64,000 nt of DNA from assembly GCF_017916275.1 (NCBI RefSeq), contig NZ_JAFMST010000004.1, positions 186,001 to 250,000 of the forward strand, given 5' to 3'. The notes below the pieces were generated by a model, which ran no database searches, had not been told where the DNA came from, and saw only the letters and a list, made by a program, of their open reading frames with translations. How positions within the stretch are numbered: the first letter of the stretch is position 1; every line of letters starts with the position of its first letter. This DNA comes from Rubellimicrobium arenae (GTDB taxonomy: Bacteria > Pseudomonadota > Alphaproteobacteria > Rhodobacterales > Rhodobacteraceae). The position numbers and the translations under genes were made by a program. Below, in pieces: positions 1 through 64,000 of this stretch.

Positions 1-21
1 CGGGATGGATCAGGAGGTGGC

Positions 22-225
22 TCATTTGCCCTCGGGGGGTCGGGGGTTGAAGTCGAGGAAGAAGCCATAGAACGCGGCGGCTCCGATGGCTCCAAACAGG
101 ATGCCCCACATGGGCCCGCCCGTGGTGAACTCGACCACCGCCCAACCGAAGCACAGGACCACGATGACGACCCGGATCCAGAGCGGCCGGAAGAAGGGAT
201 GGTTGAAGTCGAACAGCCGGTTCAT
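22..225 (-). CDS. small two-helix membrane protein, unknown function
   Basis: This is a 67-residue protein that I do not recognise by name. A short N-terminal segment rich in Phe, Pro and Arg (residues 1-17) is followed by two hydrophobic stretches at about 18-34 and 40-57, so an inner-membrane hairpin is likely. The C-terminus is short and polar. The ATG at 225 has a GAGG five bases upstream. It lies 55 bases beyond the stop of iolD on the same strand, so it may be read from the end of the inositol operon. Nothing in the sequence ties it to inositol chemistry. Confidence 0.6.
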   Translation of the reverse strand: MNRLFDFNHPFFRPLWIRVVIVVLCFGWAVVEFTTGGPMWGILFGAIGAAAFYGFFLDFNPRPPEGK

Positions 226-280
226 CGGACCTCGCAGGGATGGGCGGCGGCCCCCGGGTCGTGGGGCCGCGCGTGGCGGA

Positions 281-2110
281 TCAGGTGCGGGCCTGGTCCT
301 TCAGCTTCTCCTCGTAGGCGGTCCGCTTGGCGCGGACCTCCTTGCGCTCGGAGACCTCGGGCACGGCCACATCCCACCAGTAGCCGCCAAAGGGGGTGGA
401 GGGATAGGGGTCGGTGTCGATGACGACGACCAGCGGCCCCTGCACCTCGTGCCGCCGCGCCAGCGCGGCCTCGAGCTCGGCGATGCTCCCGGCCTTGACG
501 GAGGTCGCGCCCATGGCGGCGGTATGGGCCGCGAAGTCGATGTTGCTGTTCGGGCCGCCATGGGCGTCCTTGAGCAGGTTGTTGAACTCCACCTGCCCCG
601 TGGACATCTGGAGGCGGTTGATGCAGCCGTAGCCCCGGTTGTCGGTGATCACGACCGTGATCTTCTGGCCCATCATCGCGGCGGTGGCGAGTTCGCTGTT
701 CATCATCATGTAGCTGCCGTCGCCCACCATGCAGATGACGTCGCGCGCGGGTTCAGCCATCTTGATGCCGAGCGCGCCCGCCACCTCGTAGCCCATGCAG
801 CTGAAGCCGTACTCCATGTGGTAGGACATCGGCCGCGTGCCCTTCCAGAGCTTGTGCAGCTCGCCCGGCATGGTGCCGGCGGCGCACATGACCACGGTGT
901 CGGGGCCCGAGGCGCGCTGCACGGCGCCGATGACCTGCTGGTCGGTCGGCAGGCCCGCATTGCCCTCGGGCGCGGCGGTGAGCGGGTCCACGTCGGCGAA
1001 CCAGTCGGCCTTGAGCCGGTCGCTGATCGGCCGGGCCTTGTAGCCCGAGAGCTGGCCGAGGAGCGCGGCAAGCCCCGCCTCCGCGTCGCAGCAGAGCGGC
1101 TCGGCCCCGTGCTTCATGGCGTCATAGGCGGCGACGTTGAGGCTCACGAGCTTGCGGTTCGGGCGCGAGAACAGCGCCCAGGAGCCGGTCGTGAAGTCCT
1201 GGAAGCGCGTGCCGACCCCGATCACGAGATCCGCGCCCGCGCAGGCGGCGTTGGCCGAGGAGGCCCCCGTCACGCCCACCGGCCCGAGGTTCAGCGGATG
1301 GTCCCAGGGCAGCACCGACTTGCCGGCCTGCGTCTCGACCACAGGGATGCCGGTCGCTTCCGCAAAGCGGCGCAAGCTGTCGGTGGCGTGGCCGTAGTGG
1401 ACGCCGCCGCCCGCGACGATGACGGGGGACTCGGCGGCCCGGATCAGGTCCGCGACCGACTGCACCTCGACCGGGTCGGGCTGCGGGCGGCGGCGGCGCC
1501 AGGTCTTGGGCGTGAAGAACGACTCCGGCCACTCGTAGGCCTCGGACTGGACGTCCTGGCAGAAGGCCAAGGTCACAGGCCCGCAGTCGGCAGGGTCGGT
1601 CATGGTCCGCAGGGCGCGCGGCAGCGCGGTCAGCAGCTGCTCGGGCCGCTCGATCCGGTCGAAGTAGCGCGACACGGGGCGGAAGCAGTCGTTGGCCGTC
1701 ATCGTGCCGTCGCCGAAGTCCTCGACCTGCTGGAGCACCGGGTCGGGGCCGCGGTTGGCGAAGACGTCGCCCGGCACGAACAGCACCGGCAGGCGGTTCA
1801 CATGCGCCAGCCCCGCCGCGGTCACCATATTGAGCGCGCCCGGCCCGATGGAGGAGGTGACCATCATGGCGTGGCTGCGGCCCAACTGCTTGGCGTAGGC
1901 AATGGCGGCGTGGGCCATGCCCTGCTCGTTGTGGCCGCGATAGGTCGGGAAGCTGTCACGCACCCCGTGCAGCGCCTCGCCCATCCCGGCCACGTTGCCA
2001 TGGCCGAAGATGGCCCAGCAGCCCGAGATGAAGGGCTGGCCGTCCTCGGCCAGTTGCACGGAAAGCCAGCGCACCATGGCCTGCGCGGCGGTGAGGCGGA
2101 TCGTGGTCAT
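281..2110 (-). CDS. iolD: 3D-(3,5/4)-trihydroxycyclohexane-1,2-dione hydrolase IolD
   Basis: IolD is a thiamine-diphosphate enzyme that opens the ring of 3D-(3,5/4)-trihydroxycyclohexane-1,2-dione, the third step of myo-inositol breakdown in the cytoplasm. The 609-residue length fits the family. The cofactor-activating Glu is E62 in a GHNEQG motif, and the ThDP/Mg-binding GDG motif is near residue 462, followed by an Asn-containing segment. It is the last recognisable catabolic gene of the leftward operon. Its ATG lies one base past the stop of the OsmC gene, so the two are surely cotranscribed. Other ThDP enzymes (acetolactate synthase) share the fold, but the operon with iolC and iolG fixes the assignment. 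Confidence 0.93.
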   Translation of the reverse strand: MTTIRLTAAQAMVRWLSVQLAEDGQPFISGCWAIFGHGNVAGMGEALHGVRDSFPTYRGHNEQGMAHAAIAYAKQLGRSHAMMVTSSIGPGALNMVTAAGLAHVNRLPVLFVPGDVFANRGPDPVLQQVEDFGDGTMTANDCFRPVSRYFDRIERPEQLLTALPRALRTMTDPADCGPVTLAFCQDVQSEAYEWPESFFTPKTWRRRRPQPDPVEVQSVADLIRAAESPVIVAGGGVHYGHATDSLRRFAEATGIPVVETQAGKSVLPWDHPLNLGPVGVTGASSANAACAGADLVIGVGTRFQDFTTGSWALFSRPNRKLVSLNVAAYDAMKHGAEPLCCDAEAGLAALLGQLSGYKARPISDRLKADWFADVDPLTAAPEGNAGLPTDQQVIGAVQRASGPDTVVMCAAGTMPGELHKLWKGTRPMSYHMEYGFSCMGYEVAGALGIKMAEPARDVICMVGDGSYMMMNSELATAAMMGQKITVVITDNRGYGCINRLQMSTGQVEFNNLLKDAHGGPNSNIDFAAHTAAMGATSVKAGSIAELEAALARRHEVQGPLVVVIDTDPYPSTPFGGYWWDVAVPEVSERKEVRAKRTAYEEKLKDQART

Positions 2111-2111
2111 C

Positions 2112-2525
2112 TCAGGAGTCCTCGAAGACGAAGGCGACCGGAAAGGCCGCCATGACGGAATTGGCGATGGTGGAGTCCGCGCAGGCGGCCTCGAAGCAGG
2201 CGCGCGCGGCCGAAGGATCGGCGGCCTCGACGCGGGCGCGGATGGTGGCGGCGATCACCCGCAGCGGCACGCCCGACAGGGTCGTCTCGACCTCCACCTC
2301 GACGGCGCCCAGCACGACCCCGCGCGCCTCGGCGGCGTAATGGAGATCGTTCCAGAAGCAGCCGCCCAGGGCTGCGGCCAGAAGCTCGCCGCCGTTGAAG
2401 CCCAGCCCCTGCCCGCCCGCGACCCCCTCGGGCCGGTCGGCGATCAGCGTGCGCGGCCCGCTGCGCCCCACCCCCGCCCGACTACCGGGCAGGTTGTGAA
2501 AACGCATGGACAGCGTGCGGGTCAA
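2112..2525 (-). CDS. OsmC-family protein inside the inositol operon
   Basis: This 137-residue protein has the OsmC/Ohr look: an N-terminal strand region, the GG-x-LLAAALGGC-like helix with a conserved Cys near residue 56, and a C-terminal half that would carry the second Cys at about residue 113. Family members reduce organic hydroperoxides with a two-cysteine mechanism. Its ATG overlaps the iolC stop (ATGA) and its stop is one base from iolD, so it is translationally coupled on both sides. An OsmC gene is not a standard part of the inositol pathway, and its role here is unknown. Protection against peroxide made by the nearby oxygenase genes is a guess. Confidence 0.82.
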   Translation of the reverse strand: MTRTLSMRFHNLPGSRAGVGRSGPRTLIADRPEGVAGGQGLGFNGGELLAAALGGCFWNDLHYAAEARGVVLGAVEVEVETTLSGVPLRVIAATIRARVEAADPSAARACFEAACADSTIANSVMAAFPVAFVFEDS

Positions 2526-4441
2526 GCGGCGGCCCCCACGGCCCCCCGCCCCGCACGGGCCTGATCCCAGGTCTGGGCCAGCGCGCGGAAGCGTTCGGCC
2601 ATCTGCGCCACGGCCTCGGCATCGGTCATCCGGCCACCAAGCCAGGCGCGGGCGGCGTCGGCAAAGATCGTGCGGCCCACGGCAAAGCCCTTGACCAGCG
2701 GCTGCCGGGTGGCCAGCGCGAAGCTCTGCGCCAGCTCGGCGGCGGGCGCGTCGAGGCCCAGCACCACGATGCCGCGCACATGCGGGTCGTGGCGGGTGAT
2801 CGCGTCACAGGCGTTGGTCCAGGCGGCCTCGGTCTTGAAGGGCTCGAGCTTCCACCAGTCGGGATAAAGACCCAGGCCATAGATGCGCTCGATGATCCGG
2901 GCCGTGGTGTCGTCATCGACGGGCGCCACCTTGGACGGTATGACCTCAAGGAGCACCTCGAGCCGGTTGCGGCGGGCGCTCGCGAACAGGCGGACCAGCG
3001 TGTCCTCCTGGTCGGCCCACATTTGGGCGTCGTCATCGGGGTGGCAGAAGCAGAGCACCTTGACCACGTTCTCGAGCGGCCACTCCGACAGCCCGCCGAA
3101 GTCCGGGCCGATCTCGGGCTCGAGCCGCAGCGGGCGCGAGCCGGGCCACTCGACGGGACGGCCGATCCAGAGCCCGGTGCCGGCCGCCTTGTAGAGCGCG
3201 TCCCGCCCCAGCCGCCCATCGCACAGGATGCCGTAGCCGGGCTGCCCGCCCGCGACCGCCTGCGCGGCCTCCAGGCACAGGAGCTTGAAGGCGCCGATCT
3301 TCTCCGCTGTCGCGCCCTCCATCTCCTCCAGCTGCTTGCGATGGTCGAAGGCGAAGACCCGCATCTGGTCCCAGGTGCCGTGGCGGTTCGTGGACCAGTG
3401 CAGCTGCTCGAGGTCGGCGTCCTTGCGAAGCGCCGGCGTCCTCACGCCGCGATCGAGGAACCACTGCAACTCGGTCAACGACGGATAGGCGGGCGTGCAG
3501 CCGTGGCGCGAGACGGCGAACGCGCCGCAGGCGTTGGCATACTTGAGCGCCACCGGCCAGGGCTCGCCGTCGAGCCAGCCCTTCAGGAGGCCCGACATGA
3601 AGCCGTCGCCCGCACCCAGCACGTTGAACACCTCGATGGGGAAGCCCGGCCCGGCCTCGCCGTCGTCCAAGGAGTCAGGCACCGCGCCGGTGAAGGCGAC
3701 CGCCCCCCGGGCGCCCCGCTTGCACACCAGCGTCGCGCCCGAAACGGCGCGAACGGCGCGCAGGGCCTCGACGGTGTTCGTGGAGCCGCCCGCGATGTGG
3801 AACTCCTCCTCGGTGCCCACGATCAGGTCGAAGAGGTGGAGGTGCGCCTGCAGCTTGGCCGTAACGGCGGCGCTTTCGATGTAGCGGCTCTCGCCGTCGC
3901 CGTGGCCGGCGAGGCCCCAGAGGTTCGGGCGGTAGTCGATGTCGAGCGCGGTCTGCGCGCCGTTCTCCCGCGCCAGCCGCAGCGCCTTCAGGACGGCAGC
4001 CTCCGTGCGCGGGTGGCTCAGGTGCGTGCCGGTGGCAACGACCGAGCGGGCCTCGGCGATGAACGCCGGGTCGATGTCATCCTCGCAGAGCGCCATGTCG
4101 GCGCAGTCGGCGCGGTAGAAGATGAGCGGGAACTGCTCCTGGTCGCGGATGCCGAGGATCACGAGCGCGGTCAGCCGCTCGGGGTCGGTCACCACGCCCC
4201 GCACGTCCACACCCTCGCGCGCCAGCTCCTCGCGGATGAAGCGGCCCATGTGCTCGTCGCCCACCCGCGTGATGAGAGCGGACTTGAGCCCGAGCCGAGC
4301 CGTCCCGGTCGCCATGTTGGTGGGCGAGCCCCCCACATACTTCTGGAAGGACCCCATGTCCTCGAGCCGGCCGCCCACCTGCGCGCCGTAAAGGTCCACG
4401 GACGAACGCCCAATGGTGATGACGTCGAGAGTCTTGGACAT
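2522..4441 (-). CDS. iolC: 5-dehydro-2-deoxygluconokinase fused to DUF2090 aldolase-like domain
   Basis: This 639-residue bifunctional protein has two parts. Residues 1 to about 330 are a PfkB-family kinase (IolC) with the GAGD anion-hole/catalytic-base motif near residue 275. It phosphorylates 5-dehydro-2-deoxygluconate. Residues from about 345 to 630 are a DUF2090 domain, a TIM-barrel relative of the LacD/IolJ aldolases, likely to split the phosphorylated product to dihydroxyacetone phosphate and malonate semialdehyde. This fusion is common in proteobacteria and would replace a separate iolJ, which is absent here. The ATG at 4441 is preceded by a GGGAGGC Shine-Dalgarno. The gene lies between iolG (14 bases upstream) and the OsmC gene (4-base overlap). 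Confidence 0.93.
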   Translation of the reverse strand: MSKTLDVITIGRSSVDLYGAQVGGRLEDMGSFQKYVGGSPTNMATGTARLGLKSALITRVGDEHMGRFIREELAREGVDVRGVVTDPERLTALVILGIRDQEQFPLIFYRADCADMALCEDDIDPAFIAEARSVVATGTHLSHPRTEAAVLKALRLARENGAQTALDIDYRPNLWGLAGHGDGESRYIESAAVTAKLQAHLHLFDLIVGTEEEFHIAGGSTNTVEALRAVRAVSGATLVCKRGARGAVAFTGAVPDSLDDGEAGPGFPIEVFNVLGAGDGFMSGLLKGWLDGEPWPVALKYANACGAFAVSRHGCTPAYPSLTELQWFLDRGVRTPALRKDADLEQLHWSTNRHGTWDQMRVFAFDHRKQLEEMEGATAEKIGAFKLLCLEAAQAVAGGQPGYGILCDGRLGRDALYKAAGTGLWIGRPVEWPGSRPLRLEPEIGPDFGGLSEWPLENVVKVLCFCHPDDDAQMWADQEDTLVRLFASARRNRLEVLLEVIPSKVAPVDDDTTARIIERIYGLGLYPDWWKLEPFKTEAAWTNACDAITRHDPHVRGIVVLGLDAPAAELAQSFALATRQPLVKGFAVGRTIFADAARAWLGGRMTDAEAVAQMAERFRALAQTWDQARAGRGAVGAAA

Positions 4442-4455
4442 GGGGTGCCTCCCTA

Positions 4456-5460
4456 TCAGCCGAGAACTTCGGAAACCTTCACGGCGCGGCCTTCCTGGGC
4501 CGACTTGAGCGCCGCGTCGGCCAGCGCGAGGGCCTTGAGCCCGTCCTCGCCCGTCGTGGGCGTCGCGCCCTTGGTGTTCACGGCCCGGATGAAGCCCGCG
4601 ATCTCGTTCGCGTAGGCCGCCACGTAGCGCGACATGAAGAAGTTGAGGAGCGGCGGCCGCGTGAAGCCGTTGGCGGTCGCGACCTCGATGTTCGCTTCGC
4701 GCATGTTCTCGGCGCTGACGGAGCCCTTGGAGCCCAGGATCTCGATCCGCTGGTCGTAGCCGTATGTGGCCCGGCGCGAGTTGGTGATGATCGCCTGCTT
4801 GCCCGAGGCGGTGCGCAGGATGACGTTCACCGAATCATAGTCGCCGAGTTCGCCGATCGCCGGGTCGGTCAGGACCGAGGCCTGCGCCACCACGGTCTCG
4901 GGCTCTTCGCCCAGGAGCCAGCGGGCCATGTCGAAGTCGTGGATGGTCATGTCGCGGAAAATGCCGCCCGACCGCTTGATGTAGTCCGCGGGCGGCGCGC
5001 CCGGGTCGCGGGAGGAGATGGTGACCATCTCGACGTCACCAACCGTGCCGGCGTCGATCGCGGCCTTCACGGCCATGAAGTCGGGATCGAAGCGGCGGTT
5101 GAAGCCGACCATCAGGGTCGCCCCGGTCTCCTCGACCACCTTGAGGCAGTCCTGGACGCGCTGGACGGACAGGTCCACCGGCTTTTCGCAGAACACGGCC
5201 TTGCCGGCGCGCGCGAACCGCTCGATCAGGTCGGCGTGGGTGTCGGTCGGCGTGCAGATCACCACCGCGTCGATGTCGGACGAGGCTTCGATGGCATCGA
5301 TCGTGCGGATGTCGCAGCCATATTCCTGGGCCAGCGCCTCGGCGGCGGCGGGAATGGCGTCCGCGACGGCCACGAGTTCGGCATTGGCGTCGGAGCGGAT
5401 GGCCCGCGCGTGCACCTTGCCGATGCGACCCGCGCCAAGAAGCCCGAATTTCACAGTCAT
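4456..5460 (-). CDS. iolG: inositol 2-dehydrogenase IolG
   Basis: IolG is a Gfo/Idh/MocA-family NAD-dependent dehydrogenase that oxidises myo-inositol to 2-keto-myo-inositol, the first pathway step. The 334 residues show the Rossmann motif GAGRIG at 9-14, EKP at 92-94 with catalytic Lys93, and Asp170 and His174 in the GG-x3-D-x3-H signature that matches the catalytic Asp and His of Bacillus IolG. The C-terminal alpha/beta domain is complete. It sits between the transporter ATPase and iolC in the leftward operon. The same family includes rhizobial MocA (scyllo-inosamine/rhizopine), so the true substrate may be another inositol isomer. Confidence 0.92.
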   Translation of the reverse strand: MTVKFGLLGAGRIGKVHARAIRSDANAELVAVADAIPAAAEALAQEYGCDIRTIDAIEASSDIDAVVICTPTDTHADLIERFARAGKAVFCEKPVDLSVQRVQDCLKVVEETGATLMVGFNRRFDPDFMAVKAAIDAGTVGDVEMVTISSRDPGAPPADYIKRSGGIFRDMTIHDFDMARWLLGEEPETVVAQASVLTDPAIGELGDYDSVNVILRTASGKQAIITNSRRATYGYDQRIEILGSKGSVSAENMREANIEVATANGFTRPPLLNFFMSRYVAAYANEIAGFIRAVNTKGATPTTGEDGLKALALADAALKSAQEGRAVKVSEVLG

Positions 5461-5484
5461 GATAGGTCCTTGCTTATGGATCGA

Positions 5485-5502
5485 CCCCCGCCTGCGCGGG
5501 GG
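5485..5502 (-). other. intercistronic stem-loop between iolG and transporter ATPase
   Basis: A perfect 7-bp stem (CCCCCGC with GCGGGGG) and a 4-base loop lie in the 74-base gap between the ATPase stop and the iolG start. There is no T-run after it on the minus strand, so it is more likely an mRNA processing or stability element than a terminator. Confidence 0.45.
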
Positions 5503-5534
5503 CCTGCCGGTTATTGCTGAGCCGGGGGCCGCGC

Positions 5535-6305
5535 CTAGAGGGCGGCCGCCGCCATGTTCTGGGTCTTGGCGCCGGTGATGTAGGCTACCACGTCCTGGCC
5601 GTCGGTCTCCTCCTTGCGGAGGTTGGCGACAATGCGGCCCCGGCGGAAGACCACGATCCGGTCCACGAGGTCGAAGACCTGCCGCATGTTGTGCGAGATC
5701 AGGATCAGCGGCTCACCGTTGTCCTTGAGCGTGCGGACGATGTTCTCGACCTGCGCGGTCTCCTGCACGCCCAGCGCCGCCGTGGGCTCGTCCATGATGA
5801 TGAGCTTGGAGGCGAAGGTGGCGGTCCGGGCGATGGCGACGCACTGGCGCTGGCCGCCCGACATGTTGCGGATGGTGCTGCCGAGGTTCGGGATCTTCAC
5901 CGCCGTCCGCTTCAGCGCGGCCTCGGTCGCCTGGCGCATCCCCTTGCGGTCGAGGATCGAGAAGGGCCCGAGGTTGAACAGGATCTTCTCGCGCCCCAGG
6001 AACAGGTTCGAGGGCACGTCGAGGTCGTCGGCAAGCGCCAGGTTCTGGAACACGGCCTCGATGCCGGCCTCGCGGGCGTGGAGGGGGCCCGCGAAGTCCA
6101 CCTCCTGCCCGTCGAACCACACCTTGCCCGAGGTCCGCCGCTCCACGCCGGTGATCTGGCGCACGAAGGTGGACTTGCCGGCGCCGTTATCGCCCATGAT
6201 GGCCACATGCTCGCCGCGGCGCAGCTCGAAGTTGGCGTCGACCAGGGCGTGCACGCCGCCGTAATGCTTGGTCAGGCCTTCGGTCTTGAGAACGATGTCG
6301 GACAT
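5535..6305 (-). CDS. sugar ABC transporter ATPase (probable inositol importer)
   Basis: This is a 256-residue single-domain ATPase of the CUT2 family. It has Walker A GDNGAGKST at 38-46, an SGGQ signature near residue 141 and a Walker B ending in MDEPT. Classical CUT2 ATPases (RbsA, XylG) are two fused domains. This short form is the FrcA-like type, which works as a dimer. With the adjacent permease and binding protein it should energise uptake of inositol or a derivative. The ATG at 6305 has a GGAGGA just upstream. It is 10 bases from the permease stop. Confidence 0.9.
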   Translation of the reverse strand: MSDIVLKTEGLTKHYGGVHALVDANFELRRGEHVAIMGDNGAGKSTFVRQITGVERRTSGKVWFDGQEVDFAGPLHAREAGIEAVFQNLALADDLDVPSNLFLGREKILFNLGPFSILDRKGMRQATEAALKRTAVKIPNLGSTIRNMSGGQRQCVAIARTATFASKLIIMDEPTAALGVQETAQVENIVRTLKDNGEPLILISHNMRQVFDLVDRIVVFRRGRIVANLRKEETDGQDVVAYITGAKTQNMAAAAL

Positions 6306-6315
6306 GGGGTCCTCC

Positions 6316-7392
6316 TTAGCCGCGGCTGCTGCGGCGGCGCTGCCGCCAGACGTCGAGCACCACGGCGCCCACGATGATCGCGCCCTTCACCATCTCCTGG
6401 TAGTAGGCGTCGAGCTTGAGGAAGGTGAAGCCGGAGATGATCACCCCGAAGATCAGCGAGCCGAGCACCGTCCCGATGATCGAGCCGCGCCCGCCCGAGA
6501 GCGACACGCCGCCGATCACGGCCATGGCGATGGCATCGAGTTCGTACATCACGCCCATGCCGGCCTGCGCGGTCAGGTTCTTGGACGACAGGACGATGGC
6601 GGCCACCGCAGCCAGGAGCCCGGCGATGCTGTAGACCAGGACCTTGTGGCGCTCGACGTTGATGCCCGACATCCGCGCGGCTTCCTCGTTGGAGCCGATG
6701 GCGTAGCAGCGCTTTCCATAAAGCGTGTACTTGAGCATCAGGTGGAACAGGACGGCGAGCGCAAGGAAGATCACCACCGGCATCAGGCCCTTGCCGATCC
6801 CGGCGAAGGACTCGGTCGGGAAGGAGATCGGCTCGCCCTTGGTCCACCACTTGGCCACGCCGCGGGCGGTCACCATCATGCCCAGGGTGGCGATGAAGGG
6901 CGGGATCTTAGTGTAGGCGATCAGCGACCCGTTGATCAGGCCGGCCAGGAGACCGCACCCCAGACCCACGATCACCGGCACGATCACCGGCAGGTCCACC
7001 CAGCCCTGTTCCAGGAACACGGCCTTGGGGTTCGGGTTGCCGTTCACCATCGCGACCTGCGCGAAGCTCATGGCGATCATGGCGGTCGCGCCCACGACGG
7101 AGCCCGCGCTCAGGTCGATGCCGCCCGAGATGATGACCTGCGTGATGCCGATGGCGATGATGCCGACGATCGACACCTGCAGGATGATGATCTGCAGCCG
7201 CGCCTGGTTGAAGATCGTGTCGACGTTGTCCCGCGTATTGAGCAGGAAGCTGTCGCCGATCAGGATGCGCCCCAACAGCTCGAAGGCGGCGATGATCAGC
7301 ACCAGGGCAATCAATACGTTGAGTTCCTGCGGCATGTGCCGCTTGGAGTGGTCGTAGGTCAGCCCCCCCACCCCGAATGTCGTCTGCGCCAC
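6316..7392 (-). CDS. sugar ABC transporter permease (probable inositol importer)
   Basis: This is a 358-residue inner-membrane permease of the RbsC/XylH (BPD_transp_2) family, with about eight to ten hydrophobic segments and the family's GGIDLSAGSV-like loop near residues 90-100. It would form the channel of the importer with the preceding binding protein and the following ATPase. The N-terminus has about 25 polar residues before the first membrane segment. A strong stem-loop separates it from the upstream binding-protein gene, which fits the usual excess of binding protein over membrane parts. Confidence 0.9.
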   Translation of the reverse strand: MAQTTFGVGGLTYDHSKRHMPQELNVLIALVLIIAAFELLGRILIGDSFLLNTRDNVDTIFNQARLQIIILQVSIVGIIAIGITQVIISGGIDLSAGSVVGATAMIAMSFAQVAMVNGNPNPKAVFLEQGWVDLPVIVPVIVGLGCGLLAGLINGSLIAYTKIPPFIATLGMMVTARGVAKWWTKGEPISFPTESFAGIGKGLMPVVIFLALAVLFHLMLKYTLYGKRCYAIGSNEEAARMSGINVERHKVLVYSIAGLLAAVAAIVLSSKNLTAQAGMGVMYELDAIAMAVIGGVSLSGGRGSIIGTVLGSLIFGVIISGFTFLKLDAYYQEMVKGAIIVGAVVLDVWRQRRRSSRG

Positions 7393-7456
7393 GTCGCTGC
7401 CTCCTAGCCTAGCGCGGGCCGCGGGTCCCCCTCGTCCCCGCGATTCCCGGAACGTG

Positions 7457-7480
7457 GAGGCGGCGCCCTTGCGCCGCCTC
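7457..7480 (-). other. strong stem-loop between binding-protein and permease genes
   Basis: A perfect 10-bp stem (GAGGCGGCGC with its complement) closes a 4-base loop in the 111-base gap between the binding-protein stop and the permease start. No T-run follows. In transporter operons such hairpins protect the upstream mRNA end and partly block read-through. I infer that role here. Confidence 0.6.
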
Positions 7481-7503
7481 GCGTCGGACCACGACGGTCC
7501 GGA

Positions 7504-8448
7504 TCAGTTCTTCTGAAGGAACTGGTCGATGTTGGCGGGCGTCACGAGCTGGAAGGGGATGTAGACCTTCTGCTCCACGCTCTCCCCGCGGGCGAGCGAA
7601 AGGGCGGCATCCAGCGCGCCCTTGCCCTGGCCGGCCGCGTCCTGGAACACGGTCGCGTCGAGATCGCCGGACTGCATGGCGGACAGGGCGTCCTGCGTGG
7701 CGTCGATGCCGGCCACGATCACGTCTTCCATGGCGATGCCCGAGGCCTTCATCGCCTGGATCGCGCCGATGGCCATTTCGTCGTTGTTGGCGACGAGGGC
7801 GTCGAACGGCGTGCCGGTCGACAGCCAGTTGGTCATCAGGTTCTGGGCCTGGTCACGCGACCAGTTCGCGGTCTGCTGGTCGATGATGTTGAGCGTCACG
7901 CCGCAGTTGCCCGATTCCATCACGTCGTGGATGTCCTGGGTCCGCTGGACGGCGGCCTGGTTCGACAGCTCGCCCTGCATGACGTAGATGTCGGCGCTGT
8001 CCTTGCCCGCTTCCTTGAGGATGCGGCAGACTTCCATCGTCTCGAGGGTGCCGGACTCGACCTCGTTCGAAGCGACGAAGGCCTGGTTGTCGGGCAGCGT
8101 GTCGACGTTGATCGGCTGGCGGTTGACGTACACGAGCGGCACGCCGGCGGCGGCGGCGGCATCCGACATCGCCTGCGTGGCCGAGGTGTCGACCGGGTTC
8201 ACGATGATCGCGTCGACGCCCGAGGCGATGAAGTTGTTGATCTGGTCGAGCTGCTTGGCCACGTCGTTCTGCGCGTCCTCGACCTGGACCTCGACGCCGT
8301 CGAGCGTGCCGGCGTAGTCCTGCAGGCCGTTGCGCAGCACGGTCAGGAAGTTGTCATCGAACAGCGCCATCGAGACGCCCACCGTCTCGGCCATGGCGCT
8401 GGTCGACATGAGGCCAGCGAACCCGGCCAGGATCAGGGTCTTCTTCAT
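7504..8448 (-). CDS. periplasmic sugar-binding protein (inositol/rhizopine type)
   Basis: This is a 314-residue periplasmic binding protein of the RbsB (peripla_BP_4) family. Residues 1-22 are a Sec signal peptide that ends in SAMA-E. Two alpha/beta lobes follow, with DAIIVNPVDTS-like and VAGIDA-like ligand-site segments. I chose the ATG at 8448 because it starts the signal peptide and has GGGAGGA seven bases upstream; the frame stays open much further upstream but without a signal. Its place beside iolG and a MocC-like isomerase suggests an inositol, inosamine or methyl-inositol ligand (compare IbpA and MocB). The exact ligand cannot be read from sequence. Confidence 0.9.
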   Translation of the reverse strand: MKKTLILAGFAGLMSTSAMAETVGVSMALFDDNFLTVLRNGLQDYAGTLDGVEVQVEDAQNDVAKQLDQINNFIASGVDAIIVNPVDTSATQAMSDAAAAAGVPLVYVNRQPINVDTLPDNQAFVASNEVESGTLETMEVCRILKEAGKDSADIYVMQGELSNQAAVQRTQDIHDVMESGNCGVTLNIIDQQTANWSRDQAQNLMTNWLSTGTPFDALVANNDEMAIGAIQAMKASGIAMEDVIVAGIDATQDALSAMQSGDLDATVFQDAAGQGKGALDAALSLARGESVEQKVYIPFQLVTPANIDQFLQKN

Positions 8449-8542
8449 GTAGTCCTCCCAATGCGGCGTCCGGCTCGCCGCGTTTCGTTCTAGGCCGGAA
8501 GGGTCCCCTCCCCGGGGCACCCCAAACCTCGGGCGGCTCTCC

Positions 8543-9361
8543 TCAGGCCGCCTTCGCCGCGAGCTGCGCGGCGATGAAGTCCATCGAGCGGCGCAGGTCG
8601 CCGATCGGGTCCTTGGACGCGTGGGTTTCGGGCGCGAAGGCCTCGAAGCTGATGGCGCCACGGTAGCCCGCCGCTTCCAGGGCGCGGATCTGCTCGACGT
8701 TGCCGAGCCGGTCGGCGCCGTCCACCAGCACGCGGTGCTGGTCGCCCATCTCGCCCACCGCCAGCGCGGGGTCGACGACGCCCGAGATGTGGATGATGCC
8801 GGTATGGGCCGGGAACAGCGGCCCGCCATGCGCGAGATGGTGGTGGAAGGTGTCGTGCACGAGCTTGAAGCGGCCTGTGGCGCCCAGCGCCTCGATCGCC
8901 TCCACGGCCTCGGCCTTGTAGCGCAGCGCGCAGATCTCAAAGCCCAGGGGCTCGACCATGCCGACGAGGCCGTGATCCTCGAGCATCGGCTTCAGTTCCT
9001 TGAGCGCCACCCGCAGGTTCGCCTGACGCTCGCCGTTGCCCATGCCGCCGTTGTCGTTGCGGGGAATGAGGCTCACCGCCTCGGCACCGCAGGCCACCGC
9101 GATCTTCATGAGGGCGAGGGCTTCCTCGCGCTTGGCGTCGGACCAGTCGTTGAAGCGCTTGACCTCGGCCAGCGCCAGGATCCGCAGGCCCTTCTCGCGG
9201 GCCAGCTCCCCGGCCTTCTCCGGGGCCATCTCGTCGAAGAGCGGCTGGGGCAGGTCGTTGCGGACCTCCACACCCACGCAGCCCAGCTCCTGCGCGGCAT
9301 CGAGAAGCTCGACGAAGGACATGCGGGCGACGGTCATGTGGTTGATGGCGAATGGCAGCAT
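8543..9361 (-). CDS. TIM-barrel isomerase, IolI/MocC-like
   Basis: This 272-residue protein belongs to the xylose-isomerase-like TIM-barrel (AP_endonuc_2) family. The metal-site residues expected in the family are visible: an EPLGFE segment near 138-143, HDTFHHH near 171-177, an HISG segment near 193 and SFEAF near the C-terminus. IolI (2-keto-myo-inositol isomerase) and the rhizopine protein MocC belong here; the sequence looks closer to these than to IolE (inosose dehydratase). It is the first gene after the LacI regulator in the leftward operon. It could interconvert inosose isomers and so widen the range of inositols used. Confidence 0.82.
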   Translation of the reverse strand: MLPFAINHMTVARMSFVELLDAAQELGCVGVEVRNDLPQPLFDEMAPEKAGELAREKGLRILALAEVKRFNDWSDAKREEALALMKIAVACGAEAVSLIPRNDNGGMGNGERQANLRVALKELKPMLEDHGLVGMVEPLGFEICALRYKAEAVEAIEALGATGRFKLVHDTFHHHLAHGGPLFPAHTGIIHISGVVDPALAVGEMGDQHRVLVDGADRLGNVEQIRALEAAGYRGAISFEAFAPETHASKDPIGDLRRSMDFIAAQLAAKAA

Positions 9362-9475
9362 TCGGATCCTTCCTCCCGCGGGGCCGTCGCCGTTGATCGA
9401 CGCTCAAGAAGCCGCGCTTTTCCCGATGCACCCTTGCCGCCCAGCACCGCCCCGAGTCAACGCGGGCCCGCTGGA

Positions 9476-9527
9476 ATTCTATCAGCCGTGATGCCTTGGC
9501 AATCACCGCAATGACGAAATTCCGTCA
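9476..9527 (-). promoter_or_regulatory. candidate promoter and operator region of the inositol operon
   Basis: The 163-base gap after the regulator holds two dyads. One, at 9488-9506, has arms GTGAT and ATCAC around a TGCC/GGCA core. The other, at 9512-9527, is TGACG-AAATTC-CGTCA, symmetric at 14 of 16 positions, and overlaps the regulator's stop codon. On the minus strand a -35-like TTGCCA (9497-9502) and a -10-like TAGAAT (9476-9481), 15 bases apart, overlap the first dyad. This suits repression by the LacI-type protein encoded next door. The spacing is short and the promoter is tentative. Confidence 0.4.
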
Positions 9528-10556
9528 GACGGATTCGGGAAGCACGAGCTCGGGCCGAAGGAAGTGCTGACCCGCGACCTCCGAGGGGCCGCTGCGGGCA
9601 GCGTCCGCCATGAGCCGCACCAGATCGTCGCAGAGCTGCGCCAGGGGCGTGGCGATCACCATCGTCAGGTAGCCGTCCACCAGGGCCGCCCGCGACTCCG
9701 GCGTCACCTCGTTCACCACGAGGCATACGTCGCCGGGCTTGCGCGCCTCCCGCATGGCGGCGATGGCTCCCTCCATGCCGCCGCCGGCCACATAGACGCC
9801 GCGCAGTTCCGGATGACGGTCGAGGAGATCGAGCATCGCCTCGTAGGTGAGCTGCCGGGTTTCCAGGTTCACCAACGTGTCCAGGATCTGGAACTGCGGG
9901 GCATATTCCCGGAACCACCCGCGGAACCCGGCCTCGCGCAGCTCATGGCCGTGCCAGCGATAACCCCCGACGAAGACGGCCACCTTTCCGGGCCGATGCG
10001 CGGCCATCCCGATGACCGAAGCCGCGATGCGGCCCACCTTCAGGTTGTTGAGGCCGAGGTAGTTCTGCCGGATTCCCTGGGCAAAGTCGTTGAGCAGCGC
10101 AAAGGTCGGCACCCCCTCCGCCTTCAGCGCCGTGACCGCGTCGGTGACGGATGGATGGGTGACCGCGCTGGCCGCCACGGCATCGACCCGGCCCTTCATG
10201 CCCAGCATGAGGTTCGCGAAGTCCGAGGGCGCCTGCGAGGCCGCGAACTCGACCACGGCCTTGACGCGCAGGCCCGTCGCGCGCCGCGCCGCCGCCTCGA
10301 TCTCGGCGGCGAAGTTCTGGTAGAAGGCCTGCCGCTCCTTATGGAGCACCACGCCCATCCGCAGGACCGGAAGATCCGTCTGGAGCCGCTGCGCGATCAG
10401 CGGGGCCGCGTGGTAGCCGATGCGGCGGGCCGCCTCGTAGACCTTCTGGGCCGTGTCCTCGCGCACCTGCTCGCGGCCATTGAGCACGCGGTCAACGGTG
10501 GCCTGGCTCACGCCGGCGGCCTTGGCGACATCCTGGATGGTGGGGCGGCGTGCCAT
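9525..10556 (-). CDS. LacI-family transcriptional regulator of the inositol/moc-like locus
   Basis: This is a 343-residue repressor with a LacI-type helix-turn-helix at residues 5-24 (TIQDVAKAAGVSQATVDRVL) and a periplasmic-binding-protein-like sensor domain from about 60 to 335. It sits between the leftward inositol operon and the rightward desaturase/Rieske/PanB-like operon, so it can control both. The sensor domain is of the sugar-binding type, and an inositol-related effector is likely. Rhizobial moc loci use a GntR-type MocR instead, so the control differs. The ATG at 10556 begins the HTH directly. Confidence 0.88.
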   Translation of the reverse strand: MARRPTIQDVAKAAGVSQATVDRVLNGREQVREDTAQKVYEAARRIGYHAAPLIAQRLQTDLPVLRMGVVLHKERQAFYQNFAAEIEAAARRATGLRVKAVVEFAASQAPSDFANLMLGMKGRVDAVAASAVTHPSVTDAVTALKAEGVPTFALLNDFAQGIRQNYLGLNNLKVGRIAASVIGMAAHRPGKVAVFVGGYRWHGHELREAGFRGWFREYAPQFQILDTLVNLETRQLTYEAMLDLLDRHPELRGVYVAGGGMEGAIAAMREARKPGDVCLVVNEVTPESRAALVDGYLTMVIATPLAQLCDDLVRLMADAARSGPSEVAGQHFLRPELVLPESV

Positions 10557-10560
10557 AATT

Positions 10561-10619
10561 CGACAGTCCTGACGATTTCACCTCATGTTAGGACCGCATC
10601 TCTGAGGCTTCGTGACGAA
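10561..10619. promoter_or_regulatory. candidate operators in the divergent regulator/desaturase gap
   Basis: The 152-base gap between the regulator and the desaturase gene has an imperfect dyad at 10561-10574 (CGaCAGtcCTGaCG) and a perfect odd dyad TTCGTGACGAA at 10609-10619. The half-site TGACGA occurs at 10570 and 10613 and also in the dyad at the other end of the regulator gene. The shared half-site suggests one repressor binds all of them. I could not fix a clear -35/-10 pair. Confidence 0.35.
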
Positions 10620-10708
10620 TTGTCCAGCAAAGATGTTGGGCGGCCAAGGAAAGTCACGATATGCAGCCCGCCAACAGCCCCGAACCGCTGAACAACAGGA
10701 GGAGCCCC

Positions 10709-11803
10709 ATGGGGACGCGGAACTACAGCCTTTTGGGTCCTGATGGCCAGCGCGCCGTCGAAACGGGCCTTGCCGCGGCCGAGTGGTACCACACCGAGGT
10801 GCCGCGCAAGGTCATGAAGGAACTCATGCAGCGCAAGGATGGTCCCGCCATCCGCGACACGATCATCTGGCTGGGTGCGATGGCCCTTCTGGCCGGGATC
10901 GCCGTGGCGCTCTGGGTGAATGGGCATCCGTGGCTGTCGATCCCCTTCTGGATCGCCTATGGCGTGCTGTACGGATCGGCCTCGGACTCCCGCTGGCACG
11001 AATCCTCGCATGGCACCGCCTTCAAGACGCCGTGGATGAACAACGTCGTCTACCAGATCGCCTGCTTCATGATCGTCCGGAACCCGCACACCTGGCGCTG
11101 GAGCCATGCGCGGCACCACACGGACACCTACATCGTCGGCCGCGACCCCGAGATCGCGATCATGCGCCCGCCCGAGCTGTTCCGGCTGTTCCTGAACTTC
11201 TTCGGGATCATCGACGCCTGGAACGGCTGGACCCGGATGCTCTACAATGCCGCCGGCAGGATCCATCCCGAAGAGGCGACCTTCATCCCCGAGACCGAAT
11301 GGTCCAAGGTCATCCGCGTCGCCCGGATCTGGACGGCCATCTACGCCGTCACGATCATCGCGGCCCTCTACCTCCAGTCGGTCGTGCCGCTCCTGCTGAT
11401 CGGAGGGCCCCGGCTCTATGGCGCGTGGCACCATATCATGACGGGCCTGCTGCAACACGGCGGCCTGGCCGACAACGTCATCGACCACCGGCTGAATTCG
11501 CGCACCGTGTACATGAATCCGATCTCGCGGTTCATCTACTGGAACATGAACTACCACGTGGAGCATCACATGTTCCCCATGGTGCCCTACCACGCGCTGC
11601 CCCGGCTGCACGAGATCATCAAGCACGACCTGCCGACGCCGAACAATTCGATCGCCGAAGCCTTTGGCGAGATGTGGCCCGCGCTCAAGCGCCAGCTTCA
11701 GTACGAGGACTACTTCCTCAGGCGCGAGCTGCCCTCCACCGCCAAGCCCTACCGCGAGGACTTCCACGTCTCCGCGCTTGGCGGCGTCGTGGCGGCCGAA
11801 TGA
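10709..11803 (+). CDS. fatty acid desaturase-like di-iron protein, MocD-like
   Basis: This is a 364-residue integral membrane di-iron protein of the fatty-acid-desaturase superfamily. Three His clusters are present: HESSH at 97-101, HARHH at 133-137 and HVEHH at 283-287. Hydrophobic pairs lie at about 52-90, 113-124 and 205-232. The ATG at 10709 has AGGAGG seven bases upstream; the frame is open earlier but without a good ribosome site. Pairing with a Rieske ferredoxin matches rhizobial mocD-mocE, which are needed for O-demethylation of the rhizopine 3-O-methyl-scyllo-inosamine. A true lipid desaturase is the alternative, but the inositol context argues for a sugar-derived substrate. Confidence 0.85.
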   Translation: MGTRNYSLLGPDGQRAVETGLAAAEWYHTEVPRKVMKELMQRKDGPAIRDTIIWLGAMALLAGIAVALWVNGHPWLSIPFWIAYGVLYGSASDSRWHESSHGTAFKTPWMNNVVYQIACFMIVRNPHTWRWSHARHHTDTYIVGRDPEIAIMRPPELFRLFLNFFGIIDAWNGWTRMLYNAAGRIHPEEATFIPETEWSKVIRVARIWTAIYAVTIIAALYLQSVVPLLLIGGPRLYGAWHHIMTGLLQHGGLADNVIDHRLNSRTVYMNPISRFIYWNMNYHVEHHMFPMVPYHALPRLHEIIKHDLPTPNNSIAEAFGEMWPALKRQLQYEDYFLRRELPSTAKPYREDFHVSALGGVVAAE

Positions 11804-11869
11804 CGAACCAGGGCCGGGCTCGCTCCCGGCCCGCCGACAACAAACAGGACAAGGGAAGAGGAGCCTAAC

Positions 11870-12184
11870 ATGCCCCAATGGGTGGACGCCTGCGCGGTGG
11901 ACGAGATCGACGAGGAGGACGTGATGCGCTGGGACCACGGCGGGCGGACCTACGCCATCTACCACAGCCCGGACGGCGAGTTCTTCTGCACGGATGGCAT
12001 GTGCACCCACGAGAACGTCCACCTCGCGGGCGGGCTCGTGATGGACTACGTGATCGAGTGCCCCAAGCACAACGGCCAGTTCGACTACCGCACCGGCCAG
12101 GCCAAGCGCGCCCCCGTTTGCGTGAACCTCGCCACCTACCCCGCCAAGGCCGAAGGCGGCCGCGTCCTCGTGCAGGTGGGCTGA
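11870..12184 (+). CDS. Rieske [2Fe-2S] ferredoxin, MocE-like
   Basis: This is a 104-residue stand-alone Rieske ferredoxin. The cluster ligands are C45-T-H47 and C64-P-K-H67, exactly the CxH...CxxH pattern. It is soluble, with no signal peptide, and would pass electrons to the upstream di-iron oxygenase. The ATG at 11870 follows an AAGAGGAG ribosome site; 66 bases separate it from the desaturase stop. No ferredoxin reductase (MocF) is found nearby, so electrons must come from a reductase elsewhere in the genome. Confidence 0.93.
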   Translation: MPQWVDACAVDEIDEEDVMRWDHGGRTYAIYHSPDGEFFCTDGMCTHENVHLAGGLVMDYVIECPKHNGQFDYRTGQAKRAPVCVNLATYPAKAEGGRVLVQVG

Positions 12185-12186
12185 AC

Positions 12187-12996
12187 ATGCGTCCCTCCTC
12201 CAAGCGCTGGACCGTCGCCGACCTTCTGGCCAACCGCGGCACCCACCAGTTCGCCATGCTGCGCGTCGAGACCCTCGACGAGGCCGCCGCCGCCGAGGCC
12301 GCGGGCGTGGAGCTGTTCTCGGTTCCGCCCGAGATGCTGATGGACCCCCGGTTCCGTCAGGTCGCGCCCAACGCCTTCGCCTTCCCGGGCATGAACTTCT
12401 ACGACATCGGCGACACCGCCGACTTCCTGAAATGGGCCTTTCCGCTCTGGAAGCATGGGGCGGACGCCGTCTATTGCTCCGGCTCGCTCCAGACCGTGCG
12501 CGCGCTCACCGACAACGGCATCCCCGTCTGCGGCCATGTGGGCCTTGTGCCATCCAAGTGCACCTGGACCGGCGGATTCAAGGCCGTGGGCAAGACGCTC
12601 GACAGCGCCAAGTACCTTTGGGATCAGTGCAAGGCCTACGAGGAGGCCGGCGCCTTCGCCGTCGAGATCGAGGTCGTTCCCCAGCAGATCACAGAGCTGA
12701 TCGCCGAACGGACGAACCTGTTCCTGCTGTCGATGGGCGGCGGGGCCAAAGGCCACGCGCAGTATCTCTTCACGGATGATGTGCTGGGCCAGAACACGGG
12801 CCGAATCCCGCGGCACGCCAAGGTCTATGCCGACTTCAAGGCCGAGTTCGCGCGCCTGCAGCAGATGCGGGTCGAGGCCATGCGCGCCTTTGCCGACGAC
12901 GTCCACAACGGGGCCTACCCGGCAGAGGCCTATGTCGTGAACGCCAAGGACGAGGTCGTGGCCCAGTTCCGCGAGTGGCTGGCCGCGAACGCCTGA
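12187..12996 (+). CDS. PanB-fold protein with altered active site
   Basis: This is a 269-residue member of the ketopantoate hydroxymethyltransferase (PanB) fold. The central segment (PVCGHVGLVPSK, 113-124; GGFKAVGK, 129-136) and the general-base Glu (E162 before VVP, equal to E. coli E181) are clear, as is the C-terminal PRHAK region at 208-212. However, the metal ligands equal to E. coli D45 and D84 and the substrate Lys112 appear to be replaced (S-V-P-P near 45-48, an FPGMNF segment near 66-71 and Y96). It is therefore unlikely to make ketopantoate. The ATG starts two bases after the Rieske stop, so it is part of the oxygenase operon. Its reaction is unknown. Confidence 0.8.
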   Translation: MRPSSKRWTVADLLANRGTHQFAMLRVETLDEAAAAEAAGVELFSVPPEMLMDPRFRQVAPNAFAFPGMNFYDIGDTADFLKWAFPLWKHGADAVYCSGSLQTVRALTDNGIPVCGHVGLVPSKCTWTGGFKAVGKTLDSAKYLWDQCKAYEEAGAFAVEIEVVPQQITELIAERTNLFLLSMGGGAKGHAQYLFTDDVLGQNTGRIPRHAKVYADFKAEFARLQQMRVEAMRAFADDVHNGAYPAEAYVVNAKDEVVAQFREWLAANA

Positions 12997-13000
12997 CGGC

Positions 13001-13648
13001 TCAGGCGATGCGCAGACGGACCGAGGGTGCGCCGTCCAGCGTGCCCTCCAGCCGGTCGCCGGGCTCGACCGGCCCCACCCCGGCGGGGGTCCCGGTCATG
13101 ATGAGATCGCCCGGCCCGGGCGCATAGAGCGTCCGCAGATGCGCCAGCAGCGCGTCGATGCCGTGGATCATCTCGGTCAGCGGGGCCTGCTGCCGCACCT
13201 CGCCGTTCACGGTCAGGCGCATCACGGCCTCCGGAGCGGGCCGCCCCTGAACCAGGGCCCCGATCACCGCAGAGCCTTCGAAATCCTTCGCGGTGTCCCA
13301 CGGCTTGCCCGCCGCCTTGGCCACCGCCTGCAGGTCGCGGCGGGTCATGTCGAGGCCCACGCCCCAGCCCCAGACCTCGCCCCCTTCCCCCAGCGCCAGG
13401 ACCAGTTCGACCTCGTGGTGCAGGTCCCGCGTCCCCGGAGGATATGGCAGGACAGAGTCGTCGGGGATCAGCCCGAAGGGCGACTTGGTGAACCAGAACG
13501 GGGCGTCGGTTTCCACCGGATTTCCCATCTCCCGCGCATGGGCGGCGTAGTTGCGGCCCACACAGAAGATCCGGGCGACCGGGTAGGTCAGGTCCGCCGC
13601 CGCGACCGGCAGTTCGGGCAGGGAACGCGCGGGAAAGACTTGGGGCAT
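13001..13648 (-). CDS. fumarylacetoacetate hydrolase family protein
   Basis: This 215-residue enzyme has the FAH C-terminal-domain fold (as in acylpyruvase and 2-keto-3-deoxy-acid dehydratases). Visible marks are RIFCVGRNYAAHA near 27-39, the metal ligands in HHEVELVLAL near 77-86, GVGLDMTRRDLQ near 96-107 and the TGTPAGVG loop near 188-195. Such enzymes cut or hydrate 2-keto acids with Mg in the cytosol. It faces the PanB-like gene tail to tail with only four bases between, so it is a separate unit. A link to the oxygenase operon is possible but not shown. The ATG at 13648 is the first good start. Confidence 0.85.
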   Translation of the reverse strand: MPQVFPARSLPELPVAAADLTYPVARIFCVGRNYAAHAREMGNPVETDAPFWFTKSPFGLIPDDSVLPYPPGTRDLHHEVELVLALGEGGEVWGWGVGLDMTRRDLQAVAKAAGKPWDTAKDFEGSAVIGALVQGRPAPEAVMRLTVNGEVRQQAPLTEMIHGIDALLAHLRTLYAPGPGDLIMTGTPAGVGPVEPGDRLEGTLDGAPSVRLRIA

Positions 13649-13774
13649 GTGACACCTTTGATGGATCTGGTCAGCGTCGCTCCGCCGCCGAGGACGCCTC
13701 GTGGTTCAGCGCACGGGCGGGGGACTTGGGCGCCCGGCGGCAGCGGAACGCCCCCCCGGGGCCAGCAGAAGGCC

Positions 13775-14338
13775 TCAGCGCAGGCCGTTGGCGGCGATAT
13801 CCTGCGCGAGCGCCAGGGTCGCCTGTCCGCGGGCCGCCGCGATGGCGCCAGGTCCCGGATCGGCGGGCAACGGGATGCGGATGCGGAACTCCCGCGCACG
13901 GTCCCGGCCCGATCCGTCCTGGGACGCCACATAATACTGGCCGCGCATGAGGAAGGCGCCCGAGCTGTCGGCCACCATCTCGGCCACGCGCACGTCGACC
14001 TGCGCCTCGGCAGGTTCCTCGAAGGGCCAGGGTTCCGGCACGACGCGGGCGCCGGTCACGCCACCCAGGGCGCGGGCCAGGTCCAGCGTTTCGGCCCGCG
14101 CGGGATCGTCGGCCCAGCGCACCCGGCGAAGCTGGGTCAGCGAGTTGCCGGGAACCTGCACGTAGACATCGTCTGCCGCCGCGTATTCGGGCAGCGACAC
14201 GTCGAGCAGCTCCACCGTGCCGAAGGAGGAGCCGACCCGGGCCGGCGGCTCGGCAGGGGGCACGGCCAGCCGCAGGGACTGTGGCCCGCAGGCGGCCAGG
14301 AGCACGAGGGCGGCGATGCTCAGCGGACGGAGCGTCAT
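13775..14338 (-). CDS. pqiC: PqiC-type outer-membrane lipoprotein
   Basis: This is a 187-residue lipoprotein of the ABC-transport auxiliary (DUF330/PqiC) family. The signal ends in a lipobox LLAAC with the acylated Cys near residue 17. The rest matches the family's alpha/beta fold. It follows the MCE protein gene by one base and completes a pqiA-pqiA-pqiB-pqiC operon that spans both membranes. PqiC forms the outer-membrane ring around the tip of the PqiB needle. I chose the ATG at 14338 because it starts the lipoprotein signal; the frame is open further up. Confidence 0.87.
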   Translation of the reverse strand: MTLRPLSIAALVLLAACGPQSLRLAVPPAEPPARVGSSFGTVELLDVSLPEYAAADDVYVQVPGNSLTQLRRVRWADDPARAETLDLARALGGVTGARVVPEPWPFEEPAEAQVDVRVAEMVADSSGAFLMRGQYYVASQDGSGRDRAREFRIRIPLPADPGPGAIAAARGQATLALAQDIAANGLR

Positions 14339-14339
14339 G

Positions 14340-16718
14340 TCAGTCTCCGAATATGAGGGAGTTGGGGTTGCGCTCGATGGTGCGGGCCAGGGCCGCGACG
14401 GCATTGGCAGCGTCCGTCACCTCACGGATGGCCCGCTGCGCCTCCCGGACGATGCCGGAGGACGAGTCGAAGCCCTGGAGCGTCACCGCCGCCTGGTCGA
14501 GGAGACCGCTCGCGCGCTCCACCAGGCCGGGAAGGCTGTCGGCCGCGCGGCGTGCCGCATCGAGAGTGGCGTTGGCGTTGGTCACGACCCCGCCCTCCCG
14601 TGCTTCGCGAAGGATCGCCTCGACCTCGCCCAGGGCCGCGGACAGGTCGCCCGGCAGCGCCTGGGTCCCTTCGGACGACACCAGGGTATTGGCGCTCGCG
14701 GCCAGGTCGGTCAGCTCGGTCACGAGCTGGTCCACCGGCAGCTCGTTGGCCTTGGCCACGAGCGTGTCGATGCGGGCCACGAGGTCGGGCAACCCTTCGG
14801 CCGAGCTCTGGAGCGAGCGCGCCGCATCCTCGGCCGCGGCGATGGCGGAGGACAGGCGCGTCGCCAGCTCCCCGTCGTCGAGATCCTGCAGGATCGCGCG
14901 GGTCTGGCCCAGCGTGGCAGAGGCCTCATCGGTCAGCTGGCCGATCTGGGCCGGAAGCTGCTGCAGGCCCGGCTGCGCCAGCAGCGCGCGGGCGTCCGAG
15001 GACAGGCCCGTCACCTCGGCCAGCAGAGGCTCGACCTCCAGGGCCTCGGCCTTCACCGCCACGGCGTTCAGGCGATCCACGAGATCGGGCACGCCGGCGG
15101 TCGCCTCGCCGATCCGCTGGACGGCAGCGTTGGCCGTGTCCACAGCCGTGAGGATGCGCCCCAGGGCGTTCTGCTCGCGCAGTTCGGTCAGGCGGGCGCG
15201 GACCTCGGCCAAGGTGCCGTTGACCTCGTCGAGCGAGGTGGCCAGCTGGCCTGGCAGGCCCTGCACCTCGGGCGACCCGGTGACGCTGCGGATGTCGCCC
15301 AGGAGCGCGCTGACCTGCCCCGGCACGGCCTGCGTCTCGGGCGAGCCCACGAGGCGGGAGGCGTTGTCGAGGAAGGCCACGGCGGAATCGAGCAGCTCTT
15401 CGATGGGAAGGTTGCTCACGCGGGTCAGGACGTCCTGGGCCTGCCCCGCCACGTCGGCGATGTCGGCCTCGGCCGTGGGAACCGAGGGGAATGGCAGCGT
15501 GGCCAGGTCGATCTCGGCCGGAGGGGCATCCGGAATCTCGATGAGCTGGACCTTGAGCCCGCCTAGCAGCCCGGCGCTCGCCAGTTGCGCGCGCAGCCCT
15601 CGGCCGACGCGGCTTTGCAAGGCGGCAAGGATGTCGCTCCGTCCCTGGTCGCCCTCGAGCCCGAGCCGGGACGGCTGGAGGGCGAGGACGGTCTGGAGAT
15701 GCACCTCCTCGTCGCCGAAGCGCTCGGGGTCGAGCAGGCCGTTGACGTCGGTGACCTCGCCGATGCGGATGCCGTCCAGTTCGACCGGCGCGCCGACGGA
15801 CAGGCCCGCGATGTTGCCCGAAAAGACGGCGATCAGGTCCAGGACCGGCGAGTTCGGGTCCGTGTAGATGGAATCGCGGGCGTTCGCTTCGTAAAGATAG
15901 GCCTCGAACAGGTCACCGTCCTTGGCCGGCTGCGCCCCGGACACGAAGGTGTCGAAGGCAAGCCCCCCCACGATCAGCGACGACAGGGAGTCGAAGTCGA
16001 CCTCGGCCCCGCCGGAGCCCACGGACAGGGAGAAGCCCGAAGCATCCCAGAAGACCGTGGCCTCGGTCACGAGCCGGTCATAGGGGGCGTAGATCACGGC
16101 CGGCGCGGTCACCGAGATGCCGTCCTCGCCCACCACGGGCTCGCCCACCTGCCCCACCGTCACGCCCTGGTAGATGATCGGCACGGCCGAGGTGAGGGTG
16201 CCGTCGGTCGAGCGGAGCGTGAACTCGAGCCCCTCCTGGCCGACGCCCAGCAGGGGCGCGGTGGCCTGCCCCTCGAAGTGGTCCACCGGCTCGGCCGGCA
16301 CGTTGTCCCAGGTGCCCTCGATGAAGACGCCGGACAGCACCGTCTCGAGGCCGGTGATGCGCTGGGTGGTGATCTCGGGCCGGACGACCCAGAACTTGGC
16401 GTCGGCGTCCACATAGGGGGCTACGTCGGGATCGAGCCGGACCGAGACCAGCACGCGCGCGAGGTCAGAGGTGAACTGGACCTTCTCCACGAGGCCCACC
16501 GCGACGTTGCGGTAGCGCAGCTCGGTCTCGCGGGCGACGACGCCGGCGGCGTCCGCGAACTCGATCTGGATGAGGGGACCCTTGTCGCGGAAGTTTTCCC
16601 AGGCCACGCCCAGCGCGATCGCCAGCGCGGCGAGCGGGACCAGCCAGATCACCGAGACGCGCTGCCAGAAGCTCCTCCGGGCGGAGGTGACGGGGATCGG
16701 GGGAACCGAGTCGGTCAT
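14340..16718 (-). CDS. pqiB: PqiB-like MCE-domain lipid transport protein, long form
   Basis: This 792-residue protein has one N-terminal membrane anchor (about 22-41) and then three MCE (MlaD) domains at roughly 48-118, 160-225 and 285-390. From about 430 to 780 it is a long helical stretch built of loosely repeated 60-90-residue units, each with an LPG or LPxQ turn. E. coli PqiB is 546 residues, so the C-terminal needle is much longer here. PqiB carries lipids across the periplasm from PqiA to the outer membrane. Its ATG overlaps the stop of the second pqiA gene (ATGA), and pqiC follows by one base. Confidence 0.9.
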   Translation of the reverse strand: MTDSVPPIPVTSARRSFWQRVSVIWLVPLAALAIALGVAWENFRDKGPLIQIEFADAAGVVARETELRYRNVAVGLVEKVQFTSDLARVLVSVRLDPDVAPYVDADAKFWVVRPEITTQRITGLETVLSGVFIEGTWDNVPAEPVDHFEGQATAPLLGVGQEGLEFTLRSTDGTLTSAVPIIYQGVTVGQVGEPVVGEDGISVTAPAVIYAPYDRLVTEATVFWDASGFSLSVGSGGAEVDFDSLSSLIVGGLAFDTFVSGAQPAKDGDLFEAYLYEANARDSIYTDPNSPVLDLIAVFSGNIAGLSVGAPVELDGIRIGEVTDVNGLLDPERFGDEEVHLQTVLALQPSRLGLEGDQGRSDILAALQSRVGRGLRAQLASAGLLGGLKVQLIEIPDAPPAEIDLATLPFPSVPTAEADIADVAGQAQDVLTRVSNLPIEELLDSAVAFLDNASRLVGSPETQAVPGQVSALLGDIRSVTGSPEVQGLPGQLATSLDEVNGTLAEVRARLTELREQNALGRILTAVDTANAAVQRIGEATAGVPDLVDRLNAVAVKAEALEVEPLLAEVTGLSSDARALLAQPGLQQLPAQIGQLTDEASATLGQTRAILQDLDDGELATRLSSAIAAAEDAARSLQSSAEGLPDLVARIDTLVAKANELPVDQLVTELTDLAASANTLVSSEGTQALPGDLSAALGEVEAILREAREGGVVTNANATLDAARRAADSLPGLVERASGLLDQAAVTLQGFDSSSGIVREAQRAIREVTDAANAVAALARTIERNPNSLIFGD

Positions 16719-17329
16719 GCGCGCTGACGGGCCTCGGCGTCGATGCCGTCCCAGATCATGCGCGGGTCGAAGGCTTGGGCCGAAAGCATCGTGAAGATCA
16801 CCGATAGCGCGAAGGCGAGGGAAGCGGGGCCCGGAGCGATCGAGGCCACGACGTTGAGTTGCACGAGCGAAGCGAGGATCGCAACCACGAACACATCGAT
16901 CATCGACCAGCGCCCGATGTATTCGACGATCTCGTAGAGCCGCATCCGAAGCTCGGGCGACATGCGGGATCCCCTCCGCACCGACATGGCGAGAAAGGCG
17001 ATGCAGATGAACTTGGCGATGGGGATGCCCACGCTCGCGACCAGGATCACCAGCGCGATGCCGGCCGAGCCATGGGACAGGAGTTCCAGCGCCCCCCCGA
17101 CGATGGTCGAGTTCTGCGTCGTGAACAGGGTGCGCGTTTCCAGCATCGGATACAGGTTCGCGGGCAGGTAGGCCATGAGCCCCGCCGCCCACCAGGCCCA
17201 GACGCGGCTGATGCTGCGCGGGTCGCGCGACACGAGGCGGCTGCCGCAGCGGCCGCACCGCTCGGTCCCCATGGGCCAGACGCGCGTGCAGCGACGGCAG
17301 GCCACCAGGCCGGCGTCGCGCGCGGTCAC
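16715..17329 (-). CDS. pqiA: PqiA-family membrane protein, second half
   Basis: This is a 204-residue protein with a Cys-x2-Cys pair at the N-terminus (CRRC) and a second pair near residue 25 (CGRC), forming a zinc ribbon, then four hydrophobic segments. It corresponds to the second half of E. coli PqiA. No ATG fits; I chose the GTG at 17329, five bases after the stop of the first half, since it begins just before the zinc ribbon. The two halves are separate proteins that probably pair in the inner membrane. Confidence 0.78.
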   Translation of the reverse strand: MTARDAGLVACRRCTRVWPMGTERCGRCGSRLVSRDPRSISRVWAWWAAGLMAYLPANLYPMLETRTLFTTQNSTIVGGALELLSHGSAGIALVILVASVGIPIAKFICIAFLAMSVRRGSRMSPELRMRLYEIVEYIGRWSMIDVFVVAILASLVQLNVVASIAPGPASLAFALSVIFTMLSAQAFDPRMIWDGIDAEARQRA

Positions 17330-17334
17330 ATGGG

Positions 17335-17973
17335 TCAGTTCGGGCTGATCGAGTGCCACACCGACCACCGGCAGACGATCTGGTCCTGCGCGACCGTCAC
17401 CACGACCAGCCCTGCGAACATCCAGAAGGCGGGCCCGAGCGAAACCTGCGCGAGGTCCGCGATCTTCACGAGGCTCACCGCGCAGCCGATGGCAAAGATC
17501 TCGGCCATCGACCAGGGACGCATCTCCTCGGCCAGGCGGAAGGCGCGGGCGGCCAGGGGACGCGGCGGGCGGTCGAAGACGATGGGGACCAGCGTGTAAA
17601 GGATCAGCATGGCGCGCGCGAGCGGGAGCACCACGATGGCGGCCGTCACGGCCAGCGACACGAGCAGGAGCGGCCCGCCGATGAAGCTCGTCGCGACCTC
17701 CCACAGGGTCGCCTCCTGCCAGAGGCCCCGCGCCTCGATCCGCAGGAAAGGGAACCAGAGCGAGCCCGCCACCAGCACCACCGCGGTCATGGCCAGCGCG
17801 ATGATGGCCATCCCGGCGTGGCGGCGGGGCGAGATCAGGACCGAATGGCAGCGGGCGCAGGTCGCGCGGCTGCCGGGGGCGACGTCGGCCGCGCGGTAGA
17901 GCGCATCGCATTCCGGGCAGGCGATCAGCCCTTCGATGTCCGCGTCCGCGATGATGCCGGTGCCGTCCGCCAC
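17335..17973 (-). CDS. pqiA: PqiA-family membrane protein, first half
   Basis: This is a 212-residue protein with a zinc ribbon (CPEC near 19-22 and CARC near 39-42), then four membrane segments. It matches the first half of PqiA, the inner-membrane part of the Pqi/Let lipid transport system. It is the first gene of the leftward pqi operon. Both halves keep complete zinc ribbons, so this looks like the normal split arrangement of its clade and not a frameshift; the two genes are in different reading frames with separate starts. Confidence 0.85.
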   Translation of the reverse strand: MADGTGIIADADIEGLIACPECDALYRAADVAPGSRATCARCHSVLISPRRHAGMAIIALAMTAVVLVAGSLWFPFLRIEARGLWQEATLWEVATSFIGGPLLLVSLAVTAAIVVLPLARAMLILYTLVPIVFDRPPRPLAARAFRLAEEMRPWSMAEIFAIGCAVSLVKIADLAQVSLGPAFWMFAGLVVVTVAQDQIVCRWSVWHSISPN

Positions 17974-18054
17974 GTCCCTGCCCTTCCTGTCCGCGGCAAG
18001 ACTTAGGCCCCCGGGGCCGGAAGGCCAAGCCGGGGGCTCACGGCTCCGGCAACG

Positions 18055-19251
18055 TCACGCGGCGGGCCGCTCCGGCTGGCCCGGCATCAGGAGGTCGGCC
18101 AGCTTGAACATGAACGGGTTGAGCGTGATCGACAGCAGCGCGGCAGCGAGCACGAGGTCGTGCGTGTCCGGCGCGAGCACCCCGAGGGTCACCCCCAGCC
18201 CGGCCAGGATGAAGGTAAATTCCCCCGCCTGGGCGAGGCTGGCCGCGACGGTCAGGCCCGTGCGGCGGTCCTGCCCGAAGGCTCCGGTGATGATCAGGGC
18301 GGCCAGCGCCTTGCCGAGGATCACGATCCCAAGGAGGCTCAGGACCGCGACGGGACGCTCGACCAGGATCAGGGGGTCGAAGATCATGCCCACCGAGACG
18401 AAGAACAGGACGGAGAAGGCGTCCCGCAGCGGCAGGGACCGCTCGGCCGCGCTATGGCCCAGCGGCGAGGCCGCCAGCACCAGTCCCGCGACGAAGGCGC
18501 CCAGGGCGAAGGACGCGTCGAAGACGGCATAGGCCAGCCAGGCGATGCCCATGGCGATGGCCAGGACCCCCAGCGTGAACAGCTCGCGCGAGCGTTCGTG
18601 CGCGATCAGGATCAGCGCCCCCGGCAGGAGCCGTGTCCCGAAAAGCCCCATCAGGATCACGAAACCCGCGACCTTGAGGAGCACGAGGCCCACCGAGGCG
18701 GCGACTCCCCCCAGGCCTAGGCCGTCGCCGGTCATGGACATCAGGGGCAGGAGGACCAGCGCCAGCACCATCACCAGATCCTCGACGATGAGCCAGCCCA
18801 CCGCGAGGCGCCCGGTGGGCGTGCGGATCTGCTGCCGTTCCTCGAGGGCGCGGACCAGGACCACCGTGGAGGCGACCGAAACCGAGAAGCCCATCAGCAC
18901 CGCTTCGGCATGGCCGAGGCCGTAAATCTCGCCCAGCAGCCAGCCCAGCCCCGTTGCGGCGGCGATCTGGGCCAGCGCCCCGGGCAGGGCCACCGTGCGG
19001 ACGGCCATCAGGTCCCGTGGGGAAAAGTGGAGGCCCACCCCGAACATCAGGAGGATTACCCCGATCTCGGCCAGCTGCGGCGCGAGGTGGATGTCGGCCA
19101 CGAAGCCCGGCGTGTAGGGGCCGACGATGATGCCCGCGATGATGTAGCCGATGAGCGGCGCGAGCCGGAGGCGGTTGGCGACCAGTCCGAGCAGGAAGGC
19201 GAGGACGAAGGCGGCCACGAGCAAGCTGATCAGGCTGTGACCCTGGTCCAT
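18055..19251 (-). CDS. CPA2-family cation:proton antiporter, short form
   Basis: This is a 398-residue membrane protein of the Na+/H+ exchanger CPA2 family, with about 12 hydrophobic segments and the family's conserved GVGLHFSPRDL and ASLAQAGEF-like stretches. E. coli KefB and KefC (about 600 residues) end in a TrkA-N nucleotide-binding domain; this one stops right after the membrane part, so that regulation is absent or supplied by another protein. The ATG at 19251 was chosen because it directly precedes the first membrane helix. The neighbours, pqi and rbsK, show no functional link. Confidence 0.85.
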   Translation of the reverse strand: MDQGHSLISLLVAAFVLAFLLGLVANRLRLAPLIGYIIAGIIVGPYTPGFVADIHLAPQLAEIGVILLMFGVGLHFSPRDLMAVRTVALPGALAQIAAATGLGWLLGEIYGLGHAEAVLMGFSVSVASTVVLVRALEERQQIRTPTGRLAVGWLIVEDLVMVLALVLLPLMSMTGDGLGLGGVAASVGLVLLKVAGFVILMGLFGTRLLPGALILIAHERSRELFTLGVLAIAMGIAWLAYAVFDASFALGAFVAGLVLAASPLGHSAAERSLPLRDAFSVLFFVSVGMIFDPLILVERPVAVLSLLGIVILGKALAALIITGAFGQDRRTGLTVAASLAQAGEFTFILAGLGVTLGVLAPDTHDLVLAAALLSITLNPFMFKLADLLMPGQPERPAA

Positions 19252-19351
19252 CGGATCTCCGGTGCGTGCGAGGGGGCTTTCCTGAATTGGGGAGCCCTCG
19301 CGCCCAAGCGCAAGGGCCACCCGCGGGAAAAATCCTCAACCCCTGTCAACC

Positions 19352-20272
19352 CTAGCGGGCGAGCAGGGCCTCGACCTCCGACCGGGTCGGCATCGAAGGG
19401 GCGGTGCCGGGCCGCGTGACCGAGATGCCCGCCGTGGCGATGCCGAAGCGGACCGCCTCCTCGGGGCTCCGGCCCTCGGAGAGGGCGACCGCGAAGCCGC
19501 CGTTGAAGGCGTCGCCCGCCCCGGTCGTTTCCACCACCTCGCCCGCGCTCAGGGCCGGCAGGTGCAGCGCCCGGTCCCCCTGCACGAGAAGCGCGCCCTG
19601 CGCCCCGAGCGTCACGACCACCCCGCCCGCCCCCATAAGGAGCAGCTTCCGCGCCGCCGCCTCGGCCGAGGCGGGGTCCGTGACGGGCAGGCCGGTCAGC
19701 GCCTCGGCCTCGCTTTCGTTGGGCGTCACCCAATCGCAGAGCGCCAGCATCCCGTCCGGCAGCGCCGCCGCCGGCGCGGGATTGAGGACCGTGGTCACGC
19801 CGGATTCGCGGGCGATCTGGAGCGCCCGGATCGCGGCGGGAAGCGGCTGTTCGAGCTGGGTGACGAACACCGAGGCCGACCGGATCAGGTCGGCCCGCGC
19901 GTCGATGTCCTCCTCCGAGATGTCGCCCGCGACCCCCGGCGCGACGATGATCGCGTTGTTGCCGGTCCCGGACTCCACGAAGATGTAGGCGGCGCCGGTG
20001 TAGCCGGTATCGGTCTGCGTCACGGCCGGGGTCACGCCCGCCTCGGCCCAGGTCCCGAGCGCGAGGTCGCCGAAGGCGTCGCGCGCCAGGCGGGAGATGA
20101 AATGGACCTGGCCCCCGGCGCGCGCGGCGGCGACCGCCTGGTTCGAACCCTTGCCCCCGGGACCAAGGGCAAACCCCTCGCCCAGGATGGTTTCGCCCAT
20201 CCGGGGCTGGCGGGGCGCGCGGTAGGCGGTGTCGGCGACAAAGACGCCAAGGATGACGATGGGACCGGACAT
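19352..20272 (-). CDS. rbsK: ribokinase
   Basis: This is a 306-residue PfkB-family kinase. The N-terminal GGKGSNQAVAAARAG substrate motif (about 39-53) is the ribokinase signature, and the GAGD motif with the catalytic Asp is near residue 250. It phosphorylates ribose or a similar sugar at O5. It is the last gene of a leftward set after an RbsD/FucU mutarotase and an ABC ATPase, which fits a sugar import and activation pathway with the divergent permease genes. Ribose is the best guess, though the transporter type (CUT1) is not the usual one for ribose. Confidence 0.92.
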   Translation of the reverse strand: MSGPIVILGVFVADTAYRAPRQPRMGETILGEGFALGPGGKGSNQAVAAARAGGQVHFISRLARDAFGDLALGTWAEAGVTPAVTQTDTGYTGAAYIFVESGTGNNAIIVAPGVAGDISEEDIDARADLIRSASVFVTQLEQPLPAAIRALQIARESGVTTVLNPAPAAALPDGMLALCDWVTPNESEAEALTGLPVTDPASAEAAARKLLLMGAGGVVVTLGAQGALLVQGDRALHLPALSAGEVVETTGAGDAFNGGFAVALSEGRSPEEAVRFGIATAGISVTRPGTAPSMPTRSEVEALLAR

Positions 20273-20290
20273 GGGGTCAAGCCTCCGGCG

Positions 20291-20743
20291 TCACGATTCC
20301 GGCGGGATCACGCCCTTGCGGAACATGAAGCAGCCGTAGAACCGGCGCTCCCCGGTCTGGATGACGGCATAGGCGGTGCGCGCCTTGTCGTAGAAGGCGA
20401 AGCGCTCGATGCCGATCATGCGGGCTTCGCGGCCGTCGAACCGGTCGATGACGTTCTGCACCTCGATCTGGACCTGCGGCACCGTCGAGGGCTCGCCCAC
20501 GACCTCCATCCGGCCCGCGAAGTCGTCCACGAAGGTGTCGAGCGGCAGGACGGACAGGACCGCCTCGATCGCCTCGCTCGCCTTGAGGTTCTCCATGTGG
20601 AGCAGTTCGCCCAGGACGGTCTCGCGGGCGATGCTGTCCGCCGGGAAGTTGGTGTCGCAGATGACCAGCAGGTCCCCGTGTCCCATGGCGCGAAGCGCAT
20701 AAAGCACGTCGGCGTTCAGCCGGTTGTCGAGCCCCTTGAGCAT
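20291..20743 (-). CDS. RbsD/FucU-family sugar mutarotase
   Basis: This 150-residue protein belongs to the RbsD/FucU family of decameric sugar mutarotases. The early segment ALRAMGHGDLLVICDTNFP (about 17-35) carries the conserved catalytic His and Asp. Length and the C-terminal aromatic-rich part look closer to FucU than to RbsD. It speeds anomer exchange so that the kinase gets its preferred form. It lies between the ATPase gene and rbsK with short gaps of 10 and 18 bases. Confidence 0.85.
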   Translation of the reverse strand: MLKGLDNRLNADVLYALRAMGHGDLLVICDTNFPADSIARETVLGELLHMENLKASEAIEAVLSVLPLDTFVDDFAGRMEVVGEPSTVPQVQIEVQNVIDRFDGREARMIGIERFAFYDKARTAYAVIQTGERRFYGCFMFRKGVIPPES

Positions 20744-20753
20744 GTCTGTCCCC

Positions 20754-21809
20754 TTAGTTGATCCGTTCGCCGGTGCCGGCGTCGAAGAGATGCGCCCGGG
20801 CCGGGTTGGCCTGGAGCCGGATGCGGTCGCCCGGCTTGACGGCCAGCCGGTCGCGCGACACGGCGACGACCTCGCTTCCTGCCACGTCGGCCACGAGATG
20901 GGTCTCGGAGCCGGTCGGCTCCACGACCTTGACCACGGCGTCGAGGCCCGGCGCCTCGCTGCTGCCGCCCAACTCGAAATGCTCGGGCCGGATGCCGTAG
21001 ATGATCCGACGGCCTTCCGCGGCGCCGCGCGCGGGCAGGCGCAGCGGCCCGGCGGCGACCGCCTCCCCCTGCCCCACGCCCTCGATCAGGTTCATGGAGG
21101 GCGATCCGATGAAGCCCGCGACGAAGGTGTTCGCAGGCCGATCGTACAGGTCGAGAGGCGCCCCCGCCTGCGCGATGCGTCCGCCGTTCATCACCACGAT
21201 GCGGTCGGCCATGGTCATGGCCTCGATCTGGTCGTGCGTGACATAGACGGTCGTCGTCTTGAGCCGGAGATGGAGGGCCCGGATCTCGGTCCGCATCTGG
21301 ACGCGCAGCTTGGCGTCGAGGTTGGAGAGCGGCTCGTCGAACAGGAACACCTGCGGATTGCGCACGATGGCCCGCCCCATCGCCACGCGCTGCCGCTGCC
21401 CCCCGGAAAGGGCGCGGGGATAGCGGCCCAGGTAGGGCCTGAGGCTCAGGATGTCGGCGGCGCGGTTGACCCGCTCCTCGATCTCGGCCTTGGGCATGCC
21501 GGCCATCCTGAGGGCGAACCCCATGTTCGCCGCCACGGTCTTGTGCGGATAAAGCGCGTAGTTCTGGAACACCATGGCGATGTCCCGTTCGGACGGGGGA
21601 AGGTTGTTCACCACCCGCTCGCCGATCCGGATCTGGCCCGAGGTGATGCTTTCAAGCCCCGCGATCATCCGCAGGAGCGTGGACTTCCCGCAGCCCGACG
21701 GGCCGACGAGCACGACGAACTGCCCGTCCGGAATGTCGAGGCTGACGCCATGCAGGACATCCTGGGCCCCGTAAGCCTTTCGTAGATCACGGATCGCGAC
21801 GTCGGCCAT
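20754..21809 (-). CDS. UgpC/MalK-type ABC transporter ATPase
   Basis: This is a 351-residue CUT1 ATPase. It has Walker [10 protein letters not shown] at 36-44, an [14 protein letters not shown] signature near 134-147, Walker B ending in [13 protein letters not shown] and a C-terminal OB/TOBE domain from about 240. It should power the divergently encoded binding protein and permeases. I took the ATG at 21809, with GGGAGGGA upstream, because the domain starts there. Such ATPases can serve more than one importer. Confidence 0.9.
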
Positions 21810-21874
21810 GTTCCCTCCCCGGCGCCTGTTTTCCAATCTGGTAGCCGAGCCGGCCGGACCTGTCCACCGGGCTG

Positions 21875-21890
21875 GACATACTAACATGTC
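21875..21890. promoter_or_regulatory. inverted repeat in divergent transporter control region
   Basis: In the 239-base gap between the divergent ATPase and binding-protein genes there is a dyad GACAT-ACTAAC-ATGTC, with partial symmetry continuing outward. It has the size of a repressor site. No regulator gene lies in the cluster, so the partner is unknown. A TTGACT at 21898-21903 could be a -35 element, but I see no good -10. Confidence 0.35.
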
Positions 21891-22048
21891 AGGTCGCTTG
21901 ACTTAAGGACGGATCGCGGGAAGGGTTCCCTCATCCGGCAGAGCCCGGACGGCCCGGACCTGCGGCGAAAGACCCCCCAAGGGGCACCCGCGGGATGAAG
22001 TGCAGGCGGTCCGTTCGATGGCCTTCCGAGACCAAGGGGAGAGGACGA

Positions 22049-23710
22049 ATGAAGACACATCTGTTCGAGCTGGCCGTCCGGTCGGCCCTGTCGCGGCGGA
22101 GCCTGCTGAAGGGCGCGGCGGGCCTGGGCGCGATGGCGGCGATGGGCCTGCCGCGCGGGGCCATGGCGCAGGAGGACTCGGCGGCGCTGCGCGCGCAGAT
22201 CCTGCAGATCCCGGGCGTGGGCGCGGGCAGCCCGACGGACGCGCACTGGCAGCAGGTGGGCGAGCTGTGCCTGGGCCCCACCAGGGCCAGCGTCGCCGAA
22301 GGCGAGTTCGCGGGCGTCGAGCTCACCTTCATGGGGCTCAACAACCAGAACCTGCACAACTTCCTGTTCCGCGGCTTCCTCAAGCCCTGGGAGGCCTACA
22401 CCGGCGCCAAGATCAACTGGATCGACCTCGCCCAGGCCGACTACAACCCGCGGCTCCAGCAGGCGATCGCCACCGGGACCGTCGACTTCGACATCCTGGA
22501 GATGGGCGCCCCCTTCGAGGGCGACACCGCCGGACGTGGCCTGCTTGACGAGATGCCCGACTGGGTGAAGGAGCAGATCGACATGGGCGACTACGTGGGC
22601 TACCTCCAGCCCCCGGTCGGCACCTGGGACGGCAAGACCTATCGCGTCACCATCGACGGCGACTGCCACACCTTCGCCTACCGCAAGGACTACTTCACCG
22701 ACCCCACCATCTCGGCCGCGACCGGCATGACCGAGCCGCCCGCCACCTGGCAGCAGGTCAACGAATTCTCCAAGAAGATCGTCGGGCAGACGGATCCGCT
22801 GACCGGGCTGCCGGCCTATGGCTTCCTGGACCCGCTCAAGTACCAGTGGGGCGGCTTCGGCTTCTACTTCCTCGAGGATCGCGCGGCCCCCTACGCCAAG
22901 CATCCGAGCGATGCGGCCTGGCTCTTCGATCCCGACACGATGAAGCCGCGCGTGAACAACCCGGCCTGGGTGCGCGCGATCCAGGACGTGATGGACCTCG
23001 TGGGCACCGAAGGCGCCTACCCGCCCGACCAGGTGAACGCCGACCCGAACGCGACGGCCTTCTCGCAGTTCCTGGGCGGGACCGGCGCGATGCTGACCTG
23101 GTGGGGCGACGTGGGCTCGAACGCGCGCACCTCGGACACCTCGGTGGTGGGCGACGTGGCGGGCTTTTCGGTCAACCCGGGGTCGGATGACGTCTACAAC
23201 GCCGCCACCGGCCAATGGGAGACGCTGCCCGACGGGCCGAACGTCGCCCCGAACATGGCCTACCTGGGCTGGGGCATCTACGTCACGAACCGCGTCTCGG
23301 GCGACGAGACCAAGCGCAAGGCAGCCTGGTCGGCGGCGGCGCACCTGGGCGGCAAGGACCTGTCGCTCTGGATGGCGGCCTATCCGTCGGGCTTCCAGCC
23401 TTACCGCAACTCGCACTTCGACTATGCGGAGTGGGAAGCGGCGGGCTACGACCGCGCCTTCGTCGAGGATTATCTGGGCTCGAACCTCGACAGCTACAAC
23501 CACCCCAACGCCGCCATCGAGCCGCGCATCCCCGGCATCTTCCAGTACTACTCGGTCGCCGAGGACGAACTGGTGAAGGGCCTGTCCGGCCAGTACGCCA
23601 GCGCGCAGGAGACCGCGGACGCCATCGCCGCCGCCTGGGAGCGGATCACCGACCAGATCGGCCGGGACAGCCAGGTCGCGCTCTACAAGGCGTCGCTGGG
23701 CATGAACTGA
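22049..23710 (+). CDS. Tat-exported ABC solute-binding protein
   Basis: This is a 553-residue extracellular solute-binding protein of the large CUT1 type. Residues 1-41 are a Tat signal with a twin-arginine SRRSLLKG motif near 16-23, a hydrophobic run and an AMA-Q cleavage site. Length is well above MalE (about 400) and like rhizobial GlpV-type proteins. It would collect a carbohydrate or polyol for the two permeases that follow. The ATG at 22049 has GGGAGAGGA upstream. Tat export suggests that it folds in the cytosol before transport. Confidence 0.88.
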   Translation: MKTHLFELAVRSALSRRSLLKGAAGLGAMAAMGLPRGAMAQEDSAALRAQILQIPGVGAGSPTDAHWQQVGELCLGPTRASVAEGEFAGVELTFMGLNNQNLHNFLFRGFLKPWEAYTGAKINWIDLAQADYNPRLQQAIATGTVDFDILEMGAPFEGDTAGRGLLDEMPDWVKEQIDMGDYVGYLQPPVGTWDGKTYRVTIDGDCHTFAYRKDYFTDPTISAATGMTEPPATWQQVNEFSKKIVGQTDPLTGLPAYGFLDPLKYQWGGFGFYFLEDRAAPYAKHPSDAAWLFDPDTMKPRVNNPAWVRAIQDVMDLVGTEGAYPPDQVNADPNATAFSQFLGGTGAMLTWWGDVGSNARTSDTSVVGDVAGFSVNPGSDDVYNAATGQWETLPDGPNVAPNMAYLGWGIYVTNRVSGDETKRKAAWSAAAHLGGKDLSLWMAAYPSGFQPYRNSHFDYAEWEAAGYDRAFVEDYLGSNLDSYNHPNAAIEPRIPGIFQYYSVAEDELVKGLSGQYASAQETADAIAAAWERITDQIGRDSQVALYKASLGMN

Positions 23711-23789
23711 GGGCTGGCGCCATCCGCCTGCCCGACGGGGGCTCCGGCTGGCCGGGGCGCCCGACCTGATCGACCCGACGGGGGGCGTC

Positions 23790-24935
23790 GTGCCGGCGCC
23801 TCCCGTCCCTCCTGAACCGGGGCCCGAGTTGAACACCACCGGCGATCTTCTCCACGTCGTCACAGCCGACGACCTTCCACCCGCCCGCGTGGCGCTGGGG
23901 CGCGCCCTGATTTGGGGATCGGGCGTCCTTCTCGTGGCGCTCTTCCTGCTCCAGATGGCCCAGTCGATGGGCTGGATGACCCCCTGGTTCGAAACCTGGC
24001 GGCCCACGCTCTATGCCTACCTGACCTGGGCGGCCTGCCTCTGCTGGGGACAGGTGCTCATGCGGGGGGAGCAGGGCAAGCGCGTGCTGTTCGTGCTGCC
24101 CGCCGTGCTCTTCGTGGTGTCCCTGACCGTGTTCCCGCTGCTGTTCGGGATCCTGATCGCCCTGTCCGACTGGAACCTGAGCTCGCCCACCGGACGGCAG
24201 TTCAACGGCGTCGCCAATATCGTGCAGATGTGGCACGACCCCTTCTACTGGAACGCCCTGGGCAACATGGCCTGGTACTGCCTCGCCATCGTGGTCGAGT
24301 ACACGATCGCCTTCGGCTTGGCGCTGCTGCTGAACGCCGAGATCCGGGCGCGCAAGTTCTTCCGCGTGGCCTTCCTGCTGCCGCTCATGCTGTCGCCCGT
24401 CGCCGTGTCCTGGATGATCGGCAAGTCGATGCTGGAGCCGCGCTTCGGCCCCCTCGCCCGCCTGGGCCGCGCCCTGGGCTGGGACACGCCGTCGTTCTTC
24501 GGCGACCCGGTCATCGCCAAGCTGACGATCATGGCGATGGACGCCTGGACCTACATCCCGTTCATGATGATCATGCTGCTCGCCGGTCTGCAGGCCATCC
24601 CGCGGGAGGTGCAGGAGGCCGCGCGCGTGGACGGCGCCTCGGGGTGGCGCGGCTTCTGGGAGGTGACGTTCCCCCTGATGCTGCCGGTCTCGGTGACGGC
24701 GATCCTGATCCGGATCATCTTCAAGCTGAAGCTGGCCGACATCGTCATCAACGTGACCTCGGGCGGGCCAGGGGGCGCCACCGACACGGTGACCAGCTTC
24801 ATCTTCCGCGAATACCGCGACCGGTCGAACGTGGGCTACGGCACGCTGCTTGCCATGGTGTACCTGGTCGTCATCGTGATCGTGATGACGATCCTGATGA
24901 AGATCGCCGACCGCTTCACCCGGCCGCAGACCTGA
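23790..24935 (+). CDS. CUT1 ABC transporter permease, MalF-like
   Basis: This is a 381-residue permease with two N-terminal hydrophobic segments (about 40-85) before the usual six-helix core, and the EAA loop (EVQEAARVDGASGW) near 270-283 that docks the ATPase. The start is uncertain: GTG at 23790 gives the longest form, and a TTG at 23829 is possible. Seventy-nine bases separate it from the binding-protein gene. It forms a heterodimer with the next permease. Confidence 0.88.
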   Translation: MPAPPVPPEPGPELNTTGDLLHVVTADDLPPARVALGRALIWGSGVLLVALFLLQMAQSMGWMTPWFETWRPTLYAYLTWAACLCWGQVLMRGEQGKRVLFVLPAVLFVVSLTVFPLLFGILIALSDWNLSSPTGRQFNGVANIVQMWHDPFYWNALGNMAWYCLAIVVEYTIAFGLALLLNAEIRARKFFRVAFLLPLMLSPVAVSWMIGKSMLEPRFGPLARLGRALGWDTPSFFGDPVIAKLTIMAMDAWTYIPFMMIMLLAGLQAIPREVQEAARVDGASGWRGFWEVTFPLMLPVSVTAILIRIIFKLKLADIVINVTSGGPGGATDTVTSFIFREYRDRSNVGYGTLLAMVYLVVIVIVMTILMKIADRFTRPQT

Positions 24936-24945
24936 AGGGGCGAGC

Positions 24946-25878
24946 ATGACCACCGAAACCGTCGAAGCCCCGATCTTCCGCGACAGCGAGACCGACCTGC
25001 GCCATCGCGCGCGGTGGTGGACGGGCCGCATCGCGATCTATGGCGCGCTCATCCTGTGGTCCCTGATCTGCCTGTTCCCGATCTACTGGACCTTGACCAC
25101 GAGCTTCAAGATGGCCCCGAACGTCATGCAGGGCCACCTAATCCCCTTCGTGGACTACCAGCCGTCCTGGCTGGGGTTCCGGTCGCTGGGCCTGTCGCCC
25201 GACACCTTCGCCGCCGAGTCCACCCCCCGGGCCGAGTTCATGAAGCGGTTCATGAACAGCGTCGTGGTGTCGCTCAGCTCCTCGGCCCTCGCGGTCGCGC
25301 TGGGAAGCCTCGCGGCCTATGGGCTGTCGCGGTTCTCCTACAGGTGGGCGTGGATGCGGAACTCGGACATCTCGTTCTTCTTCCTCAGCCAGCTCATCCT
25401 GCCGCCCGTCGTGCTCGCCCTGCCGTTCCTGGTGCTCTACAAGGCCCTGGGGCTGCTCGACACGCGGATCGGGCTGATCCTCCTTTACACGCTGACCGTC
25501 CTTCCCATCGTCATCTGGATCATGCGCGACCAGTTCGCGGGCATCCCGACCGAGCTGGAGGAGGCCGCGCTGGTGGATGGGCTGTCCATCTGGGGGGCGT
25601 TCCTGACCATCATCCTCCCCATCGCCCTGCCCGGCATGGTCGCGGCCTTCATCCTCAGCCTCGTGCTCACCTGGAACGAGTACTTCTTCGCCGCCCTGCT
25701 GACCTCGACCCACGCCAATACGCTGCCGGTGATGGTGGCGTCGCAGACGGGATCGCAGGGCATCAACTGGTGGTCGATGGCGGCGCTGTCCTCGGCCGCG
25801 ATCCTGCCGCTGGTGCTGGTTGGCATCCTGCTGGAGCGGTTCATCATCAAGGGCATGGCCGCGGGCGCGGTGAAGTGA
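24946..25878 (+). CDS. CUT1 ABC transporter permease, MalG-like
   Basis: This is a 310-residue permease with six membrane helices and an EAA loop (ELEEAALVDGLSIW) near 204-217. It starts 10 bases after the first permease with a GGGGCGAGC ribosome site. The pair with the MalF-like protein, the Tat-exported binding protein and the divergent ATPase make a full importer. Ribokinase and the mutarotase next door suggest a monosaccharide or a compound that yields one. Confidence 0.9.
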   Translation: MTTETVEAPIFRDSETDLRHRARWWTGRIAIYGALILWSLICLFPIYWTLTTSFKMAPNVMQGHLIPFVDYQPSWLGFRSLGLSPDTFAAESTPRAEFMKRFMNSVVVSLSSSALAVALGSLAAYGLSRFSYRWAWMRNSDISFFFLSQLILPPVVLALPFLVLYKALGLLDTRIGLILLYTLTVLPIVIWIMRDQFAGIPTELEEAALVDGLSIWGAFLTIILPIALPGMVAAFILSLVLTWNEYFFAALLTSTHANTLPVMVASQTGSQGINWWSMAALSSAAILPLVLVGILLERFIIKGMAAGAVK

Positions 25879-25917
25879 GCGCCGGGCCCGGTCGGGGTTG
25901 GGCCGCGGCACCGGCGC
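25879..25917 (+). terminator. possible hairpin after the permease operon
   Basis: Immediately after the permease stop, GCGCCGG (25879-25885) pairs with CCGGCGC (25911-25917) around a 25-base GC-rich loop. There is no T-run, so this is at best a weak or factor-dependent end. Confidence 0.3.
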
Positions 25918-26183
25918 CAAGTCCGGTCGGGGTCCTGTACCGTCGTTCCTGTTTCGCAGGCTGCCGTCGGGGATGTCACACCGCGAGGTGGGTGGGCACG
26001 ACAGCGGTCGGGCTGGCCCGAGGGCCATGGCCTCTGGAGGCGCCGCGAGCCGGACGAGACCAGTCGGCGCGGCCACGTCGGTTCATGCATGTCGCCCAAG
26101 GAGCCAACAATCACGCCAGCCCTGACCGCCACGAACGAGTTGGTCCACGGAAGCCAGGGGCCCAGCAAGGGACCGGGCTGCCC
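25918..26183. other. intergenic stretch with no recognised content
   Basis: The gap between the permease operon and the Lrp-like gene is 305 bases in all. Apart from the hairpin at its left edge I see no convincing small gene, RNA or promoter in it. Confidence 0.5.
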
Positions 26184-26423
26184 TCAGAACGCCTTGAAGG
26201 TCAGCGTGGTCAACGACCGTTCGATGTCCGGGATGTCCAGAAGCTGTTCGTTGATGAAGTGGCCGATGTCCGCGCCTTCGGGGACGTAAAGCTTCATCAG
26301 CAGGTCCCAGTCCCCGCTGGTCGAATAAAGCTCGGAGTGGATCTCCTTGAGAGCGATGGCTTCGGCGACGCGGTAGGTCGAGCCGGGACGGCAGCGGATT
26401 TGGACGAAGACGCACGGCGACAT
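26184..26423 (-). CDS. stand-alone Lrp/AsnC ligand-binding domain
   Basis: This 79-residue protein is only the C-terminal RAM (AsnC_trans_reg) domain of Lrp-type regulators. It starts with a strand CVFVQIRC and contains the GDWDLLMKLYVPE strand-loop near 37-50 and a helix that ends in IERSLT. There is no helix-turn-helix and the reading frame upstream encodes nothing like one. Such lone domains form rings or dimers that bind amino acids and may modulate other Lrp proteins. It follows the receiver-like gene on the same strand after 91 bases. Confidence 0.85.
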   Translation of the reverse strand: MSPCVFVQIRCRPGSTYRVAEAIALKEIHSELYSTSGDWDLLMKLYVPEGADIGHFINEQLLDIPDIERSLTTLTFKAF

Positions 26424-26514
26424 GGCAGGGTCCCTGGATGGTCGGATCGGCGCGACCGTCGCACGGTGGGATGGCGAGGGGCAATCCCGGCCGGCGAGGG
26501 TTGGCGCCACGGTG

Positions 26515-27054
26515 TCAGGCCAGGTGCAGGCGGCGGGCGACGGGCGGCATACGGCCCCCATCGACAGGGAAACCCGGAGCCGCTGCCGCGCGGACGGATC
26601 GAGGCATCGGCATCCTGGTCGGCGCCGCGCTGCGGCTGGTGACGGTTCGACCCTCCGGCCCCGGCGTCTGCGCCGGTCCAGGCCTTCCCACGCCCCTGGT
26701 TCGAACGGCGCCGCGCGCGATCCGCGCCAGCATCTCCCAGTCGATCCGCCGTCCCATGACGGCCTGAAGCGATGGGATGAGATCGAAGAGCTCGGCCACA
26801 GCCTCCCCCGTGCGGTCCGAGATGAGGATGACCGCCAGACCCGGATTGCGCCATTCCGCCAGCAGAGCCACATCATGCGCGAGCCGCCCGGCGACCATCT
26901 CCCCCAGAACCAGCACATCCACGGCAGAGCGACGGGCCGCCTCCTTGGCGGGTCCGATCGCGCCCAGCGGCAGGACCTCGAAGCCCGCGCCGGCCAGCGT
27001 GAGGGCAAGGCGGTCGCGCAGGGCCGCATCCCCTTCAAGGATCATCGCTCGCAT
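26515..27054 (-). CDS. degenerate receiver-like protein without phosphoacceptor
   Basis: Residues 1 to about 112 of this 179-residue protein resemble a response-regulator receiver: MRAMILEGDAALRDRL opens with the strand-acidic pattern, and VILISDRTG near 75-83 is strand 4. The phosphorylated Asp at the end of strand 3 is replaced by Gly (DVLVLGE, near 46-52). The tail from about 115 is rich in Pro, Arg and Ala and looks disordered, or might be out-of-frame coding. The ATG at 27054 has GGGAGAGC upstream. No output domain is present. Its partner and role are unknown. Confidence 0.6.
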   Translation of the reverse strand: MRAMILEGDAALRDRLALTLAGAGFEVLPLGAIGPAKEAARRSAVDVLVLGEMVAGRLAHDVALLAEWRNPGLAVILISDRTGEAVAELFDLIPSLQAVMGRRIDWEMLARIARGAVRTRGVGRPGPAQTPGPEGRTVTSRSAAPTRMPMPRSVRAAAAPGFPVDGGRMPPVARRLHLA

Positions 27055-27183
27055 CCCGCTCTCCCTTCTGAAGGCGTTGGGCCGAGTCTAGCCCCGGCCC
27101 TTTAAGGATTCCTGAATCGTCGTGGCCTTGACGGCGTTCCCCATGCGGGCCATGCGGACGGGGCGACAGCCGGGGAGGACGCC

Positions 27184-27771
27184 ATGAGGCAGGCCACCAT
27201 CACGCGGACCACCCGCGAGACCGACATCACCGTGACGCTGGACCTCGACGGGACCGGGGTCTCGGACTGCCGGACCGGGGTGGGGTTCTTCGACCACATG
27301 CTCGACCAGCTGTCCAAGCACGCGCTGATCGACCTGCGGGTCACGGCCAAGGGCGACCTTCACATCGACGACCACCACACGGTCGAGGATGTGGGCATCG
27401 CCATCGGGCAGGCGCTGACCCGGGCGGTGGGCGACAAGCGCGGCATCCGGCGCTACGGGCACTTTGCCCTGGTGATGGACGACGCCAAGGTCGAGGCCGC
27501 GCTGGACCTGTCCGCCCGGCCCTGGCTGGCCTTTGCCGTGGAGTTCCCCACCTCCAAGATCGGCACCTTCGACACCGAGCTGGTGCGCGAGTTCTTCCAG
27601 GCGCTGAGCACGCATGGCGGGATCACGCTGCATGTCGACAAGGTGCGGGGGCTCAACAGCCACCACATCGCCGAGGCGACCTTCAAGGCCGTGGCCAAGG
27701 CGCTCCGCATGGCGGTGGAGGCCGACCCGCGCGCAGGCGACGCGCTCCCTTCGACCAAGGGCGCGCTGTGA
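27184..27771 (+). CDS. hisB: imidazoleglycerol-phosphate dehydratase
   Basis: HisB, 195 residues, is the monofunctional dehydratase of histidine biosynthesis (sixth step). The two half-domains carry the manganese motifs, including FFDHMLDQ near 38-45, [11 protein letters not shown] near 62-72 and the second-half [12 protein letters not shown] near 159-170. The ATG at 27184 is preceded by GGGGAGGA. Its stop overlaps the hisH start. In this clade it usually starts the hisB-hisH-hisA-hisF-hisE run. Confidence 0.95.
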
Positions 27772-28394
27772 CCGTCGCGCTGATCGACATCGGGGTGGGC
27801 AACCTCCACTCGGCCGAGAAGGCCTTCGTGCGAATGGCCGAGGGGAGAGCGATCCAGGTGACCTCGGACCCCGAGGTGGTGCGGAGGGCCGAGCGCATCG
27901 TGCTGCCGGGCGACGGGGCCTTTCCGCATTGCCGCCGGGCCTTGGCCGCCGCGCCGGGGCTGGAGGAGGCGATCCTCGAGGCGGTGCGCGCGGGCAAGCC
28001 GCTGTTCGGCATCTGCGTGGGGATGCAGCTCCTGGCCAGCGTCGGCCACGAGTTCGAGACGGTTGCCGGCCTGGGTCTGATCCCCGGCGAGGTGGTGCGG
28101 ATCGCGCCCGCCGACCCGGCGCTCAAGGTGCCGCACATGGGCTGGAACGACCTGGTGGTGACGGGCTCCCACCCGGTGCTGGACGGCGTGGCAACGGGCG
28201 ACCACGCCTACTTCGTCCACTCCTGGCAGATGCGGGTCGCGGATCCGGCCCACCGGCTGGCCCATGTGGACTATGGCGGAGAGGTCACTGCCATCGTGGG
28301 CCGCGACAACGTGATCGCGACCCAGTTCCACCCGGAGAAGAGCCAGGCCACCGGCCTCCGGATCATCCGGAACTTCCTGGGCTGGAGGCCTTAG
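27768..28394 (+). CDS. hisH: imidazole glycerol phosphate synthase glutaminase subunit
   Basis: HisH, 208 residues, is the class I glutamine amidotransferase that feeds ammonia to HisF. The nucleophile is C83 in [10 protein letters not shown], and the His and Glu of the triad lie in QFHPEKS near the C-terminus. GTG at 27768 is inside an overlap with the hisB stop (GTGA), so the two are translationally coupled. HisF is encoded 2.2 kb downstream in the same direction. Confidence 0.94.
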
Positions 28395-28401
28395 GCGCCC
28401 G

Positions 28402-29214
28402 TCAGGCCAGGAAGTCGAGGAGGTCCTGCGTCGCGCGTTCCGCATGGGTGGCGAGGAAGCCATGGGGCGCGCCGTCGTACTCCTTGAACTGCGCGCGCGG
28501 GATCATCTTGGCCGCGGTCCGGCCGGTCGGATCGATCGGCACGATGGCGTCCGAGGTGCCGTGGATCACCAGGGTCGGCACGTCGAAGGCCGCCATGTCC
28601 GGCCGGAAATCCTCCTGCCAGGCGTCGATGCAGGCCACCGTGGCCTTGGGGCTGGCCAGCAGCGCCATGTGCAGCGACCAGTGCAGGACGCCCTCGCTCA
28701 CGCCCGAGATCAGCCCCTGGCCATAGAAGTTTTTGAAGAAGCCCTTTAGGAACTCGGGCCGGTCCTTGAGGATCTGCTCCTGCATCCCCTGCAGGGTGTC
28801 CTTGGGAACGCCGTCGGGATTGTCAGCCGCCTGCACGAGGCAGGGCGCGATCGAGCCCAGGAGCGCGGCCTTGCGGACGCCCTTGCCCTGATGGCGGCTC
28901 ATGTAGCGGCTGACCTCGCCCCCGCCCATCGAGAAGCCGACGATGGCCGCGTCCTGCAGGCCGAGCCCGTCGATCACGGCGGCAAGGTCATCCGCCAGCG
29001 TGTCGTAGGTGTAGCCATCCCAGGGCTGCTCGCTCCGGCCGAAGCCGCGGCGGTCGTAGGCGATGACGCGGTGGCCGGCCTTGGCCAGATGGTAGGCCTG
29101 ATGCTCCCAGGAATCGGCATTGAGCGGCCAGCCGTGGATCAGCACCACGGGGCGGCCCTGCCCCCAGTCCTTGACGTAGAGCGCGGTGCCGTCGCCGGCC
29201 TCGATGCGGGGCAT
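28402..29214 (-). CDS. alpha/beta hydrolase, non-heme chloroperoxidase type
   Basis: This 270-residue alpha/beta hydrolase has the HGWPLNADSW oxyanion segment near 27-36, the nucleophile S95 in GFSMGGG and a C-terminal HGF with the catalytic His near 251. The acid is in the VIHGTSDAIVP region. It belongs to the esterase/perhydrolase (chloroperoxidase) group, whose natural substrates are often unknown. The ATG at 29214 has AGGAG seven bases upstream. It is opposite in direction to the histidine genes and splits hisH from hisA. Confidence 0.88.
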   Translation of the reverse strand: MPRIEAGDGTALYVKDWGQGRPVVLIHGWPLNADSWEHQAYHLAKAGHRVIAYDRRGFGRSEQPWDGYTYDTLADDLAAVIDGLGLQDAAIVGFSMGGGEVSRYMSRHQGKGVRKAALLGSIAPCLVQAADNPDGVPKDTLQGMQEQILKDRPEFLKGFFKNFYGQGLISGVSEGVLHWSLHMALLASPKATVACIDAWQEDFRPDMAAFDVPTLVIHGTSDAIVPIDPTGRTAAKMIPRAQFKEYDGAPHGFLATHAERATQDLLDFLA

Positions 29215-29355
29215 GTCGATTCTCCTCATCCTGACGCCCGGTAACGCCGACCCAAGCGAGCCGTTCCGCGCACTGGCGCACAGCCGCCCGGCCGGATTGA
29301 ATTCCGCCCCCCCTCGTGCGAGAGGGAGGCGCCCCCCACAGAGCCCGAGTCCGAG

Positions 29356-30075
29356 ATGATCCTGTTCCCTGCCATCGACCTCAAGGACGGCCAGGCCGTG
29401 CGCCTCCTCCGGGGGGAGATGTCCGCCGCGACCGTGTTCAACGACGACCCGGCCGCGCAAGCGCGGGCCTTCGTCGAGGCGGGGGCGCAATGGCTTCACC
29501 TCGTGGACCTCGACGGGGCCTTCGCGGGCGAGCCGCGCAACGCCCGGGCCGTGGAATCCATCCTGGCCGCCTGCCCCGTGCCCGCCCAGCTTGGCGGCGG
29601 CATCCGCGACCGCGCGACGGTCGAACGGTGGCTCGGGGCCGGGCTGCGCCGCGTGATCCTGGGCACCGCCGCCGTCGAGGATCCGGACTTCGTCCGCGAG
29701 GTCGCCCGCGCCTATCCGGGGCAGGTCGCCGTGGGCATCGACGCGCGCGGCGCCAAGGTCGCGACGCGCGGCTGGGCCTCCGAAACGGACGCGACGGTGA
29801 CCGATCTCGCCCGCGCCTACGAGGACGCGGGCATCGCCGCGATCATCTACACCGACATCGCCCGCGACGGTGCGATGCAGGGCCCCAACGTCGAGGCCAC
29901 GGCCGCGCTCGCCCGCGCCGTGTCCATCCCCATCATCGCGAGCGGCGGGGTCTCCTCGCTCGACGACCTGCAACGGCTCAAGGCGACCGGCGTCGTGTCG
30001 GGCGCCATCACCGGCCGCGCGCTCTACGACGGGGCGGTGGACCTACGCGCGGCGCTGGATCTCCTGGCGGACTGA
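29356..30075 (+). CDS. hisA: ProFAR isomerase HisA
   Basis: HisA, 239 residues, is the TIM-barrel isomerase of the fourth histidine step. The general base Asp8 lies in FPAIDLKDG and the general acid Asp in [10 protein letters not shown] near residue 130; phosphate-binding GG motifs follow at about 79-80 and 197-198. The stop codon overlaps the start of the next gene (TGATG). Confidence 0.95.
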
Positions 30076-30524
30076 TGGCGCTGCGCTGGCAGGAAATCGT
30101 GGTCATCCCGGAGGTCGAGGAGGGTGTCCTCTGCGACTGCTGCGGCCAGCCCGCCCAAAGCGCCGAGGGCCGCCTCGTCCACCGGGAGGAGCCACTGGCC
30201 CGCTTTTCCGTCCGCTGGCGCCCGGGCGACCCGGACCACCCGGCGCGCCATGTGCTCTATCTCGGCGACTGGAACCGCAAGGGCGGCATGGATGACGGTC
30301 CCGCCGTCGCCGTGGCCGACTACCGGGGCGGAGAGAATCACGGCTTCTATCTGCGGGACGATGCGGCGCAGCTTCTCAAGGCGCTCAAGCCGTGGCGGCC
30401 GCATTACATCCGGCGCGCCGAGGCCATCGGCCACCCCCTGGGCGACGTGCTGTTCGCGATGCTGGACGCCATTCACGTCAAGGACCCGCGCCTGCAGGAG
30501 ATTCGCGGCTGGGCCGTGGTCTAG
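30075..30524 (+). CDS. uncharacterised protein coupled to hisA, CDCC motif
   Basis: This is a 149-residue soluble protein that I do not recognise. A C20-D-C22-C23 cluster follows an N-terminal strand region and could bind metal. The middle has [10 protein letters not shown] and a conserved-looking [15 protein letters not shown] stretch; the C-terminus is helical. Its ATG overlaps the hisA stop by one base, so translation is coupled, and hisF starts 37 bases after it. The position suggests a use linked to histidine synthesis or simply shared expression; no reaction can be inferred. Confidence 0.7.
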
Positions 30525-30561
30525 GCTGGCCCCGGGCCCGCTTCCGCGCTATGGCGGCGCC

Positions 30562-31323
30562 ATGCTCAAGACCCGCATCATCCCCTGCCTGGACGTGGCC
30601 GACGGGCGCGTCGTGAAGGGCGTCAACTTCGTCGAGCTGCGGGACGCCGGCGATCCCGTGGAGGCCGCCAAGGCCTATGACGCGGCGGGGGCGGACGAGC
30701 TCTGCTTCCTCGACATCCACGCCACCCACGAGAACCGGGGCACGATGTTCGACCTGGTGACCCGCACGGCCGAAAGCTGCTTCATGCCGCTGACGGTCGG
30801 GGGCGGCGTCCGGACGCCCGAGGATGTCCGGGCGCTGCTGCTGGCCGGCGCGGACAAGGTCAGCTTCAACAGCGCCGCCGTCGCGGACCCGGACGTGGTG
30901 GCGCGGTCGGCCGACCGGTTCGGGTCGCAGTGCATCGTGGTTGCCATCGACGCCAAGACCGTGGAGCCCGGCCGCTGGGAGATCTTCACGCATGGCGGCC
31001 GCAAGCCCACCGGCATCGACGCCGTGGATTTCGCGCGCACCGTCGCCGCCAGGGGCGCCGGGGAGATCCTGCTCACCTCCATGGACCGGGACGGGACCAA
31101 GGCGGGGTTCAACATCCCGCTCACCCGCGCGGTGGCCGACGCGGTGGAGGTTCCCGTGATCGCCTCGGGCGGCGTGGGAATGCTCGAGCATCTGGTCGAG
31201 GGCGTCACCGAGGGCCACGCGAGCGCGGTGCTCGCGGCCTCGATCTTCCACTTCGGCACCTTCTCGGTGCCCGAGGCCAAGGCCCACATGGCCGCGGCCG
31301 GCATCCCGGTGCGCCTGTCATGA
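30562..31323 (+). CDS. hisF: imidazole glycerol phosphate synthase cyclase subunit
   Basis: HisF, 253 residues, makes imidazole glycerol phosphate and AICAR using ammonia from HisH. Catalytic Asp11 (PCLDVADG) and Asp near 130 (TSMDRDG) are present, with the C-terminal phosphate site ASGGVG near 201-206. The ATG at 30562 fits the family start. The stop overlaps hisE (ATGA). Confidence 0.95.
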
Positions 31324-31628
31324 GCCTTCACCGCCTTGCCGCAACCATCGAGTCCCGCAAAGGCGCCGACCCGGACAGCTCCTGGACGGCCAAGCTGCTC
31401 GCCAAGGGACCCGAGAAGGCGGCCCAGAAGTTCGGCGAGGAGGCGGTCGAAGCCATCGTCGAGGCCGTCAAGGGCGACCGGGCCAAGCTCGTGGCCGAGG
31501 CGGCGGACACGCTCTACCACCTTCTCGTCATGTGCGCGGCGCGGGACGTGACCCTGGCCGACATCGAAGCGGAACTCGAACGGCGGGAAGGCCGTTCCGG
31601 TCTTGAGGAGAAAGCGGCGCGGGGCTGA
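31320..31628 (+). CDS. hisE: phosphoribosyl-ATP pyrophosphatase
   Basis: HisE, 102 residues, hydrolyses phosphoribosyl-ATP to phosphoribosyl-AMP, the second histidine step. The all-alpha MazG-like fold is shown by [12 protein letters not shown] near 40-51 and [11 protein letters not shown] near 61-71, which hold the Mg-binding acidic residues. The hisI (cyclohydrolase) part is not fused and not in the window. Its ATG overlaps the hisF stop. Confidence 0.94.
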
Positions 31629-31687
31629 CGGCCCGCCGCCATCTTTCGGCCATACTGCATCGGCACAAGATCCCTGCGCGGGGCCCG

Positions 31688-32116
31688 TTACGGCGTCGCG
31701 ATGCCCAGGCGTGGGATCTCGATCGCGGGACACCGATTCTGCACGACCTTCACGCCGCGCGCCCGCGCCTGCTCGGCAGCGGCGTCATCTTGCACGCCCA
31801 ACTGCGTCCAGATGGCAAAGGGCAGAGGATCTAGTGCGAGCGCCTGCTCCGTCACCCCCGCCACCTCCTCGCTTCGGCGGAAAACGTCGACCATGTCCAC
31901 GGGTTCGCCGATTTCCGCCAGTGAGGCACGCACCTTTTCGCCCAAGAACGTTTGTCCAGCCAACCCTGGATTGACCAGGATCACGCGATAGCCTCTGGTC
32001 TGGAGATACCTCGCAACTCCGTGACTGGGTCGCCCGGGATTAGCGGAGAAGCCAACAACGGCGATGGTTCGAACGCGCTGCAACACGTCGCGCACTAGGT
32101 CATCGTCAGGGGTCAT
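31688..32116 (-). CDS. CoA-binding domain protein (YccU type)
   Basis: This is a 142-residue single CoA-binding (Rossmann) domain. The nucleotide loop is [19 protein letters not shown] near 20-38, followed by [10 protein letters not shown] and a central VDMVDVFR segment. Family members bind CoA or acyl-CoA but have no settled function. It begins 15 bases beyond a strong terminator that closes the rlmB transcript, so it has its own promoter in or after that region. Confidence 0.85.
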
Positions 32117-32130
32117 GGACAGGGCCCTTC

Positions 32131-32160
32131 AAAAAAAACGCCCAGGCAAAGGCCCGGGCG
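32131..32160 (-). terminator. Rho-independent terminator between rlmB and the CoA-binding gene
   Basis: On the minus strand a 9-bp GC-rich stem (one G-T pair, 4-base loop, 32139-32160) is followed by eight T (32131-32138). This is a textbook terminator. It is the second one after rlmB. Confidence 0.88.
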
Positions 32161-32257
32161 CAAGGTGTGGAACGAGGGACAGTGAAGCGAAACGCACAGG
32201 TTCCATGTGTGCGTCAGTTATAAGACGCGCGACGACGCCATAGGTTCCAAGGCTTCG

Positions 32258-32286
32258 AAAAAAATTGCGATCACGGTTCCGTGATC
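32258..32286 (-). terminator. terminator overlapping the rlmB stop codon, nested in a longer inverted repeat
   Basis: GATCACGG and CCGTGATC (32269-32286) make an 8-bp hairpin followed on the minus strand by GCAA and seven T. It overlaps the rlmB stop codon. It is nested in a perfect 14-bp inverted repeat (32243-32256 with 32292-32305), whose right arm codes for the last residues of RlmB. Confidence 0.78.
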
Positions 32287-33088
32287 AGCTGGAAGCCTTG
32301 GAACCGACTGACTCCGGCGATGCGGCGTAGAGCGCGACAGCCGCAGCGTTCGACACGTTGAGCGAACCAAAGCTTCCCGCCGCTCCGATCCGGACCAGCT
32401 GATCGCAGGTTGCGCGGGTCTTGTCGCGCAGCCCCGGCCCCTCGGCCCCAAGGACGAAGGCGACGGGGCGATCCCGCCGTCCCTCCAGAGCTTCCCCGAT
32501 GGTCAGCTCGGCCTCCCCCGCCAGGCCCAGGAGCAGGAACCCCATATCCCGCAGCTCCTCCATGGCGTCCGACAGGTTCCGAACGCGGATATAGGGCTGA
32601 CGCTCCAGCGCCCCCGACGCCGCCTTGGCAAGAGAGCCCGTCTCCGGAGCGGCGTGGCGTTCCACCCCCACCACGGCACGGGCGCCGAACACTTCGGAGG
32701 AGCGCAGGATGGCGCCGACATTGTGGGGGTCCGTCACCCGGTCCAGGAGGACGAGCCGCGCCGGTCCCGGCCCCTCGGACAGGGCCGCGTCGCGCAGGCT
32801 GCCCCAGTCGAGCGGCTTGACCTCCAGAGCGGCGCCCTGGTGCACCGATTCGGGATCCAGCGGGGCCGCGAACTTGCGCGGATCGCTGATCTCGGGTTCG
32901 AGGCCGCCCGCGGGGATGGCGTCGGCCAGCTTCTCGGCCGCGTTCGCCGTGACCACGAGCCGCAGCCGCTTGCGCCGGGGGTTCAGCAGCGCGTCCCGCA
33001 CCGCATGAAGGCCGAACAGCCAGATCGTTTCCTGCGCAGAAACGCGACGGGCGCGCTCCTTCTCGATGACCCACTGGGGTTTCTTCAT
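32285..33088 (-). CDS. rlmB: 23S rRNA (guanosine-2'-O-)-methyltransferase RlmB
   Basis: This 267-residue SpoU/TrmH-family methyltransferase has an N-terminal substrate-binding domain (about 15-95) and a knotted SPOUT domain with motif 1 (DPHNVGAILRS near 120-130), motif 2 (VLGAEGPGLR near 206-215) and motif 3 (GSFGSLNVSNAAAVALY near 237-253). RlmB 2'-O-methylates G2251 of 23S rRNA. The ATG at 33088 starts the basic N-terminus; the frame is open further up. Confidence 0.92.
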   Translation of the reverse strand: MKKPQWVIEKERARRVSAQETIWLFGLHAVRDALLNPRRKRLRLVVTANAAEKLADAIPAGGLEPEISDPRKFAAPLDPESVHQGAALEVKPLDWGSLRDAALSEGPGPARLVLLDRVTDPHNVGAILRSSEVFGARAVVGVERHAAPETGSLAKAASGALERQPYIRVRNLSDAMEELRDMGFLLLGLAGEAELTIGEALEGRRDRPVAFVLGAEGPGLRDKTRATCDQLVRIGAAGSFGSLNVSNAAAVALYAASPESVGSKASS

Positions 33089-33206
33089 GGCGCGCCTCCG
33101 CTGGCCGGGCTGGGCCGTCATTGCCCCGCATGAGGCCGGGGCGCAAGCCGGACCTCGCCGGCGGGCCGCGATCGCCTATCTCTCGGGTGCGGATGCGGAG
33201 GGCGCG

Positions 33207-33392
33207 ATGGCCGAGGATACGAGCGAAGCCGCCTGGCGGGCGGGCTACGAGGCGGGCGTGAAGCGGCAGGCGCTGCTGTCCAACCCCTACCCTGCCGGCA
33301 CCGAGCAGTTCCGCACCTGGCAGGCCGGCTGGCGCGAAGCCGAGGGCACGGGCCGGCCCGGAGACCAGCCTCCGGCCGTCGAGACCCCCTAA
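33207..33392 (+). CDS. Rmf/CrpP-like small protein
   Basis: This 61-residue protein shows the ribosome modulation factor pattern: AWRAGYEAG near 9-17, NPYPAG near 27-32 and WQAGWREA near 39-46. Rmf dimerises ribosomes in resting cells of gammaproteobacteria; relatives in alphaproteobacteria are mostly unstudied. The ATG at 33207 has GGAGG six bases upstream. It is divergent from rlmB with 118 bases between and sits 87 bases before the tRNA gene, so its neighbours also concern translation. The C-terminal 15 residues are disordered. Confidence 0.72.
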   Translation: MAEDTSEAAWRAGYEAGVKRQALLSNPYPAGTEQFRTWQAGWREAEGTGRPGDQPPAVETP

Positions 33393-33437
33393 CCGGGAAC
33401 CGCGGCGCCGTCGCGCGATCCATCCCCAGGTTTCGTG

Positions 33438-33466
33438 TTGACCCCCTCGCGCGGGGCGGCTATCTC
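33438..33466 (+). promoter_or_regulatory. promoter of the tRNA gene
   Basis: TTGACC (33438-33443) and TATCTC (33461-33466) are 17 bases apart, and the tRNA 5' end lies 13 bases after the -10. This is a strong sigma-70-type promoter that would start transcription about six bases before the mature tRNA. Confidence 0.7.
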
Positions 33467-33478
33467 CCGCCTCGCGTC

Positions 33479-33562
33479 GGGCGACGAGCTGCAAGGTGCG
33501 GCAGCGGACTGTAACTCCGCCGGGGAGACCCATGCCTGGTTCGATTCCAGGGTCGCCCACCA
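33479..33562 (+). tRNA. tRNA-Tyr (GUA) with unusual D-arm
   Basis: This is an 84-base class II tRNA. The acceptor is GGGCGAC with GTCGCCC, and CCA is encoded at 33560-33562. The anticodon stem GCGGA/TCCGC holds loop CTGTAAC with anticodon GTA at 33511-33513. The variable arm is 14 bases (GGG/CCC), and the T-arm CCTGG-TTCGATT-CCAGG is normal. The D-arm (33486-33503) is not normal: position 8 is G and not U, no A14 or A21 is seen, and the 15/48 pair would be A-G. Anticodon and class agree with tyrosine. Confidence 0.8.
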
Positions 33563-33672
33563 TCCCCCCTCGGGCTGGTGATCTTCTCCCGCGACAGGTT
33601 TGCGGGAAAACGCCTTCTCTTTCATGCGACCTGCCGGCTCGTCTAAGGTTCCCCTGCCAAGGGAGGACCAAG

Positions 33673-34953
33673 ATGGCCGACAAACCGCTCCACTTCGACA
33701 CGCTGCAGGTTCATGCCGGGACCGCGCCCGACCCCGCCACCGGCGCGCGGCAGGTGCCGATCTACCAAAGCACCGCCTTCGTCTTCAAAGACGCGGACCA
33801 CGCGGCGCGGCTCTTCAACCTGCAGGAGGTGGGCTACATCTACTCGCGCCTCACCAATCCGACGGTGATGGCGCTCGCAAACCGCATCGCGGCGCTTGAG
33901 GGGGGCGCGGGCGCGGTCTGCTGCTCCTCGGGGCATGCGGCGCAGATCATGGCCTTCTTCCCGCTGATGCAGCCCGGCTGCAACGTGGTGGCCTCCACCC
34001 GGCTTTACGGCGGGACCGTCACGCAGCTCACGCAGGTGTTCCGCCGCTTCGGCTGGGAGGCGAAGTTCGTCGACATCGACGACGAAGCCGCCATCCGCGC
34101 CGCCATCGACGACAAGACCCGCGCCGTCTACTGCGAATCGATCACCAACCCGGGCGGGCACATCACCGACCTGCCGATGGTGGCCCGCGTGGCCAAGGGG
34201 GCGGGCGTGCCGCTCATTGTCGACAACACCTCGGCCAGCCCCTATCTCTGCCGCCCCATCGAGCACGGCGCGACCATCGTCGTCCATTCGACCACCAAGT
34301 ACCTGACCGGCAACGGCACCGTGACCGGGGGATGCATCGTCGATTCGGGCGAGTTCGACTGGTCCGCCTCGGACAGGTTCCCCTCCCTTTCCGCGCCCGA
34401 GCCCGCCTACCATGGGCTCAAGTTCCACGAGACCTTCGGCCCCATGGCCTTCACCTTCCATGGCATCGCGGTCGGGCTGCGGGACCTCGGGATGACCATG
34501 AACCCGCAGGGCGCGCATTACACCCTCCTGGGGATCGAGACGCTGTCGCTGCGGATGGACAAGCACGTCAAGAACGCCATGGCCGTGGCGCGCTGGCTCG
34601 AAGCCGACCCGCGCGTGGCGGGGGTGACCTATGCGGGCCTCGAATCGTCGCCCTACTTCGCGCGGGCGGCCCGGATCTGCCCCCGGGGCGCGGGGGCGAT
34701 CTTCACGGTCCAGCTCAAGGCGGGCTACGAGGGCTGCGTCCGCTTCGTGAACGCGCTCAAGCTGTTTTCCCATGTCGCCAACCTGGGCGACGCGCGAAGC
34801 CTCGTGATCCACTCGGCCTCGACCACGCACCGCCAGCTCACCGAGGAGCAGCAGCGCGCCGCCGGGGTCGCGCCGGACTCCGTGCGGCTGTCGATCGGGA
34901 TCGAGGACTCGCGGGACCTGATCGCCGATCTCGACCAGGCTCTGTCGGCATGA
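33673..34953 (+). CDS. metY: O-acetylhomoserine sulfhydrylase
   Basis: This is a 426-residue PLP enzyme of the Cys/Met metabolism family. The PLP lysine lies in HSTTKYLTGNGT near residue 209, and the N-terminal FDTLQVHAG is typical of MetY. It makes homocysteine (or methionine) from O-acetylhomoserine and sulfide in the cytosol. The ATG at 33673 has GGGAGGA upstream. It starts 110 bases after the tRNA and may be read from the same promoter. A small hairpin (CCCGC/GCGGG, 33588-33606) lies in its leader. A tiny lipoprotein gene overlaps its stop. Confidence 0.92.
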   Translation: MADKPLHFDTLQVHAGTAPDPATGARQVPIYQSTAFVFKDADHAARLFNLQEVGYIYSRLTNPTVMALANRIAALEGGAGAVCCSSGHAAQIMAFFPLMQPGCNVVASTRLYGGTVTQLTQVFRRFGWEAKFVDIDDEAAIRAAIDDKTRAVYCESITNPGGHITDLPMVARVAKGAGVPLIVDNTSASPYLCRPIEHGATIVVHSTTKYLTGNGTVTGGCIVDSGEFDWSASDRFPSLSAPEPAYHGLKFHETFGPMAFTFHGIAVGLRDLGMTMNPQGAHYTLLGIETLSLRMDKHVKNAMAVARWLEADPRVAGVTYAGLESSPYFARAARICPRGAGAIFTVQLKAGYEGCVRFVNALKLFSHVANLGDARSLVIHSASTTHRQLTEEQQRAAGVAPDSVRLSIGIEDSRDLIADLDQALSA

Positions 34954-35060
34954 CGCGGATCGTCCTGCTCGGCCTTCTCGGGCTGCTGGCGGGCTGCGTG
35001 GACTCCCGCGGGGTCCGCTGCGACCCGCTGACGCCGGGCTATCCGCTCTGCGGGATCTGA
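34950..35060 (+). CDS. 36-residue lipoprotein coupled to metY
   Basis: This small gene starts in an ATGA overlap with the metY stop. The peptide has a short signal (MTRIVLLGLLGL), a lipobox LLAGC with Cys16 as the acylation site, and a mature part of only 21 residues with two further Cys (24 and 34). The overlap and the clear lipobox support a real gene, though the function is unknown. The mature peptide would be tethered to a membrane facing the periplasm. Confidence 0.65.
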   Translation: MTRIVLLGLLGLLAGCVDSRGVRCDPLTPGYPLCGI

Positions 35061-35066
35061 GCGGCG

Positions 35067-35093
35067 GGGCGGCGGGATCTACTCGCGCCGCCC
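35067..35093 (+). terminator. hairpin terminator after metY operon
   Basis: GGGCGGCG and CGCCGCCC form an 8-bp stem with an 11-base loop, followed by TTCCCCC. It lies between two convergent genes and could serve both. Confidence 0.55.
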
Positions 35094-35102
35094 TTCCCCC
35101 GG

Positions 35103-35822
35103 TCAGTCGGCGATGGCGAAGGTGACCGTGACGCTGGCGGTCACGCTCAGGGACCCCGGCGCGACCGGCACCGAGGCCGCCGCACCGCCCGCCACGCCCC
35201 GGGCGTCGTACATCGGCATCGGCGGCGCGTAGACGCTGGCTTCGCTGATCGAGACGATCTCGCCCAGGCCGACCCCGGCGGCCTGGGCATACAGGTCGGC
35301 CCGGTCGCGCGCATCGGCGACGGCGTCGCGGCGCGCCTCGTCGGCGGCGGCCTCGGGATCGGACAGGTCGAAGCTCACCCCGTTCACCCGGTTCGCCCCA
35401 TCGGTGACGACCGCGTCCAGCACCTCGCCCAGCTTGCCCAGGTCGCGCACGGTGACATCGAGCATCTGCGTCGCGGTGAAGCCGATCATCTTGGGCGTGC
35501 CGTCGGGCGTGTTGTAGTCGTAGGCGGGCTCGAGCATCAGCTGACCGGTCTGGATGTCGTTCTGCGCGATGCCTTCGGTGCCCAGGCGGCCCAGGATGGC
35601 ACCGGCCCCCTGCGACATGGCGTCCATCGCCTCGCGCGCGGTCTGGGCCTGGTGGGCGACGCCCAGCGACACGCGCGCCATGTCGGGAACGGAGGTGGCC
35701 CGCCCCTCACCCACCACCTGGATGACGCGGGGCAGAGCGTTTCCTGCCTCCTGCGCGGCCAAAGCGAGCGGCGCGACCGCCAGCAAGAGGACCGGAAGGG
35801 CGGCCTTGAGGATCGAGGGCAT
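35103..35822 (-). CDS. SIMPL-domain (DUF541) periplasmic protein
   Basis: This is a 239-residue exported protein with a Sec signal at 1-23 (cleavage after ALA) and then a SIMPL (DUF541) domain, marked by VVGEGRATSVPDMARVSLGV near 36-55 and the alternating strand-helix C-terminal half. E. coli YggE is the best-known relative and lowers oxidative stress; the mechanism is not known. The ATG at 35822 has AAGGAG upstream. It ends face to face with the metY operon. Confidence 0.88.
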   Translation of the reverse strand: MPSILKAALPVLLLAVAPLALAAQEAGNALPRVIQVVGEGRATSVPDMARVSLGVAHQAQTAREAMDAMSQGAGAILGRLGTEGIAQNDIQTGQLMLEPAYDYNTPDGTPKMIGFTATQMLDVTVRDLGKLGEVLDAVVTDGANRVNGVSFDLSDPEAAADEARRDAVADARDRADLYAQAAGVGLGEIVSISEASVYAPPMPMYDARGVAGGAAASVPVAPGSLSVTASVTVTFAIAD

Positions 35823-35994
35823 GCGGAACTCCTTTTCGTTTGCGCCATGCATCCGACCCTATGACGCAGGCCGCAAGGCGATCCTTGGTCAGGAGATCCG
35901 GACTTTCGGCTCGATATGCGCGGGAAGCTGCTGTAGGGGACTCCTGCACTCCTCCTCTGTTCCGCCCTCTTTCAGCGGATGCTAAGCCCCGCCC

Positions 35995-38900
35995 ATGACC
36001 CCCGATTTCGCCCTCTCCCTGTCCTTTGACGGGATCCGCCTATCGCATCGCACCCCCGACGGCTGGTCGCCGGTGGGCGAGGTGCCGCTCGATTCCCCCG
36101 ACCTCGCCGGGGCCATGGCAGGGCTGCGCCGCGCCGGGCTCGACCTCGGGAGGCCCTGGACAGGCACCAAGATCGTCCTGCCCAACGAGCAGGTCCGCTA
36201 CCTGACCCTCGACGACCCCGATGCGGGTCCGGCCGAGGTGCGGGCGGCCCTTGACGGGGTGACCCCCTATCCGGTCGAGGCCCTCGTGATCGACCATGTG
36301 AGCGACGGCGCCCGGACCTACGTCGCCGCGGTCGCCCGCGAGACCCTGGACGAGGCCGAAGCCTTCGCCGCCGAGCATGGCTTCCAGCCGATCAGCTTCG
36401 CCGCCGAACCGCCCGGCGCGCTCTACAAGGGCGAGGCGTCCTTCGGACCCACCACGCTGGCCGCGTCGATCACGGGTGCAGAGGCCGTGCCGCCCCGCGA
36501 CCAGACCAGCCAGGAGCAGGCCGAGCCCCAGGCGGCGGCCGCCGTGGCTGAGTCAGAGCCCGAGACCCCAGCCCCCCCGGTTGCGGAACCGACGCCTCCG
36601 GTGCCTCCCGCCACGGCCCAAGAGCCAGCGTCGGAGAGCCCGGTGGCCGAACCGGCTCGCGCCGAAGAGGTTGCCGCGTCCGAGCCCGACCCCGAGGTCC
36701 GCCCCGTCGAGCCAGCCCCCGCGCCTGTGGCACCGGAACCCGAGGCCTCCGAGCCCAAGGTCCCCGAGGTTATCGCGTCCGCCGCACCGGACCCTTCTCC
36801 GGCGCCAGAATCGCTCAGCGTCGACGCCGCGCCGGACGATGTCCCGCCGCCCGTCGCGGAACCTGCGGTCGAGATGTCCGTCCCGGCGGCGCCCCTCTCC
36901 GCCACCGGTGTCCCCGAGCCCATCTTCGCATCCCGCGCCCGCCCCCTTCGCGGGCCGACGCGCGACGGCGTGACGGTCGAGCCGCGCCCCATCGCGGCCC
37001 GGCAGGCGGACACCGCGCGACGCGAGCCCAAGCTGGCCGCCGCCCCCCGTCAGACTGCCGGCCAGGCGCCTGTCCTGGCCGCGTCCCGCACGGAGGTCCG
37101 TGTCCCGCCCAAGGTCACGCCCCCCTCTCCGCAGCTCCGCAGGGAACCGAGCGTGGCCGCGGTCCTGCCTGCCGCGCCCGCAACCCCGGTCATGCCGGCG
37201 GCCGCGCCCGTGCTCGCAGGCGCCGCCGTGGTCGCTCCGGCTCCGGCCCCCGCCACCGCCCCCGCCCCCGAACCGGCGCGGGCGATCCGCGCGACCTCGG
37301 CTCCGGCCGCGCGGCGCGAGACGCAGCCCCGTCCCGACCCCACGACCGAGGCCGCGCGCATGACCGTCTTCGGCGCGCGTCCCGCCACAGAGTCGGGCCG
37401 GGTCGGCGGCAAGCCCAGGTTTCTCGCGCTGATCCTGACTGCCATCCTCCTGATCCTCATGGGAGCCGTCGCTCTGATGGCGTCGGTGACGGACCGGAGC
37501 GTGGCGGAGCTTCTGGGCTTCGATGCGACCCCGGCGACCGAGGTCGCCGTGGCCAGCGTCGCGGCCCCGCCCTCGGCCGACGTGGACCCCACGACGCCAA
37601 AGGCCGTCGCAGAGCCCGTGACCCCGGCCCCAGCTGAAGCGGTCCCGCCCGAGCCCGCCGCTGCCGCCGACCCAGCGGATGCCAGCGCCGAGGCTCCGCG
37701 CCCGGACGCCAGCGCCGCTGCCGCAGCAGCGGTCGCCCAGGCGATCGCCGCCCTGCCCAAGCCCGAGGCCCCGGCCTCCGGCGCCCCGGTCAGCGCCGAC
37801 GAGGCCGACCGGGTCTATGCCGCCACGGGCGTGTGGCTGCGCGCTCCCCGCCTCCCCGTGATGCCCTCCCCCGAAGGCAGCGCGACGCCCGGCCTCGCGG
37901 TTTCGGCCGACAAGGCGCCGCAGGGCGATACGCCCGTGCTCGTGTCCTTGCAGCCGGATGCCCCGATCGCCGCACCGGTCAACCCGCCCCCTCCCGGCAC
38001 CCGCACCCCGCTCGACGCCCGCGGCCGCGTGCTCGCCAGCCCGGATGGGGTGCTGACGCCAGCCGGCGTGCGCGTCGTGGCCGGCTCGCCGGAGATCGTG
38101 CCCCCCACCCGGCCGGGAAGCCGCGCTCCGGTGCCGGCCCCTGTCGAGTCCGAGGCTCCGGCCGACTCCGAAGCGCCGGTAGGCTCCGAGAGTTCGGCCG
38201 AGGACAACTCCGGCTGGGTGAACGCGATGGCCGCTCCGCCGGGCAAGGTCCCGCACCTGCGGCCCGAAGGCCTCGTGCCCGAGGACGCGCCCGCCGACGC
38301 CGCAGCCGCTGAAGCGACGGCCGAAGAGACTGCTCCCGCCGGGGCGGACGTGCCCGTTCCGCCCGGCGGCGTGGCCCTCGCCGGGCTGCGCCCCGAATCC
38401 CGTCCTCAGGATCTCGCACCCGAGGTTGCAGCGCCCGAGACTCCGGAGGAGGTGGTCGCCTTCGACGGCCCCCGTCCGGCCCAGAGGCCCGAGGGACTCG
38501 CCCCCGAGCGGCGCGACGCGCCCGAGCCCCCGGTCGGTCCCGACGTGACCGATGCGATCGCCCAGGCCCTGTCCGAGCCCGCCTCGCAGGAGCAGGTCGC
38601 CGAAGCGCCGCCGCCGCCCGCCGCTCCGGCCGCGCCCGATCTGCAATCGACGCTGGCCAACATCGTGCAGGGCGCGCCCGATCCGCTGGCCGGCGCGACC
38701 GCGCGGGCCGTGGCCAGCGCCCGGGTGCCCGACACGCGCCCGAACGGCTTTGGCCGCGTCGTCCAGGACCAGATGTCGCGGACCTCCCGCGCCGCGCAGG
38801 AGCAGCCGCGGCAACAGCAGCAGGCCACGGCCCGGCAGGGCGGCGCCGGCGGGGTCGGCACGGGCCGTCTCCAGCCCAACGAAGCCGCCGAGTCGAGCGA

Positions 38901-39189
38901 GGCCGAGGTGGCGAGCGCCGCCGCCGCCGTGCCCTCCGGACCGACGGCCTCGTCGGTGGCGCAGGCTGCGACCTTTGCTGACGCCATGGCCCTGCGCGAC
39001 ATCAACCTGATCGGCGTCTATGGCCAGCCCGACGCCCGACGCGCGCTCGTGCGGATGGGCAACGGCCGTTACCTCCGGGTGGGCGTCGGCGATTCCCTCG
39101 ATGGCGGACAGGTCACCGCCATCGGGGACAACGTCCTGAACTATGTCCGCCGCGGGCAGACGCAGGTGCTGGTGATTCCGGGCGGCTGA
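35995..39189 (+). CDS. 1064-residue bitopic protein with PilM/GspL-like N-terminus and PilP-like C-terminus
   Basis: This large protein has three parts. Residues 1-150 look like a PilM/GspL-type (actin-fold/SHS2) domain. Residues about 150-470 are Pro, Ala and Glu rich and likely disordered. One membrane helix lies at about 475-500. A second Pro/Ala-rich stretch (about 510-990) with repeated RPEGL or RPQDL blocks follows. The last 65 residues (about 1000-1064, INLIGVYGQ, GRYLRVGVGD, VLVIPGG) match the PilP/GspC pattern. In secretion and pilus machines these domains join the inner platform to the outer secretin. No pilus or type II genes lie nearby. The function is unknown. Confidence 0.75.
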   Translation: MTPDFALSLSFDGIRLSHRTPDGWSPVGEVPLDSPDLAGAMAGLRRAGLDLGRPWTGTKIVLPNEQVRYLTLDDPDAGPAEVRAALDGVTPYPVEALVIDHVSDGARTYVAAVARETLDEAEAFAAEHGFQPISFAAEPPGALYKGEASFGPTTLAASITGAEAVPPRDQTSQEQAEPQAAAAVAESEPETPAPPVAEPTPPVPPATAQEPASESPVAEPARAEEVAASEPDPEVRPVEPAPAPVAPEPEASEPKVPEVIASAAPDPSPAPESLSVDAAPDDVPPPVAEPAVEMSVPAAPLSATGVPEPIFASRARPLRGPTRDGVTVEPRPIAARQADTARREPKLAAAPRQTAGQAPVLAASRTEVRVPPKVTPPSPQLRREPSVAAVLPAAPATPVMPAAAPVLAGAAVVAPAPAPATAPAPEPARAIRATSAPAARRETQPRPDPTTEAARMTVFGARPATESGRVGGKPRFLALILTAILLILMGAVALMASVTDRSVAELLGFDATPATEVAVASVAAPPSADVDPTTPKAVAEPVTPAPAEAVPPEPAAAADPADASAEAPRPDASAAAAAAVAQAIAALPKPEAPASGAPVSADEADRVYAATGVWLRAPRLPVMPSPEGSATPGLAVSADKAPQGDTPVLVSLQPDAPIAAPVNPPPPGTRTPLDARGRVLASPDGVLTPAGVRVVAGSPEIVPPTRPGSRAPVPAPVESEAPADSEAPVGSESSAEDNSGWVNAMAAPPGKVPHLRPEGLVPEDAPADAAAAEATAEETAPAGADVPVPPGGVALAGLRPESRPQDLAPEVAAPETPEEVVAFDGPRPAQRPEGLAPERRDAPEPPVGPDVTDAIAQALSEPASQEQVAEAPPPPAAPAAPDLQSTLANIVQGAPDPLAGATARAVASARVPDTRPNGFGRVVQDQMSRTSRAAQEQPRQQQQATARQGGAGGVGTGRLQPNEAAESSEAEVASAAAAVPSGPTASSVAQAATFADAMALRDINLIGVYGQPDARRALVRMGNGRYLRVGVGDSLDGGQVTAIGDNVLNYVRRGQTQVLVIPGG

Positions 39190-39202
39190 CCTCGGGACCG
39201 GC

Positions 39203-39231
39203 GGGCCGGGGCGGCATTGCCCTCCCGGCCC
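39203..39231. terminator. bidirectional hairpin between convergent genes
   Basis: GGGCCGGG (39203-39210) pairs with CCCGGCCC (39224-39231) around 13 bases, flanked by further GGACC/GGTCC symmetry. It separates the large membrane protein gene from cobT and could stop transcription from both sides. There is no T-run. Confidence 0.5.
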
Positions 39232-39239
39232 CCGGGTCC

Positions 39240-40250
39240 TCAGCCGGTCACCCCGGCTTCGTCAAAGCTCGCCATGCCGGACAGGCACTCCACCGCTGCG
39301 CGAACGATGCCAATGGCGACCGCCCCGCCCGAGGCTTCGCCCAGCCGCATCCCGAGCATCAGGATCGGGTCCAGCTCGAGTTGCAGGAGCATGTTGCGGT
39401 GCGCGGCTTCGGCGCTCTGGTGCCCGGCCACGGCATGATCCAGCGCCCCCGGCACGGCGCGCGCCAGGACCGCCGCCGCAGCGGTGCAGATGAAGCCGTC
39501 CAGGATCACGGGGATATGGTCCACCCGGGCGCGCGCGATCGCGCCCGCCATGGCCGCGATCTCGCGCCCGCCCAGGCAGCGCAATGCGTCCAGCGGGTCC
39601 TGCCGGGCCGAGGGGTTGGCGGCGAGACCGGCCTCGATCGCCTCGACCTTGCGGAGAAGCCCCGATTCATCGACGCCCGTGCCGCGCCCGACCCAGTCGC
39701 GGGCCGAGCCGCCGAACAGCGCGGTCGCAATGGCCGCTGCGGCGGTGGTGTTGCCGATGCCCATCTCGCCCGCCACCAGGAGGTCGGTCCCCGCCTCGAC
39801 CGCATCCCAGCCTGTCGCCAGGGCCGCGACGCAGTCCTGCTCGGTCATGGCGGGACCTTCGGTGAAATCCGCCGTCGGCCGGTCCAGCTCGATCGCGTGG
39901 ACGGTCAGGTGCGCCCCCACGCTTCGCGCGATCTGGTTGATGGCCGCGCCGCCGGACTGGAAGTTGGCCACCATCTGCGCCGTCACCTCGGCGGGGAAGG
40001 CCGACACGGCGCGGCGGGTCACCCCGTGGTTCCCCGCAAAGACGGCGATCTGCGGGCGGTCGATGCGCGGCCTGGCCGTGCCCTGCCATCCCGCGACCCA
40101 GATCCCCAGGTCCTCGAGCCGCCCGAGCGAACGGAGCGGCTTGGTCAGGCGGTCATTGCGCGCTTCGGCGGTCTCGCGGGCCGTCTGGTCGCAGCCGGGG
40201 GCGGCGGCAAGGACCTCGCGGAATTGGGCGAGGCTGGTGAAAGGGGCCAT
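39240..40250 (-). CDS. cobT: nicotinate-nucleotide-dimethylbenzimidazole phosphoribosyltransferase
   Basis: CobT, 336 residues, makes alpha-ribazole phosphate from dimethylbenzimidazole and nicotinate mononucleotide for the lower loop of cobalamin. Visible marks are [16 protein letters not shown] near 71-86, [14 protein letters not shown] near 164-177 and the catalytic Glu near the C-terminus (LGEASGGA). I chose ATG at 40250, with GAGG six bases upstream, over the ATG at 40256, which abuts that ribosome site. It is divergent from cobS with about 66 bases between. Confidence 0.94.
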
Positions 40251-40316
40251 GGGCATCCTCGTTGCGTTCGGTTCGGCGACTGCCTAGTGCTTCGGAAACG
40301 AAAAGGAAATTACGGG

Positions 40317-41072
40317 ATGCCTTACTCGGAACTTGTTCGCCGGTCGGACCCGGGCGAGGCGTTCCTTCTCCTGACCCGCATCCCGGCCCCCTGGCCCGCC
40401 ACCCCCCGGGGGGCGCGCGCGGGCTGGGCCTGGCCGATCGCGGGGGCCTGCGTCGGTCTCGTGGCCGCAAGCGTCGCAACCGTCGCGCTCCTTGCCGGGC
40501 TGAGCCCGGGCGTGGCCGCCGCCCTCGCGCTTGCCACGCAGGCGATGGCAACCGGCGGGCTTCACGAGGACGGGCTGGCGGACAGCGCGGACGGCCTCTG
40601 GGGGGGCGGCACCCCGGACCGGCGGCTCGCCATCATGTCCGACAGCCGAATCGGCAGCTACGGCGCGCTTGCCCTGATGCTGGGGATCCTGATTCGCTGG
40701 AGCGCGCTGTCCGGCCTCCTGGCCGGAGGCCACGCCTGGGGTCCGCTGGTGGCCGTCGGCGCGCTCAGCCGCTGGCCGATGCTGGCCGTGCTCTGGGCCC
40801 TTCCCCCGGCGCGCGACGGCGGGCTTTCGCGGCTGGTCGGGCGGCCCGGGACGCCGACGCTCGTGCTGGCCGGACTGGTCGCCCTCGGCCTGGCCCTGGC
40901 CGGGGCCGGAACCTCGGCCTTCCTGGCCGCAGCGGCTGTCCTGGCTCTCGCCGCGCTCTGGTGGCGACTGGTCGAGGCGCGGCTCGGCGGTCAGACCGGC
41001 GACACCTGCGGGGCCGCGCAACAACTCACCGAGATGGCCGCGCTCCTGGCGCTTGCCGCCTGGCCGCACTGA
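40317..41072 (+). CDS. cobS: adenosylcobinamide-GDP ribazoletransferase
   Basis: CobS, 251 residues, is the integral membrane enzyme that joins alpha-ribazole to adenosylcobinamide-GDP, the last cobalamin assembly step. The acidic motif GGLHEDGLADSADGLWGG (about 81-98) is diagnostic, and six or so hydrophobic segments follow. The gene is divergent from cobT, so the two consecutive-step enzymes share one short control region; there is no room there for a cobalamin riboswitch. Confidence 0.94.
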   Translation: MPYSELVRRSDPGEAFLLLTRIPAPWPATPRGARAGWAWPIAGACVGLVAASVATVALLAGLSPGVAAALALATQAMATGGLHEDGLADSADGLWGGGTPDRRLAIMSDSRIGSYGALALMLGILIRWSALSGLLAGGHAWGPLVAVGALSRWPMLAVLWALPPARDGGLSRLVGRPGTPTLVLAGLVALGLALAGAGTSAFLAAAAVLALAALWWRLVEARLGGQTGDTCGAAQQLTEMAALLALAAWPH

Positions 41073-41114
41073 GTCCCGACCGGCCTCAGGGTCCCTGCCC
41101 TCGGGCCGGCTGCC

Positions 41115-41537
<423 letters not shown>

Positions 41538-41552
41538 CTAGATCGGGTCGGC

Positions 41553-42275
41553 ATGACCCCTCCTCCCCTCAGCCCCGCCCAGGAGCGGCAGGCCCGGACC
41601 TTCATCCAGGCGAACCTGCCCCTGCGGGAGGTGCCGGGCACCGGGCTCCGCCTTCACCTCGCCGCCCCCGGCAGCGGCCTGCGTCGGCTCGTGCCGCCGG
41701 GACGGTCGCCGTACTGGGCCCATGTCTGGCCCGGGGGACTCGCGCTCGCCCAACATATCGCCCAGGGAAATCTGGCTGGACCGCTCGAAGACGCCCGGCC
41801 CGAGACCTGGGACGTCGGCGCGGGCTCGGGACTTGCCGGGCTGGCGGCGGCCCGGGCGGGGCTGAGCGTCGTGGCCCTCGACTCCGACCCCCTGGCCTTG
41901 GTGGCGCTGCAGCTCAACGCCGAGGCCAACGGCCTGACGATCCAGACCCGGCTGGCAGGGTTCCCGACGACCCCGGTCGTGCCCGACGGCCGACCGGCCC
42001 TCCTCCTGGCCGGGGACGTGTTCTACGACGCCAAGGTCGCGGCCCGGGCCACGGCCTGCTTCGACGCGCAGCCCGGTTCGGTGACCGTTCTGGTGGGGGA
42101 CATCGGCCGCAGTTACCTGCCGCGCCACCGGCTGGAGCGCCTGTCGCGGCATGCGGTGCGGGACGTGGGGGACCCACCTTCGATGCCGTCGCACGACGGC
42201 TGGGTCTATCGCTGGGCCCGGCTCCCAACGCGAAAGGGCGCCCCGAGGGGCGCCCTTCCGGATGAACCGGCCTGA
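41553..42275 (+). CDS. class I SAM methyltransferase, PrmA/ETFB-lysine type
   Basis: This 240-residue enzyme has a Rossmann methyltransferase fold with motif I DVGAGSGLAGLAAAR near 88-102 and the acidic end of strand 2 (VVALDSDP near 107-114). The WPGG near 55-60 and the DVFYD motif near 155-159 are seen in the methyltransferases that modify lysine of electron-transfer flavoprotein and in PrmA relatives. It may methylate a protein lysine. The ATG at 41553 precedes the conserved N-terminal helix. A hairpin terminator lies inside its last codons. Confidence 0.78.
   Translation: MTPPPLSPAQERQARTFIQANLPLREVPGTGLRLHLAAPGSGLRRLVPPGRSPYWAHVWPGGLALAQHIAQGNLAGPLEDARPETWDVGAGSGLAGLAAARAGLSVVALDSDPLALVALQLNAEANGLTIQTRLAGFPTTPVVPDGRPALLLAGDVFYDAKVAARATACFDAQPGSVTVLVGDIGRSYLPRHRLERLSRHAVRDVGDPPSMPSHDGWVYRWARLPTRKGAPRGALPDEPA
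42234..42257. terminator. hairpin terminator within the 3' end of the methyltransferase gene
   Basis: A perfect 10-bp stem AAGGGCGCCC/GGGCGCCCTT with a 4-base loop ends about 18 bases before the methyltransferase stop and lies 23 bases from the convergent degP stop. Its position fits a bidirectional end signal that is also coding sequence. Confidence 0.55.
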
Positions 42276-42279
42276 GCCG

Positions 42280-43863
<1,584 letters not shown>

Positions 43864-44011
43864 GAGCGGCTCCTTGAAAGGCGGCCTGACGCCGCCGGAA
43901 TGGTCGCGATCGCCGGGTCGGCCCGGGGGATCGTTGCTGGTGAACATCGACCTAGGAGCACCGTTTCGCAACGCAAACTCCTATCGCGCAGCGTCAAGAC
44001 GGTGTGAGGAA

Positions 44012-44215
44012 TTATGACGGAAAACCGCCCACAAGGCGACCGCACCAGACCAGCGCAAGCCCCAGGGCGACGGCGGCCAGCCCGGCCAGCCGCCGCTCGT
44101 CGTGGCTCAGGGTGCGGAGCACCTCCTGCATCCGTTCCAGCAGTCCGGGGGCGAGGACCCAGAACAGGCCCTCGACCACGAGCGTGAGACCAACCCCGAG
44201 CAGCGCCCAGGCCAT
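44012..44215 (-). CDS. DUF2065 small membrane protein
   Basis: This 67-residue protein has two membrane helices (about 2-20 and 43-62) and matches the YjeT/DUF2065 family, whose gene often follows hflC. Its ATG overlaps the hflC stop, so it is translationally coupled. It probably supports the HflK-HflC complex, but no function is known. Confidence 0.83.
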   Translation of the reverse strand: MAWALLGVGLTLVVEGLFWVLAPGLLERMQEVLRTLSHDERRLAGLAAVALGLALVWCGRLVGGFPS

Positions 44216-45252
44216 CAGGGCGTCGCGGGCTGCGCGGCCTCGTCCGCGGCCGAAGCTTCGGAGGCCGGCTCATCGACGGTGACCGTCACGCCTCCGGTCG
44301 CATCCGGGGTCGCCGGCGCAGCCGAGGCCTCGGGCGCCCCGGCCGATGACGCGCCCGGAACGGCGCCCGCGTCGCCGCCGCGCCCGCCCTGGTAGAAGTA
44401 ATCGAAGAACTCGTTGTTGGGCGTCAGCACCATGGTCGAGTTGCTTCCCCGCAGAGCGGACGTGTAGGCCTGCATCGACCGATAGAACTGGAAGAACTCC
44501 GGGTCGCGGCCATAGGCGTCGGCGAACACGCGGTTGGCTTCGGCGTCGGCCTCGCCTCGGGTGATCTGCGCGTCGCGCTCGGCCTCCGAGATGGTCTCGG
44601 TGACCGTCCGGTCGGCGGTGGCGCGGATGCGCTGCGCCGCTTCGTTGCCGCGCGCGATCTCGTCGGCGGCCTCGCGCTCCCGCTCGGCCCGCATCCGGGC
44701 GAAGGTCGCCTCGAGGTTCTGCGCCGGCAGGTTGGTCGCCTTGAGCCGCACGTCGACGACGTTGAGCCCAAGAGCCTGCGCCTCGTTCTGGGCGCCTTCC
44801 CGGATGCGGTTCATGAGAGCGCGCCGGTCCGTCGACAGGATCGTGTCCGAGGTGACCTGATCGCTGCCCAGCACCGCGCGGATCTGCGCGTTCAGGATGT
44901 TGTTCAGGAGGTTCTCGGCCGTCGTGATCCCCCCGGCGCCGACGGCCTGCCGGAACCGCACCACATCGGCGATCCGGTAGCGCGTGAAGGCGTCGACCAC
45001 GAGCCGGCGGTCATCCGACGGCGTGACCTCGATGGTCTCGGTGTCGAGGCTCAGGATGCGGTCGTCGTACTTCACGACGTCCTGGATGAACGGGATCTTG
45101 AGGCCGAGGCCCGGTTCCTCGCGGACCTGGCGGATCTGGCCGAACTGGAGCACCAGGGCCTTCTCGCGCTCGTCGACGACGAAGATGGAGGACAGCAGGA
45201 GCACCAGGACCACGCCCAGCGCGACCAGGATGGCGGTTGCGGAGCGGCGCAT
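44215..45252 (-). CDS. hflC: HflC, SPFH-domain modulator of FtsH
   Basis: HflC, 345 residues, has one N-terminal membrane helix (about 6-25), the SPFH/band-7 domain (about 25-200), a coiled helix with heptad Ala/Glu/Arg repeats (about 200-290) and a low-complexity Ala/Gly tail. With HflK it builds a large cage around the FtsH protease in the inner membrane. Start is ATG at 45252, two bases after the hflK stop. Confidence 0.93.
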   Translation of the reverse strand: MRRSATAILVALGVVLVLLLSSIFVVDEREKALVLQFGQIRQVREEPGLGLKIPFIQDVVKYDDRILSLDTETIEVTPSDDRRLVVDAFTRYRIADVVRFRQAVGAGGITTAENLLNNILNAQIRAVLGSDQVTSDTILSTDRRALMNRIREGAQNEAQALGLNVVDVRLKATNLPAQNLEATFARMRAEREREAADEIARGNEAAQRIRATADRTVTETISEAERDAQITRGEADAEANRVFADAYGRDPEFFQFYRSMQAYTSALRGSNSTMVLTPNNEFFDYFYQGGRGGDAGAVPGASSAGAPEASAAPATPDATGGVTVTVDEPASEASAADEAAQPATP

Positions 45253-45254
45253 GG

Positions 45255-46499
45255 TCAGTTCCCCGTGACGGTCGTGGTGGTGGCGGTGGCGGCCGGAGCC
45301 GCGGCGGCGTTGCCGGCCGATGGCGCGGCGGCCGGGGCCGACGTGGCCGCGGGTGGCCGCATCAGCTGGTCCAGCGGCAGGAAGGGCACGACGCCCTGGC
45401 TTCCGTCGGACCCGGCGACGGTCGGGTCGAGGATGATCTTGCTGACGTCGCCCAGGACGCGCTCCATCGTCTCGATGTAGATCCGCTCGCGCGTGACGTC
45501 GCGCGCGTTCTCGTACTCGGCCAGGACCGCCTCGAAGCGCGAGGCCTCACCGACCGAGTTGTTGATCGTCTGGGCGCGATAGGCTTCGGCCTGCTCGATG
45601 ATCTGGGCGGCTTGCCCGCGCGATTCGGCCAGCGCCCGGTTGGCGTAGGCGTCGGCCTGGCGCTGCAGGCGGTCGCGCTCCTGCTCGGCGGCCTGGACGG
45701 CGCGGAAGGCGTCGATGACCTCGGCCGGCGGGTCGGCCCGGCCCAGCGTGACGCGGACCACGGTGATGCCGCTGTCATAGGCGTCGAGCGAGGCCTGGAT
45801 GTTCTCGCGCGCGCTTTGCGCGATCTCGGCCCGATCGCGGTTCAGGATCGGGGCCAGGTTCGAGGCCGCGATGATCTCGCGCATGACCGATTCGGACACC
45901 GCGCGGACGGTCTCCTCGGGGTCGGCGATGTTGAACAGCAGCTTGGCCGGATCGTTCACGTTCCAGACGACCTGGAACCCGATGTCCACGATGTTGGCGT
46001 CCGTGGTCAGCATCAGCCCTTCGTCGGACTGCCCCGCCGAGGAGCTGCCCGCCCCCGCGACCGAGCCGATGTTCTCGGTCCGCTCGGTGGTGGTCGAGAT
46101 CACGTCATAGGTGACCAGCGGCCAGGGGGCGAAGTTCAGCCCGGGCTCCCCGGTCGAGGAATAGCTCCCGAGGAACAGCTCGACCGAGCGTTCCTGCGGC
46201 TGCACGGTGTAGAAGGACATGAAGGCCCACAGCAGCGCGAGCGCGCCCGCCCCCAGCAGGAGCGTTCCGCGCGTCACGCGGGGGCCGTCGTCGCCCCGGT
46301 TGGGCGGGGGCATGCCGCCGCGTCCGCCCATCAGCACGCGAAGCTGCTCGCGTCCCCGGTTCACGATCTGGTCGATCTCCGGGATCTGGGGGCCTTCGCC
46401 GGGCCGGCGGGGCGGTCGCCTGTCATCGGGGCGTCGGTCGTCGTCGCCTCCGCCATTGCCGCCGCCACGATTGCCGCCCCACGGGCCTCCATTCGCCAT
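45255..46499 (-). CDS. hflK: HflK, SPFH-domain modulator of FtsH
   Basis: HflK, 414 residues, has a Gly/Arg/Asn-rich cytoplasmic N-terminus (1-70), a membrane helix near 75-98, an SPFH domain (about 100-290) and a coiled-coil helix rich in QAEAYR-type heptads. The C-terminal 30 residues are Ala-rich. It pairs with HflC. It is the first gene of the leftward hflK-hflC-DUF2065(-degP) group. Confidence 0.93.
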   Translation of the reverse strand: MANGGPWGGNRGGGNGGGDDDRRPDDRRPPRRPGEGPQIPEIDQIVNRGREQLRVLMGGRGGMPPPNRGDDGPRVTRGTLLLGAGALALLWAFMSFYTVQPQERSVELFLGSYSSTGEPGLNFAPWPLVTYDVISTTTERTENIGSVAGAGSSSAGQSDEGLMLTTDANIVDIGFQVVWNVNDPAKLLFNIADPEETVRAVSESVMREIIAASNLAPILNRDRAEIAQSARENIQASLDAYDSGITVVRVTLGRADPPAEVIDAFRAVQAAEQERDRLQRQADAYANRALAESRGQAAQIIEQAEAYRAQTINNSVGEASRFEAVLAEYENARDVTRERIYIETMERVLGDVSKIILDPTVAGSDGSQGVVPFLPLDQLMRPPAATSAPAAAPSAGNAAAAPAATATTTTVTGN

Positions 46500-46587
46500 T
46501 GTCCGTGTTCCCCTTCTTGCTCTTGCTCTAGCTGGTCACGAAAGGCCGAAAAGACAAGGCCGGCGAACCCGCGTCCGCCACCAAAGC

Positions 46588-46617
46588 GGGCCGGGTCGAG
46601 GGCCGGAAACCCGGCCC
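46588..46617 (-). terminator. possible terminator of the rpiA-gor operon
   Basis: GGGCCGGGT and ACCCGGCCC form a 9-bp stem with a 12-base loop in the 273-base gap between gor and hflK. No T-run follows on the minus strand. I see no small gene in the rest of the gap. Confidence 0.4.
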
Positions 46618-46772
46618 GGCGGAGGGCGGGCCGCCCGAGGGGCAGGCCGATCCGCACCGTGATCCCTGGATGAACGCGTCACGCGCCGACCCGTTCACGA
46701 TGACGCCATCCGGCGGCAAGGCTTCGCCGCCCATGGGGCGCGCGCCCCCGAAACCCCTGCCTTTGCAACCCT

Positions 46773-48188
46773 TCAGCCCCGGCGGACCGGCGTCCGCAGC
46801 GTGACGATCTCCTCGGCCATGGTCGGGTGGACGGCGACCGTGCGGTCGAAATCCTCCTTGGTGGCCCCCATCTTCAGGGCCACCCCGGCCAGCTGGATCA
46901 TCTCGCCCGCCTCGGGCGCGACGATATGGCACCCCAGGACCCGGCGGGTCGCCTGGCTCACGATCAGCTTCATCAGCACCCGGTCGGGCCGCCCGGCGAA
47001 GGCGGTCCGCATGGGCCGGAACGACGTGGCGTAGACCTCGATGGGCTCCTGGTGGCGGGCCTGCTCCTCGGTCAGGCCCACGGCGCCGTATTCCGGCTGG
47101 GTGAAGATGGCCGACGGGATCATCGCGTGGTCCACGGGCGTCGGCTGGCCTTCGAAGACGGTGCGCGCAAAGGCCATGGCGTCGCGGATCGCCACCGGGG
47201 TCAGCGCCGGCCGCCCCGTCACGTCGCCGATCGCGTAGATCGAGGGGACCTTCGTCTGCGAATATTCGTCCACGGGGATGTGCCCCCCGCGCCCGAGCTC
47301 GAGCCCCAGGGCCTCCAGGCCCAGCCCCGCGCTGTTGGGATCGCGCCCGGTGGCGAAAAGGACGGCGTCGTAGACCTTCTCGCCGCCCAGGGTGGTCTTG
47401 ACCTTCACGGGACCCCGGCGGCGCACCTCGTCCTGCATGACCAGGGGCTCGCCCGCCGGCATGTCGAAGTCGGTCTCGGGCGGGCCCATCATCTTGACGT
47501 CCGTGCCGGTGTGCAGGTCGATGCCCTTCTCGCGCATGGACTCCGCGACCAGACCCCGCGCCTCCTCGTCGAAGCCCCGCAGGATCTGCGCGCCCCGGTA
47601 GATCTGCGTCACCTGCACGCCCAGCCCGTTCAGGATGCCCGCCATCTCGCAGGCGATGTAGCCGCCCCCGACGATCAGGATGGTCTTGGGCAGCTCCTCC
47701 ATGAGGAACACGTCGTCGGACACCATGGCCATGCCGGCGCAGGGGATCTCGGGCCGGTTGGGCCGCCCGCCGGTCGCGATCAGGATATGCGCCGCCGTGA
47801 CCGCCTCGCCGGTGGACAGCCGCACCGTGTGCGGGTCCTCGACGGTCGCGCGGGCGTCGTGGATCCGCACGCCCGCGCCATCGAGCAGCTTGCGGTAGAT
47901 GCCCTCCAGCCGGTCCAGCTCGGCGTGGAGATGGCCGCGGAAGGACCGCCAGTCGAAGGTGCCCTCCCCGAAGGTCCAACCGTAGCGGAGCGACGTTTCA
48001 TGGACCTCGCTGAACTGGCTGGCAAAGACCATCAGCTTCTTGGGCACGCAGCCCCGGATCACGCAGGTGCCGCCCATGCGGCTCTCCTCGGCCAGCGCCA
48101 CCCGCGCCCCGGTCGAGGCCGCCATGCGCGCCGCCCGGACCCCGCCCGAGCCGCCGCCGATCACGAACAGGTCGACATCGAAGGCCAT
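46773..48188 (-). CDS. gor: glutathione-disulfide reductase
   Basis: This 471-residue FAD-dependent reductase has an FAD motif GGGSGG at 11-16, a redox pair C42/C47 in GTCVIRGCVPKK, an NADPH motif GGGYIACE near 172-179 and the C-terminal HPTMAEE catalytic His-Glu near 452-458. It keeps glutathione reduced using NADPH. Its ATG overlaps the rpiA stop, so the two are coupled; RpiA belongs to the pentose phosphate pathway, whose oxidative arm makes NADPH. Confidence 0.93.
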   Translation of the reverse strand: MAFDVDLFVIGGGSGGVRAARMAASTGARVALAEESRMGGTCVIRGCVPKKLMVFASQFSEVHETSLRYGWTFGEGTFDWRSFRGHLHAELDRLEGIYRKLLDGAGVRIHDARATVEDPHTVRLSTGEAVTAAHILIATGGRPNRPEIPCAGMAMVSDDVFLMEELPKTILIVGGGYIACEMAGILNGLGVQVTQIYRGAQILRGFDEEARGLVAESMREKGIDLHTGTDVKMMGPPETDFDMPAGEPLVMQDEVRRRGPVKVKTTLGGEKVYDAVLFATGRDPNSAGLGLEALGLELGRGGHIPVDEYSQTKVPSIYAIGDVTGRPALTPVAIRDAMAFARTVFEGQPTPVDHAMIPSAIFTQPEYGAVGLTEEQARHQEPIEVYATSFRPMRTAFAGRPDRVLMKLIVSQATRRVLGCHIVAPEAGEMIQLAGVALKMGATKEDFDRTVAVHPTMAEEIVTLRTPVRRG

Positions 48189-48967
48189 CAGCCCAGGACC
48201 TCCGTGAAGATGTTGTCCCGTCCGGCCAAAGGCGCGCGGGGGTCGGCGTCGTCCAGCTCCACCACCTCGGCCCGCCCGTCCGGATGCCCGATGACCAGCG
48301 TGTCGGCGATGTCGATGAACAGGCCGTTCTCCACGACGCCCGGGATCTGGTTCAGGAGCAGAGCGAGCCGCCGCGGATCGCCGATCCGCCCGAGATGCAG
48401 GTCGAGGATGCGGTTCCCTTCGTCGGTGGCAAAGGGCTGGCCGTCCCGAAGCCGCAGCTCGACCCGTCGCCCGTCCAGGTCCTGGCCCTCCAGCAGCTCC
48501 TCGATCAGCCTCTGCGTCGAGGACAGCCCGAAGGGGATGACCTCGACCGGCAGGGGGAACGCCCCCAGGGTCGCCACCCGCTTGCCCGGGTCGGCGATGA
48601 TGACGACCCGCTCGGCCGCGGTCGCCACCACCTTCTCCCAGAGGAGCGCGCCGCCCCCGCCCTTGATGAGCGACAGCTCCCCGTCGGCCTCGTCCGCGCC
48701 GTCGATGGCGATATCCAGCCGCCCGACATCCTCGAGCGTCACGACCTCGATGCCCTCCGCGCGGGCCAGCTCGGCCGTGCGGGCCGAGGTGGGCACCCCG
48801 CGGATCCGCAGGCCCTCGTCGCGCACCCGTTCGCCCAGCCGCTTCACGAGGAAGGCCGCCGTGGAGCCCGTGCCCAGGCCGACGCGCATCCCGTCCGCCA
48901 CGAACTCGGCCGCGCGCCAGGCGCTGGCCCTCTTGGCGGCATCGGAAGGGGACAGGGCATCGGTCAT
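48188..48967 (-). CDS. rpiA: ribose-5-phosphate isomerase A
   Basis: RpiA, 259 residues, interconverts ribose 5-phosphate and ribulose 5-phosphate. Motifs are GLGTGSTA near 30-37, DGADEAD near 87-93 and KGGGGALLWEK near 99-109, which hold the catalytic Asp, Glu and Lys. The ATG at 48967 starts the family-typical first helix; the stop overlaps gor. Confidence 0.95.
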   Translation of the reverse strand: MTDALSPSDAAKRASAWRAAEFVADGMRVGLGTGSTAAFLVKRLGERVRDEGLRIRGVPTSARTAELARAEGIEVVTLEDVGRLDIAIDGADEADGELSLIKGGGGALLWEKVVATAAERVVIIADPGKRVATLGAFPLPVEVIPFGLSSTQRLIEELLEGQDLDGRRVELRLRDGQPFATDEGNRILDLHLGRIGDPRRLALLLNQIPGVVENGLFIDIADTLVIGHPDGRAEVVELDDADPRAPLAGRDNIFTEVLG

Positions 48968-49060
48968 GGGAGCCTCGGGGGTTTCTGGTCCCCGCAAGCA
49001 TAGGCCGCCTGGCCGCCAGCGGCGAGTCCCCGGGCGCGGGCCGGGCCGGGCCAGACAGAT

Positions 49061-49093
49061 CGGGTCGGGCGCGGGCGGGCGCGGGCGGGCGCG
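49061..49093 (+). repeat. short G-rich tandem repeat upstream of the GST gene
   Basis: Nearly three copies of a 10-base unit CGGGCGGGCG, with six runs of three G at one- to three-base spacing, lie 53 bases before the GST start. This could fold into a G-quadruplex on the plus strand. Confidence 0.6.
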
Positions 49094-49145
49094 GAAGCGT
49101 CGCTTTCGACGGCGCAGCGCCGGCCGATCCGGCCAGGGTCGCTCC

Positions 49146-49853
49146 ATGGCCGCCCTCCGCCTCCACTACGCCCCCGACAACGCCTCGCTCTGCGTGCGGC
49201 TCGCGCTCCTCCGGGCCGGCGTGCCGTTCGAAACGGTCCTCGTGGACCGCCGCAGCCGGGGGCAGAAGGCGCCGGCCCACCTCGCGCTGAACCCCAACGG
49301 GCAGATCCCGGCGCTCGAAACCCCGGACGGCGCCATCTTCGAGACCGGGGCGATCCTCCTCTGGATCGCCGACCGATTCGGCACGGGCCTCGCCCCCGCG
49401 CCGGATCACCCCGACCGGGGCGCGGTGCTGGCCTGGCTCTTCTGGCTGTCCAACACCTTGCATCCGGCGCTGCGGATCCTTTTCTACCCCGAGACGCATG
49501 TCGCGGGCGACACCGGCCCGCTCCTTGCGCGCACCCGGGACAGGATCGCCGCCATGCTCGACATCCTCGAGGACGGGAAATCGCGCCTCGGCCCCTGGCT
49601 GGGCGGGGACCGCGCCTCGGTGCTGGACTGCTATCTCGCGCCGATGCTGCGCTGGCTGGCGCTCTATCCCCAGGGCGGGCCCCAGGGCGCGACGGACTGG
49701 TTCGACCTGTCCCGCTGGCCCGCGCTCCATGAGGTCGCCCGCCGCATGGACGACCGCCCCGAAACGTGGGAGGCGGTGCGGGCCGAGGGGCTCGGCCCCA
49801 TGCCGTTCAGCGCCCCCACCCTTCCCGCCCCGCCCGAGGGCAGCGCCACCTGA
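49146..49853 (+). CDS. glutathione S-transferase family protein
   Basis: This 235-residue protein has a thioredoxin-like N-terminal domain (1-80) with the cis-Pro segment GQIPAL and the ETGAILLWIAD glutathione-binding stretch near 65-76, and an all-helical C-terminal domain. The class is not clear and the substrate is unknown. It is divergent from rpiA/gor, so glutathione genes face each other across a shared region. The stop is 13 bases from sdaA. Confidence 0.88.
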   Translation: MAALRLHYAPDNASLCVRLALLRAGVPFETVLVDRRSRGQKAPAHLALNPNGQIPALETPDGAIFETGAILLWIADRFGTGLAPAPDHPDRGAVLAWLFWLSNTLHPALRILFYPETHVAGDTGPLLARTRDRIAAMLDILEDGKSRLGPWLGGDRASVLDCYLAPMLRWLALYPQGGPQGATDWFDLSRWPALHEVARRMDDRPETWEAVRAEGLGPMPFSAPTLPAPPEGSAT

Positions 49854-49866
49854 CAAGGCCAACACG

Positions 49867-51240
49867 ATGTTCCTGTCCGTCTTCGACATGTTCAAGGTCG
49901 GCATCGGCCCGTCCTCCTCGCACACCATGGGACCCATGGTGGCGGGGGCGCGGTTCCTCGACCTGCTGCGCGCGCAGCCCTTCCGGGTGGCGGGGCTCCG
50001 GGCCTCGCTCCACGGCTCCCTGGCCTTCACGGGCGTGGGCCACGCGACCGACCGCGCCACGATCCTGGGCCTCGCCGGGTTCGTCCCCTCGGATTACGAC
50101 GCCGAAAAGGCCGAGGCCGCGCTCGCCCGCATCAAGTCCGAGCACATGGTCCATCCCGAAGGGCTGGCGCCGCTCCGCTTCGACCCGGCCCGCGACCTCG
50201 TGTTCGACTACGGCCCGCCCCTGCCCGGCCATGCGAACGGGATGATCCTGCGGGGCACCGACGCGCAGGGCGACGTGATCGTCGAGGAAACCTACTACTC
50301 CATCGGCGGCGGCTTCGTCCTGACGGGCGCGGAGCTCGCCGCCGGCAAGGCCACCGAGGACGGCCCTCCGGTCCCCTACCCCTTCGACACCGCCGAATCG
50401 ATGCTGCGGATGGCAGCCGAATCGGGCCTGTCCATCGCCCGGATGAAGCGGGCCAACGAACTGACCCGCATGGAGGCGGGCCGGCTCGACCAGGGGCTCG
50501 CGCGGATCTGGGACGTGATGAACGCCTGCATCGACCGGGGCCTCGCCTCCGAGGGCATCCTTCCCGGCGGCCTCAGGGTCAAGCGCCGCGCCATGGGCAT
50601 CCACCAGTCCCTGCTGGCCGAGCGCGGCCTCAACCTCACCGCGCCGCACACCATCAACGACTGGATGTCCGCCTACGCCATGGCCGTGAACGAGGAGAAC
50701 GCCGCCGGCGGGCAGGTCGTCACCGCCCCCACCAACGGCGCGGCCGGCGTCGTCCCCGCGACCATCCGCTACTGGCTCGACCATGTCCCGGGCGCGAGCG
50801 CGCGCCAGGTCTCCGAGTTCCTCCTCACCGCCGCCGCCATCGGGGGCCTCATCAAGTACAACGCCTCGATCTCGGGCGCGGAATGCGGCTGCCAGGCCGA
50901 GGTGGGCTCCGCCTCCGCCATGGCCGCCGCCGGCCTCTGCGCCGTGCTGGGCGGCACCCCCATGCAGGTCGAGAACGCCGCCGAGATCGCGCTCGAGCAT
51001 CACCTCGGCATGACCTGCGACCCCGTGCGCGGCCTCGTGCAGGTGCCCTGCATCGAACGGAACGGCCTGGGCGCCATCAAGGCCGTCTCGGCGGCGTCCC
51101 TCAGCTTGCGGGGCGACGGCACCCACCTCGTGCCGCTTGATGCCGCCATCGAGACGATGCGCCAGACCGGCCGCGACATGCACGAGAAGTACAAGGAAAC
51201 GTCGCTCGGCGGCCTGGCCGTCAACGTGCCGAACTGCTGA
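49867..51240 (+). CDS. sdaA: L-serine ammonia-lyase (iron-sulfur)
   Basis: This is a 457-residue single-chain L-serine dehydratase. The N-terminal SSSHTMGP motif (16-23) and the C-terminal Cys of the [4Fe-4S] cluster (ECGCQAE near 339-345 and the [13 protein letters not shown] pair near 381-393) are present. It turns serine to pyruvate and ammonia. It starts 13 bases after the GST gene and may be read with it. Confidence 0.94.
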
Positions 51241-51244
51241 CGGG

Positions 51245-52180
51245 TCAGCCCGCCCCGTTCTCCCGGAAATGCGCGTCGATCTCGCGCAGCACGCGGGCGC
51301 GGATCGCCGGGGTTTCCATCAGCACCTCGTGCCGGGCGGTCGGGATCGTGACCAGCCGCGCGCCCGGCCAGGTGGCGATCCGGCGGTGGACGCGCCCGGG
51401 GTCCACGATGATCTCGTCCGTGCCGATGAAGGCCAGGGTCGGCGTCTCGGGCGCGCGGGCGGACATCAGGCGGCGCATCTCGCGCAGCGCCTCGTTCAGC
51501 CAATGGAGCGACGGCCCGCCCAGGCCCAGCTCCGGCTCGGCGACGACCTGCCCCTTGATCCATTCGAAGGTCTCGCGGTCCGAGGTCAGCGTGTTCCCGG
51601 CAAAGTCGCAGCGCGTGATGTAGCACATGGGCTCCTGCCCGGGCGTCAGCAGGTGCCCGAGCCCGAGCTGCCGCCCCACCTCCGACACCGACCAGGCCAC
51701 CGGCTTGAGGGCGCCGGTCATCTGGATGCCCCACATCGGGGCCGAGAACACCGCCGCGCGCACCGGCAGCCCCTCGAGGAGGGACCGCAGGCCGATCGCG
51801 CCCCCCATCGAATGCGCCAGGAGGAACCACGGCTCGGGGAGGCCGATCTCGCGGCCATGCGCGACCATGGCGGCCACGTCGCGCTGGTAGTCCGAGAAGT
51901 GCTCCACATGCCCCAGGGCGCGGTCGGCCCTGAGCCGGTCCGACAGCCCCTGCCCCCGCCAGTCCACGACCAGCGAGGCGAACCCCAGCCGGGCCAGGTC
52001 GGCGGCGATGCGGCCGTACTTTTCGGCGTATTCGGTCCGGCCCGAGAACAGCAGCACCGTCCCCCGCGGGCCCGTCCGGTTCCAGTGGACGGCGCGCAGG
52101 CGCAGGCCGTCCCCGGTCAGGATCCAGCGCGCCGCGCCGTCCCGGGGCCCCTGGGCCAGGACGGCGTGCAGGGGGGCCAT
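51245..52180 (-). CDS. alpha/beta hydrolase, lysophospholipase (PldB) type
   Basis: This is a 311-residue serine hydrolase with the nucleophile S124 in AHSMGGA, the acid near TDEIIVDP and His in ARHEVLME near the C-terminus. WRGQGLSDR near 74-82 is typical of monoacylglycerol lipase/PldB relatives. The ATG at 52180 with GGAGG five bases upstream is better than the upstream TTG. It follows an SCP2 gene by 16 bases, so lipid handling may be shared. Confidence 0.85.
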   Translation of the reverse strand: MAPLHAVLAQGPRDGAARWILTGDGLRLRAVHWNRTGPRGTVLLFSGRTEYAEKYGRIAADLARLGFASLVVDWRGQGLSDRLRADRALGHVEHFSDYQRDVAAMVAHGREIGLPEPWFLLAHSMGGAIGLRSLLEGLPVRAAVFSAPMWGIQMTGALKPVAWSVSEVGRQLGLGHLLTPGQEPMCYITRCDFAGNTLTSDRETFEWIKGQVVAEPELGLGGPSLHWLNEALREMRRLMSARAPETPTLAFIGTDEIIVDPGRVHRRIATWPGARLVTIPTARHEVLMETPAIRARVLREIDAHFRENGAG

Positions 52181-52196
52181 CCCGGCCTCCGACGCG

Positions 52197-52487
52197 TCAA
52201 GCAAGGACGGAGGCGAGCTTCATGGCCGCGCCCATGTCCCCGTCCAGCGCCAGCTTGCCGGTCATGAAGGCGCTGGTCGGGTCGAGGTTGCCCTGGAGGA
52301 TGTCCATGAAGGTCTGCGGGGTCGCGGTCAGCGTCACGTCCGCCGGCCCCTCGCCCTTGCGGGCCGTGCCCTGGTCCACGAAGATGCTGCCTTCGCCCGT
52401 CAGGACGAACATCGCGGTGCCGTCGAAGCTCCGCCCGCCCATCCGCCTGTTCAGCTCGTCCACCGCCTGGTCCACGATCGCGCTCAT
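52197..52487 (-). CDS. SCP2 sterol-binding domain protein
   Basis: This 96-residue protein is a single SCP2 domain, with GTAMFVLTGEGSIFVD near 24-39, a TLTATPQTFMDILQG helix start and the closing FMTGKLALDGDMGAAMKLA near 74-92. Such small proteins bind lipids or acyl-CoA in the cytosol. It is cotranscribed with the lysophospholipase-like gene. Confidence 0.9.
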   Translation of the reverse strand: MSAIVDQAVDELNRRMGGRSFDGTAMFVLTGEGSIFVDQGTARKGEGPADVTLTATPQTFMDILQGNLDPTSAFMTGKLALDGDMGAAMKLASVLA

Positions 52488-52556
52488 TGGGCTCCCTTTC
52501 CGCCATGTGATGCCCGGCCTCTGGCAATTGCCTGGGGAAGGGCTACACAAGCAGTT

Positions 52557-53129
52557 ATGGGATCGCGACCCTTCCTGATCAAATCTACCGTGACGGCATT
52601 GCTGGCGGCCGTGTGGTTTTCGGCACCCCTGGCCGCCCAGACCTCCGGCGGGGAGCGGGAGGCCGACCTCCTCCGGCAGCTGTCCGAGGCCGAGACCCCG
52701 GACGCCGCCCACCTCATCGAGGGCGAGCTCAAGGGCCTGTGGTCGCGCAGCGGCTCGGCCGCGATCGACCTCCTGTTCCAGCGCGGGCAGGACGCCCTTG
52801 CCGCGGGCCAGCCCGACATCGCCATCGAGCATTTCACCGCCGCCATCGACCACGATCCCGACTTCGCGGCGGCCTATGTGGGCCGGGCCTCGGCCTATTA
52901 CCTGACCAGCCACGCCGGCCCCGCCATCGACGACCTGCGGCAGGCGCTCGTGCTCAACCCCAGCGACTGGGAGGCCCTCCAGGGCTTCGCGACCATCCTC
53001 GAGGAGGTGGATCGCCCGGCGGATGCCCTTGAAGTGTGGCGCCGCGTGCACGATCTGAACCCGCAGAACCCCGAGGCCGCCGCCGCGGTGACCCGCCTCC
53101 AGACGCAGCTCGAGGGCGAGGCCCTCTGA
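52557..53129 (+). CDS. exported TPR-repeat protein
   Basis: This is a 190-residue protein with a Sec signal at 1-27 (cleavage after LAA) and three tetratricopeptide repeats at about 70-170, of the pattern GQPDIAIEHFTAAIDHDPDF. TPRs bind other proteins; the partner here is unknown and probably periplasmic. The ATG at 52557 directly starts the signal. It is divergent from the SCP2 gene and lies 26 bases before the helicase gene. Confidence 0.86.
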   Translation: MGSRPFLIKSTVTALLAAVWFSAPLAAQTSGGEREADLLRQLSEAETPDAAHLIEGELKGLWSRSGSAAIDLLFQRGQDALAAGQPDIAIEHFTAAIDHDPDFAAAYVGRASAYYLTSHAGPAIDDLRQALVLNPSDWEALQGFATILEEVDRPADALEVWRRVHDLNPQNPEAAAAVTRLQTQLEGEAL

Positions 53130-53155
53130 CCCCAAGCGCGGAAGGCGCGACGTTC

Positions 53156-56100
53156 ATGTCCAGTTCCCGCGTCACGGCCGTCCTGGGCCCGACGAACACC
53201 GGCAAGACCCACTACGCCATCGAGCGGATGCTGGCCCACCGCACGGGCGTCATCGGCCTGCCGCTCCGCCTCTTGGCCCGCGAGGTCTACGACCGCATCG
53301 TCGCGCTGCGCGGCCCGTCGGTGGTGGCCCTCGTGACCGGCGAGGAGCGGATCGTCCCCGACCGCGCCCAGTACTGGGTCTGCACCGTCGAGGCGATGCC
53401 CGACGGCATGGGCGCCGACTTCCTCGCCGTCGACGAGATCCAGCTTTGCGCCGATCCCGAACGCGGCCACGTCTTCACCGACCGCCTGCTCCACGCGCGC
53501 GGCCTGCACGAGACGCTGTTCCTGGGCTCGCTCACCATGCGGAACGCCATCGCGGGCCTCGTGCCCGGGGTGCAGTTCCTGACCCGCGACCGTTTCTCGA
53601 CGCTGACCTATACCGGCCCCAAGAAGATCAGCCGGATGCCCGAGCGGGCCGCCATCGTCGGCTTCTCGGTCGAGAACGTCTACGCCATCGCCGAGTTCAT
53701 CCGCCGCACGCGCGGCGGCGCGGCGGTCGTGATGGGCGCGCTCTCGCCCCGGACCCGCAACGCGCAGGTGGCGCTCTACCAGAACGGCGACGTGGACTTC
53801 CTGGTGGCCACCGACGCCATCGGCATGGGGCTCAACCTCGACATCGACCACGTCGCCTTCTCGGGGCTCCTCAAGTTCGACGGCCACCGCATGCGCGAGC
53901 TGGCCCCCGACGAGCTGGCACAGATCGCCGGGCGCGCCGGGCGGCACACGCAGAACGGCACCTTCGGCGTCACCGGCGAGGCGCATGACCTCGACCCGGA
54001 GGTGGTCGAAGCCATCGAGAACCACCAGTTCCGCCCCGTCACGCGGCTGATGTGGCGCAACTCCCGCCTCCAGTTCGGCAGCGTGAAGCGCCTGATCCAG
54101 ACCCTGGAGGAGCGGACGGACAACCCCTGGCTGGGCCGCGTGCGCGAAAGCGACGACCTGGGCGCGCTCCGCGCGCTGTCGGGCGACACCGAGGTCATGG
54201 CGCGGGCCACTGACGGCCCCTCGGTGCGCCTCCTTTGGGACGTCTGCCGCGTGCCCGACTTCCGCGGCATCTCCAAGGGCGAGCATGCGCAGCTCCTGGG
54301 CCAGATCTTCAACTTCCTGCACGAGAAGGGCCGCGTCCCCGCCGAATGGCTGGGCGAGGCCGTCCGCCGCATCGACCGCACCGACGGCGACATCGACACG
54401 CTGTCCAAGCGGTTGGCCTATATCCGCACCTGGACCTATGTGGCCCAACGCAAGGGCTGGGTCGGCGACGAGGGTTATTGGCGCGAAGAGACGCGCAGGG
54501 TAGAAGATCGCTTGTCGGACGCGCTGCACCAGGCTCTGACGGAACGTTTCGTGGACCGGCGGACGAGCACCCTCGCCCGGCGGCTCAGGCAAAAGGAGGT
54601 CCTCGTGGCCGAAGTCGATGACAAGGGCGCCGTGACGGTCGAGGGGCACGCCGTCGGACGGCTCGAAGGGTTCCGCTTCCGGGCGGAGCGCGCCGCCAAC
54701 CCGGACGAGGCCAAGACGCTGCGCCAGGCCGCCGCGCAGGCTCTCGCGCCGCAGTTCCATCTGCGCGCCGACCGCTTCTACAATGCCCCCGACACCGAGA
54801 TCGACTTCACCGAGCAGGGCGGCCTCATGTGGGGCGAACATGCGGTGGGCCGCCTCGCCAAGGGCGCGGACCCGCTCAAGCCCGAGGTCGTGGCCTTCGT
54901 GGACGAGGAAGCGGGCCCCGACGTGGCCGCCAAGGTGCAGCGCCGCCTCCAGCACTTCATGGACCGCAAGATCGCCGCCGCCATGGAGCCCCTGCTGAAC
55001 CTCCAGCGCGACGAGACCCTGACCGGCCTCGCCAAGGGCTTCGCCTACCGGCTCGTGGAAAGCCTGGGCATCATCCCGCGCGGCGACGTGGCCGACGAGG
55101 TCAAGCAGCTCGACCCCGAGGCGCGGACCGCGCTGCGCAAGCACGGCGTCCGGCTCGGCCAGTTCACCGTGTTCCTGCCCGCCCTCCTCAAGCCCGCGCC
55201 GACGCGGCTGCGGCTGGTTCTCTGGTCCCTGTCCAAGGGCCTCGACGAGTTTCCCTCCGCGCCGCCTCCGGGCCATGTCACCGTGCCGGCCCCGCAGGGG
55301 CTGCCGCAGGGCTTCTGGGCGATGGCCGGCTACCGCGCCGCGGGCGAGCGGGCGATCCGCATCGACATGCTCGAACGGCTGGCCGACATGCTCCGTGACA
55401 AGGACTCGCGGCAGGGCTTCGAGGCCGCGCCCGAGATGCTGTCCATCACCGGCCTGTCGCTCGAGACCTTCGCCAAGCTGATGGAAGGCCTGGGCTACCG
55501 GGCCGAGCGGGCGGAACGCCCCAAGGTGCGCGCGCCCAAGGCGGCCGTTGCCCCCACCCCGGCCGAGACTCCGTCCCCCGCCCCCATCGAGGAGCCGCCC
55601 GTCACCCCGACTCCGGACGTGACGCCCACCCCCTCCGAGACGCCGGCCGAGGATCCCTCGCCCACGCCCGACATCCAGCCCGGCGAACCCGCCGAGGTGC
55701 CCCAGCCCGATCTTCCCGATCCGGGCCTTCCCGGCGATACGCCCCCCGACACGCCCAGCGAGGTTCCCGTCGAGGAGCCGACCGAGGCCCCGGACCTTCC
55801 CCCGACCGAGCTGCCGGGCGACGAGCCCTCGGACATCCCCGACATCTCGCCCAGCGAGATGCCGGGCAGCGACATCCCCATGGAGATGCCCTACGACTCG
55901 CCCATGGAGATGCCGGGCAGCCCCTACGCCTCGGCCCAGCCCGTCGAGACCGAGGCCTACTACACCTTCACCTGGGGCGGACGCGCGCAGCGCCGCAACC
56001 AGGGAGAGCGTGGCGGGCCGCGCCAGGAGGGTCGTGGCCCCCGGCGCGACCAGGGTGCGGGCAACCGGCAGGACCGTCCGCAGGGGGATCGCCGCCCCCG

Positions 56101-56398
56101 CCAGGACCGGACGGCCGCGCCGGCCGAAGCGGGCGCGCCGCAGCCCGCCGAACCGGCCCGCCGCGACGCCCGGCCCGAGCGTGATTCGTCCCGCCCCGAC
56201 CGCCGGGAGTTCGCCAAGGGCAAGCCGCGCGGCGACCGTCCGGACCGCGAGGGCCGTCCCGAGCGCGGCCCCCGCCCCGACCGGCCCGAGCGCAGCCGCG
56301 CCCAGAACTTCGAGGCCCACCCCCCGCGCGAGGACAAGCGCCGCATCGATCCGGACAATCCCTTCGCGGCTGCCCTGGCGGGGTTCAAGACCAAGTGA
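53156..56398 (+). CDS. Suv3-like superfamily 2 RNA helicase with long disordered tail
   Basis: This is a 1080-residue helicase. Motif I GPTNTGKT is at 11-18, the DEIQ Walker B near 94-97, motif V/VI TDAIGMGLNLDIDH near 219-232 and QIAGRAGR near 260-267. A Suv3-type C-terminal core runs to about 780. The last 300 residues are low complexity: an acidic Pro/Glu/Asp part (about 785-950), then an Arg-rich part with RPDR and RG repeats, ending in a DPDNPFAAALAG motif. Suv3 unwinds RNA for degradation in mitochondria; here it may work with the RNA degradosome. The ATG at 53156 is close to motif I. Confidence 0.88.
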   Translation: MSSSRVTAVLGPTNTGKTHYAIERMLAHRTGVIGLPLRLLAREVYDRIVALRGPSVVALVTGEERIVPDRAQYWVCTVEAMPDGMGADFLAVDEIQLCADPERGHVFTDRLLHARGLHETLFLGSLTMRNAIAGLVPGVQFLTRDRFSTLTYTGPKKISRMPERAAIVGFSVENVYAIAEFIRRTRGGAAVVMGALSPRTRNAQVALYQNGDVDFLVATDAIGMGLNLDIDHVAFSGLLKFDGHRMRELAPDELAQIAGRAGRHTQNGTFGVTGEAHDLDPEVVEAIENHQFRPVTRLMWRNSRLQFGSVKRLIQTLEERTDNPWLGRVRESDDLGALRALSGDTEVMARATDGPSVRLLWDVCRVPDFRGISKGEHAQLLGQIFNFLHEKGRVPAEWLGEAVRRIDRTDGDIDTLSKRLAYIRTWTYVAQRKGWVGDEGYWREETRRVEDRLSDALHQALTERFVDRRTSTLARRLRQKEVLVAEVDDKGAVTVEGHAVGRLEGFRFRAERAANPDEAKTLRQAAAQALAPQFHLRADRFYNAPDTEIDFTEQGGLMWGEHAVGRLAKGADPLKPEVVAFVDEEAGPDVAAKVQRRLQHFMDRKIAAAMEPLLNLQRDETLTGLAKGFAYRLVESLGIIPRGDVADEVKQLDPEARTALRKHGVRLGQFTVFLPALLKPAPTRLRLVLWSLSKGLDEFPSAPPPGHVTVPAPQGLPQGFWAMAGYRAAGERAIRIDMLERLADMLRDKDSRQGFEAAPEMLSITGLSLETFAKLMEGLGYRAERAERPKVRAPKAAVAPTPAETPSPAPIEEPPVTPTPDVTPTPSETPAEDPSPTPDIQPGEPAEVPQPDLPDPGLPGDTPPDTPSEVPVEEPTEAPDLPPTELPGDEPSDIPDISPSEMPGSDIPMEMPYDSPMEMPGSPYASAQPVETEAYYTFTWGGRAQRRNQGERGGPRQEGRGPRRDQGAGNRQDRPQGDRRPRQDRTAAPAEAGAPQPAEPARRDARPERDSSRPDRREFAKGKPRGDRPDREGRPERGPRPDRPERSRAQNFEAHPPREDKRRIDPDNPFAAALAGFKTK

Positions 56399-56703
56399 CC
56401 GACGCGTCGGGGGGGTCTCGGCCGACCATCCGCCTCGACAAGTGGCTCTGGCAGGCGCGGTTCCTGAAATCGCGCAGCCTCGCCGCCGATCTCGTCTCCG
56501 AAGGACGGCTCCGCGTGAACGGCCAGCCGACCGACAAGCCGGCCCGCGCCGTGGGGGCCGGGGACGTCCTGACCTTCGCGCTCCATGGCCGGGTGCGGGT
56601 CGTCCGCATCCTCGACCTGGGCGAGCGGCGCGGCCCCGCTCCGGAGGCGCAGGGGCTTTACGAGGATCTCGCCCCCGCCACGCCATCCGCTCCGCTTGAA
56701 TGA
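56395..56703 (+). CDS. S4-domain RNA-binding protein, Hsp15 type
   Basis: This is a 102-residue S4 protein (IRLDKWLWQARFLKSRSLA near 12-30, followed by GRLRVNG near 37-43), related to Hsp15, which binds free 50S subunits with stalled peptidyl-tRNA. The start is a GTG overlapping the helicase stop (GTGA), so the two RNA-binding proteins are translationally coupled. Confidence 0.88.
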   Translation: MTDASGGSRPTIRLDKWLWQARFLKSRSLAADLVSEGRLRVNGQPTDKPARAVGAGDVLTFALHGRVRVVRILDLGERRGPAPEAQGLYEDLAPATPSAPLE

Positions 56704-56752
56704 TCCGGGGGGCCGGGTTAGGTCACGGCCCGACCAGGAGACTTGAATCCCC

Positions 56753-57088
56753 ATGACCTACGTCGTCACCGAAAACTGCATCGCCTGCAAATACACGGAT
56801 TGCGTGGAGGTGTGCCCCGTCGACTGCTTCTACGAGGGCGAGAACTTTCTGGTGATCCACCCCGACGAATGCATCGACTGCGGCGTCTGCGAGCCCGAGT
56901 GCCCCGCCGACGCCATCCGCCCCGACACCGAGCCCGACATGGCCAAATGGGTGGAGTTCAACCGCAAATACGCCGAACGCTGGCCCGTCATCACCGTCAA
57001 GAAGGATCCCCTCCCCACCGCCGAGGAGATGGACGGCAAGCCCGGCAAGATGGACCTCTTCAGCGAGGCGGCGGGCGAAGGCAGCTGA
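56753..57088 (+). CDS. fdxA: seven-iron ferredoxin FdxA
   Basis: FdxA, 111 residues, carries one [3Fe-4S] and one [4Fe-4S] cluster. Cys ligands are C9, C17, C21, C25 (with C12 as an extra) and C40, C43, C46, C50. The C-terminal region resembles Azotobacter ferredoxin I. It is a low-potential electron carrier. The ATG has GGAGA upstream. CarD follows downstream, an order often seen in alphaproteobacteria. Confidence 0.93.
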
Positions 57089-57211
57089 CACGCCCCCACG
57101 CGGCCGGACGCCGGCCAGCCCTGCAGGCACGCGCGCCGCACTTCCACGGCTCGCGCATTTGTGCTATGGGTCCTCCCAAATGATCACCCAACGCACTTGA
57201 ATCGACCGACT

Positions 57212-57261
57212 CGGCAACACACCTGACGGGGACTTCGTTTCCGTCGGGTTTCTTGTTGCCG
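57212..57261 (+). promoter_or_regulatory. two-part stem-loop in the carD leader
   Basis: CGGCAACA (57212-57219) pairs with TGTTGCCG (57254-57261) and, inside, CCTGACGG (57222-57229) pairs with CCGTCGGG (57241-57248). The inner stem is followed by TTTCTTGTT. It is 47 bases before carD. It may terminate read-through from fdxA or act as an attenuator. Confidence 0.6.
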
Positions 57262-57308
57262 CAGACCCCGTTCGGTTCGGCGCAGGCGCCAGGTTTGGAA
57301 GGACCCCC

Positions 57309-57818
57309 ATGACCAAGACCAAGAAGAGCGAGTTCCGCCCCGACGATTTCGTTGTCTACCCCGCTCATGGCGTGGGCAAGATCGTCTCGATCGAGGAGCA
57401 GGAAGTCGCCGGCTTCAAGCTCGAGCTGTTCGTCATCTCCTTCGAGAAGGACAAGATGACGTTGCGCGTGCCCACCAACAAGGCGACCGAGGCGGGCCTG
57501 CGCGCCCTGTCCTCCGCCGACACGGTGGCCCATGCGCTCAAGACGCTCAAGGGCAAGGCCAAGGTCAAGAAGGCGATGTGGTCCCGTCGCGCCCAGGAAT
57601 ACGAACAGAAGATCAATTCGGGCGATCTCATCGCCATCGCCGAGGTGGTCCGCGACCTGCACCGGGCTGATGACCAGCGCGAGCAATCCTATTCCGAGCG
57701 TCAGCTTTACGAAGCCGCCCTTGAACGCCTGACTCGCGAGATCGCGGCCGTCAGCGGGAACGACGAAAAGGCCGCCGCCAAGGAGATCGACGAGGTTCTG
57801 GTCGGCCGCGCCGCCTGA
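57309..57818 (+). CDS. CarD-family transcription regulator
   Basis: This 169-residue protein has the CarD/CdnL fold: an N-terminal RNA-polymerase-interacting (Tudor-like) domain (about 9-70, with VYPAHGVGKI near 18-27) and a helical DNA-binding domain (about 80-165). These proteins bind the polymerase beta subunit and stabilise open promoters, mainly for rRNA and growth genes. The ATG at 57309 has GGAAGGA upstream, and a terminator follows at 57841. Confidence 0.93.
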   Translation: MTKTKKSEFRPDDFVVYPAHGVGKIVSIEEQEVAGFKLELFVISFEKDKMTLRVPTNKATEAGLRALSSADTVAHALKTLKGKAKVKKAMWSRRAQEYEQKINSGDLIAIAEVVRDLHRADDQREQSYSERQLYEAALERLTREIAAVSGNDEKAAAKEIDEVLVGRAA

Positions 57819-57840
57819 TCGCCTCCGATCGATCCGATTC

Positions 57841-57868
57841 AGGGCCGCATCCCGCCGGGTGCGGCCCT
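57841..57868 (+). terminator. terminator of carD
   Basis: AGGGCCGCA (57841-57849) pairs with TGCGGCCCT (57860-57868) across a loop that itself can pair CCC with GGG; TTG and TCAT follow. It closes the carD transcript. Confidence 0.7.
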
Positions 57869-57869
57869 T

Positions 57870-58334
57870 GTCATGTCCGGTCCAGGCATCACGTCACGTG
57901 GACCACTGGAAATCCGGCCCGTTGCGCGCGCCCACCCCCTCCGCCCGGTGCGGTAACGGCTTGGTAACCCTGTTCCTCCACTCTCCTCCGCATCGACACC
58001 AGAGAGACGGGTCGGCCTGAATCGGGTCGGGATCCTGCGCGTGACGCAGGCCCCCCTGACCGGGCCCCCGGGAACGGAGACACTCACCAGGCTTGGCGCC
58101 GGGCTGCACCGCCCCCGCCCTTTCGGCGCGCAACGTTGAGCCGCCCACATACCCGGGGTCCCGCACCCCCTGTAGACTCAAGCCCGCGCCGTGAACCCGG
58201 ACGGTCTGGACAGGCCACGACCCCCGCGCGGGCTCGATGAGGCAACCCAGAGGCCCCGCGGGATCTCGATCATGTCCGGGGGCTGGCCCGCCCGCCGCCC
58301 TACACCTCGCTGGCGGCCGTGCTACCCTTGGGGC
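57870..58334. other. long non-coding gap between carD terminator and exonuclease gene
   Basis: I see no convincing gene or RNA in this GC-rich stretch. It has one perfect small hairpin, CCTGCG-CGTGA-CGCAGG at 58034-58050. Reading frames in it lack ribosome sites and family features. The promoter of the exonuclease operon should lie at its right side. Confidence 0.5.
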
Positions 58335-59384
58335 ATGAACGTTCTCACCTTCACGGACAGGGGCATCTACTGCCCTGCGGGGGATTTCCACATCGACCCC
58401 TGGCGGCCCGTTCCCCGCGCCCTCCTCACGCACGGCCACTCCGACCACGCCCGCGGAGGGATGGACACCTACCTGTCCACCGACCTGGCCGCGCCGGTGA
58501 TCCGGCACCGCCTGGGGCCCATCCGCCTCGACACGATCCGCTACGGCGAGCCGCGCCAGATCGGCGGGGCCAAGGTATCGTTCCATCCGGCCGGCCATGT
58601 GCCCGGCTCCGCGCAGATCCGGGTCGAGGTCGGGGGCGAGGTCTGGGTGGTGTCGGGCGACTACAAGGTCGTGGACGACGGCCTGTCCACCCCCTGGGAG
58701 CCCGTCCGCTGCCACGCCTTCATCTCCGAATGCACCTTCGGCCTCCCCGTCTTCCGCTGGACCCCGCAGGAGGAACTGCGCGACCAGGTCAACGGCTGGT
58801 GGGCGCAGAACGCCAGCGAGGGACGCTTCTCCCTTCTGGGCGCCTACAGCCTGGGCAAGGCGCAACGGGTCATGCACCTCCTCGACCCGTCCATCGGACC
58901 GATCCTGACGCATGGCGCGGTCGAGGCGGTGACGCAGGTCCTTCGGGACCAGGGCATGCCGCTGCCGCCCACGACCCGCGTGACCCCCGACCTCGACCTC
59001 AAGGCGCATGCGGGGGCCATGGTCATCGCCACGCCCTCGGCGCTCAACTCCACCTGGGCCCGCAAGTTCGGCAACGCCTCGACCGCCGTCGCCTCGGGCT
59101 GGATGGCGCTCCGGGGCATCCGTCGCCGGCGCGGCACCGACCGGGGCTTCGTCATGTCCGACCACGCCGACTGGCCCGGCCTGAACGAGGCCATCCGCGC
59201 GACCGGCGCCGAGAAGGTCTTCGTGACCCACGGCTACACCGCCGCCTTCCGCCGCTGGCTCGAGGAGCAGGGCTACGACGCCGGCATCGTGTCCACCGAC
59301 TACGCGGGCGAGGAGGTCCTCGCGCATGACGAGGCGCCCAAGGACATCATCGACGAGGATGCGCCGGGCGGAGCCGTCGCATGA
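58335..59384 (+). CDS. ligase-associated DNA exonuclease (metallo-beta-lactamase fold)
   Basis: This is a 349-residue enzyme of the metallo-beta-lactamase/beta-CASP group. The metal motif is H33-G-H35-S-D37-H38 (THGHSDHARGG), with another His in HPAGHVPGS near 80 and MSDHADW near 275. It matches the exonuclease partner of bacterial ATP-dependent DNA ligases and is a likely DNA end-processing nuclease. I took the ATG at 58335 because the fold begins there. The stop overlaps the ligase start (ATGA). Confidence 0.88.
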   Translation: MNVLTFTDRGIYCPAGDFHIDPWRPVPRALLTHGHSDHARGGMDTYLSTDLAAPVIRHRLGPIRLDTIRYGEPRQIGGAKVSFHPAGHVPGSAQIRVEVGGEVWVVSGDYKVVDDGLSTPWEPVRCHAFISECTFGLPVFRWTPQEELRDQVNGWWAQNASEGRFSLLGAYSLGKAQRVMHLLDPSIGPILTHGAVEAVTQVLRDQGMPLPPTTRVTPDLDLKAHAGAMVIATPSALNSTWARKFGNASTAVASGWMALRGIRRRRGTDRGFVMSDHADWPGLNEAIRATGAEKVFVTHGYTAAFRRWLEEQGYDAGIVSTDYAGEEVLAHDEAPKDIIDEDAPGGAVA

Positions 59385-60970
59385 AGGACTTCGCCGCCCT
59401 GTACGGCCGGCTCGACCAGACGACCCGCACCAACGCCAAGGTCGCGGCGCTGGCCGACTACTTCCGGACCGCCCCGGATGCCGACAAGCTCTGGACGGTG
59501 GCGCTCTTTTCCGGCCGCCGTCCGCGCCGGACGATCACCGCGACCTCGCTGCGCGACTGGGCCGCCGAACGGGCGGGCCTGCCGCTCTGGCTCTTCGAGG
59601 AGTCCTACGGGATCGTCGGCGACCTGAGCGAGACGATCGCCCTCATCCTGCCGCCGCCGTCGAAGGACAGCGACCAGCCCCTGTCCTACTGGATCGCCCG
59701 CCTGCGCGAGCTGTCCGCCCTGCCCGAGCCCGAACGCAAGGCCGGGATCCTCGACGCCTGGGATTCGCTGCCGGGGTCCGAACGGTTCCTGTTCACCAAG
59801 CTCCTGACCGGCAGCTTCCGCGTGGGCGTCAGCCAGACCCTGATGACCAAGGCGCTGGCCCAGGCCACCGACCAGCCCGAGACCGAGGTGGCGCACCGCC
59901 TCATGGGGGACTGGACGCCCGAGACGACGACCTGGGCGCGGCTCCTCCACGAGGGCGAGGCGCGGGACGACAGCGCCCGCCCCTACCCCTTCTACCTCGC
60001 CTACCAGCTCGAGGACCCGGCCGACCTCGGCGACCCCGCCGACTGGTTCGCCGAGCGCAAGTGGGACGGCATCCGGGGCCAGCTGATCCTGCGCGAGGGG
60101 AAGCACCACCTCTGGAGCCGGGGCGAGGATCTCATCACCGACCGCTTCCCCGAGCTCGCCCGCGCCATCGACTGGCTGCCCCACGGCACCGTCCTCGATG
60201 GCGAGATCCTGGCCTGGGACGGCGACCATCCGATGACCTTCAACGCGCTCCAGCCCCGGATCGGGCGCAAGACCGTGCCCAAGTCGCTCCTGACGACCGC
60301 CCCCGTGGTGCTGATGACCTACGACCTCCTGGAGCAGGACGGCCACGACATCCGCCCCGTCCCGTTCCAGGACCGGCGCCAGCGCCTCGAGGCGCTTCTC
60401 ACCGGCCTCCCGCCCGAGGCGCCGCTCCGCCTTTCGCCTCCCGTGCCCTTCGCCACCGTGGACGACCTGCGGGAGGAACGGCTCCGCGCCCGCGAGGAAG
60501 GGGCCGAGGGCCTCATGCTCAAGCGGCGGTCGTCCCCCTACGGCACGGGCCGCAAGAAGGGGGACTGGTGGAAATGGAAGGTGGATCCGCTGACCATCGA
60601 TGCGGTGATGGTCTACGCCCAGGCGGGCTCGGGCCGCCGCGCCAACCTGTTCACCGACTTCACCTTCGCCGTCCGGAACGGCAACGAGCTCGTGCCCTTC
60701 ACCAAGGCCTATTCCGGCCTGACCGACGCCGAGTTCCGCCAGATCACCGCTTGGGTGAACAAGCACACCGTCCAGAAGTTCGGCCCCGTCCGGCAGGTCG
60801 AACCGGTTCAGGTCTTCGAGATCGGCTTCGAGGGCATCCAGGCGTCGCCGCGCCACAAGTCCGGCGTGGCCTTGCGCTTTCCCCGGATGCTCCGCTGGCG
60901 GCACGACAAGCCGGTGAACGAGATCGACACCCTCGACACCCTGCGGGAGATCCTCGCCGCTCACGGCTGA
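59381..60970 (+). CDS. ATP-dependent DNA ligase
   Basis: This 529-residue ligase has an N-terminal DNA-binding domain (1-190), a nucleotidyltransferase domain with K227 in motif I (KWDGIR), motifs III-V including EGLMLKRR near 379-386, and an OB domain at the C-terminus. It seals nicks in DNA repair together with the coupled exonuclease. The full set (Lhr helicase and a phosphoesterase) does not follow; the next gene is a peptidase. Confidence 0.92.
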   Translation: MKDFAALYGRLDQTTRTNAKVAALADYFRTAPDADKLWTVALFSGRRPRRTITATSLRDWAAERAGLPLWLFEESYGIVGDLSETIALILPPPSKDSDQPLSYWIARLRELSALPEPERKAGILDAWDSLPGSERFLFTKLLTGSFRVGVSQTLMTKALAQATDQPETEVAHRLMGDWTPETTTWARLLHEGEARDDSARPYPFYLAYQLEDPADLGDPADWFAERKWDGIRGQLILREGKHHLWSRGEDLITDRFPELARAIDWLPHGTVLDGEILAWDGDHPMTFNALQPRIGRKTVPKSLLTTAPVVLMTYDLLEQDGHDIRPVPFQDRRQRLEALLTGLPPEAPLRLSPPVPFATVDDLREERLRAREEGAEGLMLKRRSSPYGTGRKKGDWWKWKVDPLTIDAVMVYAQAGSGRRANLFTDFTFAVRNGNELVPFTKAYSGLTDAEFRQITAWVNKHTVQKFGPVRQVEPVQVFEIGFEGIQASPRHKSGVALRFPRMLRWRHDKPVNEIDTLDTLREILAAHG

Positions 60971-61041
60971 GGGGGCCGCACTTCCCCCGCGACGAGGCGG
61001 CGACTATCTAGGGCCCCAGACCAGATTGGAAGGGACCGCCC

Positions 61042-62862
61042 ATGCCTACACCCGTTTACGACGCCGACAGCGGCAGCCTCGCGGGCCACAACGAATTCGG
61101 GCGGCTTCCCGACTGGAACCTGTCGGACCTGTATGCCTCGCCGGACGCGCCCGAGCTCAAGCGCGACATGGACTGGGTCGAGGACGCCTGCGCGTCCTTT
61201 GCCCGCGACTTCGAAGGCAAGCTGGCGGGGCTCGACGCCCACGGGCTGCTGGACGCGGTGCTGCGCTACGAACGCATCGAACAGGTGGCGGGACGCATCA
61301 TGTCCTATGCGGGCCTGCGCTATTACCAGATCACCACGGACGGCGAGCGGGCCAAGTTCATGTCCGACTGCCAGGACCGGATCACCGCCTTCACCACGCC
61401 GCTCGTGTTCTGGGGGCTGGAGTTCAACCGCCTGGACGAGGAGCACCTGACCTCCCTCCTTGGCCAGAGCCAGGAGCTGCACCGCTACAAGCCGGTCTTC
61501 GACCGGATGCGGGCCATGAAGCCCTACCAGCTTTCGGACGAACTGGAGAAGTTCCTGCACGACCAGTCGTCGGTCGGCGCCTCGGCCTGGAACAAGCTCT
61601 TCGACGAGACCATCGCCGGCCTGGAGTTCGAGGTGGACGGCGAGACGCTGAACATCGAGGGCACGCTCAACCTCCTGACCGAACAGGACCGCGCCAAGCG
61701 CGAGGCCGCGTTCCATGCGCTCGCCAAGGTGTTCGGGCAGAACACCCGCACCTTCGCCCGCATCCACAACACGCTGGCCAAGGAAAAGGAGATCGAGGAC
61801 CGCTGGCGCGGGCTGCCCACGCCGCAGATGGGCCGGCACCTCGCCAACCATGTCGAGCCCGAGGTGGTCGAGGCGCTGCGGAACGCGGTCGTGGCAGCCT
61901 ACCCGCGCCTGTCGCACCGCTACTACCGCCTCAAGGCCAAGTGGCTGGGCCTCGACCGGCTTCAGGTCTGGGACCGCAACGCGCCGCTGCCGACCGAGGA
62001 TGACCGGCTGGTGAGCTGGGACGAGGCCGAGCGCACCGTGACCGAAGCCTACGCCGCCTTCGATCCCCGCATGGCCGAGCTTGCCGCGCCGTTCTTCTCC
62101 CAGGGCTGGATCGACGCCGCGGTGAAGCCCGGCAAGGCCCCCGGCGCCTTCGCGCACCCCACGGTGACGGACGCGCACCCCTATGTGATGCTGAACTACC
62201 TGGGCAAGCCGCGCGACGTCATGACCCTTGCCCATGAACTGGGGCACGGCGTCCACCAGGTCCTCGCCGCGGGCCAGGGGGAGCTCCTGTCGTCCACGCC
62301 GCTCACCCTGGCCGAGACGGCCTCGGTGTTCGGCGAGATGCTGACCTTCCGCAAGCTCCTGGCCGAAGCCCCGGACACCCGGGCCCGGAAGGCGCTGCTG
62401 GCCGGCAAGGTCGAGGACATGATCAACACGGTCGTCCGCCAGATCGCCTTCTACGACTTCGAGTCGAAGCTCCACGAGGCGCGCCGCCATGGCGAGCTGA
62501 CGCCGGACGACATCAACGCGCTCTGGATGTCGGTGCAGGCCCAGTCGCTGGGCGACGCCTTCGACTTCGCGCCGGGATACGAGAGCTTCTGGGCCTACAT
62601 CCCGCACTTCATCCACTCGCCCTTCTACGTCTACGCCTACGCGTTCGGCGACGGCCTCGTGAATGCGCTCTACGCCGTCTACGAGGAGGGGGATCCCGCC
62701 TTCCGGGACAAGTACTTCGACATGCTCAAGGCCGGCGGGTCCAAGCATCACAAGGAGCTTCTCGCCCCCTTCGGCCTGGACGCGAGCGACCCGACGTTCT
62801 GGGACAAGGGCCTGTCCATGATCGAAGGCTTCATCGAGGAGCTGGAGAAGATGGAGGCGTGA
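61042..62862 (+). CDS. pepF: M3-family oligoendopeptidase F
   Basis: This 606-residue zinc peptidase has the HExxH motif in LAHELGHGVHQ near 395-405 and the third ligand Glu in TLAETASVFGEM near 420-430. It cuts short peptides in the cytosol; no signal peptide is present. ATG at 61042 has GGAAGGGA upstream. It follows the ligase gene by 71 bases, but a functional link is not expected. Confidence 0.93.
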   Translation: MPTPVYDADSGSLAGHNEFGRLPDWNLSDLYASPDAPELKRDMDWVEDACASFARDFEGKLAGLDAHGLLDAVLRYERIEQVAGRIMSYAGLRYYQITTDGERAKFMSDCQDRITAFTTPLVFWGLEFNRLDEEHLTSLLGQSQELHRYKPVFDRMRAMKPYQLSDELEKFLHDQSSVGASAWNKLFDETIAGLEFEVDGETLNIEGTLNLLTEQDRAKREAAFHALAKVFGQNTRTFARIHNTLAKEKEIEDRWRGLPTPQMGRHLANHVEPEVVEALRNAVVAAYPRLSHRYYRLKAKWLGLDRLQVWDRNAPLPTEDDRLVSWDEAERTVTEAYAAFDPRMAELAAPFFSQGWIDAAVKPGKAPGAFAHPTVTDAHPYVMLNYLGKPRDVMTLAHELGHGVHQVLAAGQGELLSSTPLTLAETASVFGEMLTFRKLLAEAPDTRARKALLAGKVEDMINTVVRQIAFYDFESKLHEARRHGELTPDDINALWMSVQAQSLGDAFDFAPGYESFWAYIPHFIHSPFYVYAYAFGDGLVNALYAVYEEGDPAFRDKYFDMLKAGGSKHHKELLAPFGLDASDPTFWDKGLSMIEGFIEELEKMEA

Positions 62863-62869
62863 CGCCTCC

Positions 62870-62898
62870 GGGCCGTCCCGCCCTGCGCTGGACGGCCC
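62870..62898. terminator. bidirectional hairpin between convergent genes
   Basis: GGGCCGTCC (62870-62878) and GGACGGCCC (62890-62898) form a perfect 9-bp stem with an 11-base loop between pepF and the oppositely read reductase gene. Confidence 0.6.
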
Positions 62899-62922
62899 CC
62901 GCGACGGCCCGAGCCGGACGGC

Positions 62923-63618
62923 TCAGGCCAGCATCTCGAGGGCGACCCGGCTGTTCGACTCCATCGCGTCGGGCTCGTCGCGGGCGATGAAGGGGGCCTG
63001 GCCCACCCAGGCGCCCTGGTCCGCACAGTCGAGCAGCAGCGTCGCCACATCGCCGGTGCGGGCGCGGATCAGGCCCTCCGGGAAGGGATCGGTTCCGATC
63101 CAGGCGTCGCCCGTGGGCTCGCCGTCCAGAAGCCAGCCCGGCCGCACCGCCGTCCAGTCCAGGCCCGAGACGCGGAGCACCGCCTCCATGCCCCGCATCT
63201 GGTCCAGCACCCGGGTCAGCGACGGGATGACCGCCGTCCGGAACAGGAGCGGTCCGCGATCCTTCACGACAAGGAAGGCCGCCGAGATCACGACGATCCG
63301 CCGCACCCCCTCGGCCTTCATGGCCTCCACCATGCGGGTGGTGCCTTCCAGGTAGAGCGGCGGCGGATCGAGAAGGGTCTTGGGGTCGTTCCCCACCCCG
63401 AGGCAGGAGATCACGGCATCGACGCCCGACATCAGGGGCCGAAGGTCGCCATGGAGGATATCGGCGGGGACGGCCTCGACACCCTCGGGCAGGCGTTCGG
63501 GGGCGTTGAAGGATCGATCCGAGGCACGGACCTGATGGCCCCGCGCGATCGCCTGGCGCACCACCTCCCGGCCCGTGACGCCTTCGGCTCCGAATACGAG
63601 AATGTGGCGCTGATCCAT
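62923..63618 (-). CDS. NAD(P)-binding SDR/NmrA-like reductase
   Basis: This is a 231-residue protein with an NAD(P) motif GAEGVTG near 8-14 and the extended-SDR layout (VDAVISCLG near 66-74, RRIVVISAA near 106-114). No YxxxK is obvious, so it may be an NmrA-type sensor or a flavin-reductase relative. The ATG at 63618 was chosen over an upstream one because it starts just before the first strand. Confidence 0.8.
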   Translation of the reverse strand: MDQRHILVFGAEGVTGREVVRQAIARGHQVRASDRSFNAPERLPEGVEAVPADILHGDLRPLMSGVDAVISCLGVGNDPKTLLDPPPLYLEGTTRMVEAMKAEGVRRIVVISAAFLVVKDRGPLLFRTAVIPSLTRVLDQMRGMEAVLRVSGLDWTAVRPGWLLDGEPTGDAWIGTDPFPEGLIRARTGDVATLLLDCADQGAWVGQAPFIARDEPDAMESNSRVALEMLA

Positions 63619-63681
63619 CGTCGTTCCCCTGTCCGCTGTCACGGCGGGGGAACGACAGGGGCGTGCTGGGGTTCCGAGCGA

Positions 63682-64000
63682 TCAGCCGCCGGCCGTCTCC
63701 GCCTCGAGCACCATGTCGATCATGTGCTGCGTGCCCCTGCTGAATTCGAGAGGGCACGGATAGGCCACGCCCTCGCGCAGCGAGCGGCCGAAGTTCTGGA
63801 CCTGAAGCACGTACTGGTTGACGCCGGGGAACCGCTCCTGCTGGCGCAGGTTCGGACCGGTCTCGAGCAGGATCTGCGCCAGATCGTGGATGTTCGAGTT
63901 GAAGGGCGCATAGGCGACCCGCAGGACCCCCTCGGTCCCGTGGAAGATGACCTCCTGACGATTATGGAGGCGCATGGAGACCATGCCGGAGTAGCTGAAG
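63682..64000 (-). CDS. Gfo/Idh/MocA-type oxidoreductase, C-terminal part (cut by window edge)
   Basis: The visible 100-odd residues are the C-terminal alpha/beta part of a Gfo/Idh/MocA-family dehydrogenase: a GTEGVLRV strand, then FGRSLREGVAYPCPLEFSRG-type helix and the closing MIDMVLEAETAGG. The N-terminus with the Rossmann motif lies beyond base 64000. The family includes inositol and other sugar dehydrogenases; this one cannot be assigned. Confidence 0.75.
   Translation of the reverse strand, partial: FSYSGMVSMRLHNRQEVIFHGTEGVLRVAYAPFNSNIHDLAQILLETGPNLRQQERFPGVNQYVLQVQNFGRSLREGVAYPCPLEFSRGTQHMIDMVLEAETAGG

Follow-up and report, generated by a model that had tools for sequence, protein, structure and literature searches.

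A LacI-centred locus of Rubellimicrobium arenae joins inositol catabolism genes to a MocDE-type oxygenase pair and a PanB-like protein

Results

Genes of the locus

The window, the whole 64 000-nucleotide stretch of Rubellimicrobium arenae DNA that was analysed, contains two gene groups on either side of a gene for a LacI-family regulator (9525..10556, minus strand; PF00356 and PF13407). A check of open reading frames and protein families found every gene of the initial annotation, with unchanged boundaries. The iol operon points away from the LacI gene and has the order IolB-IolD-OsmC-IolC-IolG-ABC transporter-IolI-like barrel. IolB starts within the window's first bases, and most of the gene is beyond the edge. 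The other genes of the operon are on the minus strand: IolD, the trihydroxycyclohexanedione hydrolase (281..2110; TIGR04377, 895 bits, cut-off 715), an OsmC-like protein (2112..2525; PF02566, 46.9 bits), an IolC kinase carrying a fused DUF2090 domain (2522..4441; NF047869, 708 bits, cut-off 600; TIGR04382, 400 bits), IolG inositol 2-dehydrogenase (4456..5460; TIGR04380, 427 bits, cut-off 355), a sugar-type ABC ATPase (5535..6305), an ABC permease (6316..7392; PF02653, 157 bits), a substrate-binding protein (7504..8457; PF13407, 178 bits) and an IolI-like TIM barrel of the AP_endonuc_2 family (8543..9361; PF01261, 88.7 bits). No NCBIfam sugar ABC ATPase family matched the ATPase above its cut-off, the best being YtfR (192 bits) and RbsA (182 bits). 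IolE is encoded on another contig (386 bits), and the genome thus holds IolG, IolC, IolD, IolB and IolE.

Three genes run from LacI in the opposite direction, on the plus strand. They encode a MocD-type di-iron membrane protein (10709..11803; PF00487, the FA_desaturase fold, 120 bits), a MocE-family Rieske [2Fe-2S] ferredoxin (11870..12184; TIGR02377, 173 bits, cut-off 136) and a PanB-like protein with an altered metal site (12187..12996; PF02548, 128 bits). The coordinates bear out that the ATG of the PanB-like gene follows the MocE stop codon by two bases.

Candidate operators

A candidate operator of the form TGAYGN6CRTCA is present on both sides of LacI. The site upstream of the transporter and iol operon, TGACGAAATTCCGTCA (9512..9527, no strand assigned), is the only exact occurrence of TGAYGNNATTNCRTCA in the genome. 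The candidate second operator (10570..10585, no strand assigned) lies in the LacI/MocD gap and has one mismatch to the loose pattern, TGAYRN6YRTCA. The pattern was derived from LacI/MocD gaps, and the barrel/LacI gaps served as an independent test. The loose form occurred in 32 of 73 LacI/MocD gaps and in 28 of 62 barrel/LacI gaps, against dinucleotide-shuffle means of 0.23 and 0.16, respectively. With the tight form, 55 of 66 matches fell within 21,896 of the 1,235,781 bases searched (1.8%). Over half of the gaps had no operator match, only 13 of 61 loci showed a match in each of their two gaps, and the S. meliloti loci gave none.

Conservation of the gene arrangement

The 80 nearest named loci were fetched with the PanB-like protein as the sole query. 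MocD was found in 73 of them, MocE in 76, LacI in 65, the binding protein in 57, the barrel in 54 and IolG in 31. Where at least 8.8 kb of upstream sequence was available (56 named loci), 43 loci had barrel, binding protein and LacI together and 53 had MocD and MocE. Of 63 divergent pairs, 61 had a LacI/MocD gap of 110-193 bp, taken between match ends. The arrangement recurs in Rhodobacterales and Hyphomicrobiales, and a Marivivens plasmid carries the same gene set. This is more than chance. The candidate operators flanking LacI, taken with the recurring gene set, make the trio and the inositol genes look like one regulon.

Six further trio copies (L036, L048, L052, L055, L056 and L060) are adjoined by IolC, IolB or IolJ, and many others lie in non-inositol sugar loci, beside DUF4432, alpha-amylase-family or other sugar genes. 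The trio is a general module, present here in its inositol version. For the claim that it belongs with inositol genes the picture is mixed: an iolC-type kinase lay within 12 kb in 8 of the 16 MocD matches of at least 65% identity, against the many copies in other sugar loci.

In a family survey, a MocE match occurred in 51 clusters, and 33 of these had a PanB-like match as well. The rows used comprised 53 of 59 PanB rows (the six weakest were omitted), 52 MocD rows of at least 40% identity, 51 MocE rows (50 of at least 88 bits plus one fragment from the genome itself) and 52 IolC rows, the latter from genomes with a MocD, MocE or PanB-like match only. From a choice of 48 regions, all but that of the window itself were fetched (47); genes in three loci (L015, L045, L049) were detected by tblastn. 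In R. tubonense the MocD of a second copy (L235) looks cut short, and its missing PanB-like gene was disregarded. Two genomes (G020 and G025) have MocDE with no PanB-like match at E≤1e-20, hence the PanB-like protein is not essential.

Inositol proteins and the rhizopine labels

The initial annotation had called the locus moc-like, a label that the inositol side does not sustain. The binding protein, assigned there to the MocB type, scored 38.6 bits with the rhizopine-binding family NF052284, whose cut-off is 420; its best solved relative is 4yo7 (211.8 bits), the ligand of which we take to be myo-inositol. The barrel, said to be of MocC type, shows no significant likeness to IolE: compared with an IolE-type protein whose locus is flanked by MocR it gave E 0.72, and no NCBIfam family matched it at E≤0.01. 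Among solved structures it comes closest to 4hgx/2q02 (95.7 bits), followed by B. subtilis IolI (1i60, 23.2 bits). The gene between the two operons encodes, by family search, a LacI regulator and no MocR. A search with the R. etli reductase found no MocF-type reductase in positions 1-20000 of the window; the best MocF homologue of the genome is on contig 38 (40% identical).

MocD

MocD has the three His boxes H97xxxH101, H133xxHH137 and H283xxHH287. No solved relative was found among 177,635 sequences at E≤1. It had been suggested that grouping with true lipid desaturases would speak against a demethylase; in the tree a 100/100 branch parts the window MocD and 49 other rows from 14 other desaturase-fold rows, none of these comparators being a proven lipid enzyme. 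Five of the 14 adjoin a weak MocE-like ferredoxin. The inositol-context label clusters weakly on the MocD tree, with 9 changes against a shuffled mean of 11.8, and 19 or 25 of 500 shuffles were as low as the observed value. Five MocD rows, from four divergent loci, were excluded from this test, as were six rows from the PanB tree.

The PanB-like protein

We compared the third gene product of the trio with ketopantoate hydroxymethyltransferase (KPHMT, PanB), which belongs to the same fold family and differs at metal positions. E. coli PanB D45, D84 and E114 are presumably the metal ligands; in the alignment D84 is replaced by G68 and E114 by S98, D45 falling outside the aligned part. The residues that we take to be catalytic in E. 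coli PanB, E181 and H136, match E162 and H117. At the invariant positions D93, E160 and H210 the canonical PanB of the same genome, encoded on contig 22 (304.6 bits), has G, V and F. With TIGR00222 the PanB-like protein scored 103 bits, below the cut-off of 207.55. Its orthologue RHE_PE00443 fails to complement a panB mutant, reported as 'data not shown' (PMC3082293). A housekeeping PanB was rejected on the TIGR00222 score, the failed complementation by the orthologue and the canonical PanB elsewhere in the genome; the protein is very probably not the pantothenate enzyme.

Relatives of the PanB-like protein adjoin FA_hydroxylase with MocE or PhyH/TauD; a single locus has a Rieske oxygenase. 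Of 20 distant loci, 12 have an O2-using enzyme or MocE, whereas 8 have no oxygenase or MocE among the neighbours examined. One or two neighbours of each distant locus were compared with Pfam, two loci (L149, L161) being left out; gene calls were longest open reading frames, which may err at high G+C. The company of several kinds of O2-using enzymes suggests that the protein handles a released one-carbon unit.

Discussion

In rhizobia an oxygenase and a Rieske ferredoxin encoded by mocDEF were reportedly proposed, by Bahar in 1998, to demethylate a methyl ether whose product enters the inositol pathway. The Rubellimicrobium locus has the MocE family and, judged by the His boxes and the MocE partner, probably a MocD-type protein in common with these genes, and differs from them in its LacI in place of MocR, its IolI-like barrel, its different binding protein, the lack of MocF at the locus and the PanB-like third gene. 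The rhizobial genes form the transcription units mocDEF and mocCABR (PMC10107442). Further close counterparts are the LacI|MocD-MocE-reductase-PanB operons of R. etli p42e, R. johnstonii pRL11 and S. meliloti pSymB (LacI 52-54%, MocD 71-73%, MocE 66-68% and PanB-like protein 54% identical). These carry an additional FAD reductase, two of them also have the barrel behind LacI, and none gave an iol match in the stretches fetched. The idea that a PanB-fold gene does not belong next to oxygenases of this sort is not borne out as worded: these three species share the pairing, and so do the 33 MocE clusters of the survey. A PanB-like gene is not mentioned with mocDEF in the parts of the literature searched.

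The apparent single regulon supports O-demethylation of a methyl-inositol. We think it probable that one LacI regulon imports and degrades methylated inositol, with MocDE removing the O-methyl group, the PanB-like protein handling the one-carbon product and D-pinitol as the likeliest substrate. What remains of the initial annotation is an O-demethylase feeding the inositol pathway, for which the common LacI with its candidate operators, the recurring arrangement and the separate MocD branch argue; its moc-like label is dropped. The ABC transporter would import the methylated inositol. On the model of MocDE in rhizopine use, MocD, with electrons from MocE, would hydroxylate the O-methyl group, and the resulting hemiacetal would split into free inositol and formaldehyde. 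Judged by their families, IolG would oxidise the ring, the IolI-like barrel would interconvert inosose isomers and IolE, IolD, IolB and IolC would complete the breakdown. The PanB-like protein would most likely deal with formaldehyde or the hemiacetal, perhaps passing the carbon to tetrahydrofolate, and LacI would bind the candidate operators. The literature searched yielded no O-demethylase assay of a MocDE-type pair; there, the role of MocDE is a model. Oxidative O-demethylation of a methoxy sugar has a parallel in marine bacteria, in which a P450, in place of the membrane di-iron protein and Rieske ferredoxin seen here, demethylates 6-O-methyl-galactose with formation of formaldehyde (PMC10033563).

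The conserved IolI-type isomerase points to ethers of D-chiro-inositol, above all D-pinitol, as the likeliest substrates, in preference to rhizopine. In R. mesoamericanum exposed to Mimosa root exudate, in which pinitol exceeds every other compound in concentration, mocDEF homologues were up 1.53-2.11x, an ABC operon was up 4-4.7x and iol genes also rose (PMC5789663). A myo-series substrate (ononitol, sequoyitol or bornesitol) would follow the same demethylation logic, IolG is by family a myo-inositol dehydrogenase, and ononitol is the main form made by peas (PMC8730688); we consider this series possible but the poorer choice, since the conserved barrel would be needless for myo-inositol.

It is unlikely that MocDE hydroxylates or desaturates the ring, or works on another sugar, and that the trio merely has its regulator in common with the iol genes. 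The fold tells di-iron oxygenation only, and trio copies do adjoin genes for other sugars; against this stand the common candidate operator, the transporter and IolG conserved beside this subfamily, and the same PanB-like partner next to different oxygenase folds, which points to a common small product. Still less probable is a PanB-like protein that makes pantothenate or acts on the inositol ring: PF02548 membership would fit, yet the genome has a canonical PanB, the orthologue does not complement, and loci that serve other substrates have relatives next to oxygenases.

A true moc locus for rhizopine (3-O-methyl-scyllo-inosamine) catabolism is very improbable, and we rejected it on the binding-protein score, the LacI regulator and the missing MocF. 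MocE, IolG, iol genes and probably a MocD-type oxygenase are shared with moc loci, but only 2 of 385 genomes (L085, L086) have a rhizopine-binding protein above the cut-off, and there the ~20 kb fetched holds iol genes yet no MocD, MocE or PanB match. Finally, that MocD is a membrane-lipid desaturase located here by chance can practically be dismissed, for despite its PF00487 fold and a weak DesB match (38.6 bits, cut-off 500) it has a dedicated MocE, a sugar context and a branch apart from the desaturase-fold comparators, not themselves proven lipid enzymes.

Returning to the demethylation reading, pinitol and ononitol occur widely among legumes (PMC8730688). Our literature search found no bacterial genes demethylating them named in titles or abstract openings, and the words pinitol, moc and desaturase do not occur in the main text of an iol survey (PMC9430895). 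With a putative regulon and a candidate operator, methyl-inositol demethylation can be tested directly, for which R. etli, R. johnstonii and S. meliloti are suitable as well. The annotation is corrected too: the '3-methyl-2-oxobutanoate hydroxymethyltransferase' that adjoins the MocE genes is very probably no PanB; it may be a partner of demethylating oxygenases that has gone unrecognised. Tentatively, PanB-like proteins could form a separate KPHMT branch with altered metal site that serves oxidative demethylation generally, taking the one-carbon unit, either as formaldehyde or as the R-O-CH2OH hemiacetal, from O2-dependent oxygenases of at least four unrelated kinds and handing it on, perhaps to tetrahydrofolate. 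If this is true, a dedicated formaldehyde-channelling part would have been hidden behind the name of a vitamin enzyme.

Organization of the locus

The initial annotation had described, around a LacI-type regulator, an inositol locus that it called moc-like; the observation of these genes proved sound. In the 4.55 Mb genome, of which contig 34 carries the window, two gene runs start from the LacI gene (9525-10556, minus strand). Leftward lie the genes of an IolI-like TIM barrel, a binding protein, a permease, an ATPase, IolG, IolC-DUF2090, an OsmC-like protein, IolD and, at the window edge, IolB; rightward lies the trio of MocD, MocE and a PanB-like protein. IolE is encoded on contig 37 (386 bits). 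The OsmC-like gene (2112-2525) separates iolD from iolC and shares four bases with the latter, and a FAA_hydrolase-family gene (PF01557, 13001-13648) ends head-to-head with the PanB-like gene. Beyond IolB (fetched stretch L248, 1-7164) the next genes look, from translations judged by eye, like glycogen metabolism.

A candidate operator on both sides of LacI

In 61 of 63 divergent LacI/MocD pairs the match ends are 110-193 bp apart. The palindrome TGAYRN6YRTCA was derived from the LacI-MocD gaps, the barrel-LacI gaps serving as an independent test. It was found in 32 of 73 gaps of the former kind (shuffle mean 0.23) and in 28 of 62 of the latter (shuffle mean 0.16), and 55 of the 66 matches to a tight form fell within 1.8% of the bases. 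Two candidate sites lie in the window, an exact one at 9512 and another with a single mismatch at 10570; TGAYGNNATTNCRTCA occurs exactly at a single place in the genome, in the window, and at five further places with one mismatch. Both gaps were matched in only 13 of 61 loci, therefore the consensus is incomplete. The candidate operator is retained in some rhizobial relatives (TGATGGAATTCCATCA in R. johnstonii), and was not found in either of two S. meliloti loci.

Linkage and settings of the trio

Among 149 genomes of the family, 30 had MocE above the cut-off, 37 the PanB-like protein (E<=1e-20), 61 a MocD relative (E<=1e-20, other desaturases counted in) and 78 IolC, 73 of these with a match above the cut-off. 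A MocE or MocD match was located within 5 kb of 36 of 53 mapped PanB-like matches, and 33 of 51 MocE-containing clusters had a PanB-like match. At least 534 matches came up in the scan of named genomes, from which the 80 best were retained, so the loci counted are the nearest relatives, several of them interrupted by contig ends; the closest named ones are Rubellimicrobium species. These 80 contained MocD (73), MocE (76), LacI (65), the binding protein (57), the barrel (54), IolG (31), a reductase (19) and IolC (4). MocD and PanB-like distances correlated with r = 0.65 over 32 loci, host kinship still being contained in this value; none of 2000 permutations was as high.

At least three kinds of setting were distinguished among 47 loci fetched from the family: inositol loci with the barrel, IolG and IolC/IolB/IolJ (e.g. 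L036, L055, L056, L060), DUF4432-type sugar loci (L018, L029, L037, L045, L059), and loci in which MocE and the PanB-like gene accompany FA_hydroxylase (PF04116) without a MocD match (L016, L038, L050, L057). In L039 an alpha-amylase-family gene adjoins. Because the settings differ in this way, the trio is a general module that occurs in several forms, among them the inositol form. An iolC-type kinase lies within 12 kb of 8 of the 16 MocD matches of at least 65% identity, and the inositol label changes 9 times on the MocD tree (shuffled mean 11.8), a weak clustering. In L030, L034, L038, L050 and L052 MocE is separated from the PanB-like gene by a second TIM barrel (TIM12, AP_endonuc_2).

A further mocE stands in L016, on contig 33 of the window's own genome, next to an FA_hydroxylase gene and a further PanB-like gene. 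Over about 355 bp, including all of mocE (window 11848-12201, L016 8853-9204), the two copies are 96.3% identical in DNA, and the two proteins match at 100% (tblastn), which suggests that a duplication or a gene conversion took place recently. A fragment of this mocE, 115 bp in length (96.5%; L017 10540-10654, also contig 33), stands behind another MocD relative and is apparently a broken ferredoxin gene.

The PanB-like protein and its oxygenase partners

Aligned with E. coli PanB, the presumed metal ligands D84 and E114 are replaced by G68 and S98, and the presumably catalytic H136 and E181 are retained as H117 and E162. Alignments of 41 and 54 relatives revealed R57, D93, H117, E160, E162, D198, P208 and H210 as invariant. 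The genome encodes a canonical PanB separately. The R. etli orthologue, which belongs to a LacI/MocD-MocE-reductase-PanB arrangement, was identified as RHE_PE00443 by plasmid (p42e) and annotation. In a passage of PMC3082293 this gene is stated, as 'data not shown', not to complement a panB mutant.

In the class-wide sample the PanB-like protein was detected at E<=1e-30 in 21 of 385 genomes. Twelve of 20 distant loci from this sample contain MocD, MocE, FA_hydroxylase or PhyH/TauD or, in the case of L162 alone, a Rieske ring-hydroxylating oxygenase; no such oxygenase or MocE was seen among the few neighbours tested in the other eight (L149, L154, L156-L158, L160, L161, L166). One-carbon handling by the PanB-like protein would fit a common product of the partner oxygenases. 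In L163 (6060-11560), from an alphaproteobacterial genome of 1.6 Mb and 30% G+C, relatives of MocD, the reductase, MocE, the PanB-like protein, a second MocD and FA_hydroxylase form one run; in L167 of the same genome tandem PanB-like genes adjoin PhyH relatives. In L150, L151 and L153, from three 1.4-Mb genomes of one genus, the PanB-like gene adjoins a MocD relative (36%).

Substrate and function

The best solved relative of the binding protein is 4yo7 (211.8 bits; next 134.5), which we take to be a structure holding myo-inositol. The best solved relatives of the barrel are 4hgx and 2q02, the latter presumably Salmonella STM4435 (iolI2), followed by IolI. IolI interconverts the inosose isomers 2-keto-myo- and 1-keto-D-chiro-inositol, and because the barrel resembles it, we infer that the likeliest substrates are D-chiro-inositol ethers, above all pinitol. 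Passages of PMC5789663 name pinitol as the top component of Mimosa exudate (145 uM); R. mesoamericanum exposed to this exudate responded with increased expression of mocDEF homologues, iol genes and an ABC operon, a response that the authors read as possible rhizopine use.

The proposed likeness to rhizobial rhizopine genes turned out to be partial only. The demethylase idea of the initial annotation gained support, since the candidate operator is shared and the linkage conserved. Methyl-inositol O-demethylation under one LacI regulon is the best explanation and a reasonably probable one, our confidence being slightly lowered by the distant PanB-like loci in which no oxygenase was seen. As far as our searches go, three elements are new: the putative regulon joining the trio with inositol genes, a revised identity for the PanB-like family at such loci, and the link of this family to several kinds of oxygenase.
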